Shown piece after piece: positions 1 through 64,000 of a stretch of DNA of 64,000 nt. A program made the position numbers and the translations under genes. The DNA comes from a virus, in the IMG/VR virus record IMGVR_UViG_3300025697_000023, positions 1-64,000 of that record; one strand, written 5' to 3'. The notes under the pieces were generated by a model. The model did not search any database, was not told the DNA's origin, and saw only the letters and a program-made list of their open reading frames with translations. Position 1 is the stretch's first letter. The number at the start of each line of letters is the position of its first letter.

Positions 1-317
1 TAGACTGTTGTTTTGATGGATTTAGCGTGTGGTATAACGGTATGATTTACCAAGCGGGAGGACCCGATATGGTACCTGCAGTAAGCAAATATCCTATCGC
101 AGCTTTAGCTATGTGGAACACACATACTTGGGTTGGAGATGATTTTGTGAATGATCGTTCGTATGCCCTTAAAAATGGTGCTACAGATGCTGCTGCTTCG
201 TTACTTTCTCGAGGACGAATGGTGTTTGATGGGTTGAATATTTGGGGTATTATGTTTCACGGAGAACGATATTTATACAGAATTCCATATACTACTACGT
301 TTGGCGGGATCCTCTAG
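1..317 (+). CDS. C-terminal end of an unidentified protein (5' partial)
   Basis: The reading frame is open from the first base of the window to a TAG at 315-317, so the gene starts outside the window. About 105 residues are visible. The GTG at 27 and later ATGs are internal and there is no ribosome binding site that would make one of them the true start. The visible part is rich in Trp, Tyr and Gly (for example WYNGMIYQAGG and MWNTHTWVGDD), which suits the folded end of a virion or secreted protein, but I do not recognise the family. It is convergent with, and overlaps by four bases, the leftward gene ending at 314. Confidence 0.6.
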   Translation, partial: DCCFDGFSVWYNGMIYQAGGPDMVPAVSKYPIAALAMWNTHTWVGDDFVNDRSYALKNGATDAAASLLSRGRMVFDGLNIWGIMFHGERYLYRIPYTTTFGGIL

Positions 318-808
318 ATAATAGGCTGCGTAGCAGTTCCCACAATAACCTGCATAGTATTGAAGTACGAGGCTATTCCGGTAGCTACCATCATTTTAGT
401 AGGTAGATTTCCTGGAAATAACCCGCCGAGTCCTGCGGCCATCATGAGGCCCATGAGGGTTCCTGGGGGAAGAGGTACAAAGGTACTGGCAACTGGCCAC
501 ATAGCCGATACAGGGGTAGCGGCTAAGTACGCATCAAAAGCCAACTGCATTAAATTAGCACTGGCTAGAGGTATCTGCGGTTGCATAAAAGAAGCAGTGA
601 GTCCTGCCTCGAGCGCCTTCACAGCTTGAGGCAAAATATTAGTTAAGGGAATAAGTGGAATACCGCCCACTGTTGCATATGCGAAGAACGACGTAAACGC
701 ATTCGCAAACAAGTGGGCGGCTTCCGCAGGGGAATTTGCAGGAGGATCTAACTGTTCATTAGCCATTAGATCCTTCGCAAACAAAGGAATGCCTATCGCT
801 AAAGCCAT
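314..808 (-). CDS. Small hydrophobic Pro/Gly-rich protein, function unknown
   Basis: A 164-residue protein if it begins at the ATG at 808, which lies one base after the stop of the upstream gene; a TTG at 844 would add 12 residues but has no clear ribosome binding site. The sequence is rich in Ala, Leu, Pro, Met and Gly with long uncharged stretches (around VGGIPLIPLTNILPQA and the C-terminal half), so a membrane-interacting or capsid-internal protein is possible. There is no recognisable catalytic motif. It is the last gene of the leftward run resolvase-reductase-small Cys protein-this gene, and translation is probably coupled to the gene before it. Confidence 0.65.
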   Translation of the reverse strand: MALAIGIPLFAKDLMANEQLDPPANSPAEAAHLFANAFTSFFAYATVGGIPLIPLTNILPQAVKALEAGLTASFMQPQIPLASANLMQLAFDAYLAATPVSAMWPVASTFVPLPPGTLMGLMMAAGLGGLFPGNLPTKMMVATGIASYFNTMQVIVGTATQPII

Positions 809-809
809 C

Positions 810-1010
810 TCAGTCCAGTGGGCCTGGGATATCAGCGACTTCAATCAGCTTGAAGGTGTCACTGTCTTTGCGTGAGACAATGAGCTTCAAGGCTTTGGAA
901 CGTCCGATATGTTCCGAGCAGATGAATCCTACTTGTTCTCCCTTGTAGAAAACCTCGAGATCTTCAGGACCGTTTGTTCGTTTACAACCATCAACAATAC
1001 AAGTATCCAT
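810..1010 (-). CDS. Small Cys-containing protein (66 aa), possible zinc-binding
   Basis: The ATG at 1010 is preceded by a strong AGGAGG, so I choose it over an upstream in-frame start that would extend into the reductase gene. The 66-residue product has Cys residues in MDTCIVDGCKR and a later FICSEH, a C-x4-C plus C-x2-H arrangement that could hold one zinc ion. It follows the ribonucleotide reductase gene by eight bases and overlaps the end region of the next leftward gene only by coupling. No family is recognised; a small accessory protein to the reductase is possible but is only an inference from position. Confidence 0.7.
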   Translation of the reverse strand: MDTCIVDGCKRTNGPEDLEVFYKGEQVGFICSEHIGRSKALKLIVSRKDSDTFKLIEVADIPGPLD

Positions 1011-1018
1011 AGAGCCTC

Positions 1019-4000
1019 CTATGAGCATACGCCGTCATTGTAACCACAAAAACGGCAGGCTGCGCAAGTTCCAGTTTTTTCTAGTAAGCCACCACAACGA
1101 GGACAGGGTTCTCCATCAATGGATGCTCCGGTATTAGCTACAGGAATCATCGGAGGAGAAACGCCTTCAATAAAGACGTCGTCAGTATCGATAAACTTAA
1201 GGCGGAGGAAATGGTAGAGATACCCTAGCACAGAATTCACGGATCTGATTTTAGGATTGGATGTTAAGCCCTGGGGTGGGAATATTGGTCCCGCCATATG
1301 TTCTAAGAGTTCTTCCAGGGGGATGTTGTACTGCAATGCAATAGAAAAGAGCGTAGCGTAACTATCCAGGAGACCTGATACTGTGGACCCTATCGAAGAC
1401 ATCCTAAAGAATACTTCTATAGGACGAGTAGGATCGTCTGGGTCTACTCCAACGTGTATGTATCCCTTATGATCTCCAACCCTAAATTTATGCCGGGGTA
1501 GTCCGTCGAGGTCATCGGGGAGGCTCATCCTTTGGGGAATATTTTTTACAATTTTCTTTGCTGCCAGTTCTTTAGCGCGGAGAGGCTCGCTTAATTTAGA
1601 ACCCCGGCGGTAAATGGATACACATTTGATGCGCTTTTCCCAGGCCTTTAAGAACGTGCGTTCGATGTCTTCGGGAGTTGCCGAGTGATCCATGTTGAAA
1701 GTCTTGGAGACCGCTCCGGATAGGAAGGGCTGTACGGCTGCTACCATGTCAAGGTGAGCATCTACCGAGAGACTACGTTCTCCTTCCTTAGGACGAAAGG
1801 CACAATCGAAGACAGGTAGATGTTCGGGTTTGAGAGTTGAACCTTCAAAATGTCCATTTTGGGCTACGTACTCTAGCAGGTCTTTTTGTTGCTCTACCGT
1901 ATATCCTAAATATTCTAATCCGGATTTTACGGCGTTACTTTGGTAAGCAATATTGCCGCCACCTACGATTGTTTTTAGTTTAGAAAGACTCGAGTCTGGT
2001 TCGATTCCTGTTGTATCACAACCCATCATGAACGCGATAGTTCCCGTCGGGGCCAGAAGAGTAACTTGAGCATTCCTGAAACCGGGGCCGTCACCTTTAA
2101 CATTCTTTTTGCGACCAAAGCCCAAGCCGGTAGCTTCTTGCCATGACTTTAATGCCTGTGCGGATATACCTGCGGTGTCTTTCGCAAGTTTTCGAGTATG
2201 TCCAAGGTGAAGATCAAGAACGTCTTCCATAGGATCTTTGTTAAATTCAAAACGCTCAAAGGCGCCGAGTAACTGGGCTATCTCCGCGCTGGTCAAATAA
2301 GCTTGGCCGGTCATTAGACTCGCTATTGATGCCGCTATTTCTTGGCCCTCTTGACTAGCGTAAGGTATTCCCCAGGACATCAATAGTCCTCCAAGGTTAG
2401 CAAAACCTAAACCCAGGGGACGGTAACTATGACTAGTTTTTTCTATTTCCGGAGTTGGATAACCTCCGAGATTTACAATTATATCTTGAGCTAAAACTAG
2501 AAGGTAAACAACGTGTCTAAAAGTTCGGGTGTCAAAAGTATGGTTGCCTTTGTCGAATTTACGGAGGTTGATACTGGCTAGATTACAGGCTGAATTTTTT
2601 AACCAGACAAATTCTCCGCAATTATGTGCAATAAATCCGTTAACTATGCCCCAGTGAGTATCGGGTTCTATAAAGTCATATACTTTCTCAATACCCGCGG
2701 GTTTTACCGAGATAACAAAAGGAGCATGCTTAAGTATCAACTGTTCTAGTAATTCACGTTTATAAGTTTGAATAAATGATATTTTCTCAGCGAAGAGAAG
2801 AATACTACTATATTTAGCAATATTAATATCATAGTTTTCTTTGCAGAGATAAACTCCATTTTTAAATTTTATTTTTTTTGCTTTATTGGTTGTATAATAT
2901 GCGTAAATTTTTTGTTTAAGGAGAAGATCAATGACTTGGTCTCTTAAAGCTGCACAGGAAGTTTTAAGAGCTATTCGATTTTCACTTATAATACTACCAT
3001 TAGCGGAATAAAGCCCAGACAAGAAATTACATTCATCTTTTTTAAGAAGAGAGGGAGGAAGTTCCCGTTCTGGAAGCCTCCGGGGATCAAGAGAATATTC
3101 GGTAGCTATATTATAGGCCAATTGTGAATAGAAAGCATAGGGTTTTGATTCAGTATAGCCTAGTGGGTTATGCTCAAAAAAGTCAGCTACTTCGTAATCG
3201 GTGGCTGAAAAATTAACTTCTAGTCCTTTGGGTGGTTCTGAACGTAGTCTCCCGGTACAACCATCCCCTTGAATAAATCCTGCAAGGATAGCCGGTGTTT
3301 TGGCAGGTATTCGTACTGTATAGGAAGGCATTAAGCGCTTTTTTCTGAGATCTTCTGCTCTGGCTGTTTCTCCGTTAGCTAATTTCCATACGTGATCGGG
3401 GGTACATTTTATATCTGGTATCTTTAGTTTAGGATAAAATCGAATGCGTACTACGGGTTTTTCTCCTGTGCACCAAACTCTACCTTTGCTACTATTTCCC
3501 GAAGGAGTTGTTATATCTACGATTTTTTTCTTAGCAAGATTTCGAAAGGTTCTATATCCTTTTGGAGTCTTTAGTGTCATGTCCCCGGTCAGACAAGGAT
3601 TGCTTCCTGTAATTTCCGCGTCATTAGCGCACGTATTATATGTATTTATAGTATCACCGAATTGTACCCCGGGATCTCCACATTTATGTGCTGCTTTAGC
3701 TACTTGTTTGAAAAGTTTTCGTGCTGAAATAGTGCGAGCAACTTCTTTATTGTCGCGGTTTATAAGGGGCCATTCAGCGTCTTCACGATATTGAATATAC
3801 CGTTTGATGTACTCCATGAACGCGTCCGGAATGCGGATAGAGTTATTTCCCGACTGATGTTTGACGTAGGTGTATGCATTATTAGTTACGGCGTAATTTG
3901 TAGGGATATCTGCATCCGCTAATATTTCTACAATATCTTCCTGGTCAGCTTTGCACCAAATGAATTTCTCTACATCAGGATGATCGATGTCTAGTATGAC

Positions 4001-4654
4001 CATACGTGCAGCACGGCGAGTACGTCCTCCGCTCAAGATAACATTGGCTATCGCGTCATACGCAGACATGAAAGAAACAGGACCTGAGGCCGTGCCTCCT
4101 CCTCTAATATGCTCGGTGGACGCTCGTAAGTCTGAGAGGTTTACTCCGCTACCAGATCCACTCTTAAAAATAAGTCCCTCTTTGGTACCTAGCTCCAGAA
4201 TACTATCCATATTGTCTTTTACTTCATTAATAAAGCAGGCAGCACACTGAGGTTTTTCCTGACTACCGTCAATACCCATATTAAACCACACTGGACTATT
4301 AAACGATGCCATTTGATGGAGTAAGACATATGTTAATTCGTCACTAAATATTTTGCTATTTTCTTTGTCGAAATACCCCTCGGTAACCCCGGCGTCAGTA
4401 ATCGTAGTAACAACTCTGCGGATCATTTGTTGTACGCTGGATTCTCGTTCAGAGCTATTTTGAGATTCCCGGAAATACCGAGAGGCAGTTATATTGCGAG
4501 ACAGTTCTGACCACTCAGCGGGAAATTCTCCGTCAGCTAACTCATACGTTACAGTACCTTCAAGATCGACCATTTTTACATTAGTATGCAGCCAAGTGAT
4601 GTCGTCAAAAGGACTAGTTTCTTCCGTTGTGAAGGTTCGTTTGATCTTCAACAT
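1019..4654 (-). CDS. nrdJ: Adenosylcobalamin-dependent (class II) ribonucleotide reductase, NrdJ type, intein-containing
   Basis: The enzyme reduces ribonucleotides to deoxyribonucleotides for phage DNA synthesis using a coenzyme B12 radical. Diagnostic segments: FNSPVWFN near residue 118, GGRTRRAARMVILD near 209, the active-site NPCGE motif (split by the intein), SACNLASINL just after it, APTGTIAFMMGCDTTGIEPD in the barrel, and a C-terminal Cys cluster CPRCGG...CRFCGYNDGVCS typical of NrdJ. The full ORF is 1211 residues; removal of the 325-residue intein leaves 886, a normal size for the family. The ATG at 4654 has AGGA upstream. It lies ten bases downstream of the RuvC-like gene in the same leftward operon. 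Class II enzymes work with or without oxygen, so the host's oxygen status cannot be inferred. Confidence 0.95.
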   Translation of the reverse strand: MLKIKRTFTTEETSPFDDITWLHTNVKMVDLEGTVTYELADGEFPAEWSELSRNITASRYFRESQNSSERESSVQQMIRRVVTTITDAGVTEGYFDKENSKIFSDELTYVLLHQMASFNSPVWFNMGIDGSQEKPQCAACFINEVKDNMDSILELGTKEGLIFKSGSGSGVNLSDLRASTEHIRGGGTASGPVSFMSAYDAIANVILSGGRTRRAARMVILDIDHPDVEKFIWCKADQEDIVEILADADIPTNYAVTNNAYTYVKHQSGNNSIRIPDAFMEYIKRYIQYREDAEWPLINRDNKEVARTISARKLFKQVAKAAHKCGDPGVQFGDTINTYNTCANDAEITGSNPCLTGDMTLKTPKGYRTFRNLAKKKIVDITTPSGNSSKGRVWCTGEKPVVRIRFYPKLKIPDIKCTPDHVWKLANGETARAEDLRKKRLMPSYTVRIPAKTPAILAGFIQGDGCTGRLRSEPPKGLEVNFSATDYEVADFFEHNPLGYTESKPYAFYSQLAYNIATEYSLDPRRLPERELPPSLLKKDECNFLSGLYSANGSIISENRIALKTSCAALRDQVIDLLLKQKIYAYYTTNKAKKIKFKNGVYLCKENYDINIAKYSSILLFAEKISFIQTYKRELLEQLILKHAPFVISVKPAGIEKVYDFIEPDTHWGIVNGFIAHNCGEFVWLKNSACNLASINLRKFDKGNHTFDTRTFRHVVYLLVLAQDIIVNLGGYPTPEIEKTSHSYRPLGLGFANLGGLLMSWGIPYASQEGQEIAASIASLMTGQAYLTSAEIAQLLGAFERFEFNKDPMEDVLDLHLGHTRKLAKDTAGISAQALKSWQEATGLGFGRKKNVKGDGPGFRNAQVTLLAPTGTIAFMMGCDTTGIEPDSSLSKLKTIVGGGNIAYQSNAVKSGLEYLGYTVEQQKDLLEYVAQNGHFEGSTLKPEHLPVFDCAFRPKEGERSLSVDAHLDMVAAVQPFLSGAVSKTFNMDHSATPEDIERTFLKAWEKRIKCVSIYRRGSKLSEPLRAKELAAKKIVKNIPQRMSLPDDLDGLPRHKFRVGDHKGYIHVGVDPDDPTRPIEVFFRMSSIGSTVSGLLDSYATLFSIALQYNIPLEELLEHMAGPIFPPQGLTSNPKIRSVNSVLGYLYHFLRLKFIDTDDVFIEGVSPPMIPVANTGASIDGEPCPRCGGLLEKTGTCAACRFCGYNDGVCS
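2621..3595 (-). other. Intein (325 aa) with LAGLIDADG-type endonuclease in the reductase active-site motif
   Basis: The intein covers residues 354-678 of the reductase ORF and interrupts NP/CGE. It starts CLTGDMTLKTP (block A, nucleophile Cys1), has a block B with TPDH near residue 418, and ends GIVNGFIAHN (block G) before the +1 Cys of CGEF. Two LAGLIDADG-like motifs are visible: LAGFIQGDG near 457 and FLSGLYSANG near 544. In the second, the usual catalytic Asp is Asn. Splicing residues all look intact, so the host protein is probably restored. The DNA is more AT-rich than the exteins, which fits later acquisition. Confidence 0.93.
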
Positions 4655-4664
4655 ATGCTTCCTG

Positions 4665-5222
4665 TTAGATGTTAGGGGTTTTGTTGCTAGCGTAAATCGT
4701 GCGTTTGTTTTTCATCATCCTTATACCCTTTATAGTCTCTAATTGTCTGCGAGTTAGTTTTGTATCTTCAGTAAGTGCCTGGGCGAGACGCGCAAGCCAT
4801 AAGGCATCTGCGATGTCATCAGAAGTAACTTCGATGTTAAATTCTTTTTGTGCTGTGAGTACCATTTGAGTTTTAGATGCATCGCCCCGTATTGCAAATT
4901 TTTTAAGTACTGTAGGAGGTACAATCGTGACGGGAATTTTAGCATCGAAGAGTGCAAGCAAAAACATTCCCCTAACTTGTCCGAGATCATCAGCACGGTT
5001 TACGGACCCGTAGGAAGGCCCCTCAATGCAAGCATGAGATACATTTTTCGGTAGATGTATTCGGAAAAGATCCCGAATAGTAGCCAGGCGTTCCGCTCCT
5101 TTTTTCTTGGGAGCATTTAAAATATTGGCAGAAAGTACTCTATTTTTACTTATAGCAGCAAACCCGCTACTCCTGAGGGATGGGTCGATACCGAGGTAAT
5201 TACTTGCTGTTTCTTGAGGCAT
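4665..5222 (-). CDS. RuvC-like Holliday junction resolvase
   Basis: 185 residues, the usual length for RuvC. The RNase H-like fold is seen from NYLGIDPSLRSSGFA (first catalytic Asp, residue 13), CIEGPSYG (catalytic Glu near 67) and DDIADALWLARLAQA near 138 (last acidic pair). It would cut four-way junctions made during phage replication and recombination and help free branched DNA for packaging. It is the first gene of the leftward operon and its start lies in a 45-base divergent region with the 5268 gene. The Gly/Ser-rich loop GSVNRAD is typical of phage and poxvirus-type relatives rather than cellular RuvC, so the exact subfamily is uncertain. Confidence 0.88.
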   Translation of the reverse strand: MPQETASNYLGIDPSLRSSGFAAISKNRVLSANILNAPKKKGAERLATIRDLFRIHLPKNVSHACIEGPSYGSVNRADDLGQVRGMFLLALFDAKIPVTIVPPTVLKKFAIRGDASKTQMVLTAQKEFNIEVTSDDIADALWLARLAQALTEDTKLTRRQLETIKGIRMMKNKRTIYASNKTPNI

Positions 5223-5235
5223 GACTTACTATTAT

Positions 5236-5253
5236 TTCAGTTAAATAACTGAA
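5236..5253. promoter_or_regulatory. 18-bp perfect palindrome in a divergent promoter region
   Basis: TTCAGTTA-AA-TAACTGAA is a perfect dyad between the starts of the resolvase (leftward) and the 5268 gene (rightward), which are only 45 bases apart. It overlaps the place where promoters for both directions must lie, so a protein-binding operator is the simplest reading. A short CTATTATTTC just left of it (5229-5238) resembles the -10-like motif seen before other rightward genes. Confidence 0.45.
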
Positions 5254-5267
5254 GGTCAATCAATCTT

Positions 5268-6206
5268 ATGGTTGCAAAATTAGTAATAGAATTCGATAAA
5301 ATAGTATTAACAGGGACTCCTGATTTATACTATCTGCATACTACTGTCGAAGCGGAATCTACTCCGGATAATATCAGGCCCTGCTTAGTTGTAGAGGAGC
5401 AGGGAGTCACTGAGCCTGAGAAGATTTTGCGTATCGCTGACTTTACAGAGATCCCTCTTATCAACTCTATCTCTGTCCTTAGTAAAGCTGTCAGTAATCC
5501 TGCGGCACTCATTCCTGCGGCAGGAGACCGGTATTTGGTGAAGGCTGCTGGAGCAGGAGCTTGGGCGGGTGAGGATAATAATTTTGCTACCTGGAGTGCT
5601 GCCGGGGTCTGGACGTTCATTCAAGCATATACGGGGATGGCAGCATGGGCGGTAGACGAGCAACTCCGGTATGAGTTCAGTGGAACTGCTTGGGTGGCTA
5701 CGCCGGGTACCGGACTTCCGGAATTGCCTTTAGACGTAAATTGTTTTGAAGATACGGTGTTACCTGGAGGTACTGTTCAGGTTGATTGGACCCTTAGAAT
5801 AAAAGGTCCCTTCCCTCCTATTTGGACACAAGTCATGGGGCTAATTCCCACCGATATATTATATTATAAAGTTACGGCTGTATTGAACCCCCCTACTAAT
5901 CAAGTTTTGGTTGTGCCTCTGGGAGTAACTACTGCTTTTCCTCCTACACCTGAACGAGGAGTAACTGTTGATTATTGGGGTATTCCTCCGGCGGGACTTA
6001 TGAATAGTAGTGTTACACTGGTTGCTAACCGAGATTTTACGCTAGTACCTGGGACAGTCTATAGAATAGCTGAGCACCACGACACTTTTACGGATGAGAC
6101 CATAGCAAACAACAAGGTGAATTCTTTGCGAGTACAGGCCCATACTCTCGTGCAAGAAACAAACGAGGATACCTTCACGGGTACCCTGCTGGAAACCTTT
6201 GAATAA
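5268..6206 (+). CDS. Virion structural protein with a DUF2793-like domain
   Basis: 312 residues. The region at about 82-143 (PAAGDRYLVKAAGAGAWAG ... WTFIQAYTGMAAWAVDE ... YEFSGTAWV) matches the pattern of DUF2793, a domain found in tail fibre and other surface virion proteins of phages. The rest is beta-strand-like with many Thr, Val and Pro. It heads a three-gene rightward operon and overlaps the next start by one base. I infer a tail fibre, baseplate or adhesin role; the precise part is not determinable. The start ATG at 5268 has GAAGG about 13 bases upstream, a rather long spacing. Confidence 0.7.
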   Translation: MVAKLVIEFDKIVLTGTPDLYYLHTTVEAESTPDNIRPCLVVEEQGVTEPEKILRIADFTEIPLINSISVLSKAVSNPAALIPAAGDRYLVKAAGAGAWAGEDNNFATWSAAGVWTFIQAYTGMAAWAVDEQLRYEFSGTAWVATPGTGLPELPLDVNCFEDTVLPGGTVQVDWTLRIKGPFPPIWTQVMGLIPTDILYYKVTAVLNPPTNQVLVVPLGVTTAFPPTPERGVTVDYWGIPPAGLMNSSVTLVANRDFTLVPGTVYRIAEHHDTFTDETIANNKVNSLRVQAHTLVQETNEDTFTGTLLETFE

Positions 6207-6577
6207 TGGCACTTCAACTAGATCTTAAACAAACAAATACTATTGAGCCTGGGCCGGTCTATAAGGTCCTGAATGAAATTACATATGCGGAGGATATTGC
6301 TGCTGAAGTTTTTGTGTTTACAACAGTTGATCAGGAGTTTAGTCATGTAGCCTCTGTTTGGGACCTGATGAATCTTCCTGTAGGACATGCAGCAGCGGTT
6401 ATTGCGGGAACTGACCGGTATCGTAAAGATACCGCAGAAGTGGGTTACGCATCGGTAGACACTGCCATTGAATTCGCAGAGTATGTTCGTGTACGCATAC
6501 AGGCATTATTGAATGCCTATAAATCAGCAACCGAGGACTTTGAGGGAATAACCGACTACGTGTTTACCCCGAGTTAA
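6206..6577 (+). CDS. Small virion-type protein, paralogue of the N-terminal part of its neighbour
   Basis: 123 residues. Its whole length aligns with the first ~125 residues of the next gene: AEVFVFTTVDQEF matches TGLFVFTIVDPLE, and TAIEFAEYVRVRIQALLNAY matches EVAVQAKTAIKSRIDAAISRW. This indicates duplication of a small domain. No database family is recognised. It sits between the DUF2793-containing gene and the longer paralogue with overlapping or near-overlapping junctions, so the three proteins probably belong to the same virion substructure. Confidence 0.7.
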   Translation: MALQLDLKQTNTIEPGPVYKVLNEITYAEDIAAEVFVFTTVDQEFSHVASVWDLMNLPVGHAAAVIAGTDRYRKDTAEVGYASVDTAIEFAEYVRVRIQALLNAYKSATEDFEGITDYVFTPS

Positions 6578-6580
6578 ACT

Positions 6581-7795
6581 ATGGACAAAACCAGAATTGA
6601 ACAAGACTCGATAGAAGTAACGTTAGCCGACGGGAAGACTGCCTTCCGAGTTACCACTACGGTTACTGACCCCGGAATTTTACCGGATACAGGTCTATTC
6701 GTTTTTACAATTGTTGATCCGTTAGAACCCAAGTCAGACACATTTATTCGTGTAGCTCAGCCACATGATATTAATTTTATGCTTCGTGATCGGGATAATG
6801 CTGTCGCAGCGGGAGATACGGAATTCTTATATCTTCAGGTCGCTATAAGCTATGAGTCTATTGAAGTAGCAGTACAAGCAAAAACCGCGATTAAATCTAG
6901 AATAGATGCAGCTATTAGTCGTTGGTATGTCTACCAGACTGAGTTTGTGGGCGTAGAAAATACTCTGCATCCTGGAGTAGACCCCGAGTATGAACAAGCC
7001 TTGAAGGCTGTATATGTTACTGCCCGAGATGCTCGAGTATTGGCAGAAACCGCGGTCGAAGACGCTGATGATGCTGTAGCTGCTGCTCAAGTTTTGTTGG
7101 AACATGTGCAAGAAATTTCCGAAATTAGGAAGACTGAAACGGAGTTCTGTGCTGAAGTTAATACTACCTTGTGGCCTCAAGTTAAACTGGGGTGGACGGC
7201 CTTCAATGCGGGATCCGGAGCACTATATACGGCAAGCAAATCCTTTTGGACTTCTGCAAAAGCGTTTGATGATATTGCGGATCCTTTCTACAGTACTTCG
7301 AGTACTTTTTGGACTAATTTAATTGTAGCGTATAATGCGTTTCCTACGGATCCTCCTGTTCCTGTTTATAACGGTCCCCCGGCGGCTCCTACAACAGATT
7401 GGTTAACTTTTTACAATGAGTTAAAGGGGTACGATGGGGTACCTGCAGCGTTTAACGCACTACTGACTACGTACGGTACCGCGGTTTCAACTTACGGCCC
7501 GCATACTTCTGCGGGTACTTCGTTAGCAGCGTTCCAAACGGTTTTAGATGCCTATACGTCAACGGCTACATTAATATCGTCAATGACTACAGCAATGGAT
7601 ACTTTCTATACTGCGGCAACCGTAGCATACAGTGCTGCGGTGGCCCAGGTAACACAAAAAGAAGCGGGAGTTACCACCGCTGTCAATGCAAAAAATGAGG
7701 CAGAAGCTGAGTTAGCTTCTGCCCAGGAAACGGAAGACGCGGCGTTGGCTGCTGTCGAAGAAATTTGTCCAGACTTCGAAACTACATCAGTTTAA
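6581..7795 (+). CDS. Virion-type protein: N-terminal shared domain plus long Ala/Thr-rich helical region
   Basis: 404 residues. The N-terminal ~125 residues are paralogous to the preceding gene. The rest has two Ala/Glu-rich coiled-coil-like stretches (about residues 140-195 and 350-395, for example EAEAELASAQETEDAALAAVEE) around a central Ser/Thr/Tyr/Phe-rich section. Such a rod-like layout is common in phage fibres or whiskers. It ends convergently with the reverse transcriptase operon, overlapping the last four bases of that operon's final gene. Confidence 0.7.
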   Translation: MDKTRIEQDSIEVTLADGKTAFRVTTTVTDPGILPDTGLFVFTIVDPLEPKSDTFIRVAQPHDINFMLRDRDNAVAAGDTEFLYLQVAISYESIEVAVQAKTAIKSRIDAAISRWYVYQTEFVGVENTLHPGVDPEYEQALKAVYVTARDARVLAETAVEDADDAVAAAQVLLEHVQEISEIRKTETEFCAEVNTTLWPQVKLGWTAFNAGSGALYTASKSFWTSAKAFDDIADPFYSTSSTFWTNLIVAYNAFPTDPPVPVYNGPPAAPTTDWLTFYNELKGYDGVPAAFNALLTTYGTAVSTYGPHTSAGTSLAAFQTVLDAYTSTATLISSMTTAMDTFYTAATVAYSAAVAQVTQKEAGVTTAVNAKNEAEAELASAQETEDAALAAVEEICPDFETTSV

Positions 7796-9180
7796 TATCT
7801 TCTTAAAACATGTGGGTCTTTTTCTAAGTAAGTAAAATGTCCAAAATTACTATAAATATCCTGGATTGAATTAAGTGTCATATTAAACCCACACGCACCT
7901 CTGCCGTGGTAGCTGTAATTAATACGAAAACCCTGGAGATATGGTTCGATGTATAGAACAGGGTAAGAAGTAGAGTGCCAGGTACCAACGTAAGTAGGGC
8001 TGTAAACGTGACTTGTAGCTTCATAAAGAATAGCTAAACGTTCTGGAGTAAGAGGTGCAATATACTTTCCGTTCATGTCATTCCCATGCTTTAAAATAAA
8101 TTCATGAGCCTTTTTAAAGTCAGAAAAAAGGTTAATGTCGTTATGAGCACCGGGTTGGGTATTACGCCTAAGAGTAAAGTGTAGAGTATTATCACGCATG
8201 ATTAAGGCGGTAGTAACTATACACCGGTTATAGCGTTTAGAGAGTGTTCCGGAGTTAGCTAGTAGGTAGCGTAGTTGAAATGCCGTAAAGGGATTGATTA
8301 CTCCGTCATTAATTTTGGACACTATTTCTTTCTGGTCTTTGGGATAGGCTCCCCTACAGCTGCGTCGCGTACCATCTCCAAAAGTAGTACCACAAGTTTT
8401 TTGAACTCCGCAATCAGTACAAACTTCTTTCTGAAAAGCTACATAACGTTTGCGTTCCTGTTGCGCTTCTGCGCGACAATCCGCAGCTTCTTGTATAGCA
8501 GTAAAGAAGTGTTCAGTGATACCTCTGACTCTTTGGTGTACTCCCGCTCCGCCAGTCATTGCTGGGCTGATATATACGAAATCATCAATCTTAGTGATCC
8601 CGTGTTTGAGTTCAAAGTCTTCAGCTAAGGAGTCAGGGGATATTCCGTTATTGATTACCGGGTTATTATACATATTAGACTTAGAATATGAGATCATTTG
8701 TTTCAGAATACAATTGTGTTCTGAGTCGGCCTGCTCGGGAGTATGGTTTGCTGTCGTGCACTCTTTACAAGACATGCTGTACTTTTGTGGCAGGTAACAT
8801 TCGTCAAAAATTTGTTTAGTAGATACTGAGCCTATGTCTTTATCCTCTAACTTGAGACATATTTTTTCATGGTTTCCTGCGTCCATATTTTCCAAGACGT
8901 TTTGTATGTCCAAGTGAAAAATCCATTTAGGAATATCCTCAGATAGGTTTGAATATTGTTTTTTGGTATATGACGTAAACCTTACAAAGTAAGTATCTCC
9001 CATTATTTTTTTTACAAGCGGGTGTTCGGCTAGTTTGTAAACTGTAGAGATATCTTTAAATTCTTTGTGTTGGGATGCATCCATACAGGCAAATATGATA
9101 GCGGGTGATTGATAGGTACTCCAGCGATTACTCGAAGTTGCGTAAGTAAACATAAGGGGGGTGTTGGCGTAATCAAGCAT
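7792..9180 (-). CDS. Unknown Cys-rich protein, partner of the reverse transcriptase
   Basis: 462 residues with no family I recognise. Two Cys clusters are visible: CKECTTANHT...HNC and CTDCGVQKTC...RRSC; the second has spacing C-x2-C-x5-C-x11-C, identical to two clusters in the phage SNF2-type helicase. The segment AEAQQERKRYVAFQKEV looks helical. The start ATG at 9180 overlaps the end of the reverse transcriptase gene and has GAGGTT just upstream, so the two are translated together. Position and coupling suggest that it works with the reverse transcriptase, as effector, nucleic-acid binder or processing factor; none of these is shown by motif. Confidence 0.75.
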   Translation of the reverse strand: MLDYANTPLMFTYATSSNRWSTYQSPAIIFACMDASQHKEFKDISTVYKLAEHPLVKKIMGDTYFVRFTSYTKKQYSNLSEDIPKWIFHLDIQNVLENMDAGNHEKICLKLEDKDIGSVSTKQIFDECYLPQKYSMSCKECTTANHTPEQADSEHNCILKQMISYSKSNMYNNPVINNGISPDSLAEDFELKHGITKIDDFVYISPAMTGGAGVHQRVRGITEHFFTAIQEAADCRAEAQQERKRYVAFQKEVCTDCGVQKTCGTTFGDGTRRSCRGAYPKDQKEIVSKINDGVINPFTAFQLRYLLANSGTLSKRYNRCIVTTALIMRDNTLHFTLRRNTQPGAHNDINLFSDFKKAHEFILKHGNDMNGKYIAPLTPERLAILYEATSHVYSPTYVGTWHSTSYPVLYIEPYLQGFRINYSYHGRGACGFNMTLNSIQDIYSNFGHFTYLEKDPHVLRRY

Positions 9181-10333
9181 GTTTAACCTCTTCTTGAGCC
9201 TTCTTGCAGACCATCTCGTAGTCGCTAATGGCTACATCCAATTCTATTTTAAGACGGTCAGCTCGTTCCGGATTTAACTTTCCGATAACCTGATTAATAT
9301 AGTTTACGTTTCCTCGAAGGTAATCAATGTACTGTTCTACTGTCGGGTATCCTGCCCGAGCATATTGGGTTTCAATCCCATGGGTTAATGAGTTGTGAAC
9401 CATAGCTCGGAACAGAAGATATTTTTCACGCGGTATATTAGGTTTTTGATTGAAGACCATTCCTAGTAAAGTTTTACGATAGAAAGAATGTCCAACTCGG
9501 GTCTTCAGGGGGTTAATTCTATACTCCGCGGTTTGAATAATATCTGTGATACACCCACAAATTTCTTGAGATTCTTCCTTACTTATATTTACACCACAAG
9601 TGAAACATAGATCATCAGAGTAGCGAGTATAGCGCCAGCACCAGACGTCTTTTAGGTTCATTTTTTTATCCAGGGTTTTTAAGTAACTGAGGATCTGATG
9701 ATCTATTCTGTCATCTGCAATAAGGTTACAGATAGCACCGGAGGTAGGGGCTCCTTGAGGAACTCCCGCGGATACTTGCGGTAGGTCATCTACAGTAAGA
9801 AGGCCTGCCAAGAGGCTCGCTGTATAGTGATTATAACCAGCATCTTTAAAATAGTTTCGAATCCAAGAGCGGTGGGTACTCCCAAAGAAATCCCGGAGGT
9901 CCATTTGGATTACGGCACCTCTCCGGGGACACTCGTGTTTCTTGGGGGACACTCCTTTGGGAGTACCATCACAGGTTTTACAGGCAGGAATATGTTGTGC
10001 AACTGCATGCCGGGTAGACAGTCCTTTTCTATACGCAGTAACATGATCCCCCAATTGGCTCTGAAGAGGAATCAAGAACTTAGCGTGTACCCTGCGTAGG
10101 AACGATTTCATAAAGGGTGAAGGAGCGTGAATAATCCGAAAACCCTTTCGTTTTTTAGGGATTCGGTGAACGGTATAGTGTTCGTCTTTCTGATTAAGTA
10201 CCCACCAGAGTGTTTTGGTTGCATACCCTAACCGGAAAGAAAGGCTACAATCATCCACGGCATAGGGAGTAACTTCGGGAATATTTGGTAATTCAATTCT
10301 AACTACTGAGGTTTTGGCAAAGCCTATGGACAT
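9173..10333 (-). CDS. Retron-like reverse transcriptase
   Basis: 386 residues. Motifs in order: HRIPKKRKGFRIIHAPSPF (55-74, RT1), GLSTRHAVAQH (104-114, resembling the retron G-x-S...A-x-x-H region), a Cys insertion CKTC...HEC (118-135), QMDLRDFF (143-150, catalytic Asp145), PQGAPTSG (192-199), RYSDD (237-241, catalytic Asp pair; Tyr-Ser-Asp-Asp rather than the usual YADD), and LLGMVFNQKPNIPR (289-302), which aligns with the retron thumb region but lacks its VTG. There is no maturase or endonuclease domain. It starts inside the stop codon of the upstream gene and overlaps the next gene by eight bases. The QG-x-PTS motif argues against a diversity-generating retroelement enzyme. No separate msr-msd gap exists beside it. 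Confidence 0.9.
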   Translation of the reverse strand: MSIGFAKTSVVRIELPNIPEVTPYAVDDCSLSFRLGYATKTLWWVLNQKDEHYTVHRIPKKRKGFRIIHAPSPFMKSFLRRVHAKFLIPLQSQLGDHVTAYRKGLSTRHAVAQHIPACKTCDGTPKGVSPKKHECPRRGAVIQMDLRDFFGSTHRSWIRNYFKDAGYNHYTASLLAGLLTVDDLPQVSAGVPQGAPTSGAICNLIADDRIDHQILSYLKTLDKKMNLKDVWCWRYTRYSDDLCFTCGVNISKEESQEICGCITDIIQTAEYRINPLKTRVGHSFYRKTLLGMVFNQKPNIPREKYLLFRAMVHNSLTHGIETQYARAGYPTVEQYIDYLRGNVNYINQVIGKLNPERADRLKIELDVAISDYEMVCKKAQEEVKHA

Positions 10334-10965
10334 CAGGTAACCTCCACTTCTTGCACTGATTTATCGTAAGCCTGTTTTAGATCCTTATCGAGAGGAAGCC
10401 GAGTCTTAGAATCATTACGACAGGTACTTGTTCCAGGTAAACATTGTCCAGCATAGTACTTCGGAAGATTCGCACAAATAGAACAGAGGAGAGGAATCTT
10501 GTCGTCAGGAGTTTGAATAGAAATAGGAGGTAACTTAATACCTGCGTTGGCGTTTACACCAACTACCTCAGACATGATGTAGCCTATTTCAGATATGTCA
10601 GGAACTTTGTGACCCTTACGTGTCCGGGCTTTTACGTGGGTAGGAACAATCAGGAGCCAATCCTCAGGCCTTGAAATATTAAAACGTTTCTTATGGAAGA
10701 GAGTTGTGCCTTCAAATGCTAAATCATCGCGGCGTACTCGTACTGTCTTCTCACGCTCAACGTGTAAACAATTGAGCATTTTTGCGATTATTTCTGTGTA
10801 GTCCATCACAAGATAATAGCGAAACAACTGCTGGATACGGGGCTCATCATTCCGGTGTGCGATGTACACATTATCATACGGGAAGTAATCGATATGTGTG
10901 TCGCGACTCCGGATACTGTGTTGAGCAATCTTTACGTGGTAAATATTCCCGGGGTAGAATTTCAT
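10333..10965 (-). CDS. Unknown protein upstream of the reverse transcriptase, with a C-terminal Cys cluster
   Basis: 210 residues, no recognised family. The N-terminal two thirds are mixed alpha/beta and basic (KARTRKGHK, REKTVRVRRDD). Near the C-terminus, CSICANLPKYYAGQCLPGTSTC gives four Cys that could bind zinc or an iron-sulfur cluster; the LPGT-x-x-C ending recurs in the helicase gene at 31661. It begins four bases after the metallopeptidase-VWA gene and its TGA overlaps the ATG of the reverse transcriptase. The tight coupling makes it a likely component of the same system. Confidence 0.75.
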   Translation of the reverse strand: MKFYPGNIYHVKIAQHSIRSRDTHIDYFPYDNVYIAHRNDEPRIQQLFRYYLVMDYTEIIAKMLNCLHVEREKTVRVRRDDLAFEGTTLFHKKRFNISRPEDWLLIVPTHVKARTRKGHKVPDISEIGYIMSEVVGVNANAGIKLPPISIQTPDDKIPLLCSICANLPKYYAGQCLPGTSTCRNDSKTRLPLDKDLKQAYDKSVQEVEVT

Positions 10966-10968
10966 ATC

Positions 10969-12558
10969 TTAGCTTTCGTGGATTTTAATGACCCTACTTC
11001 CCATAGAGGGATGATCAGTGCCATTGGGGGTAAGTGCCCATATGAGAGGACACGCGGGGAGTAAGTCTGGAATGGGTCCGTGAGGCGAGTCGATAGGAGC
11101 TTCCCCGTCAGTAAACATAACTACCAGGTCTGGTTTAGGGAGTCTTATATCCAGTCCTTCTACATTTTTTTCCCAATCTTCTTCTGTGTCAACACCACAG
11201 ATACGTCGAAGAGGGGGGCAGAAGTCGGTGCCTCCACAACAATAGCGTTCTAGTCCGTGTTGTCCTGGGGATTGAATTTCATCATCTTCTCCAAATTCTT
11301 GTTCATACTGAATAGCGGCATCAAAGATAATCAGATAGGCTTTTGCCATAGTATCCGCTTGAAGAATCCCCTGTATTTCCGACATGAATTTAAGATACTC
11401 GTCGTTGCTAACCGAACCCGAAGAATCCACACATATGTATATGTGAATTCCTACCTCTTTTTGAAGTCCCGGGTAAGGCTCTAAACCCTCTTCGAGTGAC
11501 GGGAAGAGCGCAATGTTAGGCATCACGGTACTCTCCGTAAGCTTCGAGGATATAGAGGAGCGTAGCATCCCGCGGAATAGATGCTCCCAGGGAACTGTGG
11601 GAGGTGTTAGAAATTCTTCTAAATAGTGTTCCAATGCTGACGGGATCAGGCCTCGTTGTTTCCGCGTCTGGTCTAACGCCTGCTGTACGAGTTTTTTACC
11701 TTCCCGTTGGGCGTTATCAAGTGCTCGTTCCATCTCTGCTTCTGTTAGATCATTCCAGACTTCTGAGATGTCCAGGGGTGCATGCTGGCGTGCTAGTAGC
11801 CCCTTGAACCAATCTGGTAGCTTAGGATCCTGCATAGGGTCGTAGGAGCCATAGCCTGACTGAGGAGTTCCCTCGTCTTTTGGGGGACCTTTCTGAGGGT
11901 CACCTGACGCCTGGGACTGCTGCTCCTCTCCAGACTGTCCCTCTCCAGACTGTCCTTGTTCTCCAGGATCCTGTGGCGGGGCTTGGAGTTGCTTCTTGAT
12001 ATTTTCAACTATATCTTCGATGTCGTCTGGAGCCCATCCGTGGTCTCCCAGGTCCTGAAATAAGCGATGAGCATACTGCTCAAAGGTCTCACCCTTGGGG
12101 TAATTACGTTCTTCCGGCAGAATCATAGACTTCATTTCATCCTGAAATATCTGGGATTTCTGCTCTACGAAGACCCTGAGAGCTGTGTCATTGACTGCCA
12201 TATCTGCGGCCACATTCAATACCATGTGACGACGCTCGTAACGGTAGTCGTTGTTGACGATCTTCTGGAGACGTAGGAAGCGCCCCAAGTGGTTCAATGC
12301 CAGGTGGGCTCCCTCGTGAAAGAATACTAGAATTTGCTTGGCGCGGGGGAGACTCAAGAGCCATTTGGGATCATAGATAAAGACATTCCGTCCTGTTTTG
12401 CCAATCATAACCCCTGCGGTTCCCAGGCCTTTTTGAGGGATAAACCGGCAACCGTTTAAAACACGACCCAGAAAGTTGTTGCCACCACGGATGCTGACGG
12501 CCCATTGTAAATTTTCGCTGATGATAGTCTCATCTGTTGTTTCGATTAACGCTTCCAC
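10969..12558 (-). CDS. Metallopeptidase-like plus VWA-like protein (DUF2201 type)
   Basis: 529 residues in three parts. Residues ~1-170 hold a putative zinc peptidase with FFHEGAHLALNHLGR (HExxH plus a further His). Residues ~195-255 are a Gln/Gly/Ser/Pro/Glu-rich linker. The C-terminal part is a VWA-like domain with VDSSGSVS (MIDAS), GGTDF and TDGEAP. Proteins of this layout are commonly paired with MoxR-family AAA+ ATPases, and one lies nearby at 14322-15578. The pair may remodel or activate a target complex. Here it is also the first gene of the operon that continues into the reverse transcriptase. A strong GGAGG precedes the ATG at 12558. Confidence 0.85.
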   Translation of the reverse strand: MEALIETTDETIISENLQWAVSIRGGNNFLGRVLNGCRFIPQKGLGTAGVMIGKTGRNVFIYDPKWLLSLPRAKQILVFFHEGAHLALNHLGRFLRLQKIVNNDYRYERRHMVLNVAADMAVNDTALRVFVEQKSQIFQDEMKSMILPEERNYPKGETFEQYAHRLFQDLGDHGWAPDDIEDIVENIKKQLQAPPQDPGEQGQSGEGQSGEEQQSQASGDPQKGPPKDEGTPQSGYGSYDPMQDPKLPDWFKGLLARQHAPLDISEVWNDLTEAEMERALDNAQREGKKLVQQALDQTRKQRGLIPSALEHYLEEFLTPPTVPWEHLFRGMLRSSISSKLTESTVMPNIALFPSLEEGLEPYPGLQKEVGIHIYICVDSSGSVSNDEYLKFMSEIQGILQADTMAKAYLIIFDAAIQYEQEFGEDDEIQSPGQHGLERYCCGGTDFCPPLRRICGVDTEEDWEKNVEGLDIRLPKPDLVVMFTDGEAPIDSPHGPIPDLLPACPLIWALTPNGTDHPSMGSRVIKIHES

Positions 12559-12574
12559 TGTAGCCTCCTTCGGA

Positions 12575-12587
12575 CTATAATTCTCTC
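12575..12587 (+). promoter_or_regulatory. Candidate phage promoter element CTATAATTCTCTC
   Basis: This -10-like element lies 25 bases before the ATG at 12600 in the divergent gap. Closely similar elements occur before 36162 (CTATAATTGTC) and 58932 (CTATAATTCTTAT). No convincing -35 box is visible, which would fit a phage-specific sigma factor or RNA polymerase. Confidence 0.4.
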
Positions 12588-12599
12588 GAGGAGAAAAAC

Positions 12600-13592
12600 A
12601 TGATTAAAGATCAAACAAATGACCCGGGGTTTGGAACTTTGTGTGCTGTAACCAAGCGATTTCCTGCCTTGAAGGAAATGGCCAAGACGGCGGAATTAGA
12701 TACCAATGAATTTACGGATCTTCCCAATACCGCGTTCGCGTGGGAAACTCGCCGAAAATTTCCGATTCATAACCGGGAACATACTGCGATTTCTTTAGGG
12801 TACCGGAAGATTGCGAGTGCTATCCCAGCTGAGGTAGATGAGAAGCTAAAGAAAGCTGCGGAAGTCTATGGGGTTGATACTACGGTGTTTGATACCCCTG
12901 AAATAGTTAAGACAGCTTCTGAAGAGTTCTTCCTCTTAGGTGGACGCTTTCGAGTAACCTCTGCAGAGGAAGTACCCTATGCAGAAAAAGCGTTGCTTAG
13001 AAAATATGCTAGTCTTTCCCCTCAAGACAGGGCTGAAGCATTTGTTAACTTGGGAAAAGTAGCACAACATTTTGAGGTTCCATTACAACCTTCTACCCAA
13101 AAACTCGCAGGATTTACGATTACGAGTACGCGGGTAATGAAGGACTGGGTAGAAGCTCGGAAGGTAGCTGCTGAGAGCCTTAAGTCTTCTGTAGCAGGCG
13201 CTTACGAAAAATTGGCGCGTTCGTATGACGGGGCTGATGCCTATATCACGGATAAATCCGTGCAGGTAAAACTGGCTTCATTGATTGATGAGCTAGACCA
13301 GCAGTCGGGGGTTCAGCAGTATTACGGAAAGTCCCTATTAGATCCAATTCAGACCGTATTCAATACCGACAAGGTAGCTACCGGACAAGTTATGATTGGT
13401 AGCCTGATGCTCGATAAAGATAAGGTAGCAGCTCTCCCCTTGTCCTTCTGGGAAAGTTTACTGGGAGACGATATCGCAAAGGAAATTTCAACAGATGGAG
13501 AACCTGATATCGATAAGCTGATGCCTATTCTTCCTACCCTTCCTAAGGATTTAACTATCGTAGCGCAGAAACAACTCGCGCATCTTGCCTGA
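12600..13592 (+). CDS. Unknown virion-type protein rich in K-[VTL]-A motifs
   Basis: 330 residues, no recognised family. It carries one of the densest sets of the short motif found through the virion gene block: AKTAELD, VKTASEEF, GKVAQHF, QKLAGF, RKVAAES, EKLARSY, VKLASL, DKVATG and DKVAALP. Mostly helical by composition. The start ATG follows GAGGAG at good spacing. It overlaps the next gene by one base. Although it lies among leftward replication genes, motif content ties it to the structural proteins after 42 kb, so I infer that it is part of, or packaged in, the particle. Confidence 0.7.
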   Translation: MIKDQTNDPGFGTLCAVTKRFPALKEMAKTAELDTNEFTDLPNTAFAWETRRKFPIHNREHTAISLGYRKIASAIPAEVDEKLKKAAEVYGVDTTVFDTPEIVKTASEEFFLLGGRFRVTSAEEVPYAEKALLRKYASLSPQDRAEAFVNLGKVAQHFEVPLQPSTQKLAGFTITSTRVMKDWVEARKVAAESLKSSVAGAYEKLARSYDGADAYITDKSVQVKLASLIDELDQQSGVQQYYGKSLLDPIQTVFNTDKVATGQVMIGSLMLDKDKVAALPLSFWESLLGDDIAKEISTDGEPDIDKLMPILPTLPKDLTIVAQKQLAHLA

Positions 13593-14359
13593 TGATGGAA
13601 CTCGACTCACTAATAGAACTTGCGCCCAGGCTATCGACTCGATTTCTTGAAAAAACCGCAGCCATGATTCCTTATGCCCGAAAGGTTCTTCAAGAACCTG
13701 ATGCGTGTTGTGCGACTGTCCTTTATTTAGCTGTCAGAACTTTGTTTGGCGTTCAGGTTACAGCCTGGGAACCTGAAACTATTTGGTTAACTTTAGAACG
13801 GCAGGAAAATATTGAGTTGGACGAGCTAGCCCGGGACAAGATTCAGGCAGCTATTACGCTAGTTGTTAATCCTTCTTTCTACTGGGATAGCTATGTGTTC
13901 CAGAGGACCGCTCAGGCACTTAACGGGGAACCCTTCGATGCTTACGCGCTGCAAGAAATCCCCCCTCCAGTTCAATGTTGGGCTGTTTACGAAGCCGGTA
14001 TTATCCGGGGGTTAGACCTGGATGTTCCTGTTATCCCTGATTACGACGAAGACGTACAAAGCTATACCGCGGTATGTCTCCATAGAGACGGGATGGTACT
14101 TCCCCCAGATCAGCTCATGTATTCTAGAGCTGCTCTTAAGAACCTCTATCCTAAAAACACGCAAGAGTTTGCAGCCACTGTTATGAAGTCCTGGTCACAA
14201 GTAAAAAAAGAGGACCTCCAGAAACGTAAGTTTCCGGAAGATCCTCTGGGGGTCCAACTTTCATATTTGGCGGGCTGCAAACTCTACGTAGATGAGCGGG
14301 CAGAAGCACTAGCTAAGGACATTACCTTGGTTTCGGTACGGTCTTCCAGTCCTGCATAA
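13592..14359 (+). CDS. Unknown protein, translationally coupled to the preceding virion-type gene
   Basis: 255 residues starting at the ATG that overlaps the TGA of the gene before (a second ATG follows directly). It includes FLEKTAAMIPYARKV near residue 20 and FQRTAQALNG, the recurring motif of this phage's virion block. The middle is rich in aromatic and acidic residues. Its last 38 bases overlap the end of the leftward MoxR-like gene. No function can be assigned. Confidence 0.65.
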   Translation: MMELDSLIELAPRLSTRFLEKTAAMIPYARKVLQEPDACCATVLYLAVRTLFGVQVTAWEPETIWLTLERQENIELDELARDKIQAAITLVVNPSFYWDSYVFQRTAQALNGEPFDAYALQEIPPPVQCWAVYEAGIIRGLDLDVPVIPDYDEDVQSYTAVCLHRDGMVLPPDQLMYSRAALKNLYPKNTQEFAATVMKSWSQVKKEDLQKRKFPEDPLGVQLSYLAGCKLYVDERAEALAKDITLVSVRSSSPA

Positions 14360-15578
14360 GATCATTGTCGACATTCCGGGTATTTTTATCCAACTGTTTA
14401 TGTATTTCTCGCCAACCAGGAAAGTCGGCCATTTCATACATCAGTTCAGTCAGGTAGTCTCCCGCGTTATTGTCTTCGGCCATCTGGTTAAGACCCGTAT
14501 GGATCTGCATAAGAACTTCTGCAGGAAGGTCTCCCAGGAAGGTAACGAAGTTTTTGGCTACCTTGTCAACACTGGTTTTCTTCGCAAATAGAATTGTAAG
14601 AACACCTTGACCAAGGTCCAGTAATTTGGTGCGGTCTTTCTTGATCAGTTTTTTCACTGCAGTTCGTGTCTTCCCCTTATATGCCCGTAATACTTCTTCC
14701 GGCTTTACTGTCAAAGTAGAGTCCGTGAGAAAATCTATAAGTTGTTTTGTTACAGTCATACCTACGGAAGCTGCGTAACGTGTTTCTGCGAAAGGACCAA
14801 TGATACTTACATTATTCTTTTCCATTAAGTAAGTATCGAGAGAGATAGTCTGTATTGTTGCGGGACACATATACTGCTTGTTCACACGTTGTGCTGCCAT
14901 GTCATAGATGAGTTTGGGGAACGTTTCTATGAACGACAGGATACTCGGGTGGCAGGGCAGCGACTTACCTAGAGCATCCCTATCACTGAAGTGGAAGATA
15001 TCGGATTTGGCGTGAGGGTACCAGGATTGGAAAGACGGGATACAGTACAACCACTTGAGTCTACGGCGAAGTGCCGCGTTCGTTTCGATCTGTGTAACAC
15101 TGTATTTGTCCGTGGCGGGATTCATCATACCCACGACCATACAATCTTTCGGTAGTAGATAGTCGAACATTCTCCGGTCTTCGATCAGCGAAAAGAACAT
15201 CGAGATTGCGTGGGGTAGTCCCTGGTTTAGTTCGTCAAAAACCACCATGGCTTTTTCTCCGCCTTCGGGAAAGTTCTCTGGTAGCAGCGTTTTGAAAAAT
15301 CCGATTTTTGCTTCTTTTGTAGAAGGGATCCCCGCCCCCATCAACCCGTAGTGGGCCGTACGGATGTCACATACCCTGGCGCCCACCTCGTGCGCTACCT
15401 GATGAACTACTTGGCTCTTGCCCATTCCGGCTTCTCCGACAAGCATGAAAGCCCCCCGCCACTGCTTAGCATTCCAAGAAAGTAAGATCTGTTCTTTTGC
15501 GCCTGCCATAGTTACCTGCGGGATGTCATGTAGCTGAGCATACTTGAGTTCTTCTTCGTTCTTTTTTCCTTTTGTCAT
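14322..15578 (-). CDS. MoxR-like AAA+ ATPase
   Basis: 418 residues. Walker A is GEAGMGKS near residue 48, Walker B VVFDELNQ near 112, and a sensor-like MMNPATDKYS near 150, with an Arg-rich ALRRRLKW soon after, in the order seen in MoxR/RavA ATPases. The C-terminal half is helical. These ATPases act with VWA-domain partners to assemble, activate or unfold protein targets, and a metallopeptidase-VWA gene starts 1.8 kb downstream. GAGGAG precedes the ATG at 15578. It is divergent from the terminase gene 29 bases away. Confidence 0.85.
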   Translation of the reverse strand: MTKGKKNEEELKYAQLHDIPQVTMAGAKEQILLSWNAKQWRGAFMLVGEAGMGKSQVVHQVAHEVGARVCDIRTAHYGLMGAGIPSTKEAKIGFFKTLLPENFPEGGEKAMVVFDELNQGLPHAISMFFSLIEDRRMFDYLLPKDCMVVGMMNPATDKYSVTQIETNAALRRRLKWLYCIPSFQSWYPHAKSDIFHFSDRDALGKSLPCHPSILSFIETFPKLIYDMAAQRVNKQYMCPATIQTISLDTYLMEKNNVSIIGPFAETRYAASVGMTVTKQLIDFLTDSTLTVKPEEVLRAYKGKTRTAVKKLIKKDRTKLLDLGQGVLTILFAKKTSVDKVAKNFVTFLGDLPAEVLMQIHTGLNQMAEDNNAGDYLTELMYEMADFPGWREIHKQLDKNTRNVDNDLMQDWKTVPKPR

Positions 15579-15607
15579 ACTGCTCCTCGTCTGTTACTGT
15601 TGGTTAG

Positions 15608-17227
15608 ATGTCTACAATACCTAAAAAACCATTATCAATCATTGCTGAAAGATGGTTGTTACTCGACGGTAAACCCTTTAGCTTACGTGATTGGCCTATG
15701 CACCGCGCTTTCTACGATGGGCGATACCCCCGTATGCTTATGAAAACTGCGCGACAAGTTGCTAAGAGTACCACCCTATCTAATTTTAGTATTATTGAAT
15801 GTGCAGTTCTTCCTCATTTTCGTACAATGTTTGTTAGCCCTTCTAAAGAACAGACTGTGCGTTTTTCAAATGCTCGGGTCTCTAAAACTATGTCTTATTC
15901 TCCTATTATTAAGGAGGGGTTTCTACACCCTGATTTATCGTATCGTATGGGACATAAGCAATTCCGTAACGGGGCTGAGATGTACTTTACGTACGCTTGT
16001 GACGACCCCGACCGTTTGCGTGGAATTTCATCGGATAGAAATCTAATGGATGAGGTTCAGGACATGTTGTACGATCCTGTAATCATCGTAGGTAATGAGT
16101 GTATGTCTGAATCCAATTATGGATACGAGACCTATGCTGGTACCCCAAAAACCATGGAAAATACGATTCAGTATCTGTGGGAAATGTCGACGCAGACTGA
16201 ATGGGTAATGAAGTGTGAATCTTGTGGTTGCTCCCAGTATATCGATGACGAAAAATCTGTAGGAAAACTAGGTCCAATTTGTGTTAAGTGTGGCTCGTAT
16301 CTCAATCCTTTTAAGGGTCAGTGGATAGACCTTTCTCCCCCGGACCCCACTAAATATCCCGACCCTAAACAGAAGCTAAAAGGGTTTCATATCTCACAGC
16401 TTATTATGCCGAAGAATGTGCCTGAGGCAATGAAGCACCGAGGAGGAGTTGACTACGAGAGAGCGGTTAAACGTTGGCATCGTATTCTACGGAAACATAT
16501 AGAAAGTCCTCCCTCGTTATTCCGCAATGAAGTCCTGGGAGTTTCCGATGCTATTGGTACCCGTATGATTTCTCTGGAGGAACTCCAATCTCTTTGTGTG
16601 GGAGTTTCACTACAGGAAAAGCCTAAATCGGGACACTTTGTAGGAGTTAGAAGTGCTGTCGCGGGGGTTGACTGGTCTGGAGGAGGCGCGTCAGGACTCT
16701 CGAGAACAGTTCTTTGGATCTGGGGACACCGCGCAGACGACCAAAAACTCGTGTGTCTTTATTACAAGGTATACCCGGGAAAAAACCCTGTGCATGCCGT
16801 TGATGAAGTTGCCGCTACATGTCAGGCGTATAACGTACGCATGGTAGTAGGGGACGCAGGAGAAGGTGCAGTAGCTAACGGACTTTTAAAGCGGGCCCTA
16901 GATGCTCACCGGGTACAACAAGTACAGTACGGAAGTCATGCGAGGGCTCTTAAGTGGAACGGGGAAGACCGGTACATAGGAGATAGAACAACGTTAATCG
17001 ATAATTATTTTATGGAACTTAAGCAAGGACACATGGAATTTGGGCCGGAAGAACAAATGAAAATGGCTATAGAAGATATCCTTAACGAGTATGAAGAAGT
17101 AACACAGCACGGTAAAAAAGTATGGAGACACTCACCTCAAAAACCAGATGACTGCCTCCATGCTGGATTGTTTGGCTGGATTGCTTACAAGATCTCTATC
17201 GGAGATCTTAAATTTTACCAGCATTAG
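15608..17227 (+). CDS. terL: Terminase large subunit with a zinc ribbon
   Basis: 539 residues, typical length. The packaging ATPase has an atypical Walker A, KTARQVAKSTTL (residues 46-57), and Walker B NLMDEVQDM near 142. The nuclease domain has VAGVDWSGGG near 350, VVGDAGEGA near 417 and PDDCLHAGLFGW near 515. Between the two, CESCGC and CVKCGS (about 199-225) form a zinc ribbon, a feature of one branch of large phage terminases. It cuts concatemeric DNA and pumps it into the prohead. No small subunit was recognised. No strong ribosome binding site precedes the ATG. A structured non-coding region follows immediately. Confidence 0.92.
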   Translation: MSTIPKKPLSIIAERWLLLDGKPFSLRDWPMHRAFYDGRYPRMLMKTARQVAKSTTLSNFSIIECAVLPHFRTMFVSPSKEQTVRFSNARVSKTMSYSPIIKEGFLHPDLSYRMGHKQFRNGAEMYFTYACDDPDRLRGISSDRNLMDEVQDMLYDPVIIVGNECMSESNYGYETYAGTPKTMENTIQYLWEMSTQTEWVMKCESCGCSQYIDDEKSVGKLGPICVKCGSYLNPFKGQWIDLSPPDPTKYPDPKQKLKGFHISQLIMPKNVPEAMKHRGGVDYERAVKRWHRILRKHIESPPSLFRNEVLGVSDAIGTRMISLEELQSLCVGVSLQEKPKSGHFVGVRSAVAGVDWSGGGASGLSRTVLWIWGHRADDQKLVCLYYKVYPGKNPVHAVDEVAATCQAYNVRMVVGDAGEGAVANGLLKRALDAHRVQQVQYGSHARALKWNGEDRYIGDRTTLIDNYFMELKQGHMEFGPEEQMKMAIEDILNEYEEVTQHGKKVWRHSPQKPDDCLHAGLFGWIAYKISIGDLKFYQH

Positions 17228-17520
17228 TATACCGCTTAGCGTATAGGACAAGAACCTCGCGGGACTGATGCACCCCAAGCGCTGTCAGCGCAGGGGATCA
17301 TCAGATTTCGGAGGGCTATGGCGCCCGGAGAAATTCTTGACCGGTAGCTGTATGCATAGTTAAGAGCATAAATCAGGATGTAACATCCTATTGCTTCTAG
17401 GGACTAGAAACATTCCGGTATGTACCGCTATGTGTCGGTTTCTAAGAATGACATCTTAGAAACCAAACTACCGTGCTGTGTTGTAGACTTATACCGCTAA
17501 CTAGCGGCTATTTCTTTTTC
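17228..17520 (+). ncRNA. Highly structured non-coding region, candidate novel structured RNA
   Basis: There is no credible ORF here, yet the region is full of hairpins. Examples: 265-304 relative to 17000 (CTGATG/CATCAG, CCCC/GGGG, GCGCT/AGCGC stacked); 17305-17334 (ATTTC/GAAAT then GGA/GGA internal loop then GGGC/GCCC); both enclosed by CAAGA 17249-17253 with TCTTG 17335-17339, giving a three-way junction. Then ACCGG 17340-17344 with CCGGT 17415-17419 encloses three more hairpins (17351-17370, 17375-17389, 17395-17409). An 11-bp hairpin lies at 17437-17464. The ends can also pair (17232-17241 with 17495-17507). Strand is uncertain; a T-rich tract after the last hairpin favours the plus strand. 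A DNA-level role (packaging or replication site) remains possible. Confidence 0.6.
17494..17519 (+). terminator. Candidate intrinsic terminator after the structured region
   Basis: CCGCTA-AC-TAGCGG forms a tight GC-rich hairpin followed by CTATTTCTTTTT. It would end rightward transcription from the terminase gene and structured region. It overlaps the last codons of the leftward polymerase gene. Read leftward, no T-run follows the hairpin. Confidence 0.5.
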
Positions 17521-20500
17521 AAAATCGGCGCGTATAGCCTGTTCAAGGTACGCATCAGGATCTAATTTTTCAATGTTATTTTTGTTCATGTAGTCGTAGA
17601 TATCAATTACTTCTCCGTAAGAGGGTCCTACTTCTACATCCCATTGAAACGGAACAGGTAGCCAGGGGTGGCGAGTTGCAACTCTAGTTTGTCCGTATTC
17701 CTTTACGAAGTCCGGAATTTGAGAGACATACTTTTTAGGTATCTCAGCTACTATCGAATCATGTACCGTAATGAGCAGATGTCCTCCGAAGTCATGTCGG
17801 ATAGGTTCAGCCATTTCACACAGTACCTCGAGTACTAGATCTGAGGATGTACTTTGAATCTTAAAGTTAATTGCCTGCCGGTTTGCTTTGCTGCGCCCAT
17901 AGGGGGTTAATCCTAGCATTTCAAACCTACGACGACGTCCCAAGAAGGTCTCTACTACACCAATATTTCGTACCTGATCTTTTGTGATACGCACATACTC
18001 AGGTATTGATGGAAACATTTTCTCGAGTGCATCAATAATCGTTTGTGCCTGTTCCAACGAGATCCCTACAATTTGCGCAATTTTGTATTTACTGGCGCCG
18101 TATAAAATTCCGAAGACCACGCGCTTAATTGTTTTCCGAAGTTTTTCTAACTGTCTCGCATACCAGGGATCCGTATCCTTGAAATTATTTCGGTTATTAA
18201 AGTCGTCGTAACTCCAACCGTGGTCTTCATCGATACCTATGAGGTTCATCACAGCTTTTCGTGATGCGTATTGTACCTCTGCCAGGATGGTCTCAGGTTT
18301 AAAGATCATGCCCGCGAAGAATGAGTGGGGATCCATACCGTCATTCAGGGCTTTAATTAAGTTCTTATCCTTACTATAGGCCGCGTAGATTCTAACCTCT
18401 GCTGCCTTAGCGTCTGCGTTACAGATCACCTGACTCTCGGGGTCAGTAGGAATAAAACTCTTTTTGATGTTATGTTGCCCGATTTGATAGGGGACATTTT
18501 GCATGTTTTCGTCTGATGATGAATTGTGGTTTACAAAACCTTGCGCAACGAAAGAATGATCATAAGCTACTTCGATATCCCAAACGCCTTTTATTCCGAT
18601 ACTTCGGATAGACTTGATTCGGCTAGTACCAAATTTATTTGAACGGTATTTATCGCGTATACGGCGCTGACGATTACAGGTAGTAACTTCAGAACCAATA
18701 TCTAATTCTTTAAGGCGGTGGATTACTAAAGGACCGTAAATTGATCCAGGTTCTGAAGGAGTGTAAAAACCATGGTTTTTTGTAACTTCAATTGAGGATC
18801 CGTTCTCAAGTGTAACACAATACATTTCTTCATCACCCTTGCAGAACAACTTAACGATATTACGTAATCTATTTTTGTGAGTCCTAATAGATACCGAAGG
18901 TATTAGATCCAAGGGTAGTTTTGAAATTACAAAAGATCCCTTGTCTGTGTCAAGAATAGTATTCTCGGAAACACAAAGACGAAAAGTAGCAGTGCCGTGT
19001 TGGTGGAAGTTCGTATGCATACGTCCGTCTTCTTCACTCAGGGCTTTGATATTGGCCACGAAGGTTGTCAGAGCCTTGTGTGTTGCTCGGTACCGCAGGA
19101 TAGCACGGGATAGGGGACAGTCATGCTGTGTAGCGAGTGAGCGTAAGAACTGAGCGTTAGTAGATGCTAAGCCTGTCTCCGTTCGAGGCGGTTCTATAAC
19201 GCCGCTGTAGCATACTATTTTACCTGTTTCAGGATGTTTGAAACCTGTGCCATATAGGAGTTTACGTACGTCAGCAGCACTAGAAGGATTGAATTTAATG
19301 TTCTCTGGAACCATTGGCAGCATCTCAGCACGAGATTGCACGATAGATAGTTCCATCTTAACGGCTAATTCGTCTACGTAATCCCGGTCAACCTTTACAC
19401 CGTAAAGCTCCATTTCCGCCAAGACACGAGTCGTAGGGATTACTCGTCCAAACATATTAGCTGAAGTAGGGTCTCGCATAGAACAGCCAGGCTGTGCTAG
19501 GTGCTTAAAGTAGGCGTTATGCGCCCACTGGCCTCTACGCTTTGCCAGCGCAGTGTTCTCTTGCTCAGCTCTTTCCCGCTGTAGACCTACTATCTGCCTT
19601 GTAACATCGCCATCGATAGCTCCATACAGGTTAAGGTCGTCCAACGGTATTTTCAAAAAGCCCTCGGTAGCAGCATCTTTGGCTAACTTTTTGGCGGCTC
19701 CTTTAAGCTTTTTCTTTTTCTCGGCCGTTTGTTTTGCATCCGCGATCTGTGAATCGCCTTCGGTGGCTGTAAGAATAGCTTGGAGGGTATCTTCATACCC
19801 GGAGTAAGCCGGGAGCATAATATTTGTAAGATCTTTTAGGCCGTAAAAACCTTTCTTATCTTCAACTAAAAGATGTTCTCCAAGCATGGTATCCCAACCG
19901 ATTCGTCTGATATCCCAACCCTTGCTTTTAAGAACTTTTAAATCAAATTTTGCATTCTGCAAAACCTTAGGCTTTGGACTAGAAAGTATCCGTTGTATCA
20001 GCGGAGCGACTTGTTCAAATGTCCAAGGAGTATCGGGGTGTTCAATTGGTATGGATGTGGAATAGCCTGTAGCCCAAGAAACTATCAGACTCAAGAGTTT
20101 CAAGTTTTTTCTGTGGGGATACTTAGTGTTCGTTTCAGTATCTAGAGAGATTATCCAGTTATCTGGATTCACATCATTTTCGGTATATGCGAGAATATGA
20201 TCGACTAATTTTTCTACCTCTTTAAGAGTCTTGGGAAAAACATAGTTCTTTGCAAGGACGTCAAGGGTAGGCGTCATCTGGATTGCTTTACCTTTGCCTA
20301 CATCTACTACTCCGGAGAGGAACAAATCCATATGATTTTTAAACAAGTCAAAGTAACCTGTTTTGGCTGCAAGTTGTTGCTTTGACATGGACACATAGAT
20401 ATATACTTTACGCCCCTGGAGGGTAGTAGTTACAAAATGTTCTTGTGTTGCCGAGTATTTTCTAAATTTGATACCCAAGGATTTTAGAACACTATCGCCC

Positions 20501-20952
20501 ATTGCAAAGATCATAATAGGACGGTCAGGACGTGAGTATGTTAATAGCTCCTGGTGAAAAAGTGGAGCACAACAATCTATATTATTTTTGAGAGGCTTTT
20601 TGCGCTCACAACGCACCGCATACGTAAACCTTCCTACGAACGGCTTAAACACCGTGTTTATATCTATTGTCCGTAGAAAGGCCGCACGTACTATTTTCTC
20701 AATGTCTTTAGTCCATCCTTGATGGTTAATTAGACTAGCAGACGGTCCCGATAAAAATGGAGAATTAGCTACGCAGAAAAAATCAACTTTATGAGGAGTC
20801 CCTCCTGCGCCGTCAGTATAGTGTGCTTTTTGGGAAAGCTTACAAGTCTTACACTTGGGGCCGCGCCATGCATTTTCACCGCAGAGTTGGCAGAAATCAT
20901 TCGTCGCGGGTCCATCCGTATTCGCTGGCGTCTTTTGGTCGTTGTTTACCAT
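17497..20952 (-). CDS. Family A DNA polymerase with N-terminal UDG-like domain, 3'-5' exonuclease and a mini-intein
   Basis: 1151 residues. The N-terminal ~215 residues have two Cys pairs (CQLC, CKTC), a Ser/Gly/Pro loop (PFLSGPSASL), TYAVRC and FAMGDSVLKSLG, resembling family 4-type uracil-DNA glycosylases. The exonuclease domain shows SLDTET near 269, LQNAKFDLKVL near 331 and YGAIDGDV near 443. The polymerase domain has RLSSSDENMQNVP (split by the intein), motif A NADAKAAEVR, motif B RKTIKRVVFGILYG and motif C TVHDSI, where the usual Glu after His-Asp is Ser. It would be the replicative polymerase. AAAGGA precedes the ATG, which lies inside the end of the primase-helicase gene. Without the intein it is 1000 residues. 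Confidence 0.93.
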   Translation of the reverse strand: MVNNDQKTPANTDGPATNDFCQLCGENAWRGPKCKTCKLSQKAHYTDGAGGTPHKVDFFCVANSPFLSGPSASLINHQGWTKDIEKIVRAAFLRTIDINTVFKPFVGRFTYAVRCERKKPLKNNIDCCAPLFHQELLTYSRPDRPIMIFAMGDSVLKSLGIKFRKYSATQEHFVTTTLQGRKVYIYVSMSKQQLAAKTGYFDLFKNHMDLFLSGVVDVGKGKAIQMTPTLDVLAKNYVFPKTLKEVEKLVDHILAYTENDVNPDNWIISLDTETNTKYPHRKNLKLLSLIVSWATGYSTSIPIEHPDTPWTFEQVAPLIQRILSSPKPKVLQNAKFDLKVLKSKGWDIRRIGWDTMLGEHLLVEDKKGFYGLKDLTNIMLPAYSGYEDTLQAILTATEGDSQIADAKQTAEKKKKLKGAAKKLAKDAATEGFLKIPLDDLNLYGAIDGDVTRQIVGLQRERAEQENTALAKRRGQWAHNAYFKHLAQPGCSMRDPTSANMFGRVIPTTRVLAEMELYGVKVDRDYVDELAVKMELSIVQSRAEMLPMVPENIKFNPSSAADVRKLLYGTGFKHPETGKIVCYSGVIEPPRTETGLASTNAQFLRSLATQHDCPLSRAILRYRATHKALTTFVANIKALSEEDGRMHTNFHQHGTATFRLCVSENTILDTDKGSFVISKLPLDLIPSVSIRTHKNRLRNIVKLFCKGDEEMYCVTLENGSSIEVTKNHGFYTPSEPGSIYGPLVIHRLKELDIGSEVTTCNRQRRIRDKYRSNKFGTSRIKSIRSIGIKGVWDIEVAYDHSFVAQGFVNHNSSSDENMQNVPYQIGQHNIKKSFIPTDPESQVICNADAKAAEVRIYAAYSKDKNLIKALNDGMDPHSFFAGMIFKPETILAEVQYASRKAVMNLIGIDEDHGWSYDDFNNRNNFKDTDPWYARQLEKLRKTIKRVVFGILYGASKYKIAQIVGISLEQAQTIIDALEKMFPSIPEYVRITKDQVRNIGVVETFLGRRRRFEMLGLTPYGRSKANRQAINFKIQSTSSDLVLEVLCEMAEPIRHDFGGHLLITVHDSIVAEIPKKYVSQIPDFVKEYGQTRVATRHPWLPVPFQWDVEVGPSYGEVIDIYDYMNKNNIEKLDPDAYLEQAIRADFEKEIAAS
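18523..18975 (-). other. Mini-intein (151 aa) in the DNA polymerase
   Basis: Residues 660-810 of the polymerase ORF. It begins CVSENTILDTDKG, has a block B-like VTKNHGFYT, and ends VWDIEVAYDHSFVAQ (block F) then GFVNHN before the +1 Ser of SSSDEN. No LAGLIDADG or HNH motif is visible, so it cannot home by itself. The insertion is in the conserved RLSSSDPNLQNIP-type segment of family A polymerases, between Leu and the first Ser. Confidence 0.92.
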
Positions 20953-23900
20953 CTACTTGGTCCTTTACAGCAGCAATTACTGGAGTTTTAATCGACTCAT
21001 CGCTACTTCTTTCTCTGGGGGAACTAATGTCATCGGTGACACTTATCGCTACAACATGCTTGGCTTCTATTCGGGGCCCAAAATAGGGAACAGTCTTACT
21101 AAGAACGTTAGACCGCACAACTTCAGGATCACTTAGAGTCTGTGTGTATCGTCTCAAGGTCGCCTTTAATTGAACGGGGGCGTAATTACTGAATCGATCT
21201 GGGAGCATATGGTCAATCCCTGTTAGTAAGAAAACTAATATTTTCTTTTCTGGATCAAAGTAAACACCCTGCATACAGTCATTTATAAATGAAGCCTCGT
21301 TACCACTGGAAAGAAGCGAGGCTAAAGAACGCTTAGCCTGGTCTCTATCATATTGAAAAACTCTACTATGGATGAGTGCATGGAACAGATCGTCAGACAT
21401 AGACACGTCACTAAGCATGTTAACTTCGTGTTTATTCTGTTCTACAAACTCACGGAAAAAGGCTTCCCAATCGCGTCCAATAAGTTTCAAGAACGACAGG
21501 ACAGGAAATAAGTGAGAAGCCCAACGTTCTTCAACTTTCTGAGGTAACGTTGAATTAATTCTTTTGTAGAAAGCTTCGGCCACGTGTTCGTAGTTAGCTA
21601 TAAGCTCAGGAACATGTGGATACATACAAACAGCAATGTCTCGAGCGATTCCTCTAACCGCTGTTTTTCCAAAACGCTCTAGCAGAATATTATTGGGAGA
21701 AGGTCTATGCGCGACATGCTGCATTTCTACGTGAATTACACGGTTGATATCCTGCGCCTTTTGAGCTGTAACAATTGCTGAGAATATAACCGGGTGTCGA
21801 AGAGTTGCTTCGTAAAAGGATCCGTGCTGAGTACCTCGAGCCCTTACTACTTCCCCGTTAATCATCGGGCGATACAGCTCAAAAATATTCAGTACATGAC
21901 TGCTCTTACGTGTTCCGTCTGCAGATTCAAATTCATCCAAAGCCATGAGACGTCGGTCGTTATTTGCAGCACCCGCGATGGACGCCTCCGTGTAACTACC
22001 GGCGTATTGTGAACAGTAAAAAAGCTGAAGATCTCGCATACTGGTATCCTGGCCCGTAAATGTAGATACGAGTTTAGACTTACCCGAAGAAGAGTCTCCA
22101 GAAATAAACATCATTAGTGGATTTGGAAAAGCATCCATCACAGACATGATAAAAGGAAGCGCCGCGATAAAGGTTTTCATTGTTTTGTGGTTCTTAAACT
22201 GGAAACCAATATCGTAATATTCTTCTACAAAATTAAATATATTTGCTACATCAATAGAGGCGCCTTGTTCTAGTGTATTTTCCGTAAGTCCTCCGGGAAA
22301 CCACGCAGGTCCTCGGTGGTTAGCCTCTAACCCTACGTCAAAAATAATGTCTCTGTCTGAGGGGCCTTTTAGTTTCCGGTATGTAGTCACATCATTTTCT
22401 CTATCAATTGCGAATATAGACTGACCACAGACAAGGTACTCTACGTAAACTTCACTAGGTAACTTGGTACGATGATATCCCTGCCTAAGATGTTGACTAA
22501 CATCATAGTCAGGTGCGCCAGGGGTAAGTGCTGCAACGGCGTCTCGCAGATAGAATTTTAGGAGATTATCTAATAGAGGCATTACGTGTCCCGTAGGGCT
22601 AGGTTCTGGCAAAGTAAAGAACGCAGGAAAACCTACATGTTGCTCTACAAAGTCATAACAAGAACCCGAGATTGTAGCTAGCTCTGAGGATATAGAACGG
22701 TCATCACCTATTCGAAATTGATGATACCGTCCTGTTTTTTTGTTATGGCATATTAGAAAAGTAGAATCCTTGCGGCGTTGAGTACCCACTACAGTCATGA
22801 TGTCTTGTATTGCGTCAGTACAGCGAGCTATAAAACCTTGTTCGCTGTCTTCATTGGATACAATTTCACGTTTAACGATGTTGGTGTTAAGCGCGAATGC
22901 TTCTGCAATAGTATCTACATAAATATCACAGTCAGTTTTGTTGCGGATATACTTACCGTGCTCCGCGGCTTTTTCGTGGCGTTTACGTTTATCGTCTTGA
23001 TCTATATTTTCGAGATCTATAGTAGCACGTTCTACTGCCCACCGCCAAACAGGTACGAAATTCTTAGCAACTTTTTTATGAAGAGCATCAATAACTTTAG
23101 CTTCTCCATACTGGATTACTGCGTCATCTAAATCTTTAGCAGGTAGGAGTTCTTCCCATCCTACAAATACCCGGGCATGTACCTCCGGCATCTTCTCAAT
23201 CCAGGATTGAACTACCGAATCGCCGCGGCTTATCGGGGCGTCTCCTACAAGAAATGCAGTATCAATTCCTGAGGCTCTCAGGATAGGTTCAATATGGGCG
23301 GACCCCCCTTTACCTCCTACAGAAAGAAGGGGAACTTCAATGTTTCCTGAACTTGCTACTCGAGCCATCAGAGACATCACATCCATCTCGCCTTCAGTTA
23401 GATACGCGTGTGTGATTTTTCCCCTTACGTCGGTAAAGTCTTGATAACCACTCCACCCAAGACCGTATAGACCTAAAAGATTTTCAAATGCATCATCCGG
23501 GATTACAATTTTTTTGGGAGAGTCATTAGAAGGAACTCGAAGTTTAAGTCTTCCGATGTCCCGAGGAGTAACATGTAGGGGCCAAACGATAGCTCCGCTG
23601 TATCGACTACTCTTCATAGTTTCGGCCAGGTATTCTGTAGCGGGTACTGTCAGATTAGTAGGTTCATTATCTTCTTTTCTTTTTAGTTTCCACTCATTGA
23701 GTTTCCGTAGATAATTATCTGAAAGGATCTCTTGGAGTTCTGCTAGTGGTGGAAGGATACCTACAGGGAGTGCGTGAAGAATATCTAACGGAACTTTTCT
23801 TTCGAGATATAACCAGTCAAGTGCTTGTTGTGCTGCCGGGTGTTTTCCCGGCGTTGCTACTGCGTCTAGCATATAGCTATGTGATGTCTGATATATTGCT

Positions 23901-24298
23901 TGTTTGGTTTCCTGGTTGGTTCGTTGTTCTTCTAACTCTTGTAATACTTTCTGAGATAGAAAAGGAAATTTGTATCCCTCTTGGAGATACTGCATGGCTT
24001 CCGAAGGTGATGAATCCATCAGGAGAGCAACAAACTCAACCGGATCCGTAATATATAGATCACACCCGTAACACTTACAGAATCCTCGGCTAACGTTAGC
24101 GTAAAAGGATGGGGAAGTGTCCGCGTGATCCGGGCTAGGACAGAGTCCTTTGAGTGTCCCTTGGGATACAAACATAAACCCAAGGTTGGGCTTAAATGTG
24201 CGGATGATCTCGAGCCAATTTTGGGGACTAATTTGAGTCCATATTTTCCAGAGTTGTTCTCGAGTTATCCCTTTCCTTTTGTAGGTTTTCTTTGCCAT
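20897..24298 (-). CDS. DnaG-type primase fused to a ring helicase-like ATPase
   Basis: 1133 residues. The N-terminal zinc site is CPSPDH (53-58) with CKCYGC (74-79), as in DnaG primases. The TOPRIM region has YLTEGEMDVMSL (299-310), VGGKGG and LVGDAPISRGD (350-360). A linker of ~300 residues follows, then an ATPase with FISGDSSSGKSKL (Walker A, 732-743) and LMALDEFE (Walker B, 784-791), the latter followed by NIFELYRPMINGEVVR. It should unwind the fork and make primers for the adjacent polymerase. The ATPase is not a plain DnaB; it looks closer to SF3/AAA-like helicases. The start overlaps the end of the nuclease gene and has GGAAAG upstream. Part of the Walker B region is copied in a small ORF at 62847. 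Confidence 0.9.
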   Translation of the reverse strand: MAKKTYKRKGITREQLWKIWTQISPQNWLEIIRTFKPNLGFMFVSQGTLKGLCPSPDHADTSPSFYANVSRGFCKCYGCDLYITDPVEFVALLMDSSPSEAMQYLQEGYKFPFLSQKVLQELEEQRTNQETKQAIYQTSHSYMLDAVATPGKHPAAQQALDWLYLERKVPLDILHALPVGILPPLAELQEILSDNYLRKLNEWKLKRKEDNEPTNLTVPATEYLAETMKSSRYSGAIVWPLHVTPRDIGRLKLRVPSNDSPKKIVIPDDAFENLLGLYGLGWSGYQDFTDVRGKITHAYLTEGEMDVMSLMARVASSGNIEVPLLSVGGKGGSAHIEPILRASGIDTAFLVGDAPISRGDSVVQSWIEKMPEVHARVFVGWEELLPAKDLDDAVIQYGEAKVIDALHKKVAKNFVPVWRWAVERATIDLENIDQDDKRKRHEKAAEHGKYIRNKTDCDIYVDTIAEAFALNTNIVKREIVSNEDSEQGFIARCTDAIQDIMTVVGTQRRKDSTFLICHNKKTGRYHQFRIGDDRSISSELATISGSCYDFVEQHVGFPAFFTLPEPSPTGHVMPLLDNLLKFYLRDAVAALTPGAPDYDVSQHLRQGYHRTKLPSEVYVEYLVCGQSIFAIDRENDVTTYRKLKGPSDRDIIFDVGLEANHRGPAWFPGGLTENTLEQGASIDVANIFNFVEEYYDIGFQFKNHKTMKTFIAALPFIMSVMDAFPNPLMMFISGDSSSGKSKLVSTFTGQDTSMRDLQLFYCSQYAGSYTEASIAGAANNDRRLMALDEFESADGTRKSSHVLNIFELYRPMINGEVVRARGTQHGSFYEATLRHPVIFSAIVTAQKAQDINRVIHVEMQHVAHRPSPNNILLERFGKTAVRGIARDIAVCMYPHVPELIANYEHVAEAFYKRINSTLPQKVEERWASHLFPVLSFLKLIGRDWEAFFREFVEQNKHEVNMLSDVSMSDDLFHALIHSRVFQYDRDQAKRSLASLLSSGNEASFINDCMQGVYFDPEKKILVFLLTGIDHMLPDRFSNYAPVQLKATLRRYTQTLSDPEVVRSNVLSKTVPYFGPRIEAKHVVAISVTDDISSPRERSSDESIKTPVIAAVKDQVDGKQRPKDASEYGWTRDE

Positions 24299-25091
24299 TG
24301 CCGCTTTCCGTAGTGTGCGCAGGACAATATCCTTTGTGATCGCACCAATTGCAGAGTTTAGATACGCCGGTTCTTTCGAAGTCCGCTGTATCGTGAGTAG
24401 CCTGGTTCAAGTAGTTAATCATGCGATCCCGTATCGGGTCAGCTGAGGTAACATCATACATCTGCCCGAACCGCACAACATCTATTTTAAGGAAGTTAAT
24501 ACCTACTTGAATTTTTGTTAGATCCGGATGAGAAGCCTTAAGTAACCATACATAGCTATCAAACTGATGCTTAAAATATTTTAAGTTATGTTCTTTCCCT
24601 GTCTTATGATCTATGACCAGGCCATGAGATGTTCCCTTAAAGAGGCAAGAAAGATCTAGAACTCCGCGTAGAAACCCGCGCTTATTGTCAAAAAATTTAA
24701 CAGGATTTCCGTCAAGGTCCACGGCTAACCGGAGTTCGATCAGCGGTTTATTAGCCCTATGGCGGACGCAGTACTTATCAAATTTTTCAATAAAGTTTTG
24801 TACTGCGGGTTGAAAAAATTGAACTCGATTAATCTCTTCAGTAGTAAGTTCATTCGAAGCCAGAACCGCATCAAACGCCTTTGCTGGAGGATATCCATTG
24901 AGAACATACTCGACGGCCTTGTGAACTACTTGTCCTACCATTGCGTCTGCGTTAGTTCTTCCTCGTTTCTTTTTTAGTACATAAGAAAACCAAAATTTTT
25001 TCGGACACTCAGCAGCAGTACTAGCTTTGCTTGCTGACCAGGGAGCGTGTTCAAGCACAAATTTGGTGGGTTGCGGATCTTTCGTAGACAT
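24228..25091 (-). CDS. Cas4/RecB-like PD-(D/E)XK nuclease, first copy
   Basis: 287 residues when started at the ATG at 25091, which has AAAGGA upstream; the open frame extends 21 codons further without a site. WSASKASTAAECPKKFWF near the N-terminus, GVLDLSCLF, VIDHKTGK (catalytic Asp and Lys) and the C-terminal CNWCDHKGYC (C-x2-C-x5-C) are the pattern of the Cas4/AddB-type nuclease with an iron-sulfur site; the first Cys of the cluster would be that of AECPKK. Such phage nucleases take part in recombination or end processing. It lies between the ssDNA-binding candidate and the primase-helicase. Confidence 0.85.
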   Translation of the reverse strand: MSTKDPQPTKFVLEHAPWSASKASTAAECPKKFWFSYVLKKKRGRTNADAMVGQVVHKAVEYVLNGYPPAKAFDAVLASNELTTEEINRVQFFQPAVQNFIEKFDKYCVRHRANKPLIELRLAVDLDGNPVKFFDNKRGFLRGVLDLSCLFKGTSHGLVIDHKTGKEHNLKYFKHQFDSYVWLLKASHPDLTKIQVGINFLKIDVVRFGQMYDVTSADPIRDRMINYLNQATHDTADFERTGVSKLCNWCDHKGYCPAHTTESGNGKENLQKERDNSRTTLENMDSN

Positions 25092-25161
25092 GGAAACAGT
25101 CCTTTCTGAAAAAGTCCAGGAAAGAGGGCCCTTGCGAGCCCTCTCCCCAGACAACTACCTG

Positions 25162-26214
25162 TTACATGTTATCCGGTGCTTTTTCCATGTCATCGTAATT
25201 GGGAGTATCTCCTGATTCCGTGGACTTTTGATCCCCGGCACCCTCGTCTCCCTGATTATTTTGTCGGGCTTCTTCTGCTTGACTATATATCCGCGCTAAT
25301 CCTGGAAGAATATAAGCTACTTCAGCACTTGTACACATTGTTTCACAGAAATCATGAAGTTCCTCGGGAACATTTTCATCTGCGTTAACATTTGTTTCCT
25401 GCGTAAACCACCGGAAAGATCGTTCCGTATCTTTGTGCTCTTCGGAAGTTACCCGGTACCAGCGCTCCCAAGGAAGACCAAAGATACCACCCTTTTTAGC
25501 GAAACGCATGAGTCGTCGTCCTGCAGGTTCACTCGTACGTGAGAAACGTACTAGGACAATATCCGAGAGATCGCGAGGAAGCATGAATGCAATAACATCA
25601 TCGCTACAGAGTTGGTCTTTCTTTCCATCTCTCCAGGGCAAGTTAGGACAATCAGCACAGGTACCGAAACGGTTACCCATGCGGCGGTCCATGCTAGTAC
25701 ACACGGGCATTTTAGAAGTACTCCCGGCGTCCCTATCCGGCCACATAGTACGACCTTCCCAGATAGCAACTACGGTTCCTTCAAAAACTTTTCCTACATT
25801 TTCTTTAGTCGTGAGATAGAACTGTCCCGGGATAGCAGTCTCAGGTCGATTAGCGTCTGCTCCTGTTCCCTGGTAGAGCCGTAACTCTGTGTAGTCAGGT
25901 CGGTCATTCGAAGAATAGATCCCCTTTTTATCCGTTGCCATACGTCGCATAATTGCTGCCACAGCTTCCTGCTGTTCTGTAGGTAGCGAAGTAATAATCG
26001 CACGCATGGTAGCTTTAGTAGGAATGTCTTTTTCAACAGCCTCTATACGAGTCAAATACCTGTCCAAGAATAAGTCAGATCCGTTAAGTGTTTTTGCGAG
26101 GGATACCGTAGTGGTATCTTCGGGCTTCGCAATAGCCTCTGTTTGCTCCTGGGGAGCTGCTTCTGCTGTGTCTTCTGACACAACAGCGTCGTTGGTCCTC
26201 TTCTTCTTTGTCAT
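25162..26214 (-). CDS. Candidate ssDNA-binding protein with an internal zinc site and acidic tail
   Basis: 350 residues from the ATG at 26214 (GGAG upstream). The N-terminal ~40 residues are Thr/Glu/Ala-rich and disordered-looking. The core has FEGTVVAIWEGRTMWPD, then a Cys group CTSMDRRMGN...CADCP...LCSDD that could bind zinc, and IVLVRFSRTSEPAGRRLMRF. The C-terminal ~40 residues are acidic and end in NYDDMEKAPDNM, as in many single-stranded DNA-binding proteins that recruit partners through their tail. It is the first gene of the replication operon. The assignment rests on layout and context, not on a clear family match. Confidence 0.55.
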   Translation of the reverse strand: MTKKKRTNDAVVSEDTAEAAPQEQTEAIAKPEDTTTVSLAKTLNGSDLFLDRYLTRIEAVEKDIPTKATMRAIITSLPTEQQEAVAAIMRRMATDKKGIYSSNDRPDYTELRLYQGTGADANRPETAIPGQFYLTTKENVGKVFEGTVVAIWEGRTMWPDRDAGSTSKMPVCTSMDRRMGNRFGTCADCPNLPWRDGKKDQLCSDDVIAFMLPRDLSDIVLVRFSRTSEPAGRRLMRFAKKGGIFGLPWERWYRVTSEEHKDTERSFRWFTQETNVNADENVPEELHDFCETMCTSAEVAYILPGLARIYSQAEEARQNNQGDEGAGDQKSTESGDTPNYDDMEKAPDNM

Positions 26215-26239
26215 TGTGATTTCTCCTGTTTGTTGAAGG

Positions 26240-26272
26240 ACCCTCAGGGTAAGACAATTCAATTACATTGTC
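26240..26272. promoter_or_regulatory. Two dyads in the divergent region before the sigma factor gene
   Basis: ACCCT-C-AGGGT (26240-26250) and GACAAT-(8)-ATTGTC (26253-26272) lie between the leftward replication operon and the rightward sigma factor gene. Either could be an operator controlling both. No promoter boxes are convincing on their own. Confidence 0.35.
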
Positions 26273-26311
26273 CATCGATATGTGTTAAAAAGAACTATAA
26301 GGAGGCTGAAA

Positions 26312-27334
26312 ATGTCCGATGATTTTTTTCTAGACCGGGTATTTACGGCGTATTACGATGATGTAGGTAAACATGAGGTATTAACACCGGAAAAAGAACG
26401 TAAATTACTACTACAGTATCGTACCTGCTCCCACTGTGACACACCTATTCCGCAAAAAATACCGGAAACCAACTGTCCGTTTTGCGGTACAATGGTTCCG
26501 TCAACGACTAGTGCTAAGGGGCGACAACATATTTGTAGCTCTTGTTCTGCCAAATTTGATATACAGATTACACCTAAAAGATGTCCTACCTGCGGTGCTG
26601 ATAGAGATACAAAATCCCGGGAACAATTAATAATTTCTAATCTTCGTTTTGTTATGAAAACTGCTAAAAGTTTCTCCCGTAAACCTGCCCATATTCAGCG
26701 GCTGGTATCTGCTGGTAACGTTGGATTGATACTCGCAGTTGACAAATTTGAGTTGAGTAAAGAAACAAGATTTTTAACTTATGCTGCCTGGTGGATTCGA
26801 AAAGAAATGTTGGACGAGATTAACAGTCTGGGACTAATTCATATCCCTTCGCATAAACAGAAATCTATGCGTAAAGAAATGAAAGAAGGAACATACGTTT
26901 GTCGCCATTGTGAAATGCGAACACATACGCCTGACCACATAGCACATCTCCCTCCTTGCGTAGAAAAAACGCATGAGTTTATTTTACCAGATGTTCCTAG
27001 CCTCTTTCACTCAATTACCACTATAGAAAATCTTTCACTGTCGGATAATAAAGACGTAGAGTTTGACGCTATCGGTGATAACTCTGCACGTATTTTACGA
27101 GATGCTATCCGGTCCATGAATGTAAGTGAGCGGGATAAATTTATAGTTATTCAATACTATAATGTTCCCCAAGAAGAACGAAAAAGTGCACAACCTAAGA
27201 GTCTTCATCAGCTCGCGTCTGTCGCAAGAATTACGCCAGAACGAGTACGACAGATAAAAGAAAAATTACTAAAAGATTTGCGTGTAGAGATGAAGCGTCG
27301 ATCTGTTGGTGATGCTCAGGATATTTGTTGGTAA
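26312..27334 (+). CDS. Sigma-70-family RNA polymerase sigma factor with inserted zinc ribbons
   Basis: 340 residues from the ATG at 26312, which has a strong AAGGAGG; an earlier in-frame start has none. LTPEKERKLLLQYR (24-37) is a region 1.2-like start. Then come two Cys-pair ribbons (C39/C42 with C55/C58; C75/C78 with C91/C94) where other sigma factors have only a short linker. Region 2 is LIISNLRFVMKTAKSF...RFLTYAAWWIRKEML (106-167). Another Cys group (C197, C200, C216) follows. Region 4 is SLHQLASVARITPERVRQIKEKL (297-319), a helix-turn-helix for the -35 element. It probably directs the phage RNA polymerase or the host enzyme to phage promoters. Confidence 0.9.
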   Translation: MSDDFFLDRVFTAYYDDVGKHEVLTPEKERKLLLQYRTCSHCDTPIPQKIPETNCPFCGTMVPSTTSAKGRQHICSSCSAKFDIQITPKRCPTCGADRDTKSREQLIISNLRFVMKTAKSFSRKPAHIQRLVSAGNVGLILAVDKFELSKETRFLTYAAWWIRKEMLDEINSLGLIHIPSHKQKSMRKEMKEGTYVCRHCEMRTHTPDHIAHLPPCVEKTHEFILPDVPSLFHSITTIENLSLSDNKDVEFDAIGDNSARILRDAIRSMNVSERDKFIVIQYYNVPQEERKSAQPKSLHQLASVARITPERVRQIKEKLLKDLRVEMKRRSVGDAQDICW

Positions 27335-27339
27335 TAAAC

Positions 27340-27374
27340 TTGTCGAGGGATGGCTGTCTCCCCCGACAATTATT
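27340..27374. terminator. Bidirectional terminator between sigma factor and ParB-like genes
   Basis: TTGTCGAGGGA and TCCCCCGACAA flank an eight-base loop, giving a 10-11-bp stem. Rightward it is followed by TTATTCTT; leftward by AGTTTATT. The position between two convergent genes fits termination in both directions, though the T-runs are weak. Confidence 0.6.
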
Positions 27375-27381
27375 CTTAAGG

Positions 27382-28356
27382 CTATTCTTCTATTCGTATT
27401 CCGTTAGAGATCTCGAGACCTTCTAGAATACCTTTAATACGTGCGCGGTTTACTTGACTCGAGGTACGCTTTAAGCGCTCCTCGAAATGTTGGCACCACT
27501 CTTGACTGATTTTGGGTGTGATCATTTTCATTTCTTTTAAGACAGCAGGAGTGTACTCCGTAGTTATTTCTTCGACTTCTTTCCCTGCCTTTTTATCTGC
27601 TGCAGCTTTCTTGGAACCCTTGGCAACTTTGCCCTTGGGCTTTTCGTCCTTGGCAGCCGCTTTTGCTTCTTTCTTCGCAGTATACTTGTTGAGGCGTTCC
27701 TGCGCTTCTGAAGAATTCAGCTTGTCGTTCATGATAGACTCAAGCAGCTGATTTGCAATATTTGTGTCCCCCTCGTCTTCACTCGAGAAGTAGGGTGCAA
27801 ACATTCGAGCATGCGTAGGCGTGAGATTTTCTTTCTTGACTTCGTTTTGCCATTTAACCGGTAACTTGAAAATAGAAAGGCGATGACTAACGAAGGCTTC
27901 TTTTACTCCAAAATCTTTGGCGATTTCAGTGCTCTTTGCCCCCTGTTCAACTAGCTTATTGTAGACCAGCCCTTTTTCGTAGTCCGTGTTGTCTTTACGT
28001 TGTGAGTTAATAATAGTGGAATCTCGAAGATCAGTAGTTGCATTCTTTTCTTCTTTACTGACGTCTACAAACACGTTTGCTTCTTTAGCTCCTAGATCCT
28101 TAAGTGCTGCATAACGGCGTCGTCCATCTTTTAAGATGTATTTTCCAGCCTTGGTAGGATGGGCACGAACGACGAGAGGAGCTAGCAGTCCCCGAGCTTT
28201 AATCGACTGTATAAGCTCACTAATATTTCCAATCTTTTCTCTGTTCCAGTCGTCTGAGAAAATAATATCCGAGAGTTTTACGACGGTAGGAACAACTGAA
28301 ACTTTTTCAGCCTTGGACGAAGGCGTAGCCTTCTCTTTTTGGGTAGGTTCGGTCAT
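27382..28356 (-). CDS. ParB-like protein
   Basis: 324 residues. The ParB/Sulfiredoxin-like N-domain is seen from PLVVRAHPTKAGKYILKDGRRRYAALKDLG (about 60-95, with the GRRRYAA signature), followed by a helix-turn-helix-type region (STEIAKDFGVKEAFVSHRL near 143). A Lys/Ala-rich low-complexity stretch (about 225-262) precedes a helical C-terminal part. It may bind specific DNA sites; ParB-fold proteins in phages act in partition, transcription control or as nucleases. It is the last gene of the leftward operon that starts at the helicase. There is no ParA in the window. Confidence 0.82.
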   Translation of the reverse strand: MTEPTQKEKATPSSKAEKVSVVPTVVKLSDIIFSDDWNREKIGNISELIQSIKARGLLAPLVVRAHPTKAGKYILKDGRRRYAALKDLGAKEANVFVDVSKEEKNATTDLRDSTIINSQRKDNTDYEKGLVYNKLVEQGAKSTEIAKDFGVKEAFVSHRLSIFKLPVKWQNEVKKENLTPTHARMFAPYFSSEDEGDTNIANQLLESIMNDKLNSSEAQERLNKYTAKKEAKAAAKDEKPKGKVAKGSKKAAADKKAGKEVEEITTEYTPAVLKEMKMITPKISQEWCQHFEERLKRTSSQVNRARIKGILEGLEISNGIRIEE

Positions 28357-28374
28357 TGCGTTTTCTCCTGTAGG

Positions 28375-28593
28375 TTAGTTGTCTAGCGAAAGCTCGCGTA
28401 AAAACGCGCTCTTGTTGACACGATGCATTTGCAGATTCTTAGGTAAGGTGTTGCCCAGTATTTCTCCCAGTAAGTGATACAACTCAAGAGAGAGAGGCAC
28501 CAGGCTTTCTTCAGAATTAAAGACAAGCATATACAGCGCAGAGATAGACTCAAGTTTTGCTTCGTCTGAGGGTATTTTCCGTAGCTTAGTCAT
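28375..28593 (-). CDS. Small unknown protein (72 aa)
   Basis: The ATG at 28593 overlaps the stop region of the preceding zinc-ribbon gene, so I choose it over an in-frame ATG eight codons upstream. The product is a Leu-rich helical protein (ALYMLVFNSEESLVPLSLEL, then LGEILGNTLPK). No family is recognised. It ends 18 bases before the ParB-like gene. Confidence 0.6.
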   Translation of the reverse strand: MTKLRKIPSDEAKLESISALYMLVFNSEESLVPLSLELYHLLGEILGNTLPKNLQMHRVNKSAFLRELSLDN

Positions 28594-28750
28594 GTTTTTC
28601 AAAAGGTTCCGTCCCATGTACAGGACATTTGTCTACACCTGTTTTTGTTTGGTCCTCAAGAGGTGAGTCACAAACAGGACACGTGTCTTTACCTTTTTTA
28701 TCTTTGGCTACTTTCTTACGACCCTGCTCCTCTACACCGTATTTTTCCAT
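28586..28750 (-). CDS. Small zinc-ribbon protein (54 aa)
   Basis: This short gene begins MEKYGVEEQGRKKVAKDKK and carries CPVCDSPLE and CPVHGTEP, a C-x2-C plus C-x2-H zinc site about 17 residues apart. AAAGGA lies nine bases before the ATG. Its end overlaps the start of the next gene by eight bases. It fits neatly between its neighbours, which supports it as a real gene despite its size. Function unknown; a nucleic-acid or protein adaptor is possible. Confidence 0.75.
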   Translation of the reverse strand: MEKYGVEEQGRKKVAKDKKGKDTCPVCDSPLEDQTKTGVDKCPVHGTEPFEKHD

Positions 28751-28754
28751 CGAA

Positions 28755-29087
28755 CTAATCCTTTTTCTTGTCGAGATGAATTTCGTCTACAAGTTGTAAT
28801 ACTCGAGCTTCACATCCGTTGCCGCCCCTACTACGTTTTTCGTCGGGACCACAAAGAGAAATTTTGTCCTGAATAGTGAGTTGACCGTCTACAACTGAAA
28901 TTGTAATCACTGCTGGGAAATGCTTGCTATCGGCATCCCAAATTTCTCTAACTATGCTGGTAATTTGTTCTACCGTTGCTTCCGTTGTTTTACGTTCTTC
29001 GATACATTCCACGAGTTCATCGTGAGAAACATGAAGAGAATCCGAGCGACCGCATCGGTCACACTTGTTAGTAATTTCGACTGACAT
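28755..29087 (-). CDS. Unknown protein with an N-terminal Cys pair (110 aa)
   Basis: It starts MSVEITNKCDRCGRSD, a zinc-knuckle-like pair, with a further Cys pair in LCGPDEKRSRGGNGCEA. The centre is a helix then beta strands. It ends five bases before the small zinc-ribbon gene. No family is recognised; binding of nucleic acid or a protein partner is a guess from the Cys arrangement. Confidence 0.65.
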   Translation of the reverse strand: MSVEITNKCDRCGRSDSLHVSHDELVECIEERKTTEATVEQITSIVREIWDADSKHFPAVITISVVDGQLTIQDKISLCGPDEKRSRGGNGCEARVLQLVDEIHLDKKKD

Positions 29088-29089
29088 GC

Positions 29090-30268
29090 TTATTTCATTG
29101 CCTCCTTGAGTCGTTGCGTTGTTTCTGGTCCAGGAATTCCATCTTCCTTTATCTTATCATCTTCGTGTTCACTGTTCCACTTTGCTTGAAAAATTATGAG
29201 TGCCTGTTTAGTCTTGGATCCGAATTTACCGTCAGTTGCCAAACGTGTCCCTTGCATATTAAGAGCTTCTTGTACCTCTCTAATACCCCAAACTTCGGAA
29301 TCATCTTTATCAGGGTCGTCATCATGCGTAGGTGTCTCGTCCCCGTAGCTGGGGTTAACGCTCTCGTCCCACTCTAGACCACCCCAAAGGTCACCTACCT
29401 CATCTTCTAGGGTGTCCCAGTAACGGGTAATGAAGTCATGCTCTAATATTGGGATCGTGTTATAGGCGGCGTCATTAACATCGTCAAAGGGCCACAAGGG
29501 TCCCATATCAGTTTTGTGTTTACGCCAATCAGTATGTTGACTCATTCGCGCACGATCCAGACGTCCAGGTAATGCCGCAATAATAATACGTTTGAGTTTA
29601 ATATTGTTAATTATCTGGGTAGTAGGGTATGGCTGCATAATTTTGACGCCCCGATAGGGGTCCCCCAATCGAACCGGAGGAAGTTTGTCTATTAATTCCC
29701 TGGGTATTTCTCGAGCCCAAAAATGCCAGGTTTCTTTTCCCCGCGCATTCTTCCTCATTTCAATCTTCCCGGCATTTACCATCTCGATAGAGATAGAATC
29801 GGAGTTACGACGGGGTTCATGCCACGCACCGTCCTCAAGAGGAATAATATAGAAAGGAAGTCCGCTATACCCGTGTACAAAATGAGTAGACGCTCCGTTA
29901 TACTTAAGAGTGCCGTCTTTCTTTTTTTTGGTCTTGTTTGAGCTGAACCACGAGAGAGTAGACTGATGACTAATCCCCGCAGTAAAGTGGTCTACCCACC
30001 AGAGGTGTTCCTTGGAGGATAAGCGCCCTCTAGTTTTTTGTTTCGTAGGGTAATACTTAACAAGTCCGGGCATACGCTCTTTGATTCGTTTATGGGTATC
30101 CAGGAATAAACAATCTAAACAGTATACTGCTTCAGCTTGTGAAAGAACTGCGGTACCCGCTTTTTCCCAAAGCTTAAGGAACTCATCATGAGCTTTCTGT
30201 CCTTCTTTAGCTACTAAGGCCCAGAATTCTTTAGTCGACAATTCCGCCCAGCTTTTTGCGTTCATCAT
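29090..30268 (-). CDS. N-acetylmuramoyl-L-alanine amidase-type endolysin with peptidoglycan-binding domain
   Basis: 392 residues from the ATG at 30268, whose ATGA overlaps the stop of the upstream gene and has AAAGGT before it. The catalytic part has [10 protein letters not shown] (zinc His), [25 protein letters not shown] and [18 protein letters not shown] (second zinc His and catalytic Lys), matching the amidase_2 (T7 lysozyme-like) fold. The C-terminal ~65 residues, [20 protein letters not shown]...[10 protein letters not shown]...[12 protein letters not shown], are a PG_binding_1 repeat. It would cleave cell-wall peptidoglycan at lysis. A helical N-terminal extension of ~90 residues is unusual. 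No signal peptide. Confidence 0.85.
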
Positions 30269-31152
30269 TTTGGACCTTTGCATAGGTCGTAGTACCCGCA
30301 CCATTTTGGGGTACAGACCCAGTTAGTAAGGGTCGGGTCACAACGTGGAAAGTTTCCCTTTTTGATAAGATCAACCACTTGTTCCATATCCTCTACCAGG
30401 ATGCGTTTATCGGTTAACGTTCGTGTTGTCTTTCTAGGTTTATAGTGGGTTCCACTTTTCTGGTCAAGTAAGAAGTCAAAACGCCCACGAGTTGTGCGCT
30501 CCACGATAGTATAAAGTGTAATCTGAGATGATTCTCTGATTTTAGCTTCTGGCCACATACGTCCTGTAGTCTTTAAATCCGATACAACCTCTACCTCAGG
30601 AGGAGGCTGTTCCGGGTCATCATCTACTGTATATTCTCCAGGAACAGAATCTATAAGATCGATAACACCTATGACAGGAACCGTACCTATTTTTACTGCA
30701 AAAGTTTTTTCGGCTGCAATCGGTTTGATTTTGGGAACAGCATCAGTATAGTAGACTTGAAAATTAGAGATTGTTCTTACCTTAACAAAATCCGGTTTGA
30801 CTTCTTCTCCATTGATAGTCCAGTCTTCAACCTTTTTTGCTTCTTTATCAAATATCTCGGACACATGTTGTGATGCCTCTCCGAGACTCATCAACTTTCC
30901 AGTTTCAATCGTATGTAAGTGAACAACTTCTGCTCCCGCGTGAATTGAACTTCCTTTTATTAACGCAATTCCCGGAGGTTTCTTTAACTCTTGAAGGTAC
31001 GCGTACATATATTGACGGGGACATTTACGGTAGGTATTAAACTGAGAATTAGAAAAAACTTTACGCGGTAATCCTTCATCTACAAACTGGTCTTCTGCTA
31101 CAGGGTAAATAAATTGGCGCCCACTAGGGTGGGGTTTAGGCTTGTTCATAAT
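30265..31152 (-). CDS. Cas4/RecB-like PD-(D/E)XK nuclease, second copy
   Basis: 295 residues from the ATG at 31152 (GGAGGA upstream). [51 protein letters not shown] (catalytic Asp and Lys) and the C-terminal [12 protein letters not shown] are the same pattern as the nuclease at 24228, with a probable four-Cys iron-sulfur site. Two such enzymes in one phage suggest different roles, for example recombination versus host DNA breakdown or defence evasion; sequence alone does not decide. It lies between a small acidic protein and the endolysin. Confidence 0.85.
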
Positions 31153-31186
31153 AATGCCGTCCTCCAAGAGTTATAGGTTTTGAAAA

Positions 31187-31273
31187 TTAGGTCTCCTTGT
31201 TTTGCGTTTTGACATAATCTTTTTCCGCGACTTTAGCCACGGGTAGTTTACCGGTTACGGCTTCGTATTTCAT
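31187..31273 (-). CDS. Possible micro-ORF (28 aa)
   Basis: A 28-codon frame beginning MKYEAVTGKLPVAKVAEKD overlaps the end of the upstream gene in another frame and fills the only gap in this operon. Its ATG is nine bases after GGAGAA, though that site also serves as coding sequence. Content is hydrophilic. It may be real but could be chance. Confidence 0.3.
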   Translation of the reverse strand: MKYEAVTGKLPVAKVAEKDYVKTQNKET

Positions 31274-31664
31274 CTTGGCTCATTTCTCCTGGTTGGTCGT
31301 ACGTTGCTCCGGCAGGAAGGAAATCCGCAGGTACTTCTGCAGGGTTCTCGGGCACAATACCTGCACCCCCACCCGTTTGTGTAAGTTCTTGACTTTGTCC
31401 CAGCATGTTAGCTATTTCCTTAACTCCATTGACTTCAGACATAGGTTTTTCAGCCTCGGGTTCCAAGCTGGGAATAGACTCAGCAGGTACTACAGGCGAT
31501 AGCTTACATCCTTTTTTTATTTGAATAATTTGGTCTAAATTCAGGTTGCAGATTTCTATACTAAACGGGTCTGCTGTAATGTTAAGATCTTCGGAGGAAA
31601 TATCTTGGCCTAATTGTTGCTCCAGCATTTTAACGACTTCGTCATACTCCAATGTTAGCTTCAT
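31248..31664 (-). CDS. Small acidic protein, function unknown (138 aa)
   Basis: The ATG at 31664 has CTGGAGGAATC before it and overlaps the end of the helicase gene. The N-terminal half looks folded (LTLEYDEVVKMLEQQLGQD, FSIEICNLNLDQIIQIKKG). The C-terminal half is Pro/Glu/Gly-rich and probably disordered. No family is recognised. It may be an accessory factor of the helicase, with which it is translationally coupled. Confidence 0.65.
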   Translation of the reverse strand: MKLTLEYDEVVKMLEQQLGQDISSEDLNITADPFSIEICNLNLDQIIQIKKGCKLSPVVPAESIPSLEPEAEKPMSEVNGVKEIANMLGQSQELTQTGGGAGIVPENPAEVPADFLPAGATYDQPGEMSQDEIRSRNR

Positions 31665-33697
31665 GATTCCTCCAGTTTTGGGTAAACACACGTTGCTTTA
31701 GATACAACTCTCTTAACCGTTGTACTTAAAACACAGTGTTCTGTCCATGGAAGAGTCCCCTTTTCTAAACATTTTTTATATTTTTTACACAGTAAACAAT
31801 TAAGTTTGTGGGTTAACGTGTGGGATATATCTTCTTTTTGCTCCAGGGCTATCAACTGTTGCCGCTCTACCGTGCCGCGAGCACAGAGGGAATAGACTAC
31901 TGTCTTTTCTTTTTGCCCTATACGATAACTTCGACCTAAAGACTGAAGCCAGTCTTCAAGGGAAAACGTACGCCCATACGATATAACGTACTTGGCAGCT
32001 GTCAGCGTAATAACGATCCCCGTCGTAATTTGTCCAAGGTATACCTGTATTTCTGGATTTTCCTGAAACTGTTTCGCTAATGTTTTAATATTTTTTGTTG
32101 TTGTTCCGTCGACTCGAACGTACCGTATCTTCTTTTTAATCAGGAGCGCTTCGATGGTGTCCAGTTCTGCCGTAAAGTTGGCCCAGGTAATTATCTTATG
32201 TCCTCCTGAGAGTAGGTCTTCAAGAAGATCTCCGTAGACATTCAACTTGGGGTTTACGCCGTAATGTTGTTCCTGGCGTCCTGCAGCCTTCACCTGTTGG
32301 ATGCACTTCGGAGTACCTGGAAGAATACCCTCATCCACGCAGGCGCGTACGTGAGGACAGTCGTCACAAATTCTATCATCGATACTATAATAATAAAATC
32401 CGCTGCAAATCTGTAAAAGTTTTGATAACCGAATAGCTCCGTTTTGTAACTCTAGCGGATCTGCGTTAGGGATATCCAGCTTCATATCTTTTACGGCGTA
32501 GTTATAATCTCGCATCTGAGTTTTTGTTAGGTCAAAGTAAACAGTCTCGAATCTTCGAGTAGGAAGATCTACACAATCATCGAGTTTTTTACGGTCGGTG
32601 ATTTGATCAACACGTGCATTTAGTTCATGGAGGTTCTTATACCCGATAACTATGTGTTTATGCCAAGGTGCATAATCCACATGCTTAGTACAGAACTCCT
32701 CCCAAGTGTCCGTGAGCGTGTAGGGCGCAAGAAACTTGAGTTGAGGATAAAGGTCCCGGGGGTCTCCTAAACTAAGAGTACCGGTCAACTCGTAACGTCT
32801 GGCTGCATAGGCGGATAACCGTAAACATACTTTGGTACGTTGGCTATAAAGCTGTTTTATCCTGTGAGACTCATCAGCAACAATTACGTCATACGGGATT
32901 TCTGAGAGCCACTGAATATTATCGGTTCGAAGTTCGGAAACTTCCAGTCCGATATCGCGTACCTTGCGGCCCTTTACCCACTCCTCAGTCAAGCGTTTTT
33001 GTTCTATCGTACTGTTGAGCCGCATGAGGTATTTTTTGAGAGTATCTGTGGGGTATTGGTTAACTGCGTGACAAATTTTGCTAACAGCAGGGGAAAGATA
33101 GGGGATACCGTAGAGACGTGCAGTGTCGTAGGAAGTAACAATTAAATCTGCGTCCGAGGTTTCAACAAGCTTTTCAAATTTGGCTTTCCTAGATTTTCCG
33201 AGGATCGAAACTATCTTAAGTTGCCCTTCTGAGAAGGTGTTTACTTCCTCAACCCAGTTCTCGACGCCCACAAAAGGACAAAGAACAAGGGCACGCTGTC
33301 CTTTGAGCATCAGCATTAAGTCTATGATAATCTTAGTTTTTCCTGTCCCCATTTCCCAATTAAGAACATAGCGCCAGTTGTGAAGGAGTGTTTCGAGCCC
33401 GTGAGTCTGGTGCTCGTAACTAGAGACCGGGAACTTAGTAGAAGCAACTCGTTCCTTAATCTTCTCTACGTCGGTAATCTCTGCCGCCCAGACAGCGGCT
33501 TCTTCACTGTAAGTAATTTTAGGGTAGACCTTAAGTACGTCGTGCTGTACTTTTTGTATGAACGGTGGAAATGCAGGGAACAGCCAGCGCTTGTATTGCT
33601 TTTGGTAGGTCGCGCCGTACACCCGTTTCCACTCAGGAGATTCATCCTGGACAATAAACACAGGAGTTTTACCGAGGTGTTCTAATGTTACTTCCAT
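31661..33697 (-). CDS. SNF2-type DEAD/DEAH helicase with two Cys clusters
   Basis: 678 residues. NWEMGTGKTKIIID (motif I, near 114), IVTSYDTARL, VIVADESHRIKQL (motif II, DESH, near 273), LTGTLSLGDPRD (motif III), KIITWANFTAELD (motif IV) and LQSLGRSYRIGQKEKTVVYSL (motif VI) place it in the SNF2/SWI2 branch of superfamily 2. Two Cys clusters have the same spacing C-x2-C-x5-C-x11-C: CDDC...PGTPKC near 445 and CLLC...PWTEHC near 644. They could be zinc or iron-sulfur sites. Likely work is DNA translocation in replication, repair or transcription. It is the first gene of the 33.7-27.4 kb leftward operon, with AAGGGA before the ATG. Confidence 0.9.
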   Translation of the reverse strand: MEVTLEHLGKTPVFIVQDESPEWKRVYGATYQKQYKRWLFPAFPPFIQKVQHDVLKVYPKITYSEEAAVWAAEITDVEKIKERVASTKFPVSSYEHQTHGLETLLHNWRYVLNWEMGTGKTKIIIDLMLMLKGQRALVLCPFVGVENWVEEVNTFSEGQLKIVSILGKSRKAKFEKLVETSDADLIVTSYDTARLYGIPYLSPAVSKICHAVNQYPTDTLKKYLMRLNSTIEQKRLTEEWVKGRKVRDIGLEVSELRTDNIQWLSEIPYDVIVADESHRIKQLYSQRTKVCLRLSAYAARRYELTGTLSLGDPRDLYPQLKFLAPYTLTDTWEEFCTKHVDYAPWHKHIVIGYKNLHELNARVDQITDRKKLDDCVDLPTRRFETVYFDLTKTQMRDYNYAVKDMKLDIPNADPLELQNGAIRLSKLLQICSGFYYYSIDDRICDDCPHVRACVDEGILPGTPKCIQQVKAAGRQEQHYGVNPKLNVYGDLLEDLLSGGHKIITWANFTAELDTIEALLIKKKIRYVRVDGTTTKNIKTLAKQFQENPEIQVYLGQITTGIVITLTAAKYVISYGRTFSLEDWLQSLGRSYRIGQKEKTVVYSLCARGTVERQQLIALEQKEDISHTLTHKLNCLLCKKYKKCLEKGTLPWTEHCVLSTTVKRVVSKATCVYPKLEES

Positions 33698-33755
33698 TTG
33701 CTTCCCTTTAGCAGTAATATTTGATAAGGTATAGAAGTTATTAAAGGATAAAAAT

Positions 33756-35489
33756 ATGTCAACGTTGTCAAATATGACCAGCGGATCTTCTACGGGTGGT
33801 GCAGGTATTCATGCAAACCCTCACAGGACGTTTCTACAGACGATAACACCGCGTAGACTCAAGGAACTTTTCCTCTGGACAGAGTACCTTTTTTATAACA
33901 GCGCCCATGTTTACGCCGCACTTAGAAAGTTCGGCGAATACCCCATCACAGAAGTTACTTATAGTACCACTAATAAATCACTAAGAAAAAAACATAAGCA
34001 TTTGCTGGAAAATGTTATCCGTGTTCGCGAGCTGCTCATCATGACTACTCTGGATAAGTACGTCTACGGTAACGCCTTCATGAGTATGTACCAGCCGTTT
34101 ATTCGTTACCTGAAGTGTGATCGCTGCAGTACTCTTACAAATATTCAGCACATAGAGTACACCTTCAATCTTTCCAAGCTGACGTTCAAATATAAGTGTG
34201 GAAATTGTGACGCTAACGTAATTGTAGGAGAGGAAAATATTCAGGATCGCAAGGTTATGCTTGCTAAGCAGGTGAATTTCATCCGCTGGGATCCCAAGAT
34301 GATGGATATTGATTACAACCCGATGACGGGTACTTCTATCTATTACTATAAGATTCCACCAGACGTAGTACAGCGGGTGCAGCAGGGACATAAAGCACTT
34401 ATTGATACGCTACCCCTCGGGTTTATTAAGGCTATCAAAGAAAATAAAAAGTTCAAATTTGCCAAGGATGCTATTTTTCATATTAAGACTGCGGGTCCTG
34501 CGGGAGTGAATCCTCAGTGGGGACTACCTCCTCTTATTTCGGCTATTCAGCTTTTCCATTTTACTGCTGTCTTACGTAAAAGTAATGAAGCCATCGCGCT
34601 TGATCACCTTGTACCCTGGCGTATTTTATCCCCGGCACAGCAATCACAACAGGCGGATCCAGTTACTACTATCAGTCTTCAAAACTGGACAACCCGGATG
34701 GATTGGCACCTTAAACAGTACCGCCAAGACCCCTTACATATTATGTATGCGCCTATTCCTGTGAATGTTTCCCAGATTGGTGGCCAGGGTAAAATGCTAC
34801 TTACTCTGGGGGAAGTTCAGGAAGCAGAAAAAAATATTGTAGCAGCCCTCGGGGTTCCTATGGAATTCCTATATGGCGGGCTCACTCGTAGTGGGATGGA
34901 AATTACTTTGCGCCTGATTGAGAACCAACTCGAAACCCATATCAACGATATTAAAGATCTCCTGCAGTGGGTGGATGATGGTTGTTCTAAGTTCCTTGGG
35001 TGGGAACGCATAGGCGTGGACATGAAGCCTTTCCGTATGGTTGATGACGTCTTGCAAAAACAAACGCTCATGCAAATGTGGATGCAGGGGCAACAGTCAG
35101 GAGCACCTGTTATCTCTGACCAGACCATTGCGGAACTAAATCAAGTTGACCTTAACAAAGAAGAAAGCCGAATTAAGCAGGAAACCCTGGATCGTGTGCG
35201 CCAACAGCAAGAGATTCAGCTTGAGATTAATAAAATTCAAAATAACATGGCTACACAGATCATGGTAGACGCGCAGCAAGCTTCCGGAGGTTCCGGGTAC
35301 AATCCTCTGCAAGTTATTTCTGAGGCAGATGCTATAGTAGGGCGCCTTACACAGTTAGATGAAGGCACAAAAAAGAGCGAGCTACATACTCTTCAGATGG
35401 AAGACTATGTGCTCTACGCCGTGGTAGTTCAGCGGCTTGAACATTTTAATAGTTCGCAACAGCGGCAGACAGCCGCGAGTCCGGCATAA
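33756..35489 (+). CDS. Portal protein with an inserted zinc ribbon
   Basis: 577 residues. The portal forms the ring through which DNA enters and leaves the head. Portal-type segments include KYVYGNAFMSMYQPF near 101, FIRWDPKMMDIDYNP, AIFHIKTAGPAG, WGLPPLISAIQLF, and LTLGEVQEAEKNIVAALGVPMEFLYGG near 360 in the stem/clip region. CDRC (121-124) and CGNC (148-151) form a zinc ribbon inserted in the wing. The C-terminal ~100 residues are helical and Gln-rich. AAAGGA precedes the ATG. It opens the long rightward virion block and is divergent from the helicase across 58 bases. Confidence 0.82.
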   Translation: MSTLSNMTSGSSTGGAGIHANPHRTFLQTITPRRLKELFLWTEYLFYNSAHVYAALRKFGEYPITEVTYSTTNKSLRKKHKHLLENVIRVRELLIMTTLDKYVYGNAFMSMYQPFIRYLKCDRCSTLTNIQHIEYTFNLSKLTFKYKCGNCDANVIVGEENIQDRKVMLAKQVNFIRWDPKMMDIDYNPMTGTSIYYYKIPPDVVQRVQQGHKALIDTLPLGFIKAIKENKKFKFAKDAIFHIKTAGPAGVNPQWGLPPLISAIQLFHFTAVLRKSNEAIALDHLVPWRILSPAQQSQQADPVTTISLQNWTTRMDWHLKQYRQDPLHIMYAPIPVNVSQIGGQGKMLLTLGEVQEAEKNIVAALGVPMEFLYGGLTRSGMEITLRLIENQLETHINDIKDLLQWVDDGCSKFLGWERIGVDMKPFRMVDDVLQKQTLMQMWMQGQQSGAPVISDQTIAELNQVDLNKEESRIKQETLDRVRQQQEIQLEINKIQNNMATQIMVDAQQASGGSGYNPLQVISEADAIVGRLTQLDEGTKKSELHTLQMEDYVLYAVVVQRLEHFNSSQQRQTAASPA

Positions 35490-35490
35490 T

Positions 35491-36012
35491 ATGGCACAAG
35501 ACGAATCAACCAAAACGTACGCGGACCTTGCGCTTAAACAAGGACGCCCGTCCATGGCAGAACCTCCCGATGAGTTTGATCTCCCTACCAACAGCGTTTT
35601 TCGTAGCGCCCAAAAGGACATCATAGGGAAAAATGTTAAGCCGGGAAAATCCGGAATTGAGCTTAACTACTTATCTTTTTCCAAGGTTTTTGTTCTTTGG
35701 CGTCCCTGGGACGTATGCGCCCGTTGTGCCGCGGCTCTTAATGACGACAACATTGAGATACGTCTCCCTGATGTTGGTGACTATGTGTGCCCCCACGTAC
35801 AGGAAGCGGAGTTTAAAGTCATAAGAGATAAGTGTCTTTCAGGAGATTTTCTGTTAGACCGTCAAGAATTTTTTAATCTCCGAGACGGCACACGTTGTGT
35901 ACATATCTCATGGCTTGAAGTAGACGCTGAAAAACTTAAGCAACTGGATCAACTTAAAAGAGTTCGTGATAAAATGGATAACATCTTTCCGCATGACCCA
36001 ACCAAAAAATAG
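35491..36012 (+). CDS. Unknown protein after the portal, with Cys/His residues (173 aa)
   Basis: I start it at the ATG at 35491, one base after the portal stop; an earlier in-frame start lies inside the portal gene. It has LSFSKVFVLWRPWDVCARCAA, YVCPHVQEA, DKCLSGDF and CVHISWLEV, so several Cys and His could bind zinc. The C-terminus is a charged helix. Position next to the portal suggests a head-assembly or portal-associated part, but no family is recognised. A terminator follows at once. Confidence 0.65.
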   Translation: MAQDESTKTYADLALKQGRPSMAEPPDEFDLPTNSVFRSAQKDIIGKNVKPGKSGIELNYLSFSKVFVLWRPWDVCARCAAALNDDNIEIRLPDVGDYVCPHVQEAEFKVIRDKCLSGDFLLDRQEFFNLRDGTRCVHISWLEVDAEKLKQLDQLKRVRDKMDNIFPHDPTKK

Positions 36013-36039
36013 AGGGCTGTGCGCCACAACCCTATTTTT
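36013..36039. terminator. Bidirectional intrinsic terminator
   Basis: AGGG-C-TGTG-CGC-CACA-A-CCCT forms an eight-pair stem with one mismatch, starting right after the stop codon at 36010-36012. Rightward it is followed by ATTTTTA; leftward by CTATTTTTTGG. It separates the portal operon from the RNA polymerase operon. Confidence 0.8.
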
Positions 36040-36050
36040 AAAGCTTTCAG

Positions 36051-36089
36051 TTAAAACCCTATCAGAATTCGCAAGAAGACTATTACCAT
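36051..36089 (-). CDS. Possible 12-residue hydrophobic leader peptide on the opposite strand
   Basis: MVIVFLRILIGF is preceded at six bases by a perfect AAAGGAGG and followed, about a dozen bases after its stop codon, by a terminator hairpin with a T-run in this direction. A TTGGTATAAG lies upstream as a weak -10. The unit would give a very short leftward transcript between two rightward operons. It may be an antisense regulator, a tiny membrane peptide or chance; the ribosome site is stronger than that of most neighbours. Confidence 0.35.
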   Translation of the reverse strand: MVIVFLRILIGF

Positions 36090-36129
36090 AAACAACCTCC
36101 TTTCTAGTTTCTTATACCAATAGCTTGCT

Positions 36130-36140
36130 CTATAATTGTC
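36130..36140 (+). promoter_or_regulatory. Candidate promoter element CTATAATTGTC before the RNA polymerase gene
   Basis: It lies 32 bases before the ATG at 36162, downstream of the terminator at 36013, where a new promoter is needed. It matches elements at 12575 and 58898 over CTATAATT plus a following T/C. AGGAG at 36151-36155 is the ribosome binding site. Confidence 0.5.
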
Positions 36141-36161
36141 TTCGAACCCCAGGAGTAGCTC

Positions 36162-39100
36162 ATGCCAGACTTGACCCCCATTATGATGGACCCGGAACAA
36201 AAACGGGCAGCTATAAAGCAGCGCGTTATGGAAGGACTTCGTGAATCTTTCCCTGTAAAATCGCGCAATAAAACATTAGAAGTCTTGGACCTGAAATTTG
36301 TAGACAAAGATTTTTCTCCGTCAGACCAAAAGGCAGCGCTTCTCCGGGGGGATACCTTGCATGAGGCTGTGAAAGGAACACTCAGACTCAAAGATAAAGA
36401 TGGCAAATTAATTGACGAACTCAAAGATTTTACCATGGCCAGGATTCCTTGGTTTACTCCTCGCCACACATTTATTGTAGGGGGCAACGAGTATTCTGTT
36501 TCTAATATGGTACGGCCCAAGCCGGGAGTCTATGCGCGTAAACGTGCTAATGAAGTTCTCGAAGCTAACTTTAATATCGTTGGAGGCCACAACTTTAATA
36601 TCACTATGGACCCTGAGAAAGGAGAACCGCAACTTGAATACGGTTCTTCAAAAATACCCTTGTATACAATTCTCCGTAAAGCCGGAGTATCTCATGAGCG
36701 TATTGCTAAGATATGGGGTCGAAAACTTGCAGAACAAAATCATAAAAAACTAAGTAAAAATGCTGATAAACATGTAGATAAACTTTACAACAAAATAATC
36801 CCGGAATACCGCCAAAAAGCAGGTGCGGGTACCTCTGATAAAATAGATGAGATTTTTGCGCGTTACGCTGACACCCACATGGACCCGGATGTCAATGAAG
36901 CCACGCTAGGTAAACGCTACTCTGGTGTTTCTCAGGACAGTCTCTTAGATGCTTCAGGTAAAGTACTCCAAATTTTTAAACAAGACGCGGAGGTCGACGA
37001 CCGAGACAACCTGGATTTTAAAACTATTCATGGTGTCGAAGATTTCTTTAAAGAACGTATCAAGCTTGACGCCCGGGACGTGGCACGAAAAACTGCAATC
37101 AAAATGGAAGTTGTACCGGAACTTAAGAAAGCTCTAGCGTCAGGCCCGTTTACTAAGGGGATTCTTAAGTTTATCAATAGCTCTCAGTTAGCATCTGTGC
37201 CTACGCAAACTAATCCTATGGAGTTAATTGATGCTGCCATGCGGGTTACTTCTTTGGGTGAAGGAGGGATCTCGTCAGAGCGTGCTATTCCTATAGAAGC
37301 TCGGTACACACATCCTACTCAGATTGGTGCCCTGGATCCTATACGTACTCCCGAGTCTTTCCGAGCAGGTATAGACGTCCGTGCTGCTATGATGGTTAAG
37401 CGCGATAATAACGGCAATATCTATGTCCCCGTTTACGACGTAAAGAAAAAGAAATCTAAATATATTCGTGCAGGAGAAATCCAGCGAAAGATATTGGCTT
37501 TTCCAGGTCAGAAAATGACAGGTAAAGTAGATGTCTTAGACCGGGGCCGAGTTAGAGTGCTTCCTGCATCTCAGGTAGATTATCAAATCCCACATGTATC
37601 CGCCATGTATAGTCCCACGACTAATCTGGTTCCGTTTATAGAATCATCCCAGGGTAACCGAGCTATTATGGGTTCCAAGATGAGTACTCAAGCGCTTTCG
37701 CTAGTAGATCGCGAAGCTCCCCTGGTACAGGTTAAGTCCCAAACAGGAGACTCCTTCGAAAGTTTGATGGGGAGCATTATTAATCCAACGGCACCAATCA
37801 ATGGAACAGTTACCCGAGTTACTGATGAGTATATCTATATACGTCCTGACGGTGAAAAGGTGGGTGCTGTAGGGGGTAAGACCGTTAAAGTTCCGTATGA
37901 GAAAGATTTTCCTTTAGCATCTAAGACGTACTTAGATCACAAAATATTAGTAAAAAGTGGGGACCGCGTAAAGCGTGGACAAACTTTAGGAGAGTCTAAT
38001 TTTACTCGAGGAGGCAAGCTGGCTTTGGGTAAGAACCTACGGGTAGCTTACATGCCTTACTACGGAGCAAACTCTAATGACGCCGTGGTTGTAAGTGAAG
38101 GTGGCGCCGGAAAACTAACATCAGAACGAATGTATAAGATTGTTGTTACCCGGGATAATGACCTCACGTTTAACCGGGAAAAACATAGAACATATTATGG
38201 ACACGGCTACACGAAAGACCAGTATGGTCCTCTGGACAATGAGGGAGTAGTCAAACCGGGAGCTAAAATTAAGAGTGGGGATCCTGTAATTCTGGGTCTT
38301 CGTAAATCTGAAATGACTGCTGACGACATCATTCTTGGAAAATTGCATAGGTCTCTCGCTCGACCTTACCGGGAGTTTAAGCAGGGGTGGGACCATGACT
38401 ATGAGGGCGAAGTTATCGATGTTGTAAAAACTCCCAAGCGTATTGCGCTCACGATTAAAACTAGAGAAAGAGCCACGGTTGGTGATAAACTCTGTTACAC
38501 AAAAGATACTGATGTACTTACTACCGGCGGGTGGTTGCCTATATCTGAAGTAGATTACAATACCGTACTCTATACGCTCAAACAAAATGGAAATATAGAG
38601 CTTCAGTTGCCTACAGAACTTTATCGGTATAACAGCGCGGACGAACTGTATGAACTAGAATCCCAACAAGTTAACCTGAGGGTCACACCTAATCATAATC
38701 TGTATGTAAAAACTCGGAATGCGCAAGATTATGCACTAATAGAAGCTCAAAAAGTATTGGGTAAACGTGTAAGACATAAGAAAGATGGAATTTGGCAAGC
38801 AGAAACCCCCCGGGCAGTTAGAATACCCACAGTTATACGAAAAACGGTAGGACGAAAATCTAAAAAATTACCTGAGATTGATACGCTAGCATGGTGTAGA
38901 TTTTTGGGCGCGTATTTAGCGAACGGAAGTTTTTTAGTTCATATGCGGAAAGACCGTAAAGGAAGTATCGAATACAGGACTGCTATACACACCGTGGAAG
39001 GGCAAACACACAGTGTATCGGGAGACCAGCATACTTGGATCCAAAATATTATTAATGCTTGTGGGTTTGTAGGACAACAACGGAAAGATCGATATAACAT

Positions 39101-41579
39101 TTCTTCTCGGCAGCTTACGGAATATGTATCTCAATTTGGTCATGCTCAAGATAAACATATTCCTCCTGAGGTTTTCACGTGGGGAATTGACGCTGCACAG
39201 GCTATGTTGGAAGGATTAATGGGCTGTGACGGAAATGCTTCTCAGAGCGGTAGTTGGTCATATTCTACTGTTTCAAAACAACTAGCGGATGATGTTCAAC
39301 GTCTTGTGCTCCACGCAGGATGGGCGGCGAATATAAAAGAAAAGATGCCAGATAATCCTAACTGGAGTTTATGTTATAGTGTTCGGATTGTTAAATCTAA
39401 GTTAGCACCCCAAATAAATCATGGGCATTCACGAACACAAAATGGTCAAGAAGAACGAATAATTAAATCAAAAGAACCGGTATGGGGGGTTACAGTTCCC
39501 AATCATGTTCTTTATGTCCGCGTTAAAGGAACTACTGTCTGGTCAGGGAATTCAGGACGTTTCGGCAATAAAGGAGTTATCTCCCAAATTATTCCTGACG
39601 ACCAAATGATTGCGGATGAAGCTGGAAAACCTATTGATCTCATCATGACTTCTGCCGGAGTAGTTTCTAGAGTAAACCCCAGTCAGATTATTGAATCTGC
39701 GGTAGGAAAAGTTGCGGAGAAGAGAGGTAAACCCCTGCTTGTTGAAAACTTTTCAGGCCAAGATAATGTTAAGTGGGCAAAAGAGTTACTCAAAAAACAC
39801 GGGATCAAAGATAAAGAAACTGTGTATGACCCCCGAACGGGCAAGAAGATTCCGGGAGTATTTGTAGGTCGTCAATTTATAATGAAATTGTTTAAGTCCA
39901 CAGATACTAACTACGGAGCCCGCGGTCTAGGAAGTTACGACGTAAACCTTCAACCCACCAAGGGCGGTGCCTTGAGCGCCAAGACTCTGGGGCGAATGGA
40001 GTTTGATGCACTGATAGGACACAATGCTAGAAACATGCTTCGTGAAGCCACCGCAATTAAAAGTCAAAAAAACGATGAATACTGGCGAGCACTGCAGCTA
40101 GGGTATCCAACTCCACAACCAAAAACCACCTTTGCAGCTGATAAGTTTTTGAACATGCTTACTGGAGCTGGCATCAAGGTTAACCGCCATAAAAATATAA
40201 TGTCTCTTGCACCTTTGACTGACGCTGATGTTACAAAATTATCTGCGGGGGAAATCAAAGATGCAAAATTAGTTAGAGCCCGGGACCTTCGACCGGAAGT
40301 AGGCGGACTCTTTGATCCAGCTATAACAGGAGGTTTGCAAGGGACTAAGTTCAGCCATGTGTCTTTGGCTGAGCCTGTTATTAGTCCCGTATTCCGTGAC
40401 CCTGTTCGTAGGCTTTTAGGCATGACAGTAAGTCAACTCAATACTGCAGTTAATGAAAAGGGTGCTAAGCATATCCAAAAAGAATTAGCTAAAATTAATA
40501 TAGATCAGCGTCTTCGTGACTTGTATAAATCGATGAAAAAGAAATCAGGGACGCAACTTGATAATGATTTGAAACAGACTAAGTATCTACGGTCGTTGAA
40601 AAAACTAGACCTTACTCCTGACAAAGCCTATATCGTTTCAAAGATACCCGTAGTGCCTCCAGTAGTGCGCCCCATCATCCCTGGTAAGGGTGGTCAGGAG
40701 ATCATGTACGGGGATATTAATCCACTCTACCGAGATCTTATCTACATTAATAATCAGTTCAAGGATGTTAAGAAAAACAAAGTTTTGCTGGATGAAGATA
40801 AAAACTTACGGCCAGCCCTCCAAGAAGCTGTGGGAGCTATCTACGGAACCAATGACCCTGTTACTCAAAAATCTAGAGCACGAGGTCACAAAGGATTCCT
40901 GACTGCCATTGCGGGAACCACTCCTAAGCTTGGGTATTTTCAATCCAAGTTGATTTCAAAAACACAGGATGTTTCTGGCCGCGGAACTATTGTACCTGAC
41001 GTTACCCTGGGGATTGATGAAGTAGGAATTCCTGAAGATATGCTCTGGACAATGTATGAAAAATTCTTGGTTAAGCGGTTGGTACAGAATGGTTACAAGG
41101 CTCTTCAGGCACGCGAGATGGTTGAGGAGCGGCATCCTGGAGCACGCGACATGCTTATGCGAGAAATACAGGAGAGGCCTGTAGTAGTTAACCGGGCGCC
41201 TACGCTGCATCGATACAACATGCTTGGTGCCTTCCCCAAAGCTGTTCCCGGTAAAACGATTAGAATTAATCCCTTTATGGAACCGAGCTTGAATGCAGAT
41301 TATGATGGTGACAGCATGAATATCCATGTCCCCGTCAGTCCGGAAGCAGTTAATGATGCCAAGGATATCACATTATCTCACATGCTCTTCAGTGACAAAG
41401 CCCGGGACAGTCTCCTAGTCTTCCCTGAAATGGAGGCCATCATGGGTCTCGCTCATGCTACTGAAGTAGATGATAAAAATACCACTACAAAAGATTTTAA
41501 AAACAAGGGAGATGCCCTGAAGGCATATTATGCGGGTAAGATTGGATTAGGAACTCGAGTGAAGGTAGGTAAAAAGTAA
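36162..41579 (+). CDS. RNA polymerase beta subunit fused to the N-terminal part of beta-prime, intein-containing
   Basis: 1805 residues including a 353-residue intein. The beta part includes GALDPIRTPESFRAGID near 389, MPYYGANSNDAVVVSE near 631, GDKL/SGRFGNKGVIS at the intein junction (the beta GDKMAGRHGNKG segment) and GGALSAKTLGRMEFDAL. The beta-prime part follows in the same frame: VVPPVVRPI, DVSGRGTIVPDV, RPVVVNRAPTLHRYN and the catalytic NADYDGDSMN (Asp1713, 1715, 1717). The beta-prime N-terminal zinc ribbon seems absent. The rest of beta-prime is encoded at 43340. Fusion of beta and beta-prime is rare and known in a few bacteria. Phage multisubunit enzymes lack alpha, and none is seen. 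Location in the virion block makes a packaged enzyme possible. Confidence 0.95.
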   Translation: MPDLTPIMMDPEQKRAAIKQRVMEGLRESFPVKSRNKTLEVLDLKFVDKDFSPSDQKAALLRGDTLHEAVKGTLRLKDKDGKLIDELKDFTMARIPWFTPRHTFIVGGNEYSVSNMVRPKPGVYARKRANEVLEANFNIVGGHNFNITMDPEKGEPQLEYGSSKIPLYTILRKAGVSHERIAKIWGRKLAEQNHKKLSKNADKHVDKLYNKIIPEYRQKAGAGTSDKIDEIFARYADTHMDPDVNEATLGKRYSGVSQDSLLDASGKVLQIFKQDAEVDDRDNLDFKTIHGVEDFFKERIKLDARDVARKTAIKMEVVPELKKALASGPFTKGILKFINSSQLASVPTQTNPMELIDAAMRVTSLGEGGISSERAIPIEARYTHPTQIGALDPIRTPESFRAGIDVRAAMMVKRDNNGNIYVPVYDVKKKKSKYIRAGEIQRKILAFPGQKMTGKVDVLDRGRVRVLPASQVDYQIPHVSAMYSPTTNLVPFIESSQGNRAIMGSKMSTQALSLVDREAPLVQVKSQTGDSFESLMGSIINPTAPINGTVTRVTDEYIYIRPDGEKVGAVGGKTVKVPYEKDFPLASKTYLDHKILVKSGDRVKRGQTLGESNFTRGGKLALGKNLRVAYMPYYGANSNDAVVVSEGGAGKLTSERMYKIVVTRDNDLTFNREKHRTYYGHGYTKDQYGPLDNEGVVKPGAKIKSGDPVILGLRKSEMTADDIILGKLHRSLARPYREFKQGWDHDYEGEVIDVVKTPKRIALTIKTRERATVGDKLCYTKDTDVLTTGGWLPISEVDYNTVLYTLKQNGNIELQLPTELYRYNSADELYELESQQVNLRVTPNHNLYVKTRNAQDYALIEAQKVLGKRVRHKKDGIWQAETPRAVRIPTVIRKTVGRKSKKLPEIDTLAWCRFLGAYLANGSFLVHMRKDRKGSIEYRTAIHTVEGQTHSVSGDQHTWIQNIINACGFVGQQRKDRYNISSRQLTEYVSQFGHAQDKHIPPEVFTWGIDAAQAMLEGLMGCDGNASQSGSWSYSTVSKQLADDVQRLVLHAGWAANIKEKMPDNPNWSLCYSVRIVKSKLAPQINHGHSRTQNGQEERIIKSKEPVWGVTVPNHVLYVRVKGTTVWSGNSGRFGNKGVISQIIPDDQMIADEAGKPIDLIMTSAGVVSRVNPSQIIESAVGKVAEKRGKPLLVENFSGQDNVKWAKELLKKHGIKDKETVYDPRTGKKIPGVFVGRQFIMKLFKSTDTNYGARGLGSYDVNLQPTKGGALSAKTLGRMEFDALIGHNARNMLREATAIKSQKNDEYWRALQLGYPTPQPKTTFAADKFLNMLTGAGIKVNRHKNIMSLAPLTDADVTKLSAGEIKDAKLVRARDLRPEVGGLFDPAITGGLQGTKFSHVSLAEPVISPVFRDPVRRLLGMTVSQLNTAVNEKGAKHIQKELAKINIDQRLRDLYKSMKKKSGTQLDNDLKQTKYLRSLKKLDLTPDKAYIVSKIPVVPPVVRPIIPGKGGQEIMYGDINPLYRDLIYINNQFKDVKKNKVLLDEDKNLRPALQEAVGAIYGTNDPVTQKSRARGHKGFLTAIAGTTPKLGYFQSKLISKTQDVSGRGTIVPDVTLGIDEVGIPEDMLWTMYEKFLVKRLVQNGYKALQAREMVEERHPGARDMLMREIQERPVVVNRAPTLHRYNMLGAFPKAVPGKTIRINPFMEPSLNADYDGDSMNIHVPVSPEAVNDAKDITLSHMLFSDKARDSLLVFPEMEAIMGLAHATEVDDKNTTTKDFKNKGDALKAYYAGKIGLGTRVKVGKK
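38493..39551 (+). other. Intein (353 aa) with LAGLIDADG-type endonuclease in the beta part of RNA polymerase
   Basis: Residues 778-1130. It begins CYTKDTDVLTTGGWLPI (block A), has VTPNHNLYVK (block B, 841-850) and ends VWGVTVPNHVLYVRV...TVWSGN before the +1 Ser of SGRFGNK. The residue before the final Asn is Gly rather than the common His. Two endonuclease motifs are visible: FLGAYLANG (914-922), with Asn in place of the catalytic Asp, and MLEGLMGCDG (1015-1024), which is intact. The insertion site is a conserved active-site segment of beta. Confidence 0.92.
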
Positions 41580-43070
41580 GTGGCTACTTCCCCCAATTCC
41601 TGGAGCGCCCGCTTAACTGGCGGAAATCCTCTTACTAAGCAGGATGTCCACGACTACTATACTGACCCTGTCATCCAGCAACGTATGTTAGCAGCTCTGG
41701 CTGGACGTAACTTACTCGCAGTTATGTCTAGGTCTCCAACACAGCAGATATTTAAACGCTATCTTGGGAAGAACAAACCCATCCGGATTGACTCGAAAGA
41801 TGATCTCGATTATTATACATCCCGTCGTTACACTGAGTTTCATCCTACCGTAGGAGACCAAACACAGGAGGTATGGGTTGATATCGATCCCGGTAAAGGC
41901 GTTTCTACCGCACAACTCAAACCAGCTGTCAGGGATGTTGCAAAAACTGTACGTTCCGTACCCAACGTCCGTGATGTCGCCATCTCTTTCTCCGGAGGGC
42001 GTGGCTTCCACGTTCGTGGCTTTTTGGATAAGCCCCGTAATACCGATAGAATGCGCAAACAGCTCGAGTCTGAACTGGGCGGAATTCTCAAAACTACCCC
42101 AGCATATACTCTGACGCCCCCGGGTAAGGGTGAAATTCGCCTGGATGTGTCTACCCTGCATAACAAGGGATCCCTTCGGGCCCCGTACTCACTCCACAGC
42201 GAGACCGGGCTCGTAGCTCTACCTCTAAAAAATAATGAACTAGATAAATTCGATCCTAAGAAAGATGCTACTCCTGAGGAAGTTCTTAAGCGTAAAGAAT
42301 TTGCGCCCGGAATTTCTATGGAGCGAACTATTCAACCAATTCCTGAAGAGAGCGGGAAACATTGGACCCTTGCAGTTCAGGAACATAACGCAAAAAAAGC
42401 AGGTAAACATTTTGATCTTCGTCTGGTAGATCCTAGTACAGGCTTTGCGCATTCTTGGGCAATTCCTAAGACCAAGTTTCCGGCACAAAAGGATCGTCCT
42501 ATTCTGGCTATCCAAACTCCTACACATACTGCTGAGTATGCTCTCCAGTTTGGTGCAGACAAGACACGTACAATCGGTAAAGGGTATGGTGCTGGAACCG
42601 TTCGTATTGTTGAAAAGAATCCTGTAAAAATTATTACGGCTAAACCAAACTCAATAAAGTTTGAAAAGGACACAGGGGAGACCTATCATTTGTTTAGGAC
42701 AAAGGATACAACCTGGCTTTTGAGAAATATAACAAGTACAAAAGAGGGAGCCGATATGTCTGAGGCGTTTAATACGGGGTATAGGCTGACAATGGAAAAA
42801 ATAGCAGCCCGTCGAACCATGGGTATGGAGGGCTCTCCACCTGTAAGTGAAACGAACCAGCCCCTGGAGAACGCTGATCAGGGGGGTGCAGCAGACTCCT
42901 TAGCAAAAATGCTCCAAGAAATTCCCGAACTACAGTCTAAAAACCAGAGTAAGAGTACTAACTTGGGAATACAGCAGAGACTCAACAGACGCACAGGATG
43001 GTCAGGTCCTCATAGTATGCAGGGAGAACGAATCGAGGGAGCTTCACCTATTATGGTGGGAAGGTGGTAA
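41580..43070 (+). CDS. Archaeo-eukaryotic-type primase fused to a LigD-type 3'-phosphoesterase domain
   Basis: 496 residues; GTG start directly after the RNA polymerase stop, with GGTAGG upstream. The first ~215 residues fit the AEP/LigD polymerase fold: VWVDIDPGKG (Asp101, Asp103), SFSGGRGFHV (His144), RLDVSTL and KGSLRAPYSLHSETGL. Residues ~261-385 fit the phosphoesterase domain of bacterial ligase D: LAVQEHNAKKAGKHFDLRL, HSWAIPK and GKGYGAGTVRIVE. No ligase domain is present. The C-terminal tail has MEKIAARRTMGMEG, the motif common in this virion block. It might make or polish 3' ends of primers. The gene stands between the two RNA polymerase genes, an unusual place for a primase. Confidence 0.85.
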   Translation: MATSPNSWSARLTGGNPLTKQDVHDYYTDPVIQQRMLAALAGRNLLAVMSRSPTQQIFKRYLGKNKPIRIDSKDDLDYYTSRRYTEFHPTVGDQTQEVWVDIDPGKGVSTAQLKPAVRDVAKTVRSVPNVRDVAISFSGGRGFHVRGFLDKPRNTDRMRKQLESELGGILKTTPAYTLTPPGKGEIRLDVSTLHNKGSLRAPYSLHSETGLVALPLKNNELDKFDPKKDATPEEVLKRKEFAPGISMERTIQPIPEESGKHWTLAVQEHNAKKAGKHFDLRLVDPSTGFAHSWAIPKTKFPAQKDRPILAIQTPTHTAEYALQFGADKTRTIGKGYGAGTVRIVEKNPVKIITAKPNSIKFEKDTGETYHLFRTKDTTWLLRNITSTKEGADMSEAFNTGYRLTMEKIAARRTMGMEGSPPVSETNQPLENADQGGAADSLAKMLQEIPELQSKNQSKSTNLGIQQRLNRRTGWSGPHSMQGERIEGASPIMVGRW

Positions 43071-43072
43071 AG

Positions 43073-43339
43073 ATGAAGAAGACAGCAAACCAAATCGCAG
43101 ACGAAGTTATTGAGAAAGTGGCAATGCCTTACAAAGGAATGATAAAGTCCACTAAACAGATGATTAAAACCTTGACAGGATTTAATGATGCTGCAAGCCG
43201 TAAAGCACTCAAAGAAAGTCAAAAATTCTTAAAAGAAATGGAAGCAGCACAGTCCACAGCAGCCCATGACTTGGGGAGCGTTGACATAGATAAAGGACTT
43301 AAATCCGTAGGTATGAAACCGTTAAACTTAGGTAAATAA
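43073..43339 (+). CDS. Small protein with MKKTANQIAD N-terminus (88 aa)
   Basis: The ATG at 43073 follows GGAAGGTGG. The first ~18 residues, MKKTANQIADEVIEKVA, are nearly the same as those of the 69-residue protein at 61721 (MKKTANQIADYVLQKVA); the rest differs. That pattern suggests a shared N-terminal address or processing signal joined to different bodies. The remainder is Lys-rich and helical. It ends where the beta-prime C-terminal gene begins. Confidence 0.7.
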   Translation: MKKTANQIADEVIEKVAMPYKGMIKSTKQMIKTLTGFNDAASRKALKESQKFLKEMEAAQSTAAHDLGSVDIDKGLKSVGMKPLNLGK

Positions 43340-45133
43340 ATGACTGAAACCTTCGGAAAATATCTAATTAACGATACCCTTCCACACGAACATCGTGTCA
43401 CTGGGGCAGTGACTAAAAAAGATTTCTCTAAGCGTATGGTGATCTTGGCTAAGGAAGATCCTACTAAATACGCAAAACTCGTAACGCGGCTCAAAAAACT
43501 AGGAGATGAATTAGCAACACAAGCAGGACTTTCTGTAGGTCTTGACGATATTACTCCGGAGTATTCTATTCGTAATCAAACCTTGGCTCCGTATTTGAAA
43601 AGATTTAGGGAAACTAAGTTAGCAGATAAACACCGGGCTATTGCTGAGGCCGCGCAGGAAAAAATGCAAAAAATGGTCATGCGCCATCCCGGGTCACTTA
43701 CTCAGCAGGTTCGTTCTGGAGCCCGAGGAAAATCGTTTCAGCTCATGGGTATTGTCGCAGGCCCTGTTGCCTCCAATGAACCTACAGGACAAACAGCTCC
43801 CTGGATCATTCAGAAATCCTACAGTGAAGGTCTATCTCCCGCGGACTATTGGGTGGCAGGTAACGAAGCAATCCTGAATACTATCAAATCAAGTACCTCT
43901 GTCTCCGAGCCTGGAGAATTGTCTAAAGTTCTAATTAACAATATGAATGATCTCATAATTACGGAAGATGACTGTGGAACCACTAATGGAATTCTCCTGA
44001 AAACCACAAATCCTGATGTTATCGATAGATACTTAGCTCGAGATACCGGGCCTTTCCGACGTAACATGCTTATCACTTCGCTACTACAGCCTAAGCTGGC
44101 ACGCACAAGTACTAAGGTATTGGTACGTTCTCCTATGACTTGTGAAGCGGGAGACGGAGTTTGCCAGAAGTGCCAAGGCCTCGACGAAAAAGGGAATATT
44201 CAGGAGATGGGAACCAATGTAGGCGTCCGTGCTGCTCAGGCTATGGCCGAACCCCTAACACAATTTGCACTGGATGCTAAGCACGGTACGCGTACCGCGA
44301 AGGGTGAGCGTAAAAAAGTAGGAGGCATCGTAGGCTTCCGACAAATTATTGAGTCACCTAAAACGTTTATTAATAAAGCAACTCTGGCATCAATATCTGG
44401 AAAAATTAAGAATATCGAGACTGCCCCCCAGGGAGGACATTTTGTTTTTGTTGATAACGAAAAACATTACGTCAGTCCTAATCTTGGTGTGATTGTTCAA
44501 AAAGGAGATGTCCTGGAGGCGGGGGATGTATTAAGTGAGGGTATTCCAAAACCTGATGAGGTGGTTAAATACAAAGGCCTCGGGGCGGGGCGTCTTTACA
44601 TGGTGAATACCCTAAAAGATCTATACCGTAATCAAGGTCGTGATCTTGACCAGCGTCATTTTGAACTCTTGGCCCGAGGTGAACTAGACTTTGCGAGGAT
44701 TGTAGATGATCCTGGAAATACATTTTTAAAGGGTGACATAGTAAGTTATAACCAAATTCAATCTACACTAGGGCGTGACACGCAGGAAGTACCAGTTAAG
44801 GATGCAATTGGACAAACACTCGGAAAAGATTATTTCCAATATTCTACAGGTCTTAGGGTTACTCCATCTGTTGCAAGATTTTTACAAAAAGAAAACGTAA
44901 AAAGTGTTCAGATTGCTCCGAGGGCTCCAGAGATAGAGTTTGTAATGAAACCTGCAACCCGTGCGCCCCTGCTTAATCCCGATTGGATGGCTCGACTATC
45001 CCACCGTAATTTGAAAGTTACTCTTCAGCAAGCAGCTCACTTTGGAGAAAAGTCAGATCTCCACGGAGTTCACCCTGTTCCGGCGTATATTATGGGAGTG
45101 GACTTTGGTAAAGGAGAACAGGGACGTTATTAA
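43340..45133 (+). CDS. RNA polymerase beta-prime subunit, C-terminal part
   Basis: 597 residues. RSGARGKSFQLMGIVAG (near 126), SYSEGLSPADYWVAGNEA (trigger loop/bridge region equivalent), IITEDDCGT, VRSPMTCEAGDGVCQKCQGLD (second beta-prime zinc site), and VGVRAAQAMAEPLTQFALD correspond to the downstream half of bacterial beta-prime. Together with the fused protein at 36162 it completes the enzyme. The break between the two parts falls after the catalytic Asp loop and before the trigger loop, similar to the split seen in phiKZ-type phages. It starts right after the small gene at 43073 and overlaps the next start by one base. Confidence 0.95.
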   Translation: MTETFGKYLINDTLPHEHRVTGAVTKKDFSKRMVILAKEDPTKYAKLVTRLKKLGDELATQAGLSVGLDDITPEYSIRNQTLAPYLKRFRETKLADKHRAIAEAAQEKMQKMVMRHPGSLTQQVRSGARGKSFQLMGIVAGPVASNEPTGQTAPWIIQKSYSEGLSPADYWVAGNEAILNTIKSSTSVSEPGELSKVLINNMNDLIITEDDCGTTNGILLKTTNPDVIDRYLARDTGPFRRNMLITSLLQPKLARTSTKVLVRSPMTCEAGDGVCQKCQGLDEKGNIQEMGTNVGVRAAQAMAEPLTQFALDAKHGTRTAKGERKKVGGIVGFRQIIESPKTFINKATLASISGKIKNIETAPQGGHFVFVDNEKHYVSPNLGVIVQKGDVLEAGDVLSEGIPKPDEVVKYKGLGAGRLYMVNTLKDLYRNQGRDLDQRHFELLARGELDFARIVDDPGNTFLKGDIVSYNQIQSTLGRDTQEVPVKDAIGQTLGKDYFQYSTGLRVTPSVARFLQKENVKSVQIAPRAPEIEFVMKPATRAPLLNPDWMARLSHRNLKVTLQQAAHFGEKSDLHGVHPVPAYIMGVDFGKGEQGRY

Positions 45134-45729
45134 TGTCTTTAGACGCTGCACAAGCTGGTCGTGATTCTGTTTTTCACCTTATGGGCATGGAGAAAGAAGC
45201 CAAGGTATTTTCTCCCGGGTGGCTCGGACGTCTTGGTCAGGGGGCCAAACGCTTTATGATAGGAGACCCTAAAAAATTTATGGGAGAAGTCCGGTCAGGA
45301 AAAGTAATGGCTCCTGGAAGTTCTATCCGTTCTATGTTTGCGTTGCCCAGTTTTAAAAAACACCCGATAAAAGCTACAGCAATGGGGGGACTTATTTACG
45401 GACTTCCAGCTTACGAGGGTTATCAGATTTCACAGGATCCTGAACCTAATAAGGCACAACGTATTGGAGGTATGCTCGGAGGAACAGCTCTGGGGTGGGC
45501 AGCTTTTGGGCCGGTTGGAATGCTTGGATCTATCCCAGCGGGGATGGCAGGTGAATGGGCTGGCGGTCAACTCGGAAAAGGTGTGGGGAAACTAACCGGA
45601 GAAGGAACTGCTACTCAAGCAGAACTTCCTCCGCCCTCACGACGATTAATGCCTCATCAATATTTCAAGCAAACATCTCAGAATCGACCTTTGACCGATG
45701 TTTCGAAATGGCAACAACAACAATATTAG
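45133..45729 (+). CDS. Gly-rich membrane-type protein of the virion block
   Basis: 198 residues; ATG overlaps the stop of beta-prime (TAATG). It has MEKEAKVFSPGW near the N-terminus and a central pair of Gly-rich hydrophobic stretches (ATAMGGLIYGLPAYEGY and MLGGTALGWAAFGPVGMLG) that could span a membrane as a glycine-zipper hairpin. Such proteins are often carried in virions and inserted in the host membrane at DNA entry. The C-terminus is Gln-rich. No family is recognised. Confidence 0.65.
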   Translation: MSLDAAQAGRDSVFHLMGMEKEAKVFSPGWLGRLGQGAKRFMIGDPKKFMGEVRSGKVMAPGSSIRSMFALPSFKKHPIKATAMGGLIYGLPAYEGYQISQDPEPNKAQRIGGMLGGTALGWAAFGPVGMLGSIPAGMAGEWAGGQLGKGVGKLTGEGTATQAELPPPSRRLMPHQYFKQTSQNRPLTDVSKWQQQQY

Positions 45730-45771
45730 CTCTTGAGGATTATCTTAAAAGGACCTATATTTGGACACGTA

Positions 45772-46146
45772 ATGCACGAACTTTTAAAAGCAGCCTATGC
45801 TGAAGGGGCTAAAACTGCACTCATGGACGTAGGATATTCTCAAGATGATGCTTACCAAATGAGCGAGAAAGTTGCACAAGAACCTCGAGGCACTCTAGAG
45901 CGTGTAATGACTGGGGCCCCGGTAGGAGCATCCTTGGGAGTATTGGCAGGAGGCGCCCTAGGGTTAGGCCGTACTCCTATCATGCGTCGAGAATTAATGC
46001 GTCTCTTAAAACAAAAAGAAAGTGGGGGTCTTTGGAAGGCACTAACAGAAGTGGCTTCAAACCCTGCTAATAAAGATCAGATACGTAATTTGGCAATTCC
46101 CGGAGCCGTTGGTGGCGGAGCCATTGGCGCAATCAGCGGAACGTAA
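45772..46146 (+). CDS. Small protein with the LLKAAYAEG N-terminal module (124 aa)
   Basis: I start at the ATG at 45772 because the resulting N-terminus MHELLKAAYAEGAKTALMDVGY aligns with MENEILKVAYAEGCRLALLDAGY of the protein at 63001. The module is about 35 residues and helical. A Gly-rich hydrophobic stretch (GAPVGASLGVLAGGALGLG) follows, then a basic part and a Gly-rich end. A virion or membrane-entry role is possible. Function unknown. Confidence 0.65.
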   Translation: MHELLKAAYAEGAKTALMDVGYSQDDAYQMSEKVAQEPRGTLERVMTGAPVGASLGVLAGGALGLGRTPIMRRELMRLLKQKESGGLWKALTEVASNPANKDQIRNLAIPGAVGGGAIGAISGT

Positions 46147-46158
46147 ACGGAGGAAATC

Positions 46159-47292
46159 ATGGGAGTTTGTAAATGTGCATGTGTTCGCGGAATAACTCAC
46201 GAAATGATTCGTCAAGGTGTTGTTTCTTTTCCGACTGCTAAACATGCAGAAGAAGTAGCCGATGCTATTGCTGGCAATATGGAAATGGGCGGCGGCATGG
46301 AAGAGGAGGGATTACCCGAAGGCCTCGAAGAAGCCGGGGGAGGTCTCCCGGAAATCACCGGAGAGGAAGGTCTGTCTCCGGAAGAAGCCGCGGAAGTAAT
46401 GGATCAGATTGTCGAAGTAGCTGACAACATCGCAGAAAAGATCGGTTCCGATACTAGTAATACGGGACTTCAGAAAGCCGCGGCTACAGTGACCTACGAG
46501 ACAATGGCGCACGCCACTGCTCTCGATCTTATGGAAAAAGCTGCGGGACCCACCGACGTGACCGGAGATGGCCAACACCAGGAGCAGTTTGCGGATGGTG
46601 GAATGGCTGAGCAGGATATTCAGGATAATCCTTCTGCTGCAATAGTGGTTCCACAGGGAACTACCCAGTTCAGTACTGCTGAAGGAGAAATAGGAGCGGT
46701 AAAACCCCAGGATGAAATGCCTGGCGATGCTCCTCCCATTACTAATGAAGTTTCAAAGCTGTCTTCTATGACATCCCTATTGCGGAAGCTTTCTATGGAA
46801 GGGGACACGGCTACTGGAGACGGTACCCCTGGTGCCGGAACCGGTAAAGGTGATGGTAGACTCGATCTTGGAACTAATGTTGATATGGCCAAAGAGAAAG
46901 TAGTTCGTGCCCAGGGCTCTACAGCACAGGTACCGGTAGTTCCCGTGCCTACTAAGCCGAATCCTGCTGCAGCTGGGGTAACTGAGGGGAACAAGCCCAC
47001 GACGGATGTTCAGAAGGAAGGTTCAGCTGACGCTGCCGAGATAGCCAAGGTTGCTGCTGCTATTCTTGCCCATCCTGATAAGGACACAATCCTTGCCAAG
47101 CTCGGTAAGGAGCTGCCGCCCGAGTTCTTCGATAAGAAAGACGATAAGAAGGACGACAAGAAGGACGACAAGAAAGACGACAAAGCCGAGGCTAAGGCTG
47201 ACGATAAAAAAGAAGAGTCCAAGAAAGAAGAGACTGAGAAAGAAGCAGCCCTCTATGGTGCCCTTTCCAGGATTGCCGCAGCCAACCTCTAA
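46159..47292 (+). CDS. Acidic low-complexity virion-block protein (377 aa)
   Basis: GGAGG precedes the ATG. The N-terminus has MGVCKCACVRGITHEM, an odd three-Cys group. The bulk is Glu/Gly/Met- and Ala-rich, with a run of DKK/DDK repeats near residues 330-345 and K-[VTA]-A motifs (LQKAAATV, LMEKAAGP, IAKVAAAI, EKEAALYG). Such charged, disordered proteins can act as scaffolds or internal head fillers. No catalytic motif. Confidence 0.65.
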   Translation: MGVCKCACVRGITHEMIRQGVVSFPTAKHAEEVADAIAGNMEMGGGMEEEGLPEGLEEAGGGLPEITGEEGLSPEEAAEVMDQIVEVADNIAEKIGSDTSNTGLQKAAATVTYETMAHATALDLMEKAAGPTDVTGDGQHQEQFADGGMAEQDIQDNPSAAIVVPQGTTQFSTAEGEIGAVKPQDEMPGDAPPITNEVSKLSSMTSLLRKLSMEGDTATGDGTPGAGTGKGDGRLDLGTNVDMAKEKVVRAQGSTAQVPVVPVPTKPNPAAAGVTEGNKPTTDVQKEGSADAAEIAKVAAAILAHPDKDTILAKLGKELPPEFFDKKDDKKDDKKDDKKDDKAEAKADDKKEESKKEETEKEAALYGALSRIAAANL

Positions 47293-47362
47293 AATCCTTT
47301 CTTTAATCTAAATTCGTACGTATACTTGTTGGCAGTTACTTTACCATAAGGAAGGTACGATT

Positions 47363-50008
47363 ATGCCCCAGCAATTCGGCCAGTCACAGTCGCCAGAAGT
47401 ACAGAGCTATGGACAGGCACCGCCCCAAGAGCAGGCGGAACAGATGTTCAAAGATCAATTTACTCAGTCGGCTTATTCTGTACTGTATGCAAAGTTCCCG
47501 GATATGGTTCCGGTAGTAGTTACCTTTAAGATATTGAAGGCAGACGCCCAAGAAGGAGACGCTGTTGGCGCCTTTATTGTATTGCATGAAAATGAGCCCA
47601 TCTATATTCCAGTGATTATGACCTCCGGGGAATTGAAGCCCATGGACATAGTCTATTACAAGAAGCTGAATATTTTTCTTCCTCTTTCCAGTCAATGGCT
47701 AGATGAGGTTTCAAAGATGAACCTTGATGAGATGGGAGAAGGAACGGAAGTACCTCCGGGGGTTTCATCTGACGTAGATCTATCCAAAATTATAATTCCT
47801 CCTGGATCTTCCACTGGACGTTATGGTTACGCGAGTGCTTCTGACGAATTGGATCATGGCGCAAAGGTGATGTTTAAAGAAGCTCTTGATTCCCATCAGG
47901 AAATTCCTAACGACCAGTTTCTTACGCTCATCCGAACCGGCCCTAGAGTTATGCTGGATGGACTGAAGCTTGCTTTCGAAAAACGTCCTTCACTCTTACA
48001 GAAATTGGCAGCACATTACGGCGTAAAGTCTCTCCAAGCTGCGTTTAAAGAAGGCTACCAACAGGTAAGTACGGAAAAGGTAGCTGCCGCAGGATTTATT
48101 AAGGTAGCAACAATAGATACCCCGGCAGCAGAGTTACAAGAACTATTCGGCGATAAGGCTGGTGCTGCTTTTTCAAGTATCACTAAGCAGGGGTATGCTG
48201 TACATGATTCCCGCGTAGGTATTACAAAGATAGCCGTTAAAGTAGAAAATAATATTCGTCTGGATTCTCCAGGTAATGAACCAGGCTTTCATAAACTTTT
48301 CTTTCTTGATGGCCCCCAGAAGAACTACTTTGTAGTTCCTAACCCGGTGGGAGTTTCTAGCCGATACCATAATGGTCCCTACGCTCGTTCGTCAAGGTTT
48401 CAAGACCACCGACAGTCTACTCCTTATATAGTGATTAGTACTGATGCTAAGGAAGCCTGGATTTGTGATGATGTTGCTGGTGAAAAAATCTTTGATAGCG
48501 CGGAAGTTACCGATAGTAAAATCGCCAAGATTTTAAAAGGAACCGGTGGCAGTACTCCCAAGGTTAACTCTTTCGGTTTTTTTATTCACCAAACTGACGG
48601 ACATATCGGTGCTACCGAACCCTTCGTTGTCGGGGAAGTTGTTACTGACGGAGACCAGACAAAGATACGTAGGCGTCATGGGGACGTCACTCTCATTATT
48701 GATAGTGACCCTACGCGTAAAAAAATTGATAAGGCAGGAAAAACTGGACTTATTTTTCTTCCCAAAAATTCCCAGTGGGTTTCCATTGTGGCTAATGTGG
48801 ATAAAGATTCTGAAAGTCCTGATAGTTCATGGGGTCCTAACTTTGAAAAGAACCGGAGAATTTCAGTAGTAAATGACCCCAAGCTTATTTCTCGTTGGAT
48901 GAATTCCAAGCTTCAAGAATCGGGGGCTCCTTCTGTGGTGGTTAAAAAGGCTGAGGCACACACCTGGTGGTTCTCGGATGTTCCTTCTCCTGTACCCGTG
49001 GAAGTCGCGCTTGATAAACTAGCCTCTGAAAATAATATTAGTGCTGCAGACGCTGCAGGTATCCTGCGGGATGCCCAGCGTAATGGGCAATCTTATTCCT
49101 TTATTCTTGGGTACAATGAGATGGCAAAACTGGGAACAGAGCTTGCTAAAGTAGCGCAGCCTCCTGCCGTTTCTCCGCAGGCAGCACCGCAACCACAAGG
49201 ACCGCCGCAGGGTCAACCGCAACCCCAAGACCCGGCCATGGCGGGACAGGATCCGGCAATGATGGGCCAAGACCCCGCTATGATGGGAATGGGGATGCCT
49301 CAGGAATCTCCAATCAATCCTGCGGAGTTAGCAATAGCTGAGATTACACAACAGCTGTCGCAGCAAAATGAAATGCAGCAACAGCAAACTCAGTCTCAAG
49401 TTGAACAACTGACTCAGCAGATGCAGATGCAGCAACAAGCCAACGACATGGTTGTGTCCGTACTAGAAGGAATTCAGCAACGAACCTCGGAGATTTCGAA
49501 TGCTAGTGGGGGTCAAATTCCTGCAGAAGCTATGGAGTCCCCCATGGCCGCGGGACAGTTACTTGCTCCTACTCCTGGGCCTAATGAAATGCCTCCTCCG
49601 ACACCCTTCATGGATACAGAGGAATCTTTTAACCCTGAAACTGTAGCGAATCAAATCAATCCCGAGATGGTTGATATGGTAGAGGATTTTCAGGGACAGG
49701 ACATCTTTGATGCGGGAGCAGTTGGTATGCTTTCTTCGGCGCCTGTTTTACAAGAAGTCATATCTTCTTATGTGCCTAATCTCGAGAAGAGCCTTGATAA
49801 TCTTGGACGGATTCTCTTGACGCTATGGCTACAGGAAAAAGACTCAAAAGAACAGCTGGGAGATGAAGTGTTTGTAACTCTTGAAGATAAACTTCGGACA
49901 GTTTTCAAGAGTATGGGTGACGTTATTCTGAGTATTAATCAGAATGCAATTACTCCTCAGTCAGATGCAGAACAACAACTTGATATGGTAAGTGGCCCGC
50001 AGGCCTAG
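47363..50008 (+). CDS. Large unknown virion-block protein (881 aa)
   Basis: AAGGAAGGT precedes the ATG. The N-terminal part has a Gln/Pro-rich start and a folded region (VPVVVTFKILKADAQEGDAV, PIYIPVIMTSGELKP). The middle has several K-[VIL]-A motifs (LLQKLAAHY, STEKVAAAG, FIKVATI, ITKIAVKV). Residues ~605-650 are Pro/Gln/Met/Gly-rich, including repeats of QDPAMMG, followed by a Gln-rich coiled coil and an acidic helical end. The size and composition suit a structural or internal virion protein. I do not recognise the family. Confidence 0.7.
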   Translation: MPQQFGQSQSPEVQSYGQAPPQEQAEQMFKDQFTQSAYSVLYAKFPDMVPVVVTFKILKADAQEGDAVGAFIVLHENEPIYIPVIMTSGELKPMDIVYYKKLNIFLPLSSQWLDEVSKMNLDEMGEGTEVPPGVSSDVDLSKIIIPPGSSTGRYGYASASDELDHGAKVMFKEALDSHQEIPNDQFLTLIRTGPRVMLDGLKLAFEKRPSLLQKLAAHYGVKSLQAAFKEGYQQVSTEKVAAAGFIKVATIDTPAAELQELFGDKAGAAFSSITKQGYAVHDSRVGITKIAVKVENNIRLDSPGNEPGFHKLFFLDGPQKNYFVVPNPVGVSSRYHNGPYARSSRFQDHRQSTPYIVISTDAKEAWICDDVAGEKIFDSAEVTDSKIAKILKGTGGSTPKVNSFGFFIHQTDGHIGATEPFVVGEVVTDGDQTKIRRRHGDVTLIIDSDPTRKKIDKAGKTGLIFLPKNSQWVSIVANVDKDSESPDSSWGPNFEKNRRISVVNDPKLISRWMNSKLQESGAPSVVVKKAEAHTWWFSDVPSPVPVEVALDKLASENNISAADAAGILRDAQRNGQSYSFILGYNEMAKLGTELAKVAQPPAVSPQAAPQPQGPPQGQPQPQDPAMAGQDPAMMGQDPAMMGMGMPQESPINPAELAIAEITQQLSQQNEMQQQQTQSQVEQLTQQMQMQQQANDMVVSVLEGIQQRTSEISNASGGQIPAEAMESPMAAGQLLAPTPGPNEMPPPTPFMDTEESFNPETVANQINPEMVDMVEDFQGQDIFDAGAVGMLSSAPVLQEVISSYVPNLEKSLDNLGRILLTLWLQEKDSKEQLGDEVFVTLEDKLRTVFKSMGDVILSINQNAITPQSDAEQQLDMVSGPQA

Positions 50009-50011
50009 GGT

Positions 50012-50734
50012 ATGGATGACTGCCGCCCAGATCGTCGTTGGAAACGCGTAGAGGAGGCACTAGGAACAAAAACTCCTCCTGCTTCGGACTCATTACGTCG
50101 TATCTATACCCTCTGCTTAAACCCCTTAGAAAAAGCACGAGAAGATTTGACCTATGAAGAAGAGACGATACAACAAGCCATCGATATTATCAGGATAACT
50201 GAGGACCGCCATACTTTGATGCTTTTTTTTATGTGTGGAGCTACTAACGAGGAGATTTCCAAGAGTCTTTATATTTCTATGGATGCTGTTATACTTGTAC
50301 AGCAACTTATTTTTGATCGACAAGAATTTCGTAATAAATTGGAGCAACGACGTTACATTCGGGAATACGCGGAACAACTCTCTGAGGATGATAAAGATCT
50401 ACTAGAAGCAGGGGTTGTATTAGGTCCGGGGTACCTCGTTGCTTTTTTTCGACAGGGACATGAGGACATTGACGTGGATGAAAAAAGATATGGTAAACTC
50501 CTGTTAGAGCAGGCAGCACATAAAGGACTTGTAGCCAGAGGTAATCCTATAACATCTCGAGCATCTCAGTTTTCAAAGTCCTGGTCTAAAGATGCAGTAG
50601 GAATGCTTATGAATTCAGATAAACTTGGGTTTGAAAGCGGAGTTTCTGACCGTGCTCAGGCGCTCTTAGCTGAAGAAGATACTACACAAACCCTGGAAGA
50701 AGCCGGATTGACTATTGATGATATCCACCACTAA
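50012..50734 (+). CDS. Unknown helical protein with a helix-turn-helix-like segment (240 aa)
   Basis: The segment LFFMCGATNEEISKSLYISMDAVILVQQL near residue 70 resembles a LuxR/sigma-4-type helix-turn-helix. DRRWKRVEEAL and RQEFRNKLEQRRYIREYAEQL are charged helices. It could be a DNA-binding regulator, or a structural protein with a similar helical pair; both neighbours are virion-type genes. It begins four bases after the preceding stop, without a strong ribosome site. Confidence 0.6.
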   Translation: MDDCRPDRRWKRVEEALGTKTPPASDSLRRIYTLCLNPLEKAREDLTYEEETIQQAIDIIRITEDRHTLMLFFMCGATNEEISKSLYISMDAVILVQQLIFDRQEFRNKLEQRRYIREYAEQLSEDDKDLLEAGVVLGPGYLVAFFRQGHEDIDVDEKRYGKLLLEQAAHKGLVARGNPITSRASQFSKSWSKDAVGMLMNSDKLGFESGVSDRAQALLAEEDTTQTLEEAGLTIDDIHH

Positions 50735-50744
50735 GAGGTAAGCC

Positions 50745-51548
50745 ATGTGGACACGAAAAGATTTTGAAAGAGAATCCCTGCAGATTGCTAAAGAATTTAC
50801 AGAATCTAAAGGCGTAGAGTCTATCAACAAGATAGCTACCGAGGTTGCTCGCAGTAACAACCTTGATCCTGAGGGTATCCGAATTCTTGTACGGCTTACT
50901 AATGTTGATGCAGTTAACGAACATTTTTCAAAGGCCGCGGGAGATGACCGGATCATTGAGTTTGAGACTGGAGATCCTGAAATAGTTATCCAAGCACTAC
51001 ACAACGAAGCGGAAGAGAAGATAGCGGCGGTATCTCTCCCGCAGGGATATAACCAACTCGAAGATTACTGGCTTGATATTTCCACAGAAGCTATCCCTGA
51101 AATAGAAAAGGTTGCGGCTGCACCGGAGCCTGAAAAACTACCCCCACGACATGAAGTAATACTCCTGCTAAAACAAGCCGAAGAAAAATTCGGTATGGAA
51201 TTACTCCAGTCAGAGATGTCCTGGGTAGGTACGATGGAAGAGTGTGCACAGAGTACACGTACTTTGGGTACCGTAAAAATGGCAGAGGCGCTCGAAAAAG
51301 ACGCGATTGCAACGGCTGGAACAGAAATTCTTCCTGAACTACATATGCTTGCGAAACTTACTGGGCGTGAGTTTAACTTAACAACGGAAAAAACAGCTTC
51401 AATTCTGGATAAACATCTTGCTGTTCCATCTGACAGACATCGTCCTATAATATATAAGCTAGCGAAAGCCAGTGTAGCTCGTGCAAAACGCAATGAAAAT
51501 AAAAAGTGTCTGGAATTTGTTCGAGAGAAACTATCGAGTTTAAGCTGA
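50745..51548 (+). CDS. Unknown virion-block protein (267 aa)
   Basis: The start follows AAGAGGTAAGCC. Helical and charged, with motifs INKIATEVARS, EIEKVAAAPE, LTTEKTASIL and IYKLAKASVARA. These match the recurring K-x-A motif of this block. The C-terminus overlaps the next start by one base. No family is recognised; virion component or internal protein is inferred from motif and position. Confidence 0.6.
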   Translation: MWTRKDFERESLQIAKEFTESKGVESINKIATEVARSNNLDPEGIRILVRLTNVDAVNEHFSKAAGDDRIIEFETGDPEIVIQALHNEAEEKIAAVSLPQGYNQLEDYWLDISTEAIPEIEKVAAAPEPEKLPPRHEVILLLKQAEEKFGMELLQSEMSWVGTMEECAQSTRTLGTVKMAEALEKDAIATAGTEILPELHMLAKLTGREFNLTTEKTASILDKHLAVPSDRHRPIIYKLAKASVARAKRNENKKCLEFVREKLSSLS

Positions 51549-52201
51549 TGGCCAAAGGAGCAATAGAGAAGCTGATAAAACTTATGGCTAAACACCCAGT
51601 AGCTACGGCTGCTGCAGGAGGAACCGCGGTAGTTGCGTGGCCCGATGCAAAACGAAATGCGCAAAAGGTTGAGTACGAGATAAGGAGTAACCGAATGGGA
51701 TCACCGCATGGTAAATATGTATACGCTGAACTAGACGACTTCGAAGCTCGTAAACAGTTTGCAAATGAAAAATTGGCGTTTATAAAGTCCGCAGGAGGAG
51801 AATTTAGTGGCGCATATCCTACTGCTGCTGGGGGATTCTTCGGCGGAGTCGGGTCTGAGACTGCTAAGTCTGGTATTGGGGCTATAGGAAAACTTATTAA
51901 AGGTGTTGCAAGATCTATTCAAAATAAAATGGTTTTTGATAAAGAGCGTCAGGATCTCTTGGGTGAAATAATTAATAATGATCCTATCGTCTCCGTATTT
52001 GAACAGGAAACTCCTGGGGTTACTTCAAAGGCATACGAAACTATGACCCGGTTTGCCCCGACTCTTAGTAGAGACCCTAATATTGCTACGTCATTTTTAC
52101 GTGAGGCTGCCCAGACTGGTGGAGCCCTTAACTATCAGACTGTAAAACATTTGGCGGATGCTGAAGCAGCAGTGAATACTGCGCTGGACGGGAAAGGATA
52201 G
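51548..52201 (+). CDS. Unknown protein with an N-terminal hydrophobic segment (217 aa)
   Basis: Start at the ATG at 51548, overlapping the TGA before it; an in-frame ATG 14 codons upstream lies inside the previous gene. AKHPVATAAAGGTAVVAWPD at residues ~17-36 is a possible membrane segment and resembles HPIKATAMGGLIYG in the 45133 protein. Later there is NEKLAFIKSAGGEF and a Gly-rich stretch. Probably a virion or entry protein; function unknown. Confidence 0.6.
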   Translation: MAKGAIEKLIKLMAKHPVATAAAGGTAVVAWPDAKRNAQKVEYEIRSNRMGSPHGKYVYAELDDFEARKQFANEKLAFIKSAGGEFSGAYPTAAGGFFGGVGSETAKSGIGAIGKLIKGVARSIQNKMVFDKERQDLLGEIINNDPIVSVFEQETPGVTSKAYETMTRFAPTLSRDPNIATSFLREAAQTGGALNYQTVKHLADAEAAVNTALDGKG

Positions 52202-52204
52202 ATC

Positions 52205-52420
52205 ATGGACTACAAGACACTTGATGCTTTAATTCCAGAGTCAGTAAAAACTGCAATCCGGTCACATCAAACACTGAAGGTTGCCAAAGTAGTTACGGGC
52301 ATTGAAGACCCTAGCTTTGCCAGCATAGCTAACTATCTTGGAACCAAGATTGCAGCTCGGCACGCTAAGTGGGGATCTATTGCTGATGGACTGTTGGCGC
52401 TCAATAAACTAAGGAAATAA
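52205..52420 (+). CDS. Small unknown protein (71 aa)
   Basis: AAAGGA precedes the ATG. The sequence is helical with LKVAKVVTG and GTKIAARHAK, the recurring motif of the block. It lies three bases from each neighbour in a run of small coupled genes before the maturation protease. Function unknown. Confidence 0.6.
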   Translation: MDYKTLDALIPESVKTAIRSHQTLKVAKVVTGIEDPSFASIANYLGTKIAARHAKWGSIADGLLALNKLRK

Positions 52421-52423
52421 GTC

Positions 52424-52834
52424 ATGATTCATTTAGCGTTGAATCTCTCGGAGACGATACATAACCTGAAGGGGCTTGATTACCTTTCTGTAAAGGTGGC
52501 CTCGGAACAAGATACTCATTTTTCGCAGGACCTTGTTCAGAAATCTGCGTATGAACTCTACAGTGTAATTCGTAAGGAAGCTTCGGAGCGCTTTGTACGA
52601 AATGGTCCGGGGTGTGATCGAGTAGTGGCTTTTCTAAAAGAGGCTGCGCGACTACTTAATAAAGATGCAATTACAGGCGAAATGCAGATTAAATTAGCAG
52701 CCGCAGTCGTGTTAGATGAGAGCTACGGGCGCCTTATTAAGAACGCCAGGGATGAAAAGACTCGGCAAAACTTTACGGAACAGCAAGCTTATGGTCGTGA
52801 GTTTTTTCTTGAACTGGTCAGTGAGGTAATTTAG
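52424..52834 (+). CDS. Unknown helical protein before the maturation protease (136 aa)
   Basis: AAGGA precedes the ATG. Motifs include SVKVASEQD, VQKSAYEL, IRKEASERF, FLKEAARLL and IKLAAAVV, spread almost evenly along the chain. It ends directly before the TTG start of the protease. A role as substrate, cofactor or inner scaffold of the prohead is possible by position only. Confidence 0.6.
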   Translation: MIHLALNLSETIHNLKGLDYLSVKVASEQDTHFSQDLVQKSAYELYSVIRKEASERFVRNGPGCDRVVAFLKEAARLLNKDAITGEMQIKLAAAVVLDESYGRLIKNARDEKTRQNFTEQQAYGREFFLELVSEVI

Positions 52835-54904
52835 TTGCTCAAGATTGTACATCTTGATCCCTATTTTCCTACTGGAGAACTTACAGTACAGCCAGTACTT
52901 CTCTGGGCAAATGGTCGACCTTGTTATGAAGACATTACTAAGACTGCTAGTGTAGGCCGTGAATTTTTTAAGAGTATTACACCTGTTCCCGGTCATTCTT
53001 TTGTATATGTTCTGGCGGTAAGTTCCTGGGAAAGGTATGGAGAAAATCGTAACGGAGATGGTTTCCCAGAATTTCCATACAAAGAAGACAATAATCCCCC
53101 GGGAATTCTGCCCGGGGATGTACTTACTCAGCATTACAAATCTTTTGAAAAATACGGAAAGAACTACAGACACCACGTTAATTCTGATCCCAAGAAGGCC
53201 ATTGGCGATGTTGTAAAAGCTTTCTGGAATCCTGTAATGCACCGTGTTGAACTTCTTGTTGACCTGATTAATGAGAAAGCTCCGGACTTGGCAGAACGTA
53301 TAGGCGCCGGAGAATTCCCTCCGGTTTCTATGGGAACCAAGGTTCCGTATGATGTTTGTAATATATGCCTGAACCGCGCTCCCACTCGTGCACATTACTG
53401 TACTCATCTCAAATTCCAGATGCGAGAAATCGTTGAGGGTAAAAAAGTAGCGGCACTTAATCCTCGTCCCAGGTTCTTTGACCTCAGTTGGGTTTTTAGA
53501 GGCGCTGACCCTAATGCAGTCATGATGAAGAAGGTTGCTAACGAGCTACCGTATGAACTTATCAGTGGATTAGAAGCTGGTGAGTACCTCACAGAAATGG
53601 AATCAAATAAGCTCGCAGCCCATAAGCTCGCGGTAATCGATAAGATTGTACAGGGACTCCCAATTGATGCAAAAACTGAAGGTATTGACCCGCAAGAGTT
53701 AGCGACCTTACGTCAGATGCGGGACTTGATCTTGGCGGCAGGAAGTAGAGCCCCAACTATCCCGGATGATACTCTGGATACGTTGTCAGATTTTCCTCTT
53801 AAGAATGTGCTCTCTACTTCAGCAGCTTCAGGTATGTCTCTAAGTACTCCTGAACTTACAAAAATTCTGACGCGTAAGACTGACCCCGGTATCCGTCCTA
53901 CAGAAGAAGAGCTGGATAAGACGGTACTTATGCAGCGCCCAATCACAGAACTCTTTGAAGACATGCCTCAACTTTTGAAACAGATTGAGGACTCAGGGAC
54001 CTTTGATGTAGATGCTTCTAATGTAGACATGAAAGTTGCCTCTCTTCTTAAGCCCTATATGGAAAAACGTTCGGGGATAAGTGAGTATCTCAAGCGGCAG
54101 TTGGTTCCTGAAAAATATAGAACAGAAGCTCCGCTTACAACCCCGTTTACAATGACGGATCCTGCAACAGGACAAGGGTACAGTACTACTCGAGGAGCTG
54201 CTGTCCGTGCTCATGATGAGATAGCTAAACGTAATCTTTATAAAGTACTTGGCGGCGCTGCGCTTTTAGGTGGAGCATACGGTCTCATAGGTAAAGGACT
54301 TACCGCTCGGGGTATGGGAAAACTCAAACCCCTTGCAGCACTTACTCTCGGGGGGCTCGGGATGAGTCAATGGCCTGACATGGGTCCGCATTATATGACA
54401 GACCAGGGAGTACCTGTTCCTACTCTTACAGAGATTGCACCTTCTAAATACGCTTCTGCTAAATCTCTAGCTTTACCTTTACTAGGAACTTTGGGAGCAA
54501 TGACCGCAATGGGACATGATTATATGTCTCGTGTTGATAGGGGTATACCCATAGGACATCCAGCACTACCCGCTTCTCGTCGTGCATTGGATAACATAGA
54601 AGAATCAGTACATGAACATCCTATTATTTCTGCAGTACTAGGCACCCTTTTATTACGGCGCCTGGGAGGAACCAGGATGGCTCAAGGATTAAAAAAACAT
54701 ATTGGTGGCCCGGTACAGCGAGGCGCAATGGACGTACAACGTAGAGCAAGTGAGGCGCTTAAAGCTTTTTCAGGAGGAGAAGCAAAAATTTCTTCCTTGT
54801 TAGGATCAGATATAATTTTAAAGCCGACTGATACTGTCTTGCTTCCTACGGTTAATATGGATAAACTCGCAGAATACATCGGAGAAATAATAGTTGAAGG
54901 TTGA
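52835..54904 (+). CDS. Putative capsid maturation (prohead) protease with a membrane-like C-terminal extension
   Basis: 689 residues; TTG start directly after the previous stop with GAGGT upstream. The N-terminal ~200 residues have SSWERYGENRNGDGFP, NYRHHVNSDPKKAIGDVV (candidate catalytic His113/114), MHRVELLVDLINEKAP and GEFPPVSMGTK (candidate Ser165), then a Cys/His cluster CNICLNRAPTRAHYCTH. This order resembles herpes-type prohead proteases such as T4 gp21. The long C-terminal part is unusual: it has helical linkers and Gly-rich hydrophobic stretches near residues 470-515 and 545-565. It lies just before the scaffold-like and capsid genes, the usual place for this enzyme. It may cut at the recurring K-x-A motifs, which is inference. 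Confidence 0.65.
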   Translation: MLKIVHLDPYFPTGELTVQPVLLWANGRPCYEDITKTASVGREFFKSITPVPGHSFVYVLAVSSWERYGENRNGDGFPEFPYKEDNNPPGILPGDVLTQHYKSFEKYGKNYRHHVNSDPKKAIGDVVKAFWNPVMHRVELLVDLINEKAPDLAERIGAGEFPPVSMGTKVPYDVCNICLNRAPTRAHYCTHLKFQMREIVEGKKVAALNPRPRFFDLSWVFRGADPNAVMMKKVANELPYELISGLEAGEYLTEMESNKLAAHKLAVIDKIVQGLPIDAKTEGIDPQELATLRQMRDLILAAGSRAPTIPDDTLDTLSDFPLKNVLSTSAASGMSLSTPELTKILTRKTDPGIRPTEEELDKTVLMQRPITELFEDMPQLLKQIEDSGTFDVDASNVDMKVASLLKPYMEKRSGISEYLKRQLVPEKYRTEAPLTTPFTMTDPATGQGYSTTRGAAVRAHDEIAKRNLYKVLGGAALLGGAYGLIGKGLTARGMGKLKPLAALTLGGLGMSQWPDMGPHYMTDQGVPVPTLTEIAPSKYASAKSLALPLLGTLGAMTAMGHDYMSRVDRGIPIGHPALPASRRALDNIEESVHEHPIISAVLGTLLLRRLGGTRMAQGLKKHIGGPVQRGAMDVQRRASEALKAFSGGEAKISSLLGSDIILKPTDTVLLPTVNMDKLAEYIGEIIVEG

Positions 54905-54922
54905 AACAAACGTTACTTGTGA

Positions 54923-54943
54923 AATAGGAAATCGCGTCCTATT
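54923..54943 (+). promoter_or_regulatory. Hairpin between the protease and scaffold-like genes
   Basis: AATAGGA and TCCTATT enclose a seven-base loop in the 73-base gap. No T-run follows, so it is not a standard terminator. It may mark RNA processing or stabilise the capsid-gene message. Confidence 0.35.
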
Positions 54944-54977
54944 ATTGGAAGCGAAACTTACTCGGAAGAGGTGAGTA

Positions 54978-55616
54978 ATGGAATTCGGAAAATTGATCGA
55001 GTCCCTGGAAGTAAACGAAACCGAAAAAACCGCGGCAGCTGCTCCAGCTGAAGAGATTGATGCTGGAAAAGCTTTGGAAGCTGCGCTTGAGAAAGTAGCT
55101 GCTTCTGCGCCTTCGCAATTTACTGAAAGCGGAGACCCTCTTACCGACCTTATGAAGATAGCTTCAGATCTGGCCGGTACCGAGAAAGAAGGAGAAATCA
55201 AACACGCGGCTCTTCTGGGACATACTTTTGCGGATGCTGCCCTGGGTACCTGGGCTGCTTATGATGCTGAATTACGTAAGCAAGCATCGGAATCAGCAGC
55301 CGGAGTTAATGAGCAGGTCAAGGAAGCTGCTATCCAGGGTTACCAGGATACCGTAGCTGCTTTGAATACCCCTCAGCCCCAAGAAAAAGTAGCTGATACT
55401 CAGGAGATTGAAACGCTTGTGAAGCAAGCTGAGACTCAGGGGTATTCTCGAGAAGATGTGTACACAGCTCTTAACGAGTTGAGTACTAAGACTGCATCTG
55501 AACAGTTTGCCATGGGGCAACAGACTGCGGTAGATGAAGTTTACACGGCAACATATAATGAATTCATGAAGGGTGCTGCCGTAGCTGCAAAAGTTCTCGA
55601 GGTAGCAAGACAGTAA
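54978..55616 (+). CDS. Scaffold-like protein (212 aa)
   Basis: GAGGTGAG precedes the ATG. Almost wholly Ala/Glu/Gln/Lys-rich and helical, with many recurring motifs (ETEKTAAAA, LEKVAASA, LMKIASDL, LRKQASES, QVKEAAIQ, STKTASEQ). Position between protease and major capsid protein, length and composition fit a prohead scaffold that the protease would later digest. No sequence family is recognised, so this is inferred from layout. Confidence 0.6.
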   Translation: MEFGKLIESLEVNETEKTAAAAPAEEIDAGKALEAALEKVAASAPSQFTESGDPLTDLMKIASDLAGTEKEGEIKHAALLGHTFADAALGTWAAYDAELRKQASESAAGVNEQVKEAAIQGYQDTVAALNTPQPQEKVADTQEIETLVKQAETQGYSREDVYTALNELSTKTASEQFAMGQQTAVDEVYTATYNEFMKGAAVAAKVLEVARQ

Positions 55617-55726
55617 TGGTTTACTCCTCCAAAATTCGACAGGAATACCGAAAGCTTTTTCAAAAGGCTGCGGAATATCTTGCCGAATCAAAGGGAATAG
55701 TACTGGAGAAAAAAGAAGAAAAATGA
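55616..55726 (+). CDS. Micro-protein (36 aa) in the head gene cluster
   Basis: It starts MVYSSKIRQEYRKLFQKAAEYLA and ends in a Lys/Glu tail. Its ATG overlaps the previous stop (TAATG) and its TGA overlaps the next ATG (ATGA). The perfect coupling on both sides supports it as real. The sequence is a single amphipathic basic helix with the KAA form of the block motif. Confidence 0.6.
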   Translation: MVYSSKIRQEYRKLFQKAAEYLAESKGIVLEKKEEK

Positions 55727-55944
55727 GTCGCTTACCGCACATTTCAGACGTAATTTCCCAGGTACGCGCCGAGGTATCTTCTTTGGAAAAGACCGCAAGT
55801 CCAAAAGAAGTGGTGCCAGTACACCATAGTCGTTTGAGTGCTGAGTTGATGAAGTGTTCTGATATACTACGCAAGCGGGGAAATAAAACTGTTACTTACA
55901 CTGACGTTTTTGAGTTAAATAATAAACTGCAGGATCAAAACTGA
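55723..55944 (+). CDS. Small unknown protein (73 aa)
   Basis: Starts within the stop of the previous micro-gene. Contains SSLEKTASPKEV, the recurring motif, and a basic helical second half (LRKRGNKTVTYTDVFELNNKL). Followed one base later by another small gene. Function unknown. Confidence 0.6.
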   Translation: MSRLPHISDVISQVRAEVSSLEKTASPKEVVPVHHSRLSAELMKCSDILRKRGNKTVTYTDVFELNNKLQDQN

Positions 55945-55945
55945 G

Positions 55946-56116
55946 ATGGATGCAAAAGTTACAGCTAAGAATCTCCGTAAGATCGCAACAGAACTCCGCG
56001 AACGTTCTGGGCAGAGAGACCGAAGCGTAATGTATAAGAGTGCCCAGGTTATGCTCGCTGCGCGAGGACTTCAAAAGTTGCAGCAAGTTTTAAAGGGAGA
56101 TAATACCCATGAGTAA
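55946..56116 (+). CDS. Small basic protein (56 aa)
   Basis: MDAKVTAKNLRKIATELRER, then MYKSAQVMLAARGLQKLQQV; a strongly basic helical protein. The ATG is one base after the previous stop and its end overlaps the next start by eight bases. It has the motif LRKIATEL. It completes a run of tiny coupled genes between the scaffold-like and capsid genes. Function unknown. Confidence 0.6.
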   Translation: MDAKVTAKNLRKIATELRERSGQRDRSVMYKSAQVMLAARGLQKLQQVLKGDNTHE

Positions 56117-56456
56117 CTTTGATCTCCAGATGGCTGATGTTTTTGAGAAACTAGCGGACTATCTTGAAGCTTCTGAAAATGTGAAAGAAGCCGATGCTAC
56201 CGCAATACGTACAAAGATAGCTTCTCAAGTAGCACAAAGGCTATCGGAAGCCACTGGAGAAGAGCTGGATTCTGGTGCAGTAGAAAAGCTGGCGGCAGCT
56301 GACCCTGAGATCATGGAACTTTTAACGAAAATTTCTGGTGGAAGTAGTGCCCCCGATGAGATGGGAGGCCCGGACGATAAGCGTATGAACAAGACAGCAA
56401 GTGCTGGGGCAGTAGGTCCCGGGGAAGCTGCTTTAATTGATTTTTGTACTAGCTAG
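56109..56456 (+). CDS. Unknown head-region protein (115 aa)
   Basis: The message before it has AAAGGGAGA as ribosome site inside the previous gene. Acidic and helical with FEKLADYLE, RTKIASQVAQ, VEKLAAADP and NKTASAGAV. The C-terminal part is Gly/Ala-rich. It may be a small head or scaffold-related protein. No family is recognised. Confidence 0.6.
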   Translation: MSNFDLQMADVFEKLADYLEASENVKEADATAIRTKIASQVAQRLSEATGEELDSGAVEKLAAADPEIMELLTKISGGSSAPDEMGGPDDKRMNKTASAGAVGPGEAALIDFCTS

Positions 56457-56474
56457 TAAACGGAGGAAAGTAAG

Positions 56475-57011
56475 ATGACGAAATTCGCAAGCAAATTTGA
56501 TGTGGTGACCCACGACCCGCATCCCAACGCTCTTGCGGGTCTCATGGTCGTGCTCGATCCTGACCCGACAACGATTCCAAGCCCCCCGTTCAATACGGAA
56601 GGGACTCTGTTGCCAGGTATTTTCGAGCCGGGTCAGATCGTAATGATGGATGCTAACGGGAATGCAGTTCTCGGAGTGGCTCCGGATACTACGACAACGT
56701 TACCCGTACTGCCGTTTATTACGGTAGATGGCGACTGGGACCTCGATGGCGCTGCGGTGCATCGCCTCACCTGTATTCAGGGTGGGCTCGAAGTTCAGAC
56801 GGAGCAGTATACTCCTGATGTAGCAGGCTTCGTCCCTGGTGCTCCCTTAACCTTCGGGATTACAGCTCCTGGGTTGTTTGAGAACAAATCTGGTGGAGCT
56901 ATTAACATGCAGATTTATGGCTATGTAGGTCCCCGCGGTGAATACGCAGTCGACGGTGTTGATGTTCTAGACGTAATCATTCCCCAGGGCGTAAACGGGT
57001 ATTGTATCTAA
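56475..57011 (+). CDS. Putative capsid decoration or minor head protein (178 aa)
   Basis: CGGAGGAAAG precedes the ATG. The sequence is beta-rich with many Pro, Gly, Asp and Thr (LLPGIFEPGQIVMMDANGNA, LTCIQGGLEVQTEQYTPD). It stands immediately before the major capsid gene, where head-decoration proteins often lie, and shares its richer use of G/C-ending codons, a sign of strong expression. The family is not recognised, so the role is inferred. Confidence 0.55.
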   Translation: MTKFASKFDVVTHDPHPNALAGLMVVLDPDPTTIPSPPFNTEGTLLPGIFEPGQIVMMDANGNAVLGVAPDTTTTLPVLPFITVDGDWDLDGAAVHRLTCIQGGLEVQTEQYTPDVAGFVPGAPLTFGITAPGLFENKSGGAINMQIYGYVGPRGEYAVDGVDVLDVIIPQGVNGYCI

Positions 57012-57025
57012 AAGGAGAGTGAGTC

Positions 57026-57940
57026 ATGGATTATATGGTTGAAACTCCGGAAGTGACTGCACGCTTCGTGAATACTAACTTCGTGAAGAAGATCGAAGGT
57101 GGTATGAAAAAGGAAGCGGAGGACACAGGCACTGCGTTCATCCGTGAAAAACTGCGCCAGGAGGCTGCGGTTCGTGAGATCTTGATTCCCCAGGGATTGA
57201 GTGAGGAAGACATCGACCGCGATGAGTACACGGATCAGCCCAAGAAGATCATCGACAAGGAGCCTGACAGTTACGCGACCTACGTACAGTTCCAGGGCAC
57301 CGGTCGGCGTACCTGGTTCAAGGGCAAACGGTATGCGATCTTCTTCGGAAAGATTGAAACCCAGCGCTTCACGAAGTCGAAGTTTGAGTTGATGACTTAT
57401 ACAGGTGATATCCGGCAGATTCTGTCTGATAACTCTGTAAAAGACATGGCGGACAAAGAAGACGAGTATTGGTATAATCTCGTGTCCGACATTATCAACC
57501 TGAACGCTGCTGAACAGCGTACTTCGGGAGCATTCCAGTCTTCAACATTCAAGCAGGCAATGCAGAAAATGTTGAACAGACGTCGCCCTATCGGCAAGAT
57601 GCTGATGACGAAGTCTCGGTACATGGATGCACTTGATCTTCCAGCTACTACTGTTGGTGATAACATCGCGCAGCGTCACTTCGATGAGGGCATCGAGTCC
57701 AGTGAAAAGCTGTGGGGTATCCCGGTAGTAACGACTATCAAGTCGGACATCTACCCCTGGGATAATGCCTGGGTATTCGCACCTCAATCTCCAAATAACT
57801 TCCTTGGAAACTTCTTCCTGCTGCAGGATGCCACGCTCTACATCGAACAAAAAGCGGACATGATTTCCTTCTGGTCTTACGAAGCACTCGGAATGGGTGT
57901 TGGTAACCGGTTGTCCATGCAGGAAATAAAGTTCGTCTAA
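57026..57940 (+). CDS. Major capsid protein (HK97-fold candidate)
   Basis: 304 residues. AAAGGAGAG precedes the ATG. An N-terminal charged helix (MKKEAEDTGTAFIREKLRQEAAVREILIPQ) and later segments FELMTYTGDIRQILSDNSVKDM, RRRPIGKMLMTKSRYMDAL, GIESSEKLWGIPVVTTIKSD and LLQDATLYIEQKADMISFWSYEALGMGV resemble capsid proteins of large tailed phages. Codons are much more G/C-ending than in most neighbours, as expected for the most abundant protein. It follows protease, scaffold-like and decoration-like genes in canonical order. Confidence 0.82.
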   Translation: MDYMVETPEVTARFVNTNFVKKIEGGMKKEAEDTGTAFIREKLRQEAAVREILIPQGLSEEDIDRDEYTDQPKKIIDKEPDSYATYVQFQGTGRRTWFKGKRYAIFFGKIETQRFTKSKFELMTYTGDIRQILSDNSVKDMADKEDEYWYNLVSDIINLNAAEQRTSGAFQSSTFKQAMQKMLNRRRPIGKMLMTKSRYMDALDLPATTVGDNIAQRHFDEGIESSEKLWGIPVVTTIKSDIYPWDNAWVFAPQSPNNFLGNFFLLQDATLYIEQKADMISFWSYEALGMGVGNRLSMQEIKFV

Positions 57941-57963
57941 GGTCCCCTGAGGAGGATAAAGCG

Positions 57964-58605
57964 ATGAAGTTTATTCCTGTCGAAAATGTTACTAAAGCTA
58001 GAGTAGTAATCCGTACAATCCTTATGGAAGACGGGTTGCCTCTTACTTTTGCTCCTGGAGAAACCAAAGAGGTTCTTGAGTCGGTTGCCAGACACCCGGC
58101 ACTACAGCGGTATGTTGGACGAGCATTAAAAGTTCCTCCGATGGCACCTCCCAAACCTGTAGCTCCCAAACCTGTAGCTCCCAAACCTGTAGCTCCCAAA
58201 CCAGTGGTACCTCCTAAAGTAATCGCTCCCCCGATTATAGAAGAGCCCGAGGTGGAAGAGCCTCCAGTAGTAGAAGAGCCTCCAGTAGTAGAAGAGCCTC
58301 CGGTAGTAGAAGAGCCTCCGGTAGTAGAAGAGCCTCCGGTAGTAGAAGAGCCTCCGGTAGTAGAAGAGCCTCCGGTAGTAGAAGAGCCTCCGGTGGAAAA
58401 AACTGCTTTAGAGGATAATAAGAATACAGACAACCGCGAACTCTATCTCGAGGCCCCGGGTGTTACTGAAAATAATGTTGATGCTGTTCTCGAACAGTAT
58501 CCTGCCATCGAAGATCTTGTGGACGCAGATGACGATGTACTTCTTGATTGTGGAGTTTCCAGGAGTTACATCAATCGCGTTCTCGAGTGGGCTTCCTCTA
58601 AATAA
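57964..58605 (+). CDS. Pro/Glu-repeat protein after the capsid gene (213 aa)
   Basis: GAGGATAAA precedes the ATG. The N-terminal ~60 residues look like a folded beta domain (RTILMEDGLPLTFAPGETKEV, LQRYVGRALKVPP). Then come four PKPVAP-type units, and eight EEPPVV units at about residues 98-145, a stiff Pro/Glu rod. EKTALEDN marks the end of the rod and a final ~60-residue helical domain has DLVDADDDVLLDCGVSRSYINRVLE. It may be a head-associated spacer or fibre. No family is recognised. Confidence 0.65.
   Translation: MKFIPVENVTKARVVIRTILMEDGLPLTFAPGETKEVLESVARHPALQRYVGRALKVPPMAPPKPVAPKPVAPKPVAPKPVVPPKVIAPPIIEEPEVEEPPVVEEPPVVEEPPVVEEPPVVEEPPVVEEPPVVEEPPVVEEPPVEKTALEDNKNTDNRELYLEAPGVTENNVDAVLEQYPAIEDLVDADDDVLLDCGVSRSYINRVLEWASSK
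58150..58209 (+). repeat. 15-bp tandem repeat coding for PKPVA units
   Basis: Three exact copies of CCCAAACCTGTAGCT followed by a diverged fourth copy, in frame inside the gene at 57964. Confidence 0.9.
58255..58398 (+). repeat. 18-bp tandem repeat coding for EEPPVV units
   Basis: Eight in-frame copies of GAAGAGCCTCCGGTAGTA and near variants (some with CCAGTA). The near identity of copies suggests recent expansion or gene conversion; copy number may vary among related phages. Confidence 0.92.
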
Positions 58606-58665
58606 TTTTCATTTCTAGAAGACGACTCCCTGATATTTTTCTAAAATAATGGCTTGTTAGGTCCC

Positions 58666-58684
58666 CTAATAGTCCCTATATTAG
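58666..58684. promoter_or_regulatory. Inverted repeat upstream of the ribbon-helix-helix gene, candidate operator
   Basis: CTAATA-(7)-TATTAG lies five bases before the start codon at 58689. A ribbon-helix-helix protein commonly represses its own gene through such sites. The gap from 58606 to here holds no other gene. Confidence 0.4.
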
Positions 58685-58688
58685 TAGT

Positions 58689-58856
58689 ATGGGAAAAAAA
58701 CAAACCAAGTTATATTTTGATACCGACATCTGGAAATGGCTCAAAAAAGAATCCGCACTACGCCGTTGTTCTGTTTCTGAATTAGTACGTCGTCTTGCTT
58801 TGGCTGAAATGGCCAAACAAGTTACTACTATTCAGAAGAAAACAATCTACTCTTAA
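58689..58856 (+). CDS. Ribbon-helix-helix DNA-binding protein (55 aa)
   Basis: The product MGKKQTKLYFDTDIWKWLKK...CSVSELVRRLALAEM has the layout of CopG/Arc-type repressors: a short N-terminal strand (KLYFDT), a first helix, a turn with SVSEL, and a second helix. Such proteins bind DNA as dimers through the strand. There is no strong ribosome site, and an inverted repeat sits just upstream. It lies alone between the capsid-associated repeat gene and the tail/neck genes, so it may control a switch in late transcription. Confidence 0.75.
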   Translation: MGKKQTKLYFDTDIWKWLKKESALRRCSVSELVRRLALAEMAKQVTTIQKKTIYS

Positions 58857-58897
58857 GACCTATATTAAAAACTTACTTTTAGTATCGAAACTACACC

Positions 58898-58910
58898 CTA
58901 TAATTCTTAT
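58898..58910 (+). promoter_or_regulatory. Candidate promoter element CTATAATTCTTAT
   Basis: It lies 34 bases before the TTG start at 58932 and matches the elements at 12575 and 36130. It is enclosed by ACACCC and GGGTGT (about 58893-58927), a possible hairpin or operator around the promoter. Confidence 0.45.
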
Positions 58911-58931
58911 TGAAAGAACCACGGGTGTATC

Positions 58932-59204
58932 TTGACTACGAGAATTGATCAGAATTATCCTACCCCCAACTTCCTTCTTGCTGAGGACGAAGACAGTAAT
59001 CCTCTGCAGGCTGTTCGTATAAAAATCTTCGATAAAACCGAATTTGATGACGGTAACATCCATACCTGGGAAGCGGAAACTATAACAAATATCGATGGAA
59101 AATGGATCGATCCAGTATACTTGAGTGAGGGGTATGAGTGGGTAGTAGAGTTTTCACGCACGACTACACACGAGACTGTTTATGTTAATATTAGCACGGT
59201 GTAA
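58932..59204 (+). CDS. Small beta-rich virion-type protein, first of a tandem pair (90 aa)
   Basis: TTG start. The sequence NPLQAVRIKIFDKTEFDDG...WEAETITNIDGKWIDP...WVVEFSRTT looks like a small immunoglobulin-like or carboxypeptidase-regulatory-like beta sandwich. The next gene is a clear paralogue. Probably a decoration or tail-associated surface protein. No ribosome site stands out before the TTG. Confidence 0.65.
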   Translation: MTTRIDQNYPTPNFLLAEDEDSNPLQAVRIKIFDKTEFDDGNIHTWEAETITNIDGKWIDPVYLSEGYEWVVEFSRTTTHETVYVNISTV

Positions 59205-59206
59205 AT

Positions 59207-59470
59207 ATGACTGTTGCAGTAAATCATGACTACCCTACCTCAGGGGCTCTCAAGGCGGTCGACGCCCAGAATGAGCCGTTGGGAGATGTAGTTATCCGTG
59301 TTTTTAACATGACAGAATTTGAAGCGGCGGAGGGAACTTCTATAGCAGAAACTATTACAGACAGTAACGGTGAGTGGGTTGATACTTTAACTCTGGCAGA
59401 TAGTCGTACTTGGATTATTCATTTTCAAAAAACAGGGTATGGTCCCGTACACGAAGAAATCACAACATGA
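59207..59470 (+). CDS. Small beta-rich virion-type protein, second of a tandem pair (87 aa)
   Basis: It aligns with the preceding gene: EPLGDVVIRVFNMTEFEAAEG, AETITDSNGEWVDTLTL and WIIHFQKTGYG match the same positions. It starts two bases after the previous stop. Tandem duplication followed by divergence is the simplest history. Surface or tail role inferred. Confidence 0.65.
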   Translation: MTVAVNHDYPTSGALKAVDAQNEPLGDVVIRVFNMTEFEAAEGTSIAETITDSNGEWVDTLTLADSRTWIIHFQKTGYGPVHEEITT

Positions 59471-59478
59471 GGTAACCT

Positions 59479-59871
59479 ATGGACTTAATTACAGCTACAG
59501 ATGCTCCAGTTCTTGTCGGACTTATTGTACTCTCAATCACGTTAGTTCGGATAGTAGAAACGTTAATCACGAAAAAAATGAGTAAGCGTAATGGGACTTC
59601 TATGAACCCCGGGCCGAGTGGGCTTACTGCGGAAGAACATGACGCCCTAGTCCGTTTAGACATATCTCACGCAAAATATGATTCAGACGGTACCCCTCTC
59701 TGGTATGTCCCGCGTTCCTGGGCTGATACACAAGAGAAGATAACAGTAATGTTACTTAAGATGGCTGAAACCCTTAATACAATCTCAGGTACGCAAAAGG
59801 CAATTGTCAGAACCCTTGACCGGATGGATGATGTCTCCCGGCGAGTTGATCTTACGGCTGAAAGACACTAA
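59479..59871 (+). CDS. Single-pass membrane protein with a helical tail, possible holin-like (130 aa)
   Basis: GAGGTAACCT precedes the ATG. One hydrophobic segment, VLVGLIVLSITLVRIVETLI (about residues 11-30), is followed by a basic KKMSKR, a Ser/Pro linker and a soluble helix (ITVMLLKMAETLNTISGTQK). Small proteins with this plan can be holins, but the endolysin is far away at 29090, so a virion membrane protein is an equal alternative. Confidence 0.6.
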   Translation: MDLITATDAPVLVGLIVLSITLVRIVETLITKKMSKRNGTSMNPGPSGLTAEEHDALVRLDISHAKYDSDGTPLWYVPRSWADTQEKITVMLLKMAETLNTISGTQKAIVRTLDRMDDVSRRVDLTAERH

Positions 59872-59907
59872 TATTAGGTCGTATCCTTTGTTTAGGAGAA
59901 ACACAGT

Positions 59908-60705
59908 ATGAAAACCATACCTATTGGAACTAGTCCCGCCGGGGTTAGACAGGAAATTCTTTTAGCCTCTCAGGTAGGAGGTACGCTGCCGGTAAGAACT
60001 ATCGCAGGTCCTATTATATACGCAGAACCGGAACCTCTATCTTATAGTGGCGGGATTTATGAATACGGGGAAGTAAGAAAGTATCTTGTTCTCGGGGATC
60101 CCGCTGTTCCCGGAGGATTTATTACTCTCAGGTATTTGCCTCAGTCTATCGTTACGGGGCCCGCGGATGATTGGAAGTGCTCCATAATTGTTTTAGACGG
60201 CGCCGCAGAAGGCGTGGAAGTCCGAAATGCTCAAGTAATTATTACTCTTAATACTGGAGTATCTACCTACGCTTCGGTATACGCCACCTTAGTTGGAGAC
60301 GCGTTGTTTGCTAGTAAAATTATAGCAATTTTAGACGGCGCCGGGGGTGTTGCTGCTATCGCCCAGACAGAACAAACATTCTATAACCCCTCAGATACTC
60401 CCGTAGTTTTATCTGACGGCGGTCTTTTTAGGTTCGGAGAGCTATACCCGGAGTTAATGGCAATACACCTCGAGTTAGGAGCCGCCAGCGTCGTTACAAT
60501 TAGTGTGACTGATGCAGACGGAGTATCTCATCCTCGTAATCTCAATACAGGCGTAAGTGGCGCTGCTGATTATTATGTTTACCCCGCGGCTACTGTACCT
60601 ATACTCCCGAATCAATGTGTAGTTATCACGGAAACTGTGAACGGTGTTCCTGTTCTCATTAATAAGTTTATCACTCTTTACGCCGTAACGGGTCGCCGAA
60701 GATGA
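59908..60705 (+). CDS. Unknown virion-type protein (265 aa)
   Basis: AGGAG precedes the ATG. Beta-rich with many Gly, Val, Thr and Ile (ITLRYLPQSIVTGPADDW, VIITLNTGVSTYASVYATLV). No charged helices or catalytic motif. It overlaps the next gene by four bases. A structural tail or decoration protein is likely by composition and place. Confidence 0.6.
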   Translation: MKTIPIGTSPAGVRQEILLASQVGGTLPVRTIAGPIIYAEPEPLSYSGGIYEYGEVRKYLVLGDPAVPGGFITLRYLPQSIVTGPADDWKCSIIVLDGAAEGVEVRNAQVIITLNTGVSTYASVYATLVGDALFASKIIAILDGAGGVAAIAQTEQTFYNPSDTPVVLSDGGLFRFGELYPELMAIHLELGAASVVTISVTDADGVSHPRNLNTGVSGAADYYVYPAATVPILPNQCVVITETVNGVPVLINKFITLYAVTGRRR

Positions 60706-61172
60706 CACAACTTCCAGCAGGGGCCACTCCATTAACTGTTGATGAGATCCGGATGTTTCTCCGGGATCAACCAGGTCAAAATATTCTGACAGATGATATA
60801 GAATTTAGTAATGAGGATATAAATCTGGCGATAAAATTCGTTCTTATGAAATACAATGCGATGACCCCGCAGACATACCACGCATCACCTGTTAATCTTA
60901 ACGGATATCTATTACTAATAGGGGTATGTGGGATACTGTTCCGCTCTGAGGGTGCTCGACAATTACGTAATCAAGTACTCTCTAAAGATGGTAATATTGC
61001 TCCCATAGGCCTGGATGAAAAACAAGAGCTATATTCTTCCTGGGCAGAACGTTTTGATAAAGAATGGCATGAAATGGCTAGAGCTATCAAAACGCAGAAT
61101 AATATGGAAGCCGCGTACGGCGGAACTAGTTCCGGATATGCTTACCTAGGACGATTTGGTTACAGTTTTTAA
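60702..61172 (+). CDS. Putative head-tail connector or neck protein (156 aa)
   Basis: ATGA overlap with the gene before. LTVDEIRMFLRDQPGQNILTDDIEFSNEDINLAIKFVLMKYN resembles the start of small helical head-completion proteins that bind the portal: a DNA-terminus adaptor pattern of acidic helices followed by a hydrophobic core (NLNGYLLLIGVCGILFRSEG). The C-terminus is Gly/Tyr-rich. The family match is by layout only. Confidence 0.55.
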   Translation: MTQLPAGATPLTVDEIRMFLRDQPGQNILTDDIEFSNEDINLAIKFVLMKYNAMTPQTYHASPVNLNGYLLLIGVCGILFRSEGARQLRNQVLSKDGNIAPIGLDEKQELYSSWAERFDKEWHEMARAIKTQNNMEAAYGGTSSGYAYLGRFGYSF

Positions 61173-61183
61173 TGGAGGAAGAT

Positions 61184-61705
61184 ATGAACAAAGAACTTCG
61201 TGAAAAAGTAGCAGCATTTATAGAACATACGGGAGTGCTTAAGGAAGCTAGGCTGGGACAGCTCGCAAGCCGAGCAGGCGCCATGGCATCAAGAGCCCGT
61301 GGACCCATGGCGGGAGTTGCTGCTGGGGCTGGTGGTGTTCTCGGATTAAGTGCAATGGGACAGCAAGATCAGCAGACACAGCAGGCTGCGGCGGAAATGC
61401 GTCAGCTTCTGGAAGCTTATCCGGAACTTATTTATGAAATTCCAGGGATAGGTGGAGGTCAAGAACAGGGTATGGAAATGATGCCGCCGGGAATGGGGGG
61501 AGGTCCGGGACAGGGTATGGGAATGGGTCAACCTGGAATGGGCCCGGGCGCAGGACCTGGCGGTGGTGAAATGGACGGAGGCGGTATTCCTCCTGAACTT
61601 CTGATGATACTGCAACAGCAGGCGGCACAGCAACAGCAACAGCAACAGCAGATGCCCCAGCAGCAACAGGATAGTGGCCAAGGCGGGTACCCGGGAGGCT
61701 ACTAA
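61184..61705 (+). CDS. Gly/Met/Gln-rich virion-block protein (173 aa)
   Basis: The ATG at 61184 has TGGAGGAAGAT before it and is preferred over an ATG four codons upstream. It begins MNKELREKVAAFIEHTGVLKEA with the recurring motif, then a Gly/Ala-rich hydrophobic stretch (GPMAGVAAGAGGVLGLSAMG), then long Gly/Met/Pro and Gln-rich repeats (poly-Gln of up to eight). The tail is disordered. Possibly packaged in the virion; function unknown. Confidence 0.6.
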   Translation: MNKELREKVAAFIEHTGVLKEARLGQLASRAGAMASRARGPMAGVAAGAGGVLGLSAMGQQDQQTQQAAAEMRQLLEAYPELIYEIPGIGGGQEQGMEMMPPGMGGGPGQGMGMGQPGMGPGAGPGGGEMDGGGIPPELLMILQQQAAQQQQQQQQMPQQQQDSGQGGYPGGY

Positions 61706-61720
61706 GCTAGGAGAAATACG

Positions 61721-61930
61721 ATGAAAAAGACAGCAAATCAGATAGCCGATTATGTTCTTCAGAAGGTTGCTAAAGATATTACCACTATGCCTATGAAGCA
61801 CGTAACAGGTACTCCGCCTCCAGTCACCAAGATGCCTCTAAAAAATGTAAAGGGCACACCGCCACGTAAGGGTAGCCCCAACAATCCTGTTAAAATGCCA
61901 GGAATTACTACGATACGTGGCGGTCAGTAA
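61721..61930 (+). CDS. Small basic protein with MKKTANQIAD N-terminus and a short repeat (69 aa)
   Basis: AGGAG precedes the ATG. MKKTANQIADYVLQKVAKD is shared with the 43073 protein. The rest has two MP-[ML]-K-[HN]-V-[TK]-GTPP units and a basic Pro-rich end. Its N-terminus is a good example of the recurring motif in an isolated form. Function unknown. Confidence 0.65.
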   Translation: MKKTANQIADYVLQKVAKDITTMPMKHVTGTPPPVTKMPLKNVKGTPPRKGSPNNPVKMPGITTIRGGQ

Positions 61931-61955
61931 CAGTAGCGAGGGGCCTTGAACTATA

Positions 61956-62837
61956 ATGGGAAAACCAACTTCACTCACCTACGGGAAGGAAGCAACCCCA
62001 CCTTCGAAGGTTCTTGCTGCGAATCTTAGTGTTACAATCACTCGAGTAGTCGCTTCTTCCCCCAGAAAAGTATATATTCAGTGGTTAATACGTCATGTAG
62101 GACAAGCTTCAGGTTTTACTTTTCAAGTATATTGTTCGGGTTCTTCCGAGGGTCCTTGGGAACACATCGGAGTAGACCTCGTTGATACTTATTTTTTTGT
62201 TGATGAAGCATTTCCGGCGACTAATGACCGGTCGAATGCAGGACTCTTTTCTCTCCATAGGATTGTTTATTATAAAGTTACTGTTGACGACGGGGTTGTG
62301 TCTACCGCTGAAACAGTTAAAAAACTTGAAGGAGGTTTAGACCGTCGTCGCCGTGGAATCCACAGAAAGTTAGTACGAGACGCGGAGATATATCTTCGAA
62401 AAGTGGGGGGGACACAGGTTGCAATATTCAAACGTCGTAGATGGGGAACTCCTTGTCCGGATTGCCAGGCTAAAACAGGACAAACAACGTTATCTCATTG
62501 TTCCACGTGTCTAGGGACCGGTATTCAATACGGCTATTGGAATCCCGTGTATGGGTATGCCCAGCGAAAAGTGGCACCAATTACTATACATACTAGTGTT
62601 CAGGGGGACGTAGAATCTCATCGTATCGAAGTGTACATGATGAACATTCCGCAGGTAGAGCCTAAGGATGTCCTTGCATTTTTACGTGATGGTAAATACT
62701 TTAGTGTCGAGCAGGTAGTTCCTACTCAGATACAAGTTAACGACGTACATCAAGAATTAATCGTTTCTGAACTTTCACCGGGCTCCGTGGAGTATAATTT
62801 AGTAGCTGACCCGTGGCATGATCCGCCATGGTTCTAG
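61956..62837 (+). CDS. Putative neck or tail protein with a DnaJ-like zinc site (293 aa)
   Basis: The N-terminal ~110 residues look like a fibronectin-III-type beta domain (KVYIQWLIRHVGQASGFTFQVYCSG...YYKVTVDDG, written here in parts). The C-terminal part has FKRRRWGTPCPDCQA and SHCSTCLGTGIQYGYW, a C-x2-C...C-x2-C-x-G-x-G zinc site. Large phages carry structural proteins of this pattern near the connector genes. It starts in CTATAATG with a GAGGGG about 15 bases upstream, a loose spacing. Confidence 0.6.
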   Translation: MGKPTSLTYGKEATPPSKVLAANLSVTITRVVASSPRKVYIQWLIRHVGQASGFTFQVYCSGSSEGPWEHIGVDLVDTYFFVDEAFPATNDRSNAGLFSLHRIVYYKVTVDDGVVSTAETVKKLEGGLDRRRRGIHRKLVRDAEIYLRKVGGTQVAIFKRRRWGTPCPDCQAKTGQTTLSHCSTCLGTGIQYGYWNPVYGYAQRKVAPITIHTSVQGDVESHRIEVYMMNIPQVEPKDVLAFLRDGKYFSVEQVVPTQIQVNDVHQELIVSELSPGSVEYNLVADPWHDPPWF

Positions 62838-62846
62838 GAGGATAAT

Positions 62847-63011
62847 ATGAAGAAAATAGTAGAGCAAGATCGGGAATTAAAAGCCCTGGATGTCTTTGAG
62901 TCTAAAGACTGTGAGACTAAAAAAGTAGCTTATAATATCTTTGAACTCTACCGACCTATGGTCAACGGAGACGTTATCAGAATAAGAAGTGCGGTAACTC
63001 ATGGAAAATGA
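62847..63011 (+). CDS. 54-aa protein homologous to the Walker B region of the phage helicase, catalytic Glu replaced
   Basis: AGGAGGATAAT precedes the ATG. Residues ~12-53 align with residues 784-826 of the primase-helicase at 20897: LKALDVFESKD versus LMALDEFESAD, and NIFELYRPMVNGDVIR versus NIFELYRPMINGEVVR. The Walker B Glu (ALDEFE) is Val here. The DNA differs mainly at third codon positions, so the peptide has been kept while the DNA diverged. It has no Walker A, so it cannot be an ATPase. Its end overlaps the next start by eleven bases. It may bind a helicase partner or act as a decoy, or be a relic; only the similarity is certain. Confidence 0.75.
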   Translation: MKKIVEQDRELKALDVFESKDCETKKVAYNIFELYRPMVNGDVIRIRSAVTHGK

Positions 63012-63345
63012 AATTCTAAAAGTAGCGTATGCTGAGGGCTGCCGTCTTGCACTTTTGGATGCAGGTTACGACGTAAAGACAGCCGAGAACATGAGCGAGG
63101 ACATCACTGAAAAGATGACTCCTACAGTGCCCAACCAATTTAATCCCGTGATTGGCTTGGGGAAGAAGCCAACGAAGAAGTTGGAGAAAAAAGCAAAGGC
63201 CGAGCAGGCGCTTCTCAAGAAGTGGCTTGCGAGTATTGCCAAGAAGGGTGGTCCTAGTGCTGCCAAGGATTCCAAGATAGTGAAGGATATGCTAGCCATG
63301 GAAAAAGATGTTGCTTCCAAGATTCCTAAGATACCCAAGAAATAA
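63001..63345 (+). CDS. Small protein with the ILKVAYAEG N-terminal module (114 aa)
   Basis: It begins MENEILKVAYAEGCRLALLDAGY, the paralogue of the module in the protein at 45772. The rest is Lys-rich and helical (KPTKKLEKKAKAEQALLKKW). The start lies inside the previous small gene. Its stop is followed at once by the next ATG. Probably packaged or structural; function unknown. Confidence 0.65.
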   Translation: MENEILKVAYAEGCRLALLDAGYDVKTAENMSEDITEKMTPTVPNQFNPVIGLGKKPTKKLEKKAKAEQALLKKWLASIAKKGGPSAAKDSKIVKDMLAMEKDVASKIPKIPKK

Positions 63346-64000
63346 ATGGCAGGCATTATCCAAACTGACGAGGGCCTTCGCGGTAAGCTTCCTCGATTAG
63401 CGGGAGAGAGTCCTAATGTGGCTCCCGGAACTCCTCTTGCACTAATTGGTCTTTGGATTGTAGCGCTTCGACACAGGTTTTCCTCTGATCCTAATGAGCC
63501 TCTTCCTTGGATTTGGAGCCCGGATTTAAAATCAGAAGCAGCCGAAGATGGCTTTCCCCTTCCAGATGGAAGTCCCCGTAAACTTTTTATCGGCGCAGCT
63601 TATGACGTAGAAAAATCAGTACGAAATTACCGTCCTGCAATCTACGTAGACCGTGGGGATATAACGGTCCCTAAACTTATAATCGATGACCATGTAGGAC
63701 AGCAACTTTCAACCTCTCTCAAAGGTTTTTGGGCTCTTGCCAATATTCCTATTACTTTTTATTGTGAGTCTGAGAACGCGGGGGAATCAAGCCTTATAGC
63801 AGACACCGTTTGGTTCTATATTTTAGCCACAAGGGACATTTTTCGTGAGAGCTTTGGGTTGTATGATATCTCGCATCCTGTAATGGGAGCTACAAAGCCT
63901 ACGGAAGAAGATAAAGAGGTTTGGATAACACCGGTTAGCTTCGAGGTGCAATTAGACTTAAGATGGTCGACGAGGCCTATCGCGCCTTTAGTACGTGAAA
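63346..64000 (+). CDS. Unknown virion-type protein (3' partial)
   Basis: An open frame of 218 codons runs from the ATG at 63346, immediately after the previous stop, to the window end. It starts MAGIIQTDEGLRGKLPRLAG. It is mixed alpha/beta with segments such as LIGLWIVALRHRFSSDPNEP and WFYILATRDIFRESFGLYD. Its place after connector- and neck-type genes suggests a head-completion or tail protein, but no family is recognised. Confidence 0.65.
   Translation, partial: MAGIIQTDEGLRGKLPRLAGESPNVAPGTPLALIGLWIVALRHRFSSDPNEPLPWIWSPDLKSEAAEDGFPLPDGSPRKLFIGAAYDVEKSVRNYRPAIYVDRGDITVPKLIIDDHVGQQLSTSLKGFWALANIPITFYCESENAGESSLIADTVWFYILATRDIFRESFGLYDISHPVMGATKPTEEDKEVWITPVSFEVQLDLRWSTRPIAPLVRE

What the first reader, a model, noticed from the sequence alone, without database searches (positions are those of the whole stretch)
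41580..43070. AEP primase fused to a LigD-type phosphoesterase domain, inside the RNA polymerase operon
Seen: both domains with their key residues (DIDPG, SGGRGFH; QEHNAKKAGKHFDLRL, SWAIPK). Known: in bacterial LigD these domains occur with a ligase for end joining; here the ligase is absent. The phage already has a DnaG-type primase. A primer-making or end-repair protein encoded between two RNA polymerase genes, and ending with the block's K-x-A motif, may be injected with the DNA to repair or circularise ends at entry.
Basis: partly seen in the sequence, partly recalled or inferred. Interest (0 to 1): 0.72.

Follow-up and report, generated by a model that had tools for sequence, protein, structure and literature searches.

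The report
Phage LigD-like polymerase-phosphoesterase beside RNA polymerase
A group of large, mostly uncultured phages carries, inside its own RNA polymerase gene block, a two-part DNA-repair enzyme built like two thirds of the bacterial end-joining protein LigD, fused to a short address-like tag that unrelated neighbouring proteins also bear.

Summary
ORF 41580-43070 (+, 496 aa) joins a LigD-type primase-polymerase (Pol; PF21686, E 1e-13) to a LigD 3'-phosphoesterase (PE; PF13298, E 6e-8), with no ligase. It is not a one-off. It occurs in 25 further viral contigs at the same place, between the two halves of a split RNA polymerase beta' gene, forms one clade and is under strong purifying selection. 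All metal-binding and phosphate-binding residues of both active sites are invariant in 19 orthologs. The histidine that makes LigD Pol prefer ribonucleotides is invariant too. The loop-1 hairpin and most of the 5'-phosphate pocket that NHEJ polymerases use to hold two ends together are missing, and no Ku or ligase was found in three 170-179 kb relatives. So gap filling and 3'-end cleaning fits better than end joining or circularisation. In sister phages the same slot holds PE-ligase fusions. The C-terminal tail is a separate ~100-aa gene in sister phages. It carries a short helical tag ('aY..GY..aL.KLG'), found on several unrelated proteins of this block (31 hits, 1 in reversed controls) and swapped in one ortholog for a second tag. 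I read the tag as a virion-packaging or RNAP-docking label; this is inferred, not shown.

The parts
41580..43070 (+). AEP-PE-tail protein, 496 aa (LigD-type primase-polymerase + LigD-type 3'-phosphoesterase + tag-bearing tail)
   Evidence: 25 further contigs
41631..42317 (+). AEP domain (residues ~18-246); metal aspartates D101, D103, D189; ribonucleotide-selector H88; 5'-phosphate lysine K20; no loop-1 hairpin
   Evidence: residue roles from PMC8656161, PMC6362072, PMC7072297, PMC3898472
42345..42737 (+). Phosphoesterase domain (residues ~256-386); Q267, H269, H277, D279, R281, S292, H316, Y320 correspond to LigD PE Q40, H42, H48, D50, R52, S61, H84, Y88
   Evidence: PMC8656161
42756..43067 (+). 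C-terminal tail module (residues 393-496); a free-standing ~100-aa ORF directly upstream of beta'C in sister phages; possible internal ATG start at 42756 preceded by GAGGGAG
42765..42806 (+). Tag B helix 'AFNTGYRLTMEKIA'
   Evidence: (helix 394-413)
43073..43339 (+). Small ORF (88 aa from ATG 43073) beginning with tag A 'MKKTANQIADEVIEKVA'
36162..41579 (+). RNA polymerase beta fused to the N-terminal part of beta', with a LAGLIDADG intein that L002 lacks
43340..45133 (+). C-terminal part of RNA polymerase beta'
45772..46146 (+). Small glycine-zipper protein just downstream of beta'C with N-terminal tag B 'MHELLKAAYAEGAKTALMDVG'

Best explanation
The gene makes a two-activity enzyme that prepares damaged or gapped phage DNA for sealing. 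The Pol domain extends a 3' end across short gaps, preferring ribonucleotides. The PE domain trims 3' phosphates and surplus 3' ribonucleotides, leaving an end that a ligase, probably the host's, can seal. Unlike LigD it carries no ligase and lacks the parts with which LigD Pol holds two separate ends together, so it should act on gaps and nicks rather than join broken ends. The fused tail with its short helical tag is an address label shared with unrelated neighbouring proteins. It most likely loads the enzyme into the virion, together with the RNA polymerase, so that it acts on the genome at or soon after entry. Shown: domain identity, conserved active sites, missing loop 1, conserved position, purifying selection, tail as an independent module, recurrence and exchange of tags. 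Inferred: both activities, the substrate, the use of host ligase, and virion packaging.
For: Both domains pass Pfam cut-offs and match LigD Pol and PE structures. D101, D103, D189, H88 and all eight PE active-site residues are invariant in 19 full-length orthologs. dN/dS is 0.03-0.08 where dS could be measured. The gene lies immediately upstream of beta'C in 24 contigs besides the window and maps to one clade of the beta'C tree (100/100) with a single loss, L019. The same slot in the sister clade holds PE-ligase (L028, L048, L039), and PE is fused to an SNF2 helicase in distant L044, so the PE module is repeatedly paired with DNA-processing domains. Loop 1 is absent: 25-34 residues between landmarks against 44 in a cellular LigD Pol. 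There is no Ku and no ATP or NAD ligase in the AEP-PE records searched. The tail is a free ORF in five sister phages and survives in L019 although the enzyme is gone. Tag B: 31 hits against 1 in reversed sequences, all on the coding strand, 30 of them in or just downstream of the slot. Tag A: 9 hits against 0 reversed. L016 carries tag A where its orthologs carry tag B.
Against: No virion proteomics or biochemistry exists. The motif-B histidine (H144), described as invariant in this superfamily, is Tyr in 10 of 19 orthologs, so catalysis may be unusual. The records are metagenomic contigs of unknown completeness, so a ligase could lie in missing DNA or be too divergent. The tag patterns were derived from these same loci, so the reversed control shows they are non-random but not what they do. 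No tag was found in the isolate relatives Arash and D181.
Confidence: 0.5

Rival explanations
1. End joining and genome circularisation at entry: the protein bridges and fills the two phage DNA ends as LigD does, and host ligase (with or without host Ku) seals them, comparable to the Ku-encoding mycobacteriophages.
For: Pol and PE domains both come from the LigD toolkit; K20 of the 5'-phosphate pocket is kept in 18 of 19 orthologs; sister phages keep PE-ligase in the same slot; phage-assisted NHEJ circularisation is proposed for Corndog, aided by a phage-encoded Ku (PMC4351075).
Against: Loop 1, specific to NHEJ polymerases and needed for synapsis (PMC3898472), is missing in all 19 orthologs; by my reading of the alignment the loop-2 lysine and arginine and the N13/K16 equivalents are also not conserved; no Ku or ligase in the records searched.
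Confidence: 0.2
2. RNA-polymerase-coupled repair: the tag docks the enzyme on the phage RNA polymerase, which brings it to gaps or breaks met during transcription; packaging in the virion is secondary or absent.
For: Encoded between the beta' halves in every member where both flanks are seen; the free tail ORF always sits directly upstream of beta'C.
Against: Tagged genes also occur downstream of beta'C and about 18 kb away (63001-63345), and tag A-like starts occur at the far end of G003; the RNAP halves carry no clear tag partner.
Confidence: 0.2
3. A dedicated primase: the AEP domain makes primers for phage replication or restart, and the PE domain trims them.
For: AEP fold; a 'R-A-P-Y-S-L-H' motif resembling PriS; weak matches to PriS profiles.
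Against: Best structural and profile matches are LigD Pol, not PriS; the phage already encodes a protein with a DnaG-type zinc ribbon; the gene sits in the RNAP block near portal and putative head genes, not in the replication block.
Confidence: 0.12

Closest known systems
Mycobacterial LigD (Pol-PE-Lig order, NCBIfam PRK09632)
   Same: Order Pol then PE, both folds, catalytic residues, ribonucleotide-selector histidine
   Different: No ligase domain; no loop 1; N13/K16 equivalents missing; motif-B His often Tyr; extra tag-bearing tail; viral; no Ku found
Stand-alone archaeal NHEJ polymerase and phosphoesterase (Methanocella paludicola 5dmu, 5dmp)
   Same: LigD-type Pol and PE that exist without a fused ligase (Z 22.2 and 13.5)
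   Different: Solved there as separate proteins; here fused to each other and to a tail, and encoded in a phage RNAP block
Mycobacterial Prim-PolC (short-gap repair polymerase)
   Same: LigD-Pol-like AEP used for gap filling rather than end joining (Z 20.9)
   Different: Prim-PolC keeps loops 1 and 2 and has a loop 3 (PMC7442782); no fused phosphoesterase is described in the passages read
Mycobacteriophages Corndog and Omega with a phage-encoded Ku
   Same: A phage borrowing the bacterial NHEJ toolkit
   Different: They bring Ku; these phages bring Pol and PE and have no detectable Ku
Polyvalent proteins of phages and plasmids (PMC5512222)
   Same: Multi-domain DNA-processing proteins inferred to be delivered with the DNA
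   Different: LigD and NHEJ are not mentioned in that paper; here small exchangeable tags instead of one giant polypeptide
mReC phages, RNAP-encoding Caudovirales (PMC7481178)
   Same: Multi-subunit RNAP of a distinct Caudovirales lineage, probably this one (not tested by tree)
   Different: That paper's text does not mention primase, ligase, split genes or inteins

Membership tests
LigD polymerase domain (Prim-PolD) | AEP fold matching LigD Pol rather than other AEPs | tested here: met
   PF21686 above cut-off; Z 23.9 to 2iry, PriS structures 13-16
LigD polymerase domain (Prim-PolD) | Three metal-binding aspartates and the ribonucleotide-selecting histidine | tested here: met
   D101, D103, D189, H88 invariant in 19 orthologs
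LigD polymerase domain (Prim-PolD) | Motif-B histidine | tested here: inconclusive
   His in the window (H144) but Tyr in 10 of 19 orthologs
LigD polymerase domain (Prim-PolD) | Loop 1 hairpin needed for end synapsis | tested here: not met
   25-34 residues between landmarks versus 44 in a cellular LigD Pol
LigD polymerase domain (Prim-PolD) | 5'-phosphate pocket N13, K16, K26 | tested here: inconclusive
   K26 equivalent K20 kept in 18 of 19 (Arg in L022); N13 and K16 equivalents not conserved by alignment; structure not superposed residue by residue
LigD 3'-phosphoesterase (PF13298) | Metal triad H42/H48/D50 and R52, H84, Y88 | tested here: met
   H269, H277, D279, R281, H316, Y320 invariant; Z 16.1 to 3p43
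Bacterial LigD (complete) | ATP-dependent ligase domain in the same protein | tested here: not met
   No PF01068 match in the protein or in the AEP-PE records
Bacterial NHEJ system | Ku protein encoded alongside | tested here: not met
   No PF02735 in 34 records; several records may be incomplete and host Ku was not tested
Virion-packaged (ejected) protein | Present in purified virions | not testable with these tools
   Only indirect: place near portal and putative head genes, shared tags, and two genes in the corresponding slot of phage Arash annotated 'structural protein' (basis of that annotation not stated)

The most novel reading that the evidence does not exclude
These phages use a modular address-label system. 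Short exchangeable N-terminal or fused helices (tags A and B) load unrelated enzymes (LigD-type Pol-PE, SNF2 helicase, metalloprotease-like and glycine-zipper proteins) into the virion with the phage RNA polymerase, so that a repair kit enters with the genome and patches it before transcription. The slot between the split beta' genes is the exchangeable cargo site.
Probability: 0.35. Interest if true: 0.82.

Novelty: new variant of a known kind. Interest (0 to 1): 0.62.

Why it matters
No match to this protein was found in 50,697 phage records, and in the listed matches to a sister PE-ligase only its ligase part was covered. A conserved, selected Pol-PE enzyme without ligase or Ku would be a new use of the end-joining toolkit and suggests that phages repair their own DNA very early in infection. 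The shared tags give a concrete, testable handle on how phages that carry multi-subunit RNA polymerases choose what to package, which is poorly known.

Tried and rejected
1) Deeper sequence searches with the protein itself found few relatives. The real family appeared only by scanning with beta'C and then searching the loci. 2) The genome-contig scan gave only a cellular LigD Pol (L073), used as a yardstick. 3) I first took the motif-B histidine (H144) as the ribonucleotide selector. The papers show it is the histidine upstream of motif A (H88 here), so I dropped the idea that the H/Y variation changes sugar choice. 4) A functional internal start for the tail: an ATG at the fusion point occurs in most orthologs, but a Shine-Dalgarno-like stretch is not consistent, so I list it only as possible. 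5) A hidden AEP domain in the N-termini of L048 and L034: no Pfam match. 6) L031 looked like PE fused to an ADP-ribosyltransferase by eye; Pfam gave nothing, so it is not claimed. 7) Weak Csm6/HEPN matches of the 91-aa ORF are weak (Pfam match below cut-off) and taken as chance. 8) Exact tag A DNA in all viral contigs found only the L019 contig plus two apparently unrelated hits, so tag A is not a widespread sequence. 9) The viral structure library gave only weak generic AEP matches.

Full report
WHAT IS THERE. The window is a 64.8-kb viral contig. ORF 41580-43070 encodes 496 residues and starts with GTG directly after the stop of the upstream gene. Pfam places LigD_Prim-Pol at residues 65-238 (1e-13) and LigD_N, the 3'-phosphoesterase, at 267-346 (6e-8), both above the curated cut-offs. 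NCBIfam's best model is PRK09632, a 781-position ATP-dependent DNA ligase model, matched in two stretches up to position ~460. From general knowledge that is the mycobacterial LigD with order Pol-PE-Lig, so the phage protein corresponds to its first two thirds. The AlphaFold model has pLDDT around 90 in both domains and is disordered after residue 386 apart from a few helices. It superposes on M. tuberculosis LigD Pol (Z 23.9, 230 residues, 2.4 A) and archaeal LigD PE (Z 16.1, 116 residues, 1.7 A).

NEIGHBOURHOOD. Upstream is an RNA polymerase beta subunit fused to the N-terminal part of beta', with an intein. Downstream, after a small ORF, is the C-terminal part of beta'. So the gene sits inside a split beta' gene. 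The block follows a portal-like gene and is followed by a gene with a head-maturation-protease match and one with a weak major-head-protein match.

IT IS A CONSERVED GENE. Scanning with the beta'C protein gave 67 loci. The AEP-PE gene is present in 25 contigs besides the window, in 24 of them immediately upstream of beta'C; the 25th, L003, is cut within the gene. On a beta'C tree it marks one clade (22 rows, 100/100) with one loss. dN/dS is 0.03-0.08 in the pairs where dS could be measured. In 19 full-length orthologs the metal aspartates D101, D103 and D189, histidine H88, and the PE residues Q267, H269, H277, D279, R281, S292, H316 and Y320 are invariant. These PE residues correspond to P. 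aeruginosa LigD Q40, H42, H48, D50, R52, S61, H84 and Y88 (PMC8656161). H88 corresponds to the LigD Pol histidine that favours ribonucleotides (Mt His111, PMC6362072; Pa His651, PMC7072297).

WHAT IT LACKS. In LigD Pol a 5'-phosphate pocket (N13, K16, K26), loop 1 and loop 2 hold two ends together; loop 1 is described as specific to NHEJ polymerases (PMC3898472). The phage proteins keep K26 (K20 here; Arg in L022) but have 25-34 residues where a cellular LigD Pol has 44, so loop 1 is missing. By alignment the loop-2 Lys and Arg are replaced by a largely conserved Pro-Pro. The motif-B histidine is Tyr in 10 of 19. No Ku was found in 34 records. No ATP ligase was found in the 13 AEP-PE records, and no NAD ligase in the ten of them searched, including three of 170-179 kb. 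End joining by the classical route is therefore unlikely; gap filling and 3'-end cleaning with host ligase is the simplest reading (inference).

SAME SLOT, OTHER PARTNERS. In the sister clade the slot holds PE fused to an ATP-dependent ligase (L028, L048, L039). More distant phages with an unsplit beta-beta' gene have PE-ligase just downstream of it (L055, L057), and L044 has PE fused to an SNF2 helicase. The PE module is thus the constant part with variable partners.

THE TAIL AND THE TAGS. The C-terminal ~105 residues are a free-standing ORF directly upstream of beta'C in L028, L031, L034, L039 and L048 (profile E 8e-6 to 0.04; alignment). In L019 the enzyme is gone but a PE remnant plus tail remains, and the slot is filled with other genes, among them an SNF2 helicase and a DUF5662 protein. 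The tail begins with a short helix, tag B ('aY..GY..aL.KLG'). A regular expression for it, anchored to a nearby Met, gave 31 hits in 1.1 million residues against 1 in reversed sequences. All are on the coding strand: 17 in the slot, 13 just downstream and 1 inside the polymerase. A second tag, A ('MRKTANQIADEALLKCA'), heads several unrelated slot proteins (9 hits, 0 reversed) and replaces tag B in the AEP-PE of L016. Exchangeable short helices on unrelated proteins look like address labels. Whether the address is the virion or the RNA polymerase is not shown. In phage Arash, an isolate with the same split beta', two genes between the RNAP halves are annotated 'structural protein', which favours the virion only weakly.

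NOVELTY. No match in 50,697 phage records. In 72,556 plasmid records the only match is the PE part of one ligD. The viral structure library holds only weak generic AEP matches. The paper describing RNAP-encoding Caudovirales does not mention primase, ligase or split genes. I rate it a new variant of a known kind; the tag system, if confirmed, would be more.

Noticed in passing
36162-41579, 1019-4654, 17497-20952: Inteins or LAGLIDADG insertions in RNA polymerase beta-beta'N, class II ribonucleotide reductase and family A DNA polymerase; L002 lacks the one in RNA polymerase.
   Followed up: partly
9173-10333 and 5268-6206: Reverse transcriptase gene near a DUF2793 protein, possibly a diversity-generating retroelement; no repeat search was done.
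   Followed up: no
L019 4272-9989: The slot holds at least five ORFs instead of AEP-PE, four bearing tag A, including an SNF2 helicase whose tag is internal and followed by a weak DUF6582-like domain; a truncated PE plus tail is left just upstream of beta'C.
   Followed up: partly
12600-13592: 330-aa protein with seven copies of a [polar]-K-x-A motif, on the + strand between oppositely oriented genes, unlike its neighbours.
   Followed up: no
L054, L055, L057, L060, L062, L065, L067: Related phages with beta and beta' fused in one open frame of about 2000-2570 residues; in the window's lineage beta' is split exactly where cargo genes sit.
   Followed up: partly
L003 7681-8379: Tag A protein with an HELGH metalloprotease-like motif between beta'N and AEP-PE; no Pfam family above cut-off.
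   Followed up: partly
10969-12558 and 14322-15578: MoxR-like AAA ATPase and VWA/metallopeptidase-like (DUF2201) pair.
   Followed up: no
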